From positions 1-24,288 of IMG/VR virus record IMGVR_UViG_3300030108_001282: a DNA stretch of 24,288 nt. One strand, 5' to 3'. Origin of the DNA: a virus. The translations under genes were made by a program, and so were the position numbers. Positions 1-24,288 of the stretch are shown here, piece after piece (position 1 is the stretch's first letter; every line of letters starts with the position of its first letter). The notes under the pieces are model-generated. The model made no database searches. It saw nothing but the letters and a program-made list of their open reading frames with translations, and was not told where the DNA came from.

Positions 1-1069
1 ATCTAGCGGTATTTCTCTTGTAACTGCTGAAACACCCTCTAGTGGTGGAGACGAAATTGAGAGTGTTGACTCTGTTAAGAAGTTTGCACCGCAAATTTAT
101 GCTACTCAAAACCGTGCTTTGACCTCAAATGACTACGAAATTCTAATTCCTAACAAAATTTACCCAGAAACCGAGTCAATTTCAGTTTATGGGGGTGAAG
201 AATTGGTTCCTCCACAGTATGGAAAGGTTTTTATTAGTATAAAACCAAGAACTGGAGACTTTGTTCCTAATGCAATTAAGGAAAATATCAAAAGAGACCT
301 CAGAAAATACTCTGTAGCGGGAATTGTGCCCGAAATTCTCGATCTCAAGTATCTCTACCTTGAGACTGATAGTAATGTTTACTATAATACCAGTCTTGCA
401 CCCAATTCAATGCTGGTTTCATCAACAATTTTGAACAATATTAACAAATTAGCTGCTTCTGCAGAGTTAAATAAGTATGGAGCAAGGTTTAAATACAGTA
501 AATTCCTTAAAGTTATCGATCAAAGTCATGAATCTGTAACCTCAAACGTCACAACAGTTGAAATGAGACGCGATTTAAGGTTAGCTATAGATCAATTTGC
601 TGAATATGCTATTGATTTTGGTAATCAGTTCCATATTTCGTCTATGGATGGGTTTAATATTCGTTCTAGTGGATTCAGAGTATTGGATATTGCTAATGAT
701 GTTTATCTTTATGACCTTCCAAATACTGATAAGAAGACAGGATCGCTTGGTTTATTCTCTTTAGATGCACCAGGTTCAACAACTCCAATGATTGAAAGGT
801 CAAATGTGGGTATTGTTAACTATGTTACTGGTAGAATTACTCTTAACCCTATTAATATTGTTTCTGGAAAAACAAAAGATGCTCAACAAATTCTAGAAAT
901 ATCCGTTGTTCCAGAATCAAATGACGTAATTGGATTACAGGATCTTTATTTGCAACTAGATACTAGTAATGTAGAAATGGTTGTTGATGAAATCGCATCA
1001 GGTGCAGACCCATCAGGATCAACATATACAGTTACATCAAGTTATACAGACAGAAAGATTGTAAGATAA
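1..1069 (+). CDS. gp6: Baseplate wedge subunit gp6, C-terminal part (5' end outside window)
   Basis: The frame is open from base 2 to the TAA at 1067-1069, giving 355 visible residues, so the true start lies upstream. gp6 forms the inner wedge ring of the T4-type baseplate around the hub; T4 gp6 is about 660 residues. The recognisable block is near the left edge: APQIYATQNRALTSNDYE, followed by the IYPETESISVYGGEELVPP and GKVFISIKPR motifs, which are typical of gp6/baseplate-J-like wedge proteins. Further on, a GIVNYVTGRITL segment fits the same family. A TTG at 119 could be read as a start, but it falls inside the conserved block (the L of NRALTSNDY) and is not the real start. Only 3 nt separate the stop from the next ATG, so it is probably co-transcribed with gene 7, as in T4. 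The family call is from remembered motifs. Confidence 0.85.
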   Translation, partial: SSGISLVTAETPSSGGDEIESVDSVKKFAPQIYATQNRALTSNDYEILIPNKIYPETESISVYGGEELVPPQYGKVFISIKPRTGDFVPNAIKENIKRDLRKYSVAGIVPEILDLKYLYLETDSNVYYNTSLAPNSMLVSSTILNNINKLAASAELNKYGARFKYSKFLKVIDQSHESVTSNVTTVEMRRDLRLAIDQFAEYAIDFGNQFHISSMDGFNIRSSGFRVLDIANDVYLYDLPNTDKKTGSLGLFSLDAPGSTTPMIERSNVGIVNYVTGRITLNPINIVSGKTKDAQQILEISVVPESNDVIGLQDLYLQLDTSNVEMVVDEIASGADPSGSTYTVTSSYTDRKIVR

Positions 1070-1072
1070 CAC

Positions 1073-4000
1073 ATGACCGATAAAAGAGTTCAAATTAATA
1101 AGGTTGTCAAAGAACAACTCCCTAGTTACGTTAGGGATGATAGCCCTTTAGTCGGTGAATTCTTAAGTGCATACTATCAAGGTCAGGAATATCAAGGCGG
1201 CCCGATTGATATAATCAACAATCTAGACTCTTACATACAATTAAACAAATCAGGCACTCTAGTCGGTTTTACGACCCTCTCAAGTGCTGTTGGCCAGTTT
1301 GATCAAACCATATCTGTAAAGGATACTACTGGATTTCCAGATAATTATGGTTTATTGAAAATAGATGATGAAATAATCACATATACTGGATTAACAACAA
1401 ATTCATTTACTGGATGTATTCGCGGATTTAGTGGTATTACCTCTTTTAGTAATCCTGATGAACCAGAGGAATTTGTATTTTCATCATCCAAAGCAGGAGC
1501 TCATGCAGTTGGTGTTGGAACAAGTGGTGGTCAGGTTCATAATTTAAGTAATTTATTTTTAGAAGAATTTTTAAAGAAGTCTAAAAAACAATTTTTACCT
1601 GGTTTTCAAAAAGATTTATCTCCTACATTAAATCAACCACAATTTATTCGTCATTCAAAAGATTTTTATAACTCTAGGGGAACTGACGAGTCATTTAAAT
1701 TACTATTTAAATCATTATATAACGAAGAAGTAGATATTGTTAGACCTGCCGATTATGTAATTGCACCATCAGATGCCAATTACAGAAAAACTCGTGACAT
1801 TATAGTTGAGGCAATTCAAGGTGATCCAATGGATCTTGAAAATAAAACACTATTTCAAGACCCATTTGAAAACTTATCTAGAGCATATGGCCCCGTGTCA
1901 ATGGTCGAAAGGGTTAGAGTTGGTCTTTTAACTGAAACCTATTACAAAGTTAGTATTGATGCTTCATTTGGAACAGGTAGTTCTGATGAGTTGCTTTATG
2001 GTAATTTTGCTGTTCATGCCAATTCAAGAAATGTTGGTGTAGTTGGAGCAGCACAAACTTTTATTGATGTTGATTCAACTATAGGTTTTCCTGATAATGG
2101 AACTTTAACATTTAAATATCAAAATGGAACTGTAGGAGTCTGCACATACTCTAGCACAAACATAACTCAGTTTTTGGGTATAAGCACAACTGGTATTACC
2201 ACTACTATTAAGGATGCTACACCAATTAGACAAAATACCTATGTTTATGCCTTGGGTCAAGCAAACAGCACCGCAGGGGTCACTACAGACGGTATACGAT
2301 GCAGAATAACAGGTGTGTTGGGTGGTATAGAACTTCCTGACACTTTCTATCAAAGAACAGGTGCAAAAGTAAAATTAAAATCTTTAGGTAAGATAGCAAA
2401 AGTAACTGATTTTCAGTCAAATAACTGGATATTTAATATTCAACCAAAATATAATGTAGATACTATTACACTACAAGATGCTTCAGGCCCAACTTACGAA
2501 GTAACTACAAAAGATTTTCATAGAATAAGAATAAATGATACAATATCAGTTCAAACATCAACTGGAGATTTAACTGGCAGTTATGTTGTCACTGATGTTC
2601 TATCAGATGAAGCTGGATCTCAACCGAATAAAATCAGAATGCAGGGATCTGCAATAAGTGATCTTACTGCAGTTCTTTCAATAAGAAAACTTCTTTCAAA
2701 ACCTAATTCTGATGGAAGTAGTGTAGATGATAATCACCAACATTTAAATGATTTTACTGCTAATGTTCAAAATGTTTATATGGAAGAAGTGGGATATGCT
2801 CACACTCTTTCTAAACTTAAGAACTTAATTGCATCTAACTCTCTACCAACATATGGATCTGATCATAAGTTAAATCCAAGCACTCAGAAAATTAAATTAT
2901 CTGGAACATTTAATGGTGGAGCCACAACCATTGCAATTACAAGTGGAGATAATGATCACAACTTCTTTAGTGGTGATGCCATTTATTATACACCACAAAA
3001 ACAATCTGACGGAACTATTGATAGTTTTCTTTTCAGTGAAGGATTATATTTTGTAGAACGTGTAGATAAAAATAATATAAAGTTAGCAAAATCTAGATCA
3101 AACTTATATAACGGTAATTATCAAAAGGTTTCTGAAGCCACTGTTACAACAACCATTGTAGATAATACTTTTGAGAAATACGAATTTCATAGAAAAATTA
3201 TTCAACCACAAAAACTGTTTAGAGAAATCGACATGCCAGTTTATGATGGTAAGAAATATAAAACAAGAATTGGATATAATGGTATTTTAATTAATGGTGT
3301 TGAAGTATTAAGTTATAAGTCTCAAGATCTTTGTTACTATGGTGAGATTAAATCAATTGATGTAACTGGTGGTGGTAGAAAGTATGATGTTATAAATCCA
3401 CCTCAGTTAGCGATTAACGATGGTGTGGGAGCAGGTGCTACAGGATATGTTGCAACCAGAGGTAGCTTACAAGAAATATTAATTGAAGATCCAGGTTTTG
3501 ATTATCTTGATATTCCTAAAGTATCAATAAGTGGAGGAAATGGAAGTGGTGCTGTTGCTGAGTGTAAGATGGTTACAGTTCCTCATCAGGTGGTGTTTAA
3601 TTCTGGTTCAGGATCTCAAACTATAGTTGTAAAAGGATCTGATGATTTTAACGTAGGATTTTTAACTTATCATAAATTTAGAAATCATGAGCAAGTTATA
3701 TACGATACATTTGGGGAAAAGGCATTAGCAGGATTAAGCACTGGTGCAGTATATTATGTTAATACCTCTACTCCTACTGGTATGACAGAAATTGATACAT
3801 GGGTGGGATATGCAGGAAATACTTGGTATCCACAAAAAACAATTAGACTTCATAGAAACTTAGATGAAGCAGTTATTGGTATCAATACTATAGCTTTCAC
3901 TGCTGCTGGTGAAGGAAATCATCAGTTCAGATCTTTCAAAGGTAAATTGCAAGTTGGTAGTATAAATGTATTAGAATCTGGTGAGGGATATGAGAATAAA

Positions 4001-7000
4001 CTTAAAACCTGTGAACCAACTGGTATTAATACTGCACTTGATAGAATCACCATTAGCAACCATGATTATAAGACAGGTGAGATTGTAACTTATACTCCTG
4101 ACTCTGGTGGAACTGCTATTGAGGGTCTTTCGAGCGATAAAAAATATTATGTTTCTGTTATAGATGAAAATACATTTAAGTTATCAAATGTAGGTCTTGG
4201 AACGACTGCAAAAGATTTTTATTTTAAGACAAAACAATATCAACGTTTAAATTCAATTGGAGTAGGAACTCATAGTTTTAATTATGATCCAATTGTAGTA
4301 AAAGTTGAGGGTATTGTTGGTATAAGTTCGATAGAGGGTAATACTTTCCAATGTGTTCCTCAACCACTGTTTAGAGGTGAGGTTACATCTGTTCATTTGA
4401 CAAATGGTGGTGTTGGATATGGTGCATCCGAAATACTTAACTTTAATAGACAACCTAGAGTTGACTTATACAGTGGAGTAAGTGGTGAATTATTACCCGT
4501 TGTTGCTAACGGTCAAATTATTGATGTCGCGATTCAAAACAGAGGTCAATCTTATAATACACCACCCAGTATTTCAGTCACAGGTGTTGGAACTGGTGCA
4601 GAATTAGTTCCAGAGATAGTGGATGGTGAAATTAGAAATATTAAGATAATCAAGGCTGGTGTTGGATATGGTGCATCTACAACATCACTTAATGTCATTG
4701 CTGCTGGTGAATTTGCTATTTTCAATACTAATTTACAAACATGGCAAGTAAACGAGGTTAGAAAAAACTTCACAAATATTGATAGTTCTGATGTATTCAT
4801 AGAGAAACCAACACAACTTAGTCGTGAGCTACAATGTTCACATGCATATGTGCCAAGAGGTTTAAGAAAGGTTTTATATCAAAACAATTCAGATGGAGAT
4901 CCATTAGTTGGAACTAGAGATCTAGCTTTATCAAGTGGTGTAGAACAAAACAGAACACAACACTCACCAATTATTGGTTGGTCATATGATGGTCTTCCAA
5001 TATATGGCCCATATGCATATGAAAAGAGCACTGGTGGATCAGTTGTTCAACTTAATTCTGGTTATTCTGTTGATCTAAAAACTAATAGACCTCCCACTAG
5101 CGTTTTCCCACAAGAATTCTTTATAGAAGACTTTACATGGAATAGTAACACTGATGAAACTTATCTTGATGAAAACAATGGAAGATATGGTGTAACTCCC
5201 GAATATCCAAATGGAACATATGCTTATTTTGCTACTCTTGAATCAACAGTAACATCAGATTCTAGTGATCCATTCAACAACTTTAAAAAACCAAAATTCC
5301 CATATTTGATAGGTGAAAACTTTAATGGTCAACCAAATGAATTTAATTTCTTATCTAGGAGTAATCAAGATGAAATTGATCTTAATGAAACTGGTTGGGT
5401 AAGAAATACTGAACCATATGAATTACTTCAAGATGATAGTTCTTATGATTATGTAAGTCAATCATATAAGTATGTTACTCAAGAAGGTTCTATTGTTTAT
5501 GCTTCCGAAGGATCTGTAGAAAAAATTGGTATTGTAACTGGAGGTTCCTCATATCAGGTTGGCGATAAACTCGTATTTGAAGAAAAAGTTGCTGAAAACT
5601 TTGAAACAGTTGGAAAAGTATCTAGGGTGACAGGGCCTGGTATTGGAACTATTTCAGTTACTAATACAAAATTACAAAATGTTGAATTTTATCCTGCTGA
5701 TGAAAGAGGAAGATTCGTTGGTGTTCATACTACCCCATTAAATTTACAAAATGGTGATAAAGTTTTTGTGTCTGGAATGTCAACCACTAGTTCTAGACTT
5801 GGCCAAAAAACTTATAGTATTGGAATAACATCATCAAAACTATTATTATCTGAAGATATACCAAAAGTTTCTGTTACTGGATTAGTCACATTCTTTAGTG
5901 TTCAAGGTAAATTACCTTCTCCAAATTCAAATCTCAACAGTCTCAATTTAAGAGAAAATGATATTTTAAAAGTTGGAACTGGAGATCAATTAGAGACAGT
6001 TAAAGTATTAAATATAGACTCTGCTAACTCTAGAATAAGAGTATTAAGAAATCAGAATGAGTTAGACGATAGCACTGGTATTGGAGCAACTCATCCAATA
6101 GGAACAACGATAGAAGAAGATCCTAGAAAATTTAAAATTGATGTTGGTTTTACCACTACGTTTGATAATGAAGTTGATTTTGAATACTACTTTAATCCTG
6201 TAGAATCTGTAGGTGTTGGAACAACTGCTGGGCCTGGAATAGGAACAACAGCTACAATTAGCAACGCTGCTGGTGGAAGAAATTCAGTATTCATACCAAC
6301 AAGATCTATATTCTTACCAAATCATAAATTTAAAACTGGAGATCAGGTAACATATCATAGAAACACTGGTAATCCTATAGGTATCGCAACTAACCGTGCT
6401 AGAGCTAATTTATTTGCATCGGGTAATAATTTAGTTAATCTTGGTGCAAATCATAATACAGAATTTATGCCACTATTTGTAGCTAAATTATCTGACGATT
6501 TAATTGGTTTATCAACTGTTAGAATTGGTGTAGGAACTACTGGTGGTGGTATAGATCCAGAGGATGTATTTACTGGTGTTGGGCATACTATTAAACAACA
6601 AAGTTTAGTATACTTTACAGGTATCGGAACTGGCACATACCATAGTCTTAGAAGAAAATATAATGACACAGTAACAGGATCGATAGAGAAAAATTTAATC
6701 ACCGTATCAACTGCTAGTAGTCATGGTTTAGAACATAATGATAAAGTATTTTTATCTGTAAATGCTGGTAAGACTACGACTGTTCCTATCAAATACAATA
6801 AAGCAAATAGAAAATTAATTGCAAGAACTCTAGATTTTACCGCATCTGGTATTACCACTTCAGGATCTATAATTAACGATCCTGGTTCGATTGAAATAGT
6901 GGGTCATGAGATGGTCACTGGTCAAAGAGTTATTCTCACAGCAAATACAGCAATAGCTGGTTTAACTAATGATGAAGAGTATTTTGTATATGTTGTTGAT

Positions 7001-10000
7001 AAAGATAAAATTAAATTATGTGCTAATAGATTTGAAACAAGACAAAGTAGACCTAAGTTCGTTACAGTTGGTAGTGCTGGCACTGGTGGAGTATTTAATT
7101 TAGTTAATCCACCATTAGAGTTTTATAGAAATGGAACTGTAGTGTTTGACTTATCGGATTCATCTTTATCATACATCAAGATTACAGATACGTTACCTGC
7201 ATTTGATTTAGAACTCTATACAGACTACAATTTTATTCACAAATACACATCAAATGAACAGTCATCAACATTCAATGTAAGTAGAAGTGGAACGGTTGGT
7301 ATAGATGGAAAACTAACATTAACATATAATCAAAATACTCCAAGATTACTTTATTATAACTTAGTTGCAAATACATCTTCTGATAATCCTGACATAAACA
7401 AAGAACTTGTTTTAGATAAAGAAATTATAGGAAATAATTCAATATCATTTAAAGATAGTCGTTATGCAGGTCAGTTTAATATTCTTGCAAATTCAACAAA
7501 TACATTTACATATGATTTAAATAGATTTCCTGAAGAAGAATCATATACAAGTTCAAGCACAACTATTTTAAGTTATAATACTACATCTAAAACTGCTTAT
7601 GGCCCAATAGCAGCAGTTTCATTGTCTGAAAAAGGAAAAGGATATACTAGATTACCTGGTGTATCTACTGTAACCTCTGACACAGGAACAGGTGCTATTT
7701 TAGAAGCATCTAGCACATCAATAGGTGTTCCTCAAACTACAAAAATTGATAACATTGGTTTTGATTATCCATCAGACTTTACATTAAGACCTCAATCAAA
7801 ACTTCCGCAAATTATTAAAATTTCAGCACTATCTGGTTTAAAACGTGTTGGAATTACATCTTATGGTAGAGGTTATAATCACCCACCAACATTAGTTGTT
7901 CTTGATGGTCTTACCAGACAAAAAGATAATGATGTTGATTTAGTCTATAATTTGACAACTCCTGATACACCTGGTTATGTTGATATTATTGAAAATACTT
8001 ACGGTTTATCTAACGTAACTCCTATTATTGTTCCTGTTAATAATCCTAATGGAATTAGAGTTACAAATCTTGTTTATGATTCATCTACAGAAACTGTTGC
8101 TGCAACATTAAAAGTTGCTTATAGTCTTGCATCAGAATTTCCTATAGAAGTGGGTGATAAACTTTTAGTTGAAAATGCTAGTGTTGGAGTTGGATCTACA
8201 GGAAAAGGATATAATTCTGAAGGATATGATTTTAGAACCTTTGAAGTTACACAAGTTCACCAGAATTTAGGTAACGTTGGTATAGTAACTTATAGTATGT
8301 CTGGTTTAGTTGCAAGTGGTGAAATACCTGGTACTTTTAATACCCTATTATCATCAGCAATATTAGTAAGAGAAAGAGATTTTCCACAATTCTCTGCTGA
8401 ATTGCAACCAAACACATTCAATACGAAAGAAACATTGGTATCTGAAACCAGTGTTGGCCCAGTTTCTGGTGTTGTTGCAGAATATGATCCTGCAAGTCAA
8501 TGGTTAACCATAGAAGCAGCTAGCGATTTTGAAGTTGGTAAACTAATCGAATCTGAAGTGACAGGTGCAAAAGGAACTGTATCTGACATAATTCTTACTT
8601 TTGATACTAATTTCTTAGTTGATTATTTCTCAATGGTCAATAATGGATGGGAATACGAAACAGGTTTCTTAAGCAACGTATTACAAGTAACTCATGATAA
8701 TGAATACTATCAAAGGTTTGCATATGCGATTAAATCTAGAGTATTCATGGATAAATGGAAAGATATCGTTAATACTTTAACTCACACTGCAGGATTCCAA
8801 AAGTTTAGTAATCTTCAATTAGAATCAACTTTACCAGTTGATCAAAAAACAGATTTAGTAGTAGGCCTTGCTGGAACTGTAACTGGTGTTATTGATTTAA
8901 TTGGAAAAGAAAGTTTGCATGAAGTTGATAACTTTGATTTAGCTACAGAAAATTTAAAATCAAGATCTCCTGCATCTGGTAATCTATCTGATGAAATTAC
9001 TTTCCAAAACCGTATCTTAATTGACTATGCTGAGTCTGTAGGAAATAGAGTTATTACTATTGACAATATTAGTGATCAATTTAATGATTTACCAAGAACA
9101 ACAGCATTCTCTGAGGTGGGTAGATTTTCAATTGCAGGTAATAAAGAAAATAGATTTATGGTGTATGTGAAGGATAGTTTATTTGAAGGTGAAAGACAAT
9201 TAATGATGGTTAACGCTTTGTTTGATCCTGTTAGTGGTCAATCAATGATTAACCAGTATGGTCAAGTAGATACTGTAAGAGATCTTGGATCTATGGATTC
9301 TGCTGTTGATGGAAATGAAGCAGTTCTTAATTTCTTCCCTAATAAGAGTGAGTTTAACAACTACAATGTAACAACACTTTCATACAACCTTAATGAACTT
9401 GTTGGAAGTGGAACAACACAAATTGTAGGTTTATCAACTTCCATAGTAAACCGTTCTAATCCTGGCATAGGAACCACAGCACTTGTTCATATTGGTGCTG
9501 CAACAACATTAGCTGGATCTTCTCATGCTGGTGATGAGGTTGAGGTAATCATAGCCACTGTGGGAACCGCATCTACGGATGGTGGAGTTTTTAACACAGG
9601 ATTGGGAACAGCTAGAAGTGATGAATTATATAATCCTAGATCTGCCAAAATGATTGTCTCTGTGGCAACAAGTGAAGGAACTGTTGAATATAATGAATTG
9701 AGTATGATCATGCATCAAAATCCTGTAGGTTTAGGATCTACTGTTGCATTTGAGCAGTATGGTCAATTAACAATTCATAATAGAAGAGATTCTCTTGCTG
9801 CAGAACCATTAGGAACATTTAGACCACATATTGTTGGTCTTGGAAGCACTGCTCAAATTAAAGTTGGATTTACACCGAGGGCTGGTATTGCAACTGCATA
9901 TATCAACTCGATTACCATAGGAATATCATCTGAAACTCGTGTTGGATTAGGAACTTTACCATTAAAAAATGGAGCATTAATTGCTCAATCATCCACAATC

Positions 10001-13000
10001 CCATCAAGATCTGCACCGTTCCCCGTGGGTGTTGGTAGTTATAGCGAAGAGTTTGATGCTGCATATGCATTAGTTCAAGTCAAGGATACTACAAATGATA
10101 GATATGAGTTCTCAGAGATTATGATGATTGACGATGATACTCGTGTATTCATGACAGAGTATGGAAATATTATAACTGGAGCGAGTGTTAATGCAAATGC
10201 AACTGGTATAGGAACTATTGGTGGAAGAAGAGATGGATCAGATTGCTTTACAGAAATATCATACGTTCCAAATGCAAATACAGCTGTAGAAGTTAAAACA
10301 TTTATTCATGCTCTTAAAGTTCATGAGGATAATAATACTAATAAAATTGAATTGCAATCTGGATCTATTCAAACTAAGTTTGATGTATATGAGGGAACAT
10401 TCTTTGGATCTAAAACTAGTTTCCCAATATTAAATGAAACTAATCAGGTATTTAAGAAAGACTTTGATGGATCTAGCACTGACATAGTTAATTTAACAAA
10501 TAACACTATTAGTATTCCTAATCATTTCTTTGTAACTGGTGAGGAGGTTGAATATCGTATAAAACAACCTATAGTGGGATGCACAACCACAGGTGTTGGA
10601 GCGACTACAGATTCAATAGGAATCGCTGCTAGTACCTTTGTGATTCCGACTGGAATTGTAACAGTTTCATATATTCCCGATAAAGCTTTTATTATTAAAG
10701 TTAGTGATAGTTTAGTTAAACTTGCATCATCTGCAGAAAACGCACTTAAATCAATTGCAGTTCCATTAGATCTTACTGCTGTTGGTATAGGATCTTCACA
10801 TAGTTTAATAAGTAAGAACCAAAATACAAGAGCATTGATAGCGATTGATAATATCATTCAAAGCCCTATCGTGGGTACTGGAGTTACATCATCCCTTACT
10901 GCTAATTTTGCGAAGAGTGAGACGATAATGTCAACCTCTGGTATAACATCATTCTTTGCTGGTGATGTTATTAAAGTTGGTGTTGACACTACTGGAAGTG
11001 AGATGATGAAAGTTATATCTGTTAATCATGCTGGAGTGGCTAATGCCATGAGAGTTCATAGACAATGGATGGGAACGAAACTTTTGGATCATAATAATAA
11101 GGATCTTATCGAGAAGATGTCTGGTAATTATAATATTGTTGATAGCACTCTTAACTTTATTGAAGCACCAAAAGGTGGTAGACCCATAGGTGTTGGAAGC
11201 ACTGGCCTTCCATCAATGGATAGAGACTTTACTGGTATTACGACCACATCAAGTTTTAGTGGAAGAATATTTAATAGATCTGGTCTTGCTGGAGGAAACA
11301 TTGATGCTTACTCTAGAAACTATTCTATTGATGATATATCTCAAGAATTTACAGGTCAAAAAGAAGTATTCACTCTGAAATCAGATGGGGCAAATGTAAC
11401 TGGTATCGCCACAAACCTTGGTATTGTAATGGTGAATGGTATACTACAGGGTGCTGGAGATTTAAATGATTATACTCTATCTGAAGTTTCTGGAATTACA
11501 TCCATAACATTTACAGGATCTCCAGCATCTGTTGCTAATGATGTAAATACCGCGTCTGTTCCTGTTGGTGGAATTATTATATCAGTTGGATCAAGTGAAG
11601 GATTTGGATATCAAGCCCTAGTTGGTGCTGGTGCTACTATTGATTTTGATAATGCAGGTAAAGTTAAAACCGTTAGTATCGGTAATAGTGGTTCTGGTTA
11701 TAGAATACTCCCAGGCCCAGTGGGTATGGGAACAACATCAATTAGTGGTGTAGGAATAGCGACTGTTATTAATGTTGCTGTTGCCACATCCACTACTGGA
11801 GTTCCAGTTCTTTATAACATTGGAACTGCTGCTGTTCATAATGGTCGAATTGTAAGTATTGCTGTTACAAATACTGGTTCAATACCTGGCATAGGAACTA
11901 ATAATCCAATATTAGCTGGAACTAATGTGGGATATGGTGCTTCAACATTTACTGCTATAATTGATAAACCATTACCTTATCAAGATATTCCTCTTTGGTA
12001 TGAAAATACTCATTTCAACCCAGTTGGTGGTGGTGGATCACAGGCAAGAGCAAATATTACAGTTGGAGTTGGTACCACAGGAATTGGCAGTGTAATTGAT
12101 TTTGAAATTACAAATACAGGATATGGTTATGGTATTGGTCATACTTTAACTGTTCCTACATTTAGATCTGCACCAGTTGGAACATCAACAGATAAACCTG
12201 TAAGTGCATATGCGATACCAGTTGATGATCCAAGCAAACCATTTAAACCTTTCCAGATAACAGTTCAGAAAGTTCACTATGATGAATTCAATATGTGGAC
12301 AATGGGTGAATTACAGGCTCTTGATGATTTCTCAAGTCTATTCAATGGAACTAGAAAACAATTCCCACTTACAGTTGCTGGAGAAGCATTTGCTATACAA
12401 GCAAGAACTGGTTCAAACATAGTTGTGCAGAATACCATTATTCTAACAATAAATGATGTTTTACAAGTGCCAGGTGAAGGTTATGAGTTTGATGGTGGTG
12501 GAACAATAACATTCACAGAAGCACCAAATGCAACTGACGTAATGAGAATGTTCTTCTATAGAGGAACTGGTGGTGCTGACGTTGTTGACAGAGATATTAT
12601 TGAAACTGTAAAAGTTGGTGATGATTTACAATTAGGATATAATCCAACTTATAACACAAGAACTTTCCTTGAATTTCCTAGAGCAGTTCATGAAATCAAA
12701 TCATCTGATACTGTTGTAACTAATCAATATTATGGAAGAGGTTTAGGTGATAGTGATACTGAAAGAAGACCTGTTAAATGGTATAGACAATTAGAAGATA
12801 GGTTTATTGATGGAAAAATTGTTCGTAAAGATAGACCACTATACGAACCTAAGTTATTCCCAACCTCATATTTAATTCAACCAGTTGGTGTTGGTCAAAC
12901 AGAGATATTCATTGATAGTTGCAAACCATTCTTTAATCCTGAAAATGAGAATCCTTCAGACAGAGGTTTCCAAAAAGAAATTCAAATAGTTAATGCAAGT

Positions 13001-13945
13001 TCTGAATATGAGTTTCTTGCTGGTGCTGCTGCGACTGCAATCGTGTCTATTGCCAATACAATACAACATTTTTCAATTACAGACGCTGGTGATGGATACA
13101 CATCTGTTCCTGAAGTTAGAATACAGCAACCTATAAGTATTGGTGGAACTCCATTTGTCGGTATTGGAACCACTGCAACAGCCATTGCAACTGCGACAGT
13201 TACTAATGGATCTATTTCATCAATTACAGTTGGTATCAATTCAGGGATTGTTGGAACTGGTTATACTTCTGCTGCACCTCCACAGGTTCTAATTGCTCCA
13301 CCTACATATGTTAGGGAAGAAAATAGCATTGATTTATATGAAGGAGACTTTGGTATTATCAGTGGAGTTGGCATATGCACAGATGTTACAAATACAACAT
13401 TAACTGGTGATCAAACAGTTGGTATTACAAGTGGAATAGCTTTTGATTTATTCATTCCAAAAGAATCTGCTTTGAGAGATGATAACATCAATAGCCCTAA
13501 CGCGATAGTAAGAAGTGGTCTACAAACTGGATATTATTTCACTGTTAGTAATTCTAATCTTGGATCAGGTATCACTGCACTTGCTAAAAGTGATGGTTCT
13601 GTCATTGGTATTGGAACTACTGCCCTAGATGGCATATATGAAGTTGCTCATCATGCTGGAATAACGACAGTATCATTTGGTCAAAGCACAACAGAACTAG
13701 CAACAAGGGTGTTCTGTAGAGTTCTAGATTGGCATGGTTTAGTTGGTGTTGTTGGTTTAGCCACAGCAAATGCAGGTATAGTTACATCATTCATCGGTGA
13801 CTTTAGTTGGGGTCGATTACAACTAAATGATAGACAATTATCACAGGCATATACCGTCAACACTAGCAATGGTGTAACGGGTATTAAGACTGGCCCGCAA
13901 ATTAAGAGAAAGGCAGCTCTTAAATCTGACAATTATGTTGTCTAA
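1073..13945 (+). CDS. gp7: Giant gp7-like baseplate wedge protein (4290 aa) with YHYH-like domain and many beta repeats
   Basis: This is an uninterrupted 4290-residue frame. Residues 194-222 (HSKDFYNSRGTDESF...LYNEEVDI) closely match the T4 gp7 block SRSYDFYSTKGIEASYKFLFKVLYNEEVEI. Residues about 2535-2585 (NEYYQRFAYAIKSRVFMDKW) match the T4 gp7 block RSYYVMKIKSNLPSSRWKSD. In T4 these blocks are about 100 residues apart. T4 gp7 has about 1030 residues, and most of its N-terminal part has no visible counterpart here. Other modules: a GFPDN...EIITYTG module at 60-130; H-x3-TGD repeats with H at 629, 872, 997, 1751, 1945 and 3151; GxGY repeats; a YHYH-like domain at about 1297-1420; three EYG-type repeats at 2693-3085; two NGxLQ modules near 3455 and 3794; and a terminal GDFSWGRL module at 4242. 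No signal peptide, membrane segment or enzyme site was seen. The ATG at 1073 is 3 nt after gene 6 and has no strong Shine-Dalgarno. gp7 initiates the wedge in T4, where it binds gp10 and gp8; the same role here is inferred. Confidence 0.85.
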   Translation: MTDKRVQINKVVKEQLPSYVRDDSPLVGEFLSAYYQGQEYQGGPIDIINNLDSYIQLNKSGTLVGFTTLSSAVGQFDQTISVKDTTGFPDNYGLLKIDDEIITYTGLTTNSFTGCIRGFSGITSFSNPDEPEEFVFSSSKAGAHAVGVGTSGGQVHNLSNLFLEEFLKKSKKQFLPGFQKDLSPTLNQPQFIRHSKDFYNSRGTDESFKLLFKSLYNEEVDIVRPADYVIAPSDANYRKTRDIIVEAIQGDPMDLENKTLFQDPFENLSRAYGPVSMVERVRVGLLTETYYKVSIDASFGTGSSDELLYGNFAVHANSRNVGVVGAAQTFIDVDSTIGFPDNGTLTFKYQNGTVGVCTYSSTNITQFLGISTTGITTTIKDATPIRQNTYVYALGQANSTAGVTTDGIRCRITGVLGGIELPDTFYQRTGAKVKLKSLGKIAKVTDFQSNNWIFNIQPKYNVDTITLQDASGPTYEVTTKDFHRIRINDTISVQTSTGDLTGSYVVTDVLSDEAGSQPNKIRMQGSAISDLTAVLSIRKLLSKPNSDGSSVDDNHQHLNDFTANVQNVYMEEVGYAHTLSKLKNLIASNSLPTYGSDHKLNPSTQKIKLSGTFNGGATTIAITSGDNDHNFFSGDAIYYTPQKQSDGTIDSFLFSEGLYFVERVDKNNIKLAKSRSNLYNGNYQKVSEATVTTTIVDNTFEKYEFHRKIIQPQKLFREIDMPVYDGKKYKTRIGYNGILINGVEVLSYKSQDLCYYGEIKSIDVTGGGRKYDVINPPQLAINDGVGAGATGYVATRGSLQEILIEDPGFDYLDIPKVSISGGNGSGAVAECKMVTVPHQVVFNSGSGSQTIVVKGSDDFNVGFLTYHKFRNHEQVIYDTFGEKALAGLSTGAVYYVNTSTPTGMTEIDTWVGYAGNTWYPQKTIRLHRNLDEAVIGINTIAFTAAGEGNHQFRSFKGKLQVGSINVLESGEGYENKLKTCEPTGINTALDRITISNHDYKTGEIVTYTPDSGGTAIEGLSSDKKYYVSVIDENTFKLSNVGLGTTAKDFYFKTKQYQRLNSIGVGTHSFNYDPIVVKVEGIVGISSIEGNTFQCVPQPLFRGEVTSVHLTNGGVGYGASEILNFNRQPRVDLYSGVSGELLPVVANGQIIDVAIQNRGQSYNTPPSISVTGVGTGAELVPEIVDGEIRNIKIIKAGVGYGASTTSLNVIAAGEFAIFNTNLQTWQVNEVRKNFTNIDSSDVFIEKPTQLSRELQCSHAYVPRGLRKVLYQNNSDGDPLVGTRDLALSSGVEQNRTQHSPIIGWSYDGLPIYGPYAYEKSTGGSVVQLNSGYSVDLKTNRPPTSVFPQEFFIEDFTWNSNTDETYLDENNGRYGVTPEYPNGTYAYFATLESTVTSDSSDPFNNFKKPKFPYLIGENFNGQPNEFNFLSRSNQDEIDLNETGWVRNTEPYELLQDDSSYDYVSQSYKYVTQEGSIVYASEGSVEKIGIVTGGSSYQVGDKLVFEEKVAENFETVGKVSRVTGPGIGTISVTNTKLQNVEFYPADERGRFVGVHTTPLNLQNGDKVFVSGMSTTSSRLGQKTYSIGITSSKLLLSEDIPKVSVTGLVTFFSVQGKLPSPNSNLNSLNLRENDILKVGTGDQLETVKVLNIDSANSRIRVLRNQNELDDSTGIGATHPIGTTIEEDPRKFKIDVGFTTTFDNEVDFEYYFNPVESVGVGTTAGPGIGTTATISNAAGGRNSVFIPTRSIFLPNHKFKTGDQVTYHRNTGNPIGIATNRARANLFASGNNLVNLGANHNTEFMPLFVAKLSDDLIGLSTVRIGVGTTGGGIDPEDVFTGVGHTIKQQSLVYFTGIGTGTYHSLRRKYNDTVTGSIEKNLITVSTASSHGLEHNDKVFLSVNAGKTTTVPIKYNKANRKLIARTLDFTASGITTSGSIINDPGSIEIVGHEMVTGQRVILTANTAIAGLTNDEEYFVYVVDKDKIKLCANRFETRQSRPKFVTVGSAGTGGVFNLVNPPLEFYRNGTVVFDLSDSSLSYIKITDTLPAFDLELYTDYNFIHKYTSNEQSSTFNVSRSGTVGIDGKLTLTYNQNTPRLLYYNLVANTSSDNPDINKELVLDKEIIGNNSISFKDSRYAGQFNILANSTNTFTYDLNRFPEEESYTSSSTTILSYNTTSKTAYGPIAAVSLSEKGKGYTRLPGVSTVTSDTGTGAILEASSTSIGVPQTTKIDNIGFDYPSDFTLRPQSKLPQIIKISALSGLKRVGITSYGRGYNHPPTLVVLDGLTRQKDNDVDLVYNLTTPDTPGYVDIIENTYGLSNVTPIIVPVNNPNGIRVTNLVYDSSTETVAATLKVAYSLASEFPIEVGDKLLVENASVGVGSTGKGYNSEGYDFRTFEVTQVHQNLGNVGIVTYSMSGLVASGEIPGTFNTLLSSAILVRERDFPQFSAELQPNTFNTKETLVSETSVGPVSGVVAEYDPASQWLTIEAASDFEVGKLIESEVTGAKGTVSDIILTFDTNFLVDYFSMVNNGWEYETGFLSNVLQVTHDNEYYQRFAYAIKSRVFMDKWKDIVNTLTHTAGFQKFSNLQLESTLPVDQKTDLVVGLAGTVTGVIDLIGKESLHEVDNFDLATENLKSRSPASGNLSDEITFQNRILIDYAESVGNRVITIDNISDQFNDLPRTTAFSEVGRFSIAGNKENRFMVYVKDSLFEGERQLMMVNALFDPVSGQSMINQYGQVDTVRDLGSMDSAVDGNEAVLNFFPNKSEFNNYNVTTLSYNLNELVGSGTTQIVGLSTSIVNRSNPGIGTTALVHIGAATTLAGSSHAGDEVEVIIATVGTASTDGGVFNTGLGTARSDELYNPRSAKMIVSVATSEGTVEYNELSMIMHQNPVGLGSTVAFEQYGQLTIHNRRDSLAAEPLGTFRPHIVGLGSTAQIKVGFTPRAGIATAYINSITIGISSETRVGLGTLPLKNGALIAQSSTIPSRSAPFPVGVGSYSEEFDAAYALVQVKDTTNDRYEFSEIMMIDDDTRVFMTEYGNIITGASVNANATGIGTIGGRRDGSDCFTEISYVPNANTAVEVKTFIHALKVHEDNNTNKIELQSGSIQTKFDVYEGTFFGSKTSFPILNETNQVFKKDFDGSSTDIVNLTNNTISIPNHFFVTGEEVEYRIKQPIVGCTTTGVGATTDSIGIAASTFVIPTGIVTVSYIPDKAFIIKVSDSLVKLASSAENALKSIAVPLDLTAVGIGSSHSLISKNQNTRALIAIDNIIQSPIVGTGVTSSLTANFAKSETIMSTSGITSFFAGDVIKVGVDTTGSEMMKVISVNHAGVANAMRVHRQWMGTKLLDHNNKDLIEKMSGNYNIVDSTLNFIEAPKGGRPIGVGSTGLPSMDRDFTGITTTSSFSGRIFNRSGLAGGNIDAYSRNYSIDDISQEFTGQKEVFTLKSDGANVTGIATNLGIVMVNGILQGAGDLNDYTLSEVSGITSITFTGSPASVANDVNTASVPVGGIIISVGSSEGFGYQALVGAGATIDFDNAGKVKTVSIGNSGSGYRILPGPVGMGTTSISGVGIATVINVAVATSTTGVPVLYNIGTAAVHNGRIVSIAVTNTGSIPGIGTNNPILAGTNVGYGASTFTAIIDKPLPYQDIPLWYENTHFNPVGGGGSQARANITVGVGTTGIGSVIDFEITNTGYGYGIGHTLTVPTFRSAPVGTSTDKPVSAYAIPVDDPSKPFKPFQITVQKVHYDEFNMWTMGELQALDDFSSLFNGTRKQFPLTVAGEAFAIQARTGSNIVVQNTIILTINDVLQVPGEGYEFDGGGTITFTEAPNATDVMRMFFYRGTGGADVVDRDIIETVKVGDDLQLGYNPTYNTRTFLEFPRAVHEIKSSDTVVTNQYYGRGLGDSDTERRPVKWYRQLEDRFIDGKIVRKDRPLYEPKLFPTSYLIQPVGVGQTEIFIDSCKPFFNPENENPSDRGFQKEIQIVNASSEYEFLAGAAATAIVSIANTIQHFSITDAGDGYTSVPEVRIQQPISIGGTPFVGIGTTATAIATATVTNGSISSITVGINSGIVGTGYTSAAPPQVLIAPPTYVREENSIDLYEGDFGIISGVGICTDVTNTTLTGDQTVGITSGIAFDLFIPKESALRDDNINSPNAIVRSGLQTGYYFTVSNSNLGSGITALAKSDGSVIGIGTTALDGIYEVAHHAGITTVSFGQSTTELATRVFCRVLDWHGLVGVVGLATANAGIVTSFIGDFSWGRLQLNDRQLSQAYTVNTSNGVTGIKTGPQIKRKAALKSDNYVV
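1652..1738 (+). other. First conserved gp7 core block
   Basis: This encodes residues 194-222 of the giant protein. The pattern HSKDFYNSRGTDESF followed by LYNEEVDI aligns with the T4 gp7 block that reads YDFYSTKGIEASYKFLFKVLYNEEVEI. It is the strongest single reason to call this ORF gp7. The following stretch up to about residue 300 (DIIVEAIQGDPMDLENKTL, then YYKVSID) also resembles the T4 segment after the block. The T4 comparison is from memory, not from an alignment. Confidence 0.8.
4409..4677 (+). repeat. In-frame direct repeat framing two GxGY units
   Basis: The 20-base string GGTGTTGGATATGGTGCATC occurs at 4409-4428 and again at 4658-4677. The copies are 249 bases (83 codons) apart and both encode GVGYGAS. 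Between them a diverged half-way copy (GQSYNTPP at residue 1158) with preceding VANGQIIDVAI parallels VDGEIRNIKII before the last copy. This gives a repeat of about 40 residues. It looks like a local tandem duplication inside the gene. Confidence 0.75.
4961..5330 (+). other. Degenerate YHYH-family domain inside gp7
   Basis: Residues 1297-1420 hold the ordered signature of the YHYH domain family: HSPIIGWSYDGLPIYGP at 1297, LDENNGR at 1365 (usually LDECNG plus H), GTYAYF at 1381 where the family has YHYH, and FPYLIGENFNG at 1409. The framework is intact, but both histidines of the YHYH tetrad are replaced (Y1383 A Y1385 F) and the usual Cys of LDECNG is Asn. The family's function is poorly known. 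In this structural protein the domain probably serves as a folded or binding module. Confidence 0.75.
8675..8827 (+). other. Second conserved gp7 core block
   Basis: This encodes residues 2535-2585 of the giant protein, starting NVLQVTHDNEYYQRFAYAIK and continuing SRVFMDKWKDIV. It resembles the T4 gp7 segment with RSYYVMKIKS and SRWKSDVIRFVHP. The TAGF and FSNLQLES continuation sits where T4 has the VGFGFIAITLL stretch. In T4 this block closely follows the first one; here it lies about 7 kb of coding sequence downstream. Confidence 0.7.
9149..10330 (+). repeat. Three tandem EYG-type phage tail modules in gp7
   Basis: Three diverged copies follow the second gp7 core block. Residues 2693-2775 contain FMVYVKD...NQYGQVDT. 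Residues 2857-2955 contain AKMIVSVATS...FEQYGQLTIH...LGTF. Residues 2997-3085 contain AYALVQVKDTTNDRYEFSE...MTEYGNIITG. Each has a V-x-V-K/A-D/T strand, a 20-30 residue linker, an E/Q-YG strand and a terminal V-rich strand. The third copy is closest to the YLVQVTDTTN...TEYG sequence that recurs in many phage tail proteins. Linkers contain GLGST/GIGTT turns. Confidence 0.65.
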
Positions 13946-13952
13946 ATAAATA
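13941..13952 (+). promoter_or_regulatory. Probable T4-type late promoter for gene 8
   Basis: The end of gene 7 reads TCTAAATAAATA. Two overlapping -10-like boxes, TCTAAATA (13941-13948) and AATAAATA (13945-13952), each differ by one base from the T4 late consensus TATAAATA. The gene 7 stop TAA (13943-13945) lies inside the element. Initiation about 6 nt downstream would leave a leader of about 16-20 nt before the gene 8 ATG. No -35 is expected for this promoter class. The AT-rich background makes chance matches possible; the position in one of the few gaps supports the call. Confidence 0.55.
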
Positions 13953-13973
13953 AAAAAAGTGTAACACAAGTTC

Positions 13974-15554
13974 ATGGCGGCTATCATAACGGATCAAATA
14001 AGAATATTAAATGCAAAGAATTTCGTAGCTGGTGTATCTACTTCGACTAACTCTTATTATGCATTTGTTGGTTTACCCAACCCAACTGCGTATCAAAGTG
14101 ACTGGGATTCAAATCCTCCAGCACCAGTTGATAATTTTGATAATATGAATGACTATCACGATACTATGCTTGCTGTGAAAAGGGTGACATCTACTGATGT
14201 AAAACAAATTGTTCCAAAATTGAACTGGAACTCTGGAACAACATATGATTATTATAGACACGATTATAGTATTTCTAATGCACCACCAAACTCTGGTGGA
14301 ACATCTTTGTATACTGCAAACTTCTTTGTTGTTAACAGTGACTTTAGAGTTTATATTTGCTTACAGAACGGAACAACTCCAGAAACACCTGATGGTAAAC
14401 CGTCTCTAGACGAACCAACTTTCACAGATTTAGAACCAAGAACACCAGGTACTTCTGGAGATGGATACATTTGGAAATACTTATATAGTATTAAACCAGC
14501 AGATTTGATTAAATTTGATTCTACCGATTTTATGCCTGTTCCAGCAAATTGGGGATCTGATGCTTCAGATGCTGCTGTTAAGAACAATGCTACAGATGGT
14601 GGAATAAAAATTGTTGTTGTTAAAAATAGAGGAACTGGTATAGGAACTGCTAACCAAACTTATACTAGAGTTCCAATTAAAGGTGATGGATTCAATGCAG
14701 AATGCACTGTTGTTGTTAATAATGACGCTCAAATAGAAAGTGTTACTGTATCAAATGAAGGATTTGGATACACTTATGGTAATGTTGATTTAGCTGCTGG
14801 ATCTGTTCCAACACCAACCTCTCAACCAACTCTTGACGTTATCATTCCACCACCAGGTGGTCATGGTGCAGACATTTATAGAGAATTGGGTGCAACTAAT
14901 GCTTTATTGTATGCAAGAATTGAAAATGATGCTGAAAACCCAGATTTCATAACTGGAAACCAAGTTGCTAGAATAGGTATTTTAGAGAACCCTAAAGCAT
15001 TCAATTCTAATGAAATACTTACATTAGATAAAGCTAGTGCTGCATATGCACTAAGATTGTCGGGAACTGGATACAGTTCTGTAACATTTACTGCAGATGA
15101 TTATATAAGACAAACTGTTGCCACTGGATCAACTGCTGTTGGAAGAGTTATTTCTTACGATCAGACAACTGGTGTTTTAAAATATTGGCAAGATAGAACA
15201 ATCGCAGGTTTTGCTACTGCAGGATCAAGTGGTATTAGCACAGCGTTAACACCTACCCATTTAGATTTAAATGTTCCAAGTTATAATACCACTAGATTTA
15301 CATCTGAACCATCTTCAGGTGGAAGTGTGACTATTGTTGGTGGTAGTTCTAATTTATCGATCAGCACCGTGTTCTCAGGCCTTTCTACTACTCTAAATAA
15401 TAGAACCTATTACCTTGGTCAGTCATTTACTAAGGGAGTTTCTAATCCAGAAGTTGACAAATATTCTGGAAATATGATTTATGCTGATCACAGACCATCT
15501 ATCACAAGATCTTCCAATCAAAAAGAAGACATCAAAATAATATTACAGTTCTAA
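13974..15554 (+). CDS. gp8: Baseplate wedge subunit gp8
   Basis: This is a 526-residue protein; T4 gp8 has 334. Two T4 gp8 landmarks are clear. GDGYIWKYLYSI (residues 162-173) matches T4 GDGYVWEYLFEI. The C-terminal SGNMIYADHRP...EDIKIILQF matches T4 SGEMIYMENRP...EEINILFTF and ends at the stop exactly as in T4. The N-terminus MAAIITDQIRILNAKNFV is the form seen in marine T4-like phages. In T4, gp8 is a dimer in each wedge that binds gp7 and gp10 and adjoins gp6. Extra length includes a glycine-rich insertion at about residues 215-280 (GTGIGT...EGFGYTYGN) of the kind repeated in the neighbouring giant proteins. The start is the first in-frame ATG, 28 nt after the gene 7 stop; no clear Shine-Dalgarno is present. 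The next gene begins 6 nt after the stop. Confidence 0.93.
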   Translation: MAAIITDQIRILNAKNFVAGVSTSTNSYYAFVGLPNPTAYQSDWDSNPPAPVDNFDNMNDYHDTMLAVKRVTSTDVKQIVPKLNWNSGTTYDYYRHDYSISNAPPNSGGTSLYTANFFVVNSDFRVYICLQNGTTPETPDGKPSLDEPTFTDLEPRTPGTSGDGYIWKYLYSIKPADLIKFDSTDFMPVPANWGSDASDAAVKNNATDGGIKIVVVKNRGTGIGTANQTYTRVPIKGDGFNAECTVVVNNDAQIESVTVSNEGFGYTYGNVDLAAGSVPTPTSQPTLDVIIPPPGGHGADIYRELGATNALLYARIENDAENPDFITGNQVARIGILENPKAFNSNEILTLDKASAAYALRLSGTGYSSVTFTADDYIRQTVATGSTAVGRVISYDQTTGVLKYWQDRTIAGFATAGSSGISTALTPTHLDLNVPSYNTTRFTSEPSSGGSVTIVGGSSNLSISTVFSGLSTTLNNRTYYLGQSFTKGVSNPEVDKYSGNMIYADHRPSITRSSNQKEDIKIILQF

Positions 15555-15560
15555 TTAACT

Positions 15561-18500
15561 ATGGCTCAACAAACCAACCTTAACGTTTCACCATATTTTG
15601 ATGATTTTGATCCGAGTGATAATTATCAAAAGATTCTTTTCAAGCCTGGTTATCCTGTACAAGCAAGAGAATTAACAGGTCTTCAGTCTATATTACAGAA
15701 TCAAATTGAAAAATTTGGTCAACACTTTTTTAAAGAAGGTGCAAAAGTAATACCAGGTAATACTGCATATTCTCCTGAGTATTATGCTGTAGAGTTAAAT
15801 AATAGTCATTTAGGAGTTCCTGTAGAATTTTATATTGATCAGTTAATTGATAGAAAGATAATTGGTGCAACAACAGGTGTAACAGCTATAATTAAACAGA
15901 TTCTCAAGTCTGAGAACAGTGAGAATGGTAATTTAACACTTTATATTTCATATATGTCTTCTGGAGTCGAAGATAGTAGTATTAAAGTTTTTGCTGATGG
16001 TGAATTGTTATTGGCAGATAGTGATATTGTTTCAGGCCCTGAAAATAATGCTTTTATACCAACAGGTGAATCGTTTGCTTCATGTATTCCAAATAATGCA
16101 ACATCAACTGCTTCATCTTTTTCAATATCAAATGGTGTATATTTTATAAGAGGTAACTTTGTTCAGGTTCAAGATGAAACTATTATTCTATCACAATATA
16201 CAAACACACCCAGTGCTAGAATAGGATTAAGAATAGATGAAGATATAATAAATGCTGATGAAGATGAAACATTAGCAGACAATTCAAAAGGTTTTAATAA
16301 TTACGCTGCACCTGGTGCTGATCGTTTAAGAATATCTGTAAGTTTATTTGCTAAACCATTAGATGATTTTAATGATTCTAATTTTGTCGAATTAGCAGTT
16401 ATTGATAATGGTATTTTGAGATCTCAAATTAAAAATACAAATTACGGTCTTATTAGAGATGAATTAGCTCGTAGAACATATGCTGAATCTGGCGATTATA
16501 TGGTTAAAAGTTTTGATATTGCTCTGAAAGATTCCTTAAATGATAATGTGGGTAATAATGGAGTATATCAAACTGGTCAATTCACTCAAGGTGGATCATT
16601 AGCAAATGATGATCTTGCAGTATATCAAGTATCACCTGGTAAAGCTTTCATCAAGGGATATGAAGTTGAAACTATAAGTTCCACTTTTATAGATTGCCCA
16701 AAACCAAGAACTTCAAAAACATTAGAAAATCAAGGTGTTTCATATAAAACAGGAAACGCAGTAAGGCTAAATAATGTTCAAGGTGTGCCACAGATTGGAA
16801 TTGGAAATACTTACATTGTAAGTTTAAGAGATCAAAGAATAGGTAGTGCTTTAACCACTGCTGGTGGTAGTGAGATTGGTGTTGCAAGAGTTTATGATTT
16901 TGCATTAGAATCTGGTTCATATTCAACATCTAACTCTGCATTAAATGAATGGGATGCATCACTTTACGATATTCAATTATTTTCCAAGATAACTTTATCT
17001 CAACCAGATACCTTCACAATACCAACTCAAATTAAAGGGAAGTATAGTGGTGCTTCAGGATTTTTAGTTAATGCCGTTAGTAATAGCACATCTCTAGACG
17101 TATATGATGTAACTGGCAAGTTTGTTCAAAATGAACCATTTATCATAAATGGTATTGATAATAATCGTGTTGCTGTTGCAGTAACATCTCATGGAATGCA
17201 AGATGTAAAATCAATTTATGGTGGCCCTGATTTGGGTAATGTTGGTTTTGCGAAATCATTTAATGGAGATGTAATACAAAGACCAATTATTGATTTTGGA
17301 AATGCAGGTATATCATCAAGTCATTCAGGAATATGCACAATTACTAGTGAAAGTTCACTATTTCCTGGTGGGTTGAAAGTAAATAATATTTTATCATTTG
17401 GTGGATTAGATAATAGCGTTCCAACATTTGCAAGAATTACTGCAGTTGGAACTAATGATGTAACTATTGAAGGTGTTCAAGCAGTGACTGGTGTTGTTAG
17501 TAATGAAGTTCCAGCGACCAGAACACAAGTTTCTAGTTTAAAACTTCAGTCATCACCATTAGAAAGATCTGTTAATAATAGATTATATTCATTATTACCA
17601 AAAAGTTTTATATCAGATGTTGATCTCTCTAATTCAACCATAACGATTAGAAAACAATTTACTGTTGATATTGCTCTCAATTCTAATACTGGATTAGGCC
17701 AATTATCATCTGCTTTAGCTGCTGGTACAAATGAAACATTTTTACCCTTTGACGAAGAAAGATATGTTGTCATGAGACCTGATGGAACAACTGTGGCATT
17801 GAATGATGATATGTTTAGATTCTCTTCAGGCAATACAGTTTTACAAATAGTTGGTTTAGGAGCAGCAGTAGGTGGAGCAACATTGATTGCAACTCTTCAA
17901 AAATCAAAACCAACATCAAAACTAAAAAAATTAAATCGTGTAAACTCTATTGTAGTAGATAAATCAAAAGAGTCTGGATCTGGAATTGGTGGAACAACCT
18001 TAAATAATGGTTTAACATTTGGTAATTTCCCAATAGGAACTAGAGTTGAAGATGAAAGAATAATATTAAACGAAGCAGATGTTATTAGAATTCATGGTAT
18101 CTATGAATCAACTGATACATCGGAAGCAACTGCACCTAAGATGACATTAACATCTTTAAATGGGCCATCTGGAAAAACAACAGATTTGATTATTGGTGAA
18201 AAAGTAATAGGTCAAAACAGTGGTGCTGTTGCGGCTGTTTCTGAAATTGTGACTGATTCGCAGATTACATATATTGTTAAAAATGAAACTGCATTTGAAG
18301 AGGGAGAAATTGTACAATTTGAAGAATCAACAGTTCAAGGTTTAATTACAACTTTAGATAATACTAGTAAAAATATATCTTCAAACTATACCTTTACCAC
18401 AGGTCAAAGAAGCACATTCTATGATTATGGTTTTATTACTAGAAAATCTAATGCAAAAGCACCTAAGAAACAACTAAAAATATATTTTACAAATGGTTAT

Positions 18501-21500
18501 TATGATTCAACTGATGATGGAGATATAACAACTAGAAATTCATATAGTAGTTGGGATTATAGTAAAGATATTCCAATGATTAATGGTGAATATGTAACTG
18601 ATACTATTGATATAAGACCAAAAGTAGATACTTATACAGTCGCAGAGGGTGTTAGATCGCCATTTGAATTTTTTGGAAGAACATTTAGTAGTTCTGGAAG
18701 TTCTGCTAAAAATATATTAGCATCTGATGAATCAATTAATCTTTCTTTCTCACATTTTGTTGGTAGAGTAGATAGAATTTTCTTAGATAAAACTGGAAGA
18801 TTTCAAGTTAAATATGGCGACCCATCCGAAAAAATGGAGAGACCAACTGGTGTAGATGATGCGATAGAAGTTGCAAGTGTTAAATTACCACCATTCTTAT
18901 TCTTACCAAGACAAGCAAGTATTGATTTCTTAAAATATAAGAGATATAGAATGAGTGATATTAAAGAGCTTGAGGATAGAATTAAAAATCTTGAATATTA
19001 TACATCCTTGTCTATGCTTGAGACAAGAACATCAAGTTTATTCATTCCTGATGCTGATGGATTAAACAAATTTAAATCTGGTTTCTTTGTTGATAATTTC
19101 ACATCTCTTCAACCACAAGAAACTCAAGGTTTAAAAGTTAAGTGTAGTTTAGATACTAAAAAGAATGAATTAAGACCTCAACACTATTGCACTTCTATTG
19201 ACCTTATGCCTGGCCCAGTAGAGGGTGTAGACGTTACAACTGATCGTGCTTTTCTTGCTGCTGAAGGAACAAATATATTAAAACAGAGTGATGTTGTTAC
19301 ACTAGATTACACTGAGGTTGAATGGTTAAGTCAGCAGTTTGCTACTAGAACAGAGAGTGTAACACCATTTTTAGTTAGTTTCTGGTTATCAACTATAAAG
19401 TTAAATCCATCAACAGATACATGGACAGACACTGCTAGAATTGATGCAAAGATTATTCAACAAGAAGGTAATTTTGCTGGTGTCATGGCACAAGCTATGC
19501 AGGAGTTTGGAGTCGATCCACAAACAGGATTAGCACCAATACAATGGAATTCTTGGGAAACTGACTGGGTTGGAACAGAGCATGCGGATCGAAAAGAACA
19601 GTATACAGAAACAAGTATGACTTCTGTAGAAGAAATCACTAAGGCAGGTTGGATTAATGGTGGTCGTGGTACAAACTACTCAACAATGCATGATACAACT
19701 ACCACAACTACTTTTGAAGATACAATTCGTGATACCTTCCAAGTTGATAATCAATCTAGAACTGGAACTAGAAAGATTGTTACAGAGCAATTTGATAACG
19801 AATCCCTTGGAGATAGAATTGTAAGTCGTGATGTTATTACTAACATGCGTTCTAGAAACATAGAATTTAGAGTTACAAAATGTAAACCACTTACACAGTT
19901 ATACGGATTTTTTGATAATGTTGCGGTAACAAAATATTGCACTCCAAAACTAACTGAAATTACCATGACAAATGGAACTTTCCAAGTTGGGGAAACTGTT
20001 GTTGGAACAATGCCAGGATCTGGTATACCAGCAGAGGGAACAGATGTTCCTGCAATTAGATTTAGAGTAGCACAAGCAAATCATAGATCAGGCCCATATA
20101 ATGCTCCAACAGAAGTTTTTGCAAAAAATCCATACGTTTCTCAAGTTGGTGCGACAGGTCTTGAAACATTCTTAGGAACACCAGGCACAGTTCAACTTGC
20201 ATCTACTAATGATGGCTCTACAAACATGCCAACAACATATTCTGCAACATCAACTATAATAAACCTTGATACAAAAGCATTAGCAGATCAACCTCAAGGA
20301 GATTTTTATGGGTATACAACTACTGGGATGGAACTTAGAGGTGAAACTAGTGGTGCTACTGCAACTATTAGTGCAAAGAGATTAATTTCTGATCTTGGTG
20401 CTAATTTAATAGGTAGTTTTTATATTCCAAATCCAAATAGTGGTAATCATCCAAAATTTGAAACAGGAACAAAAACATTTACAGTAATTGATAATGAAAC
20501 TCTTGACAAAGAAAATACAGATACATATGGTGAAGATACATATACCGCTTCTGGAACTTTAGAAACAGTTCAAGAAAATATTGTTTCAACTAGAAATGCT
20601 ATTATTCAAGACAAACCCACAAAAGATGAAAGAGCTGTTAAAACATTGACAGGATCAACTGTCATGAAAACAGAGGCAATTTCAACTGATAGTTCTACAA
20701 CTAGTAGAGATATTTGGTATGATCCATTAGCACAGTCTTTCCAAGTTACTGAAGAAGGTGGTCTATTCATTACTAGTTGTGATGTTTACTTCCAAACTAA
20801 AGATGATATGGATATTCCTGTAACAATACAGATCCGAACTATGGAAGGTGGAGTGCCAACACAAAAAGTATTGCCTTTCTCTGAAATAATTTTAACTCCA
20901 GATCAAATTAACACATCAACAAATGGAACTGTTGCAACTAGATTTAATTTTGAAGCACCTGTATATCTTGAAGGAGACAACACAGAATATGCTATATGTT
21001 TAGCATCATGGTCAACCAAATATAAAGTCTTTATTTCAAGAGTTGGAGAATCTGATTTATTAACTGATGAATTTATATCACAGCAGCCATACTTAGGATC
21101 ATTATTCAAATCTCAAAACGCATCGACATGGGAACCAAGTCAGTGGGAAGATTTAAAATTTGTTATTAATAAGGCTGTATTTGAAACTAGTGGAACATTA
21201 GAAATATACAATCCTATTTTGTCTATAGGTAATAATCAAATTGCAAGATTACAACCAAATTCAATCAATATAAATTCAAAGAAAATTAGAGTTGGTATTG
21301 GAACTTCATTAGCAGATACTGTTATAAAGTCTGGAACCACAGTCAATCAATTATCATTTAATGATGGAGATACCGTTTACGCTGCTTCATCAAATGCATC
21401 TGGTAATTTTGTTGGAAGTGCTGGTGTAGGAACTGGTAGTATGGCTATTGTTAATGCAGGTTTAGGGTTTACACCGACATCTGGATCCTTCACTTACACT

Positions 21501-23291
21501 GGAATTGCAATGACCAATATAACTGCGGGTGGAGATTTCTTAACTGCTGATATTGTAGTTACTGATGGTGGAATTTCATCTGCTAGAATTGTAAATTCTG
21601 GAACAGGATTCCAAAGAGGTGATGTTCTTGGAATAGGAACAATGACCGCATCAAATGGAGACGTTTTACCTGGTAGAAATGCAAGAATGTCTATTGTTTC
21701 AATAGGTAATACTAATGAGTTAATTTTAGATAATGTTCAAGGAGATTTTGCTCTTAATGGAATATTGACTTATTCTAATCCACTAACTGGAGATTTCAGT
21801 GGTGTAACAACATCATTAAATACAAGAGTTGGTTCTTCAAATACTAATGCTAGAATTACTAGAGCAATAAAAATCACAGAAGTAAGCGATGGAAGACACT
21901 TCACTGTAGATCATAGGAATCATGGTATGCATCATGAGACTAATAGAGTAACAATCTCTGGTGTTGAGGCTGATGTTATTCCAACTAAATTATCATTACC
22001 ATATGGTGCAACTTCTACTTCAACAATATCTGTTGTTAGTACTAATGACTTTACCACTTATGAGAATGTTGCTGTTGGTGCAACAAACCCAGGCCTATTA
22101 CAAATTGGCGATGAGGTAATTAAATACACTGGTGCTTCTAGTGGATCAATTACAGGTATCACTAGAGGAAATAATGCAAAAGGTTATATTAAAGGAACTC
22201 CTGTTCGTAAGTATGAACTAGGTGGTGTTTCTCTAGCAAGAATTAATAGAACACATAAATTAGATGAAATTACTGACAGAGATCCTAATCCAATTACATT
22301 TGATAGTTACACAGTTAAAGTGGATACTTCTGCTTTAACTTCTGCTGAAACTGGATTAGCGTTTGGTGTTCCTGATAGAGAGAGTGCTTCAAGTGCAACA
22401 AGCAATCCCAAATTATACCTCAATGATACTAAATCAACTGGTGGATATGATGCTTACGCAACACAAAATATTCCTTTCCAAATTATTTCACCTAACATTG
22501 GAAACATAACTGTACCTGGCACTACGATATCTGCTACTTTAAAAACAGTATCAGCATCAAGTTTAGGTAATGGATTAGGTCAAGGTGCTGATCTACCTTT
22601 CTTAGATAAGGGAACTGAGAGTATAACTTTGAATAAAACAAACTATTTAAATTCACCTAGAATGATAGCGTCTAGAATTAATGAAACTAATAATTCTGCA
22701 ATTCAAGCTGCAAATGGTGATAGATCCTTTAACATGACACTTACATTAGAAACAAGTAATCCAAATATATCTCCTGTTGTAGACCTACAAAGAATGAGTG
22801 CGATTTTAGTTTCTAATAGAGTTGATGCTCCAATCACAAATTACCTAGAAGATTCTAGAGTTAATTCATTATTTGACGATCCAAATGCATGTCAATATGT
22901 TTCTAGAGAAAATAGTTTAGCAAACTCAGCAACATCAATTAAAATATTGCTTGATGCACATATTAATGAATTTTCAGATATAAGAGCATATTATGCAATT
23001 AGTGTTACTCCTAATTTTGATCCAATATTTGAACCATTCCCAGGCTATGCTAATTTGAATGATCGAGGTCAAGTAATTGATGCTTCTAAGAGTGATGGTA
23101 GACCTGATAGATTAATTCCTAAAACTGATGCTGGTGGATTTACTAGCAGAGATGTAACATTCAAAGAGTATGAATTTAATATGGAAGATTTACCACCATT
23201 TAAATATTATAGAATAAAGTTTGTATTGACATCAACAAATCAAACATACGTTCCTAGAGTTTCTGATCTAAGAGTTATTACTCTAGCATAA
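15561..23291 (+). CDS. Giant DUF4815-type virion tail/baseplate protein (2576 aa)
   Basis: I recognise the family from landmarks but cannot assign a T4 gene. N-terminal DUF4815-like landmarks are PGYPVQARELTGLQS (residues 29-43) and VSPGKAFIKGYEVE (357-370). DTIDIRPKVDTY follows at 1014. A short coiled-coil-like segment (ELEDRIKNLEYYTSLSMLE) runs at about 1136-1154. At 1418-1465 there is DRIV...MRSRNIEF...GFFDN...YCTPKL, a block common to many phage tail proteins. DPLAQSF (1721) and QPYLGSLFKSQNASTW (1842-1857) form another highly conserved block. The last third contains a GxGF module (about 1956-2020) and a DEVIKYTG module (2184-2191) like those in gp7. It occupies the position of T4 genes 9-12 and so is probably a peripheral baseplate or fibre-attachment protein; that is inference. 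The start is fixed by the family N-terminus, 6 nt after gene 8. There is no Shine-Dalgarno and no signal peptide. Confidence 0.85.
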   Translation: MAQQTNLNVSPYFDDFDPSDNYQKILFKPGYPVQARELTGLQSILQNQIEKFGQHFFKEGAKVIPGNTAYSPEYYAVELNNSHLGVPVEFYIDQLIDRKIIGATTGVTAIIKQILKSENSENGNLTLYISYMSSGVEDSSIKVFADGELLLADSDIVSGPENNAFIPTGESFASCIPNNATSTASSFSISNGVYFIRGNFVQVQDETIILSQYTNTPSARIGLRIDEDIINADEDETLADNSKGFNNYAAPGADRLRISVSLFAKPLDDFNDSNFVELAVIDNGILRSQIKNTNYGLIRDELARRTYAESGDYMVKSFDIALKDSLNDNVGNNGVYQTGQFTQGGSLANDDLAVYQVSPGKAFIKGYEVETISSTFIDCPKPRTSKTLENQGVSYKTGNAVRLNNVQGVPQIGIGNTYIVSLRDQRIGSALTTAGGSEIGVARVYDFALESGSYSTSNSALNEWDASLYDIQLFSKITLSQPDTFTIPTQIKGKYSGASGFLVNAVSNSTSLDVYDVTGKFVQNEPFIINGIDNNRVAVAVTSHGMQDVKSIYGGPDLGNVGFAKSFNGDVIQRPIIDFGNAGISSSHSGICTITSESSLFPGGLKVNNILSFGGLDNSVPTFARITAVGTNDVTIEGVQAVTGVVSNEVPATRTQVSSLKLQSSPLERSVNNRLYSLLPKSFISDVDLSNSTITIRKQFTVDIALNSNTGLGQLSSALAAGTNETFLPFDEERYVVMRPDGTTVALNDDMFRFSSGNTVLQIVGLGAAVGGATLIATLQKSKPTSKLKKLNRVNSIVVDKSKESGSGIGGTTLNNGLTFGNFPIGTRVEDERIILNEADVIRIHGIYESTDTSEATAPKMTLTSLNGPSGKTTDLIIGEKVIGQNSGAVAAVSEIVTDSQITYIVKNETAFEEGEIVQFEESTVQGLITTLDNTSKNISSNYTFTTGQRSTFYDYGFITRKSNAKAPKKQLKIYFTNGYYDSTDDGDITTRNSYSSWDYSKDIPMINGEYVTDTIDIRPKVDTYTVAEGVRSPFEFFGRTFSSSGSSAKNILASDESINLSFSHFVGRVDRIFLDKTGRFQVKYGDPSEKMERPTGVDDAIEVASVKLPPFLFLPRQASIDFLKYKRYRMSDIKELEDRIKNLEYYTSLSMLETRTSSLFIPDADGLNKFKSGFFVDNFTSLQPQETQGLKVKCSLDTKKNELRPQHYCTSIDLMPGPVEGVDVTTDRAFLAAEGTNILKQSDVVTLDYTEVEWLSQQFATRTESVTPFLVSFWLSTIKLNPSTDTWTDTARIDAKIIQQEGNFAGVMAQAMQEFGVDPQTGLAPIQWNSWETDWVGTEHADRKEQYTETSMTSVEEITKAGWINGGRGTNYSTMHDTTTTTTFEDTIRDTFQVDNQSRTGTRKIVTEQFDNESLGDRIVSRDVITNMRSRNIEFRVTKCKPLTQLYGFFDNVAVTKYCTPKLTEITMTNGTFQVGETVVGTMPGSGIPAEGTDVPAIRFRVAQANHRSGPYNAPTEVFAKNPYVSQVGATGLETFLGTPGTVQLASTNDGSTNMPTTYSATSTIINLDTKALADQPQGDFYGYTTTGMELRGETSGATATISAKRLISDLGANLIGSFYIPNPNSGNHPKFETGTKTFTVIDNETLDKENTDTYGEDTYTASGTLETVQENIVSTRNAIIQDKPTKDERAVKTLTGSTVMKTEAISTDSSTTSRDIWYDPLAQSFQVTEEGGLFITSCDVYFQTKDDMDIPVTIQIRTMEGGVPTQKVLPFSEIILTPDQINTSTNGTVATRFNFEAPVYLEGDNTEYAICLASWSTKYKVFISRVGESDLLTDEFISQQPYLGSLFKSQNASTWEPSQWEDLKFVINKAVFETSGTLEIYNPILSIGNNQIARLQPNSININSKKIRVGIGTSLADTVIKSGTTVNQLSFNDGDTVYAASSNASGNFVGSAGVGTGSMAIVNAGLGFTPTSGSFTYTGIAMTNITAGGDFLTADIVVTDGGISSARIVNSGTGFQRGDVLGIGTMTASNGDVLPGRNARMSIVSIGNTNELILDNVQGDFALNGILTYSNPLTGDFSGVTTSLNTRVGSSNTNARITRAIKITEVSDGRHFTVDHRNHGMHHETNRVTISGVEADVIPTKLSLPYGATSTSTISVVSTNDFTTYENVAVGATNPGLLQIGDEVIKYTGASSGSITGITRGNNAKGYIKGTPVRKYELGGVSLARINRTHKLDEITDRDPNPITFDSYTVKVDTSALTSAETGLAFGVPDRESASSATSNPKLYLNDTKSTGGYDAYATQNIPFQIISPNIGNITVPGTTISATLKTVSASSLGNGLGQGADLPFLDKGTESITLNKTNYLNSPRMIASRINETNNSAIQAANGDRSFNMTLTLETSNPNISPVVDLQRMSAILVSNRVDAPITNYLEDSRVNSLFDDPNACQYVSRENSLANSATSIKILLDAHINEFSDIRAYYAISVTPNFDPIFEPFPGYANLNDRGQVIDASKSDGRPDRLIPKTDAGGFTSRDVTFKEYEFNMEDLPPFKYYRIKFVLTSTNQTYVPRVSDLRVITLA

Positions 23292-23518
23292 TGACAAACT
23301 ACATTCCAGTTGAAGGTAACTCAGATTTGGTCAGAGATCCAAACACTGATCAAATTATCAATACTAACACAACTGCTTATGAACAATATATAAATCGTCG
23401 TAAGCAACGTAAACTTGAAAAAGAAAAATCTTTAACTATTGAAAGTGATCTTGCAAGTTTAAGAAATGAAATGAACGAGATCAAATCTCTATTAAAGGAG
23501 TTAGTAAATGGCAACTAA
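23291..23518 (+). CDS. Small coiled-coil phage protein (75 aa), function unknown
   Basis: The protein has a short N-terminal part (PVEGNSDLVRDPNTDQIINTN), a basic patch (YINRRKQRKLEKEK) and a C-terminal amphipathic helix (about residues 45-72, LASLRNEMNEIKSLLKELV) with heptad-like hydrophobic spacing, so an oligomerising coiled coil is likely. Its ATG shares one base with the stop codon of the giant tail gene (TAATG), and its 3' end overlaps the next gene by 11 nt, so translation is probably coupled on both sides. Similar small genes with a DPNT...IIN start occur beside tail genes of T4-like marine phages. No function is known to me. It could be a minor virion or assembly protein. It is too short to be a fibritin (wac) equivalent. 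Confidence 0.75.
   Translation: MTNYIPVEGNSDLVRDPNTDQIINTNTTAYEQYINRRKQRKLEKEKSLTIESDLASLRNEMNEIKSLLKELVNGN
23494..23500 (+). promoter_or_regulatory. Strong Shine-Dalgarno for the 130-aa gene
   Basis: AAAGGAG lies 7 nt before the ATG at 23508, inside the coding sequence of the upstream 75-aa gene. It is the best ribosome-binding site in the window and fixes the start of the downstream gene despite the 11-nt overlap. Confidence 0.85.
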
Positions 23519-23900
23519 AAAAATTACTTTTGATCCAGAGGCAGGTGCTGCTTATGCAGCTAATTTTGCTATGCTTGGTGGTGCTAATTTTGAAGGTAAC
23601 TTTGAAGTTGTAGGAACATCAAACACTGCTTTTAATCTTGAGGGATATTCTGGTTCATCTCAGATGACTAAAAGCGTTTCTATAGGATCAACAGCCTTTC
23701 CTGCAGCAACTTTTGCTGTTGGATTTACAAGTGCTGCTGATGGTAAGGTTCGTATATCATTAGGTGGAACTCAAACTAAAACATTAGAAGAGGGTCGATA
23801 TGTATATGATGTTATTGTAAGCTCTGGAAACACATTCTATAGATTAGTCGATGGTAACATTCTTGTTCAACCAGGCATATCGTCAATCTCCGCACTATAA
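23508..23900 (+). CDS. Small beta-rich phage structural protein (130 aa), hypothetical
   Basis: The layout resembles small phage beta-sandwich proteins found among tail genes. An N-terminal KITFDPEAGAAYAANF strand is followed by FNLEGYSGSSQMTKS, where such proteins have a 'DLTGYT..Q.R' turn. A central DGKVRISLG strand comes next, then LEEGRYVYDVIVSSG and a final LVDGNILVQPGIS strand, like the 'GxYxYDVxV...VxGxVxVxPxV' ending of that fold. There are no cysteines, no signal peptide and no membrane segment. The start is set by a strong AAAGGAG site and the gene overlaps the 75-aa gene by 11 nt. The stop codon TAA (23898-23900) lies inside the late promoter of gene 13. A minor virion component is likely from position and fold type, but the exact role is unknown. 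Confidence 0.8.
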   Translation: MATKKITFDPEAGAAYAANFAMLGGANFEGNFEVVGTSNTAFNLEGYSGSSQMTKSVSIGSTAFPAATFAVGFTSAADGKVRISLGGTQTKTLEEGRYVYDVIVSSGNTFYRLVDGNILVQPGISSISAL

Positions 23901-23903
23901 ATA
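23896..23903 (+). promoter_or_regulatory. T4-type late promoter for gene 13 (perfect TATAAATA)
   Basis: TATAAATA matches the T4 late -10 consensus exactly. It overlaps the stop codon of the 130-aa gene. With the usual T4 spacing, transcription would start near 23909, directly at the AGAGG ribosome-binding site and about 15 nt before the gene 13 ATG. It is the only perfect copy I noticed in the window, and it sits in a 23-nt intergenic gap. Confidence 0.75.
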
Positions 23904-23908
23904 TGGAT

Positions 23909-23913
23909 AGAGG
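23909..23913 (+). promoter_or_regulatory. Ribosome-binding site of gene 13
   Basis: AGAGG lies 10 nt upstream of the ATG at 23924. The spacing is a little long but usable, and no other candidate is present in the short gap. Confidence 0.55.
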
Positions 23914-23923
23914 TATAGTATAA

Positions 23924-24288
23924 ATGGCCCAACCATCCACCAGATCAGAATTAATCACCTATGCTAAAAGGCAATTAGGTGCACCAGTATTAGAAATCAA
24001 CGTTGCAGATGAGCAAGTTGAGGATATATTGGATGATGCTATTCAATACTTTCAAGAACGTCATTTTGATGGTGTATATCCAACATTTTTAAAGTATAAA
24101 ATTACGGAAGATGATATAAAAAGGGGAAGATCTAGAGATGGAAATACAGATAATGTAGGTATTACCACACAAACAGCAACATCAACAATTGATGGTCAGT
24201 CAGTTTCATTCAGTTTTAATGAGACATCAAATTATTTACAAGTTCCACCAGATATTCTTGGTATTACAAAGGTCTTTCATTTTGATGG
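23924..24288 (+). CDS. gp13: Neck protein gp13, N-terminal part (3' end outside window)
   Basis: 121 codons are visible before the window ends. The start MAQPSTRSELITYAKRQLGA, then APVLEINVADEQVEDILDDA and IQYFQERHFDG, is the diagnostic N-terminus of T4-like gp13 (T4: about 309 residues). In T4, gp13 forms the neck with gp14, closing the filled head and giving the docking site for the tail. A polar insertion (GRSRDGNTDNVGITTQTATS, about residues 68-87) precedes a YLQVPPDILGITKVF segment, also typical of the family. The gene has its own late promoter and ribosome-binding site just upstream. Gene order (tail genes, then 13) is as in T4. Confidence 0.9.
   Translation, partial: MAQPSTRSELITYAKRQLGAPVLEINVADEQVEDILDDAIQYFQERHFDGVYPTFLKYKITEDDIKRGRSRDGNTDNVGITTQTATSTIDGQSVSFSFNETSNYLQVPPDILGITKVFHFD

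Follow-up and report, generated by a model that had tools for sequence, protein, structure and literature searches.

In phage XM1, the tail spikes are docked by a loop and the C-terminus of the gp7 orthologue (PMC10457771), and in the T6SS two loops of TssG dock TssK, which is bound as trimers (PMC6300606). For cyano- and pelagimyophages, a 2020 paper states that T4 Gp7 is absent and presents VrlC as its replacement (PMC7029224), and a 2010 survey lists gp7 only among the core genes of non-cyanophages. The genes g10, g11, g12 and wac are described as absent from cyanomyoviruses (PMC2984593). Additionally, mass spectrometry of purified virions detected ORF122 of phage S-CREM2 through 91 unique peptides (PMC10665884, Table 3).

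Results

The gene between gp6 and gp8

The window analyzed here is a stretch of viral DNA of 24,288 nucleotides (IMG/VR record IMGVR_UViG_3300030108_001282), in which one giant frame lies between the C-terminal part of gp6 and gp8, so that the gene order reads gp6-gp7-gp8 (Table 1). The best stretch of the match to PHROG 2885 (baseplate wedge subunit) spans residues 1-3596 of its product. A search of the 4,290-aa protein against NCBIfam returned 0 matches, and the Pfam search gave no match to Domain VI (PF21456). On the sequence evidence presented below, we identify the protein as gp7, the baseplate wedge protein, of a marine myovirus of cyanophage type (Kyanoviridae-like). We regard the explanation as a whole, that is, a gp7 with a twice-interrupted core, stepwise growth of the slot and a peripheral location of the extra mass, as very likely correct.

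Table 1. Features of the gp7 locus; positions refer to the window and residues to the 4,290-aa protein.
Feature	Residues	Position	Strand	Evidence
gp6 C-terminal part (context)		2..1069	+	PHROG 219 baseplate wedge, 3.8e-85
gp7 homologue, 4,290 aa, 462.8 kDa		1073..13945	+	single stop-free open frame
Core piece 1, N-terminal helix hairpin	7-57	1091..1243	+	compact-gp7 HMM positions 6-56, 19.8 bits
Site-1 insertion	58-162	1244..1558	+	gap between HMM positions 56 and 60
Core piece 2	163-313	1559..2011	+	HMM positions 60-203, 51.5 bits
Site-2 insertion, ~2,200 residues, 239.8 kDa	~314-2519	2012..8629	+	profile gap
Second RG module, left edge of insertion	329-371	2057..2185	+	1.9e-12, not a seed
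FC module	628-683	2954..3121	+	5.8e-18, overlaps profile seed
G-Y beta repeats	757-790 (not a seed), 797-829 (seed)	3341..3559	+	4.5e-6, 1.8e-9
FCCH-like barrel in AF2 model	836-956	3578..3940	+	FC profile 867-897, 1.1e-8, not a seed
FCCH-like barrel in AF2 model	974-1072	3992..4288	+	FC profile 996-1049, overlaps seed
G-Y beta repeats	1102-1138, 1147-1176	4376..4600	+	2.2e-5, 1.5e-6; both overlap seeds
YHYH domain	1292-1395	4946..5257	+	PF14240, 74.4 bits (cut-off 25), 1.5e-20
FC module	1750-1820	6320..6532	+	2.2e-12, not a seed
FC module	1945-1994	6905..7054	+	2.7e-17, seed
G-Y beta repeats	2177-2210, 2257-2282	7601..7918	+	8.2e-10, 2.5e-6; both seeds
Core piece 3	~2520-2592	8630..8848	+	45.1 bits for 2460-2592; C-core HMM
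C-terminal tail, 179.6 kDa	2593-4290	8849..13942	+	region after core piece 3
gp8 (context)		13974..15554	+	Pfam Phage-Gp8 2.4e-10; PHROG 438 6.8e-165
VrlC-type DUF4815 protein (context)		15561..23291	+	Pfam DUF4815 7.3e-57

The gp7 core is interrupted twice

Nine compact gp7 relatives were combined into a profile HMM of 291 positions, which aligns to T4 gp7 over a single unbroken stretch (residues 648-891) and to RB16 gp7 over an equally continuous one (643-904). To the window protein it aligns as three separate pieces that keep the order of the profile, at residues 7-57, 163-313 and 2460-2592. The lowest-scoring of these pieces reaches 19.8 bits, against 6.0 bits for the best decoy domain among 200 shuffled window proteins, 200 shuffled T4 gp7 sequences and 18 reversed sequences. 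Core piece 1 corresponds to the helical domain region of T4 gp7, where the T4 helical domain (PF21428) lies at 643-689. In core piece 2, block 1 (191-223) precedes a stretch that weakly resembles domain V, and the alignment of core piece 3 overlaps HMM positions 156-203, which piece 2 already covers and where the alignment is of low confidence. The right edge of the site-2 insertion is uncertain, between 2460 and 2520.

Block 1 carries the motif DFYxxKG...LF..L.NE.V and is scored at residues 192-222 by the PHROG of T4 gp7 (PHROG 964, 3.8e-5). Block 2, with the motif YYQ.FSY.I.S...HPAG, lies at 2534-2583, and a C-core HMM built from five seed sequences, which include the window protein and exclude T4, finds it in T4 gp7 at 865-888 with 11.5 bits, compared with 2.7 bits for the best shuffled or reversed decoy. 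In a profile-profile comparison, T4 holds both blocks in the correct order (at 6.6e-10 and 2e-4, with no further alignment better than 0.25), 106 residues apart in T4 and 2,288 apart in the window. Chance similarity of the blocks is ruled out by the decoy scores of both the compact and the C-core profile.

The first-pass annotation, made from the window alone, had proposed a gp7 core split by an insertion of about 2,200 residues, with blocks at 194-222 and about 2535-2585 that are about 100 residues apart in T4. The profiles bear this out, the coordinates being correct to within a few residues, and both blocks fall within one continuous region of T4 gp7, not in unrelated T4 regions or in two separate domains. 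Its description of a core opened at a loop holds for the large insertion but is incomplete, since about 105 further residues at 58-162 leave the core in three pieces. By sequence, then, two loops of the gp7 core carry insertions (of ~105 and ~2,200 residues), and a tail of 1,700 residues comes after the core.

The fold of a compact relative is in agreement with this arrangement. For a compact relative from IMG/VR whose blocks lie 86 residues apart, the AF2 model (pLDDT 74, pTM 0.42) matches T4 gp7 639-896 with a Foldseek value of 2.2e-11 and a VIA Z of 10.5, with a large global rmsd of 15.6. Three Foldseek matches fall below 0.001, all of them T4-type gp7s, which were recognized partly by chain length. 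Sequence and model together show an unbroken core in T4 and the compact relatives and an interrupted one in the window.

gp7 and VrlC

If VrlC had replaced gp7, the two blocks would be chance or convergent matches in an unrelated large structural protein, a reading to which the single-sequence search lends something, as phmmer aligns window residues 191-223 to T4 gp7 727-759 with an E of only 0.046 by itself. The published statement that T4 Gp7 is absent (PMC7029224) points the same way, and the compact profile gives weak matches in VrlC around the domain-V part, the best of 8.3 bits in HTVC008M. However, HTVC008M, the reference phage of that paper, has the gp7 core with both blocks in the gene between gp6 and gp8, whereas the VrlC/DUF4815 proteins of the window and of HTVC008M show no block 1 match; block 2 scores -2.1 bits in VrlC of HTVC008M and is not found in that of the window. 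The FC profile has no significant match in the window VrlC, and Pfam E1_FCCH flags VrlC below its cut-off. As profiles, order, gene position, decoys and fold all agree on gp7, replacement by VrlC is extremely improbable, and the result contradicts the published claim that cyano- and pelagimyophages lack gp7.

Content of the insertions and the tail

The site-1 insertion contains an RG module at 77-118, which is a seed of the RG profile. The site-2 insertion occupies a slot that is already used in T4 by domain V (766-861, PF21427), immediately before block 2. Domain V falls inside the 163-313 alignment of the window, yet the stand-alone domain-V profile has no match there; an insertion flanked by two domain V copies is not claimed, as the separate profile detects neither copy. 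As the first-pass annotation had noted, the insertion carries beta repeats and a YHYH-like domain. It has five matches to the FC (FCCH-like) profile and six to the G-Y profile, several of which are the profiles' own seeds. Only about half of the extra mass is in this insertion; most of the rest is in the C-terminal tail of 1,700 residues, where T4 gp7 has 144 after its block 2 match. The tail includes an FC module at 3150-3227 that is not a profile seed, along with two G-Y matches, one of them marginal (3672-3696, 0.0058).

Barrel 836-956 superimposes on Uba1-type FCCH domains with a VIA Z of ~8 (rmsd ~2.3, 75-78 aligned), and barrel 974-1072 on 7sol_A with a Z of 8.2 (76 aligned, rmsd 2.3). 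For residues 690-1560, a profile search of PDB sequences gave no match up to E 1, and Foldseek found no PDB match below 0.001 for the AF2 model, whose best BFVD match, a baseplate wedge initiator of Synechococcus phage Bellamy, is silent on function. The YHYH part of this model is of low confidence, and no fold is claimed for it. The YHYH signature of the window keeps HSP...DG.P.YGP and is otherwise degenerate, with SHAY as the upstream motif. The His of HSP and the Asp of DG, putative residues of the predicted metal site, are kept.

Probable stepwise growth of the slot among relatives

Both blocks are found in 17/17 named-phage proteins as well as the window, in 31 of 32 window-family loci, and in 75 of the 80 compact loci, the latter being the best 80 matches to a compact query in IMG/VR. 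In T4 and the most compact relatives, a single domain (domain V) fills the larger slot, whereas in others the slot is occupied by longer stretches with beta modules. Block-to-block spacers range from 83 to 2,808 residues with many intermediates, among them HTVC008M (517), phiM12 (793), S-CRM01 (1,087) and S-PM2 (1,580); this ladder should not be read as a count of independent lineages, as the compact loci are best matches to one query and some are near-duplicates. In the compact loci, spacers of at most 95 residues hold one domain-V module and no G-Y repeat (10/10), those of 171-178 hold two G-Y repeats (3/4), and those of at least 320 hold two to four (57/61), with no steady rise in the count between 320 and 765.

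The graded spacers favor stepwise growth over a single event. Insertion of one transposed or captured gene could be suspected from the pair of RG modules, one per loop, that is common to all 14 cyanophage-type giants scanned and hints that the giant form arose once in that clade. For the slot as a whole, we consider a single event unlikely, because the spacers in 75 compact loci and the named intermediates lead from small to giant and because part of the slot content consists of repeated modules.

The relatives also bear on the N-terminus. Block 1 starts within the first 53-199 residues of the frame in 80/80 compact IMG/VR loci, and within 50-58 in OC, BUCT608, ACP17 and phiM12, which leaves no room for the first ~640 residues of T4 gp7 in any compact relative examined. 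The first-pass annotation was right that this long T4 part (1 to ~640) has no counterpart in the window protein. Its picture of a gp7 keeping only the T4 C-terminal core stands as far as the core is concerned; the N-terminal two thirds, to judge from these alignments, were probably added on the T4 side.

Possible role of the extra mass

The minimal gp7 core consists of a helix hairpin at the N-terminus and a small alpha/beta domain formed by blocks 1 and 2; by analogy with the published structures of T4, TssFG and XM1, it would join two gp6 chains into the wedge. The slot would be a hairpin facing the wedge exterior, and with its stepwise growth by added beta modules the ~430 kDa of extra mass per wedge may form a covalently attached peripheral structure of the baseplate. 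More speculatively, this structure might perform part of the work of T4 gp10, gp11, gp12 and the gp7 N-terminus, such as shaping the periphery, docking fibers and contacting the cell, with YHYH as a putative conserved metal-site or glycan module. Given the stepwise range of sizes at one spot in relatives, gp7 seems to serve as an integral mount for additional baseplate parts. Contractile baseplates in general may use the hairpin of the gp7 core as a growth slot, the giant slot and tail replacing gp10, gp11, gp12 and the T4 gp7 N-terminus. This is a tentative extension that we hold to be somewhat less probable than its opposite; if true, one continuous chain would carry the contraction signal from the rim that faces the cell to the core of the wedge.

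The inserted mass may instead be mainly a host-binding or host-degrading device, an adhesin or enzyme carried on the wedge and not a structural skirt. The YHYH domain (1.5e-20) is predicted to be a metal-dependent hydrolase with a metal site of three His and one Asp (PMC7824862), but its signature in the window is degenerate outside the retained stretch. The FCCH-like barrels match a phage endosialidase domain (phi92, Z 7.2, for barrel 974-1072; K1F, Z 6.6); however, this is a generic fold, with eukaryotic E1 enzymes as the best matches, a Z of ~8 is a common level, and the barrels have no Foldseek match below 0.001. A baseplate wedge protein of Bacillus phage Vp4 binds the host surface with carbohydrate-binding modules (PMC11406892). 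When eight close relatives are compared, conservation is lower in the insertion (0.81) than in core pieces 1, 2 and 3 (0.94, 0.94 and 0.86), so that the insertion evolves faster, whereas in eight relatives at 40-50% its mean identity of 0.41 is near that of the core pieces (0.46-0.52; YHYH 0.55) and its length is stable. A hypervariable receptor-binding region is unsupported at 40-50%, though close relatives do show faster divergence of the insertion. In five distant relatives, the 100-residue bin of lowest identity is 2801-2900, after core piece 3. On balance, a host-directed device is possible but is not the reading that we would choose, and we continue to favor a gp7-borne mount.

Comparison with known systems

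These results suggest that much baseplate mass is threaded through gp7, and they reveal a gp7 core shared with cyanophages, in contrast to the 2010 listing. Searches of a collection of open-access papers listed none recognized as describing a split gp7 core. The size ladder at one defined site is open to structural and deletion comparison.

T4 gp7 (the baseplate wedge initiator, PDB 5IV5/5HX2) resembles the window protein in its core, in its gene position beside gp6 and gp8, and in running from the helix hairpin through block 1 and the slot to block 2. It differs in ~640 extra N-terminal residues and in a slot with domain V only, whereas the window protein has no such N-terminus, ~2,200 slot residues and a 1,700-residue tail. 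The cyanophage giants (PHROG 2885), for which a gp7 annotation already exists, are alike in architecture, with the core in the same three pieces; SynMITS9220M01 (4,067 aa) is 52.6% identical to the window protein across the first 319 residues, and P-HM2 and P-SSM4 reach 4,454 and 7,312 aa. Their spacers and tails differ from those of the window, and P-SSM4 also has ~600 residues in site 1. The S-CREM2 virion protein ORF122, a homologue of the window protein, has the same split core. The compact gp7s (Ochrobactrum OC, Stenotrophomonas BUCT608, Acidovorax ACP17, Sinorhizobium phiM12 and 75 IMG/VR loci) share the core, with no N-terminus of T4 length and with slots of 83-793 residues. Finally, XM1 gp17 and T6SS TssG, the minimal gp7 equivalents, are described as parts of heterotrimers of the (gp6)2-gp7 type; the XM1 loop has 27 residues (80-106) and docks a separate protein, whereas in the window the loop, at a putatively equivalent position, is itself giant.

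The two conserved blocks form one gp7 core

The window is a virus fragment of 24,288 bases. Its gp7 homologue is encoded in a single uninterrupted frame (1073-13945, 4,290 residues), of which residues 1-3596 form the best stretch for PHROG 2885 (baseplate wedge subunit, 4,179 positions). The mass of the protein is 462.8 kDa versus 119.2 kDa for T4 gp7, and window-type gp7 would amount to 2.8 MDa per baseplate if six copies are assumed, as in T4 (PMC3004832). In the neighbouring gp8, residues 254-267 match the G-Y beta repeat. The head closure PHROG 460 matches gp8 weakly (0.091) and also gp7, in four stretches.

Features of the window gp7 homologue (residues) and neighbouring genes (nucleotides)
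Feature	Location	Compact-profile positions	Score or mass	Remark
gp6 C-terminal part	nt 2-1069			upstream neighbour of gp7
gp8	nt 13974-15554			downstream neighbour of gp7
DUF4815/VrlC-type protein	nt 15561-23291			after gp8
Core piece 1	7-57	6-56	19.8 bits	
Site 1 opening	58-162		11.0 kDa	
Core piece 2	163-313	60-203	51.5 bits	
Site 2 insertion	about 314-2519		239.8 kDa	
YHYH domain	1292-1395			
Core piece 3	2460-2592	156-281	45.1 bits	
C-terminal extension	2593-4290		179.6 kDa	

Both blocks reported in the first-pass annotation are found at their places. Block 1 (191-223) pairs with T4 gp7 727-759 (phmmer E 0.046), and the T4-gp7 PHROG matches residues 192-222 (3.8e-5); block 2 (2534-2583) belongs to a five-sequence HMM, seeded in part by the window stretch, which also recovers T4 865-888. 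The block-to-block distance (spacer) is 2,288 residues in the window versus 106 in T4.

Compact relatives carrying both blocks (IMG/VR loci and the phages OC, 631 aa, BUCT608, 503 aa, and ACP17, 482 aa) decide whether the blocks represent one core or two domains. A compact-gp7 profile (291 positions; nine IMG/VR proteins with spacers of 83-95, window excluded) matches T4 gp7 648-891 with its positions 10-267 in a single stretch (34.6 bits) and RB16 643-904 (51.6 bits), and is recovered in the window as three pieces with the order kept, the top decoy domain scoring 6.0 bits. Core piece 3 is confidently aligned only from about residue 2520, which gives an insertion of 2,146 to 2,206 residues. 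Profile-profile comparison returns these two T4 sites as its best alignments and in unchanged order, with E-values of 6.6e-10 and 2e-4 against 0.25 for the next one. In the Pfam Baseplate_wedge profile, block 1 runs to about position 221-227 and block 2 starts from about 233, nearly adjacent, as judged from the best stretches of different proteins.

The AF2 model of a compact core (locus L077, 295 residues; pLDDT 74, pTM 0.42) has three Foldseek PDB matches below 0.001, all T4-type gp7 (chains identified partly by length), and aligns with T4 639-896 (VIA) over 228 residues with a Z of 10.5, but with a global rmsd of 15.6. An 81-residue stretch of a baseplate chain of cyanophage A-1(L) (gp6- or gp7-type) aligns with model residues 96-274 (Z 6.3, a suggestive range only; rmsd 2.5, 65 aligned), which would place the core halves closer there by at least 98 residues. 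The compact profile, the profile-profile comparison and the model agree that the blocks are one continuous T4 gp7 region. The proposed split by about 2,200 residues therefore stands, with three core pieces instead of two owing to the second opening at site 1; the earlier observation is correct and its extent somewhat greater than claimed, the protein being a giant variant of a known family with a defined growth slot.

The growth slot and the range of spacers

In T4, the two blocks enclose domain V (PF21427, 766-861), so that one domain occupies the same slot there; a domain-V profile seeded from compact proteins with spacers of up to 95 matches T4 774-826 (6e-12). Block 1 starts at frame residues 53-199 in 80/80 loci (the best 80 of 564 candidates of the compact query), which leaves no space for the 640 N-terminal residues of T4 gp7. 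This part indeed lacks a counterpart in the window, but its proposed loss in marine phages is not favored, as the compact loci have no room for it either, and the more plausible reading is a gain on the T4 side. In Aeromonas phage CC2, a shortened gp7 (1564-4251, 895 residues) follows a gene of 253 residues (749-1510) that carries a wedge subunit annotation and might be a split-off piece of the T4 gp7 N-terminus.

Both blocks are present in the window and in 17/17 named-phage proteins, with spacers of 87 (OC), 104-106 (five T4-type), 249-250 (BUCT608, ACP17), 793 (phiM12), 1,087 (S-CRM01), 1,580-1,592 (S-PM2, AG-345-P14), 2,164-2,349 (four named phages and the window) and 2,808 (P-SSM4). Because the block profiles were seeded with OC, BUCT608, ACP17, phiM12 and the window, and the named phages were picked from tblastn matches, the 17/17 is partly by construction and the spread of spacers is the informative part. 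In the window family (32 of 57 loci, selected by length and start), 31/32 contain both blocks, with spacers of 2,166-2,444. The compact query gives both blocks in 75 of the best 80 of 564 candidates, a set with several near-duplicates that is not a census; the remaining five extend past the locus end.

Spacers in these 75 loci are 83-95 (10), 171-178 (4), 320-360 (32), 385-444 (21) and at least 499 (8). All ten of up to 95 hold one domain-V module and zero G-Y repeats. Two G-Y repeats occur in three of the four at 171-178 and none in the fourth; 57 of the 61 with spacers of at least 320 have two to four (none in three, six in one), with no steady rise above 320, and loci at 652-765 contain repeated domain-V modules instead. 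The spacers and module counts fit module gain in one slot.

The P-SSM4 gp7 (L011:145-22083) has 7,312 residues, with about 600 at site 1, 2,808 in the slot and 3,718 in the tail. In IMGVR_UViG_3300029319_000469 (L032), the gp7 frame begins within the gene (2127 onward, 3,130 residues, no block 1), which reflects a frameshift, an assembly error or a truncated gene.

Modules and conservation of the insertion

The beta repeats and YHYH-like domain ascribed to the insertion are confirmed, iterated profiles locating five FCCH-like modules (FC) and six G-Y repeats at site 2, and one FC and two G-Y (one marginal) in the tail. Stretches of the window served as seeds of these profiles and overlap 3/5 FC and 5/6 G-Y matches at site 2; the non-seed matches are FC 867-897, 1750-1820 and 3150-3227 and G-Y 757-790, together with matches in other phages, among them six FC modules each in SynMITS9220M01, S-CAM9 and P-SSM2. 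The top decoys score 6.6 and 7.2 bits. Residues 690-1560, modelled with AF2, come out as mostly beta, with confidence at about 750-1230. Two stretches of the model, 836-956 and 974-1072, are similar to the E1-enzyme FCCH domain (Z about 8, with 75-78 residues aligned at an rmsd of about 2.3) and, less strongly, to a phage endosialidase domain. Since Foldseek with this model returns zero matches below 0.001 and a Z near 8 possibly marks a common arrangement, the likeness is one of fold only. The motif upstream of YHYH, expected with two histidines, is degenerate in the window (SHAY). In ACG-2014d records including KJ019115 and KJ019121, the YHYH region query has three matches per record, and the domain may be multiplied there.

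A further module, RG (profile seeds: window residues 71-118 and window VrlC), lies in both core loops of the window (77-118, 329-371) and of 14/14 giant proteins scanned, plus S-CREM2, with a third copy near the protein end in S-PM2 and AG-345-P14. The profile scan did not find it in 75 compact proteins, T4-type proteins, phiM12 or HTVC008M (top decoy 6.0 bits). The shared RG pair indicates that the cyanophage-type giants probably have one origin; the slots of HTVC008M and phiM12 are expanded without it.

Among eight relatives at 40-50% identity, mean identity is 0.41 in the insertion, 0.46-0.52 in the core pieces, 0.41 in the tail and 0.55 in YHYH; among eight close relatives it is 0.81 in the insertion, 0.94 in core pieces 1 and 2, 0.86 in piece 3, 0.77 in the tail and 0.87 in YHYH. 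The insertion, of stable length among relatives, thus changes faster than the core at short distance, yet is not hypervariable, and behaves more like a fixed part than a host-range region. A candidate host-range region lies right behind core piece 3, at residues 2801-2900 (9473-9772), the lowest-identity bin in five distant relatives.

Relation to VrlC

According to PMC7029224, pelagi- and cyanomyophages lack T4 Gp7, and VrlC apparently takes its place. In HTVC008M, the reference phage of that study, the gene between gp6 and gp8 (L158:33435-36485, 1,016 aa, annotated "putative structural protein") contains gp7 core pieces at 4-42, 149-294 (1.3e-28) and 670-821, block 2 at 764-807 (spacer 517) and domain-V-like matches at site 1. 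Judged by its sequence, this gene is a gp7 with a split core, contrary to the published absence. Neither block is found in VrlC of HTVC008M or of the window. The compact profile matches VrlC weakly near its domain-V part (top 8.3 bits), the domain-V profile matches it too, and window VrlC has domain-V-like matches at 87-130 and 867-906 and one RG module at 2154-2203, partly a seed of the RG profile. The domain-V module seems common to wedge proteins, which may draw on a shared module pool.

The gp7 name for the giants is old and their identity disputed: the GenBank records of P-SSM4 and P-HM2 already call the giant gene gp7, and Sullivan et al. 2010 (PMC3037559) list gp7 as a non-cyanophage shared gene and remark on extreme divergence. 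A description of a split gp7 core was not found in the open-access literature searched.

Proposed role

Core identity, split positions, size ladder and module content are demonstrated here, and the split core of the window recurs in S-CREM2 ORF122, a protein detected in virions by 91 unique peptides (27.2% coverage; PMC10665884 Table 3). Genes for gp10, gp11 and gp12, from which the T4 periphery is built, are reported as not found in cyanomyoviruses (PMC2984593). The enlarged loops and C-terminus of giant gp7 would probably make the baseplate periphery, and the YHYH domain might provide receptor binding or an enzymatic activity. Tail-spike docking in XM1 involves a loop and the C-terminus of the gp7 orthologue (PMC10457771), and in the T6SS, TssK trimers are docked by two TssG loops (PMC6300606). 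Loops and the C-terminus are also the enlarged parts of the marine giants, the loops possibly lying in equivalent positions.
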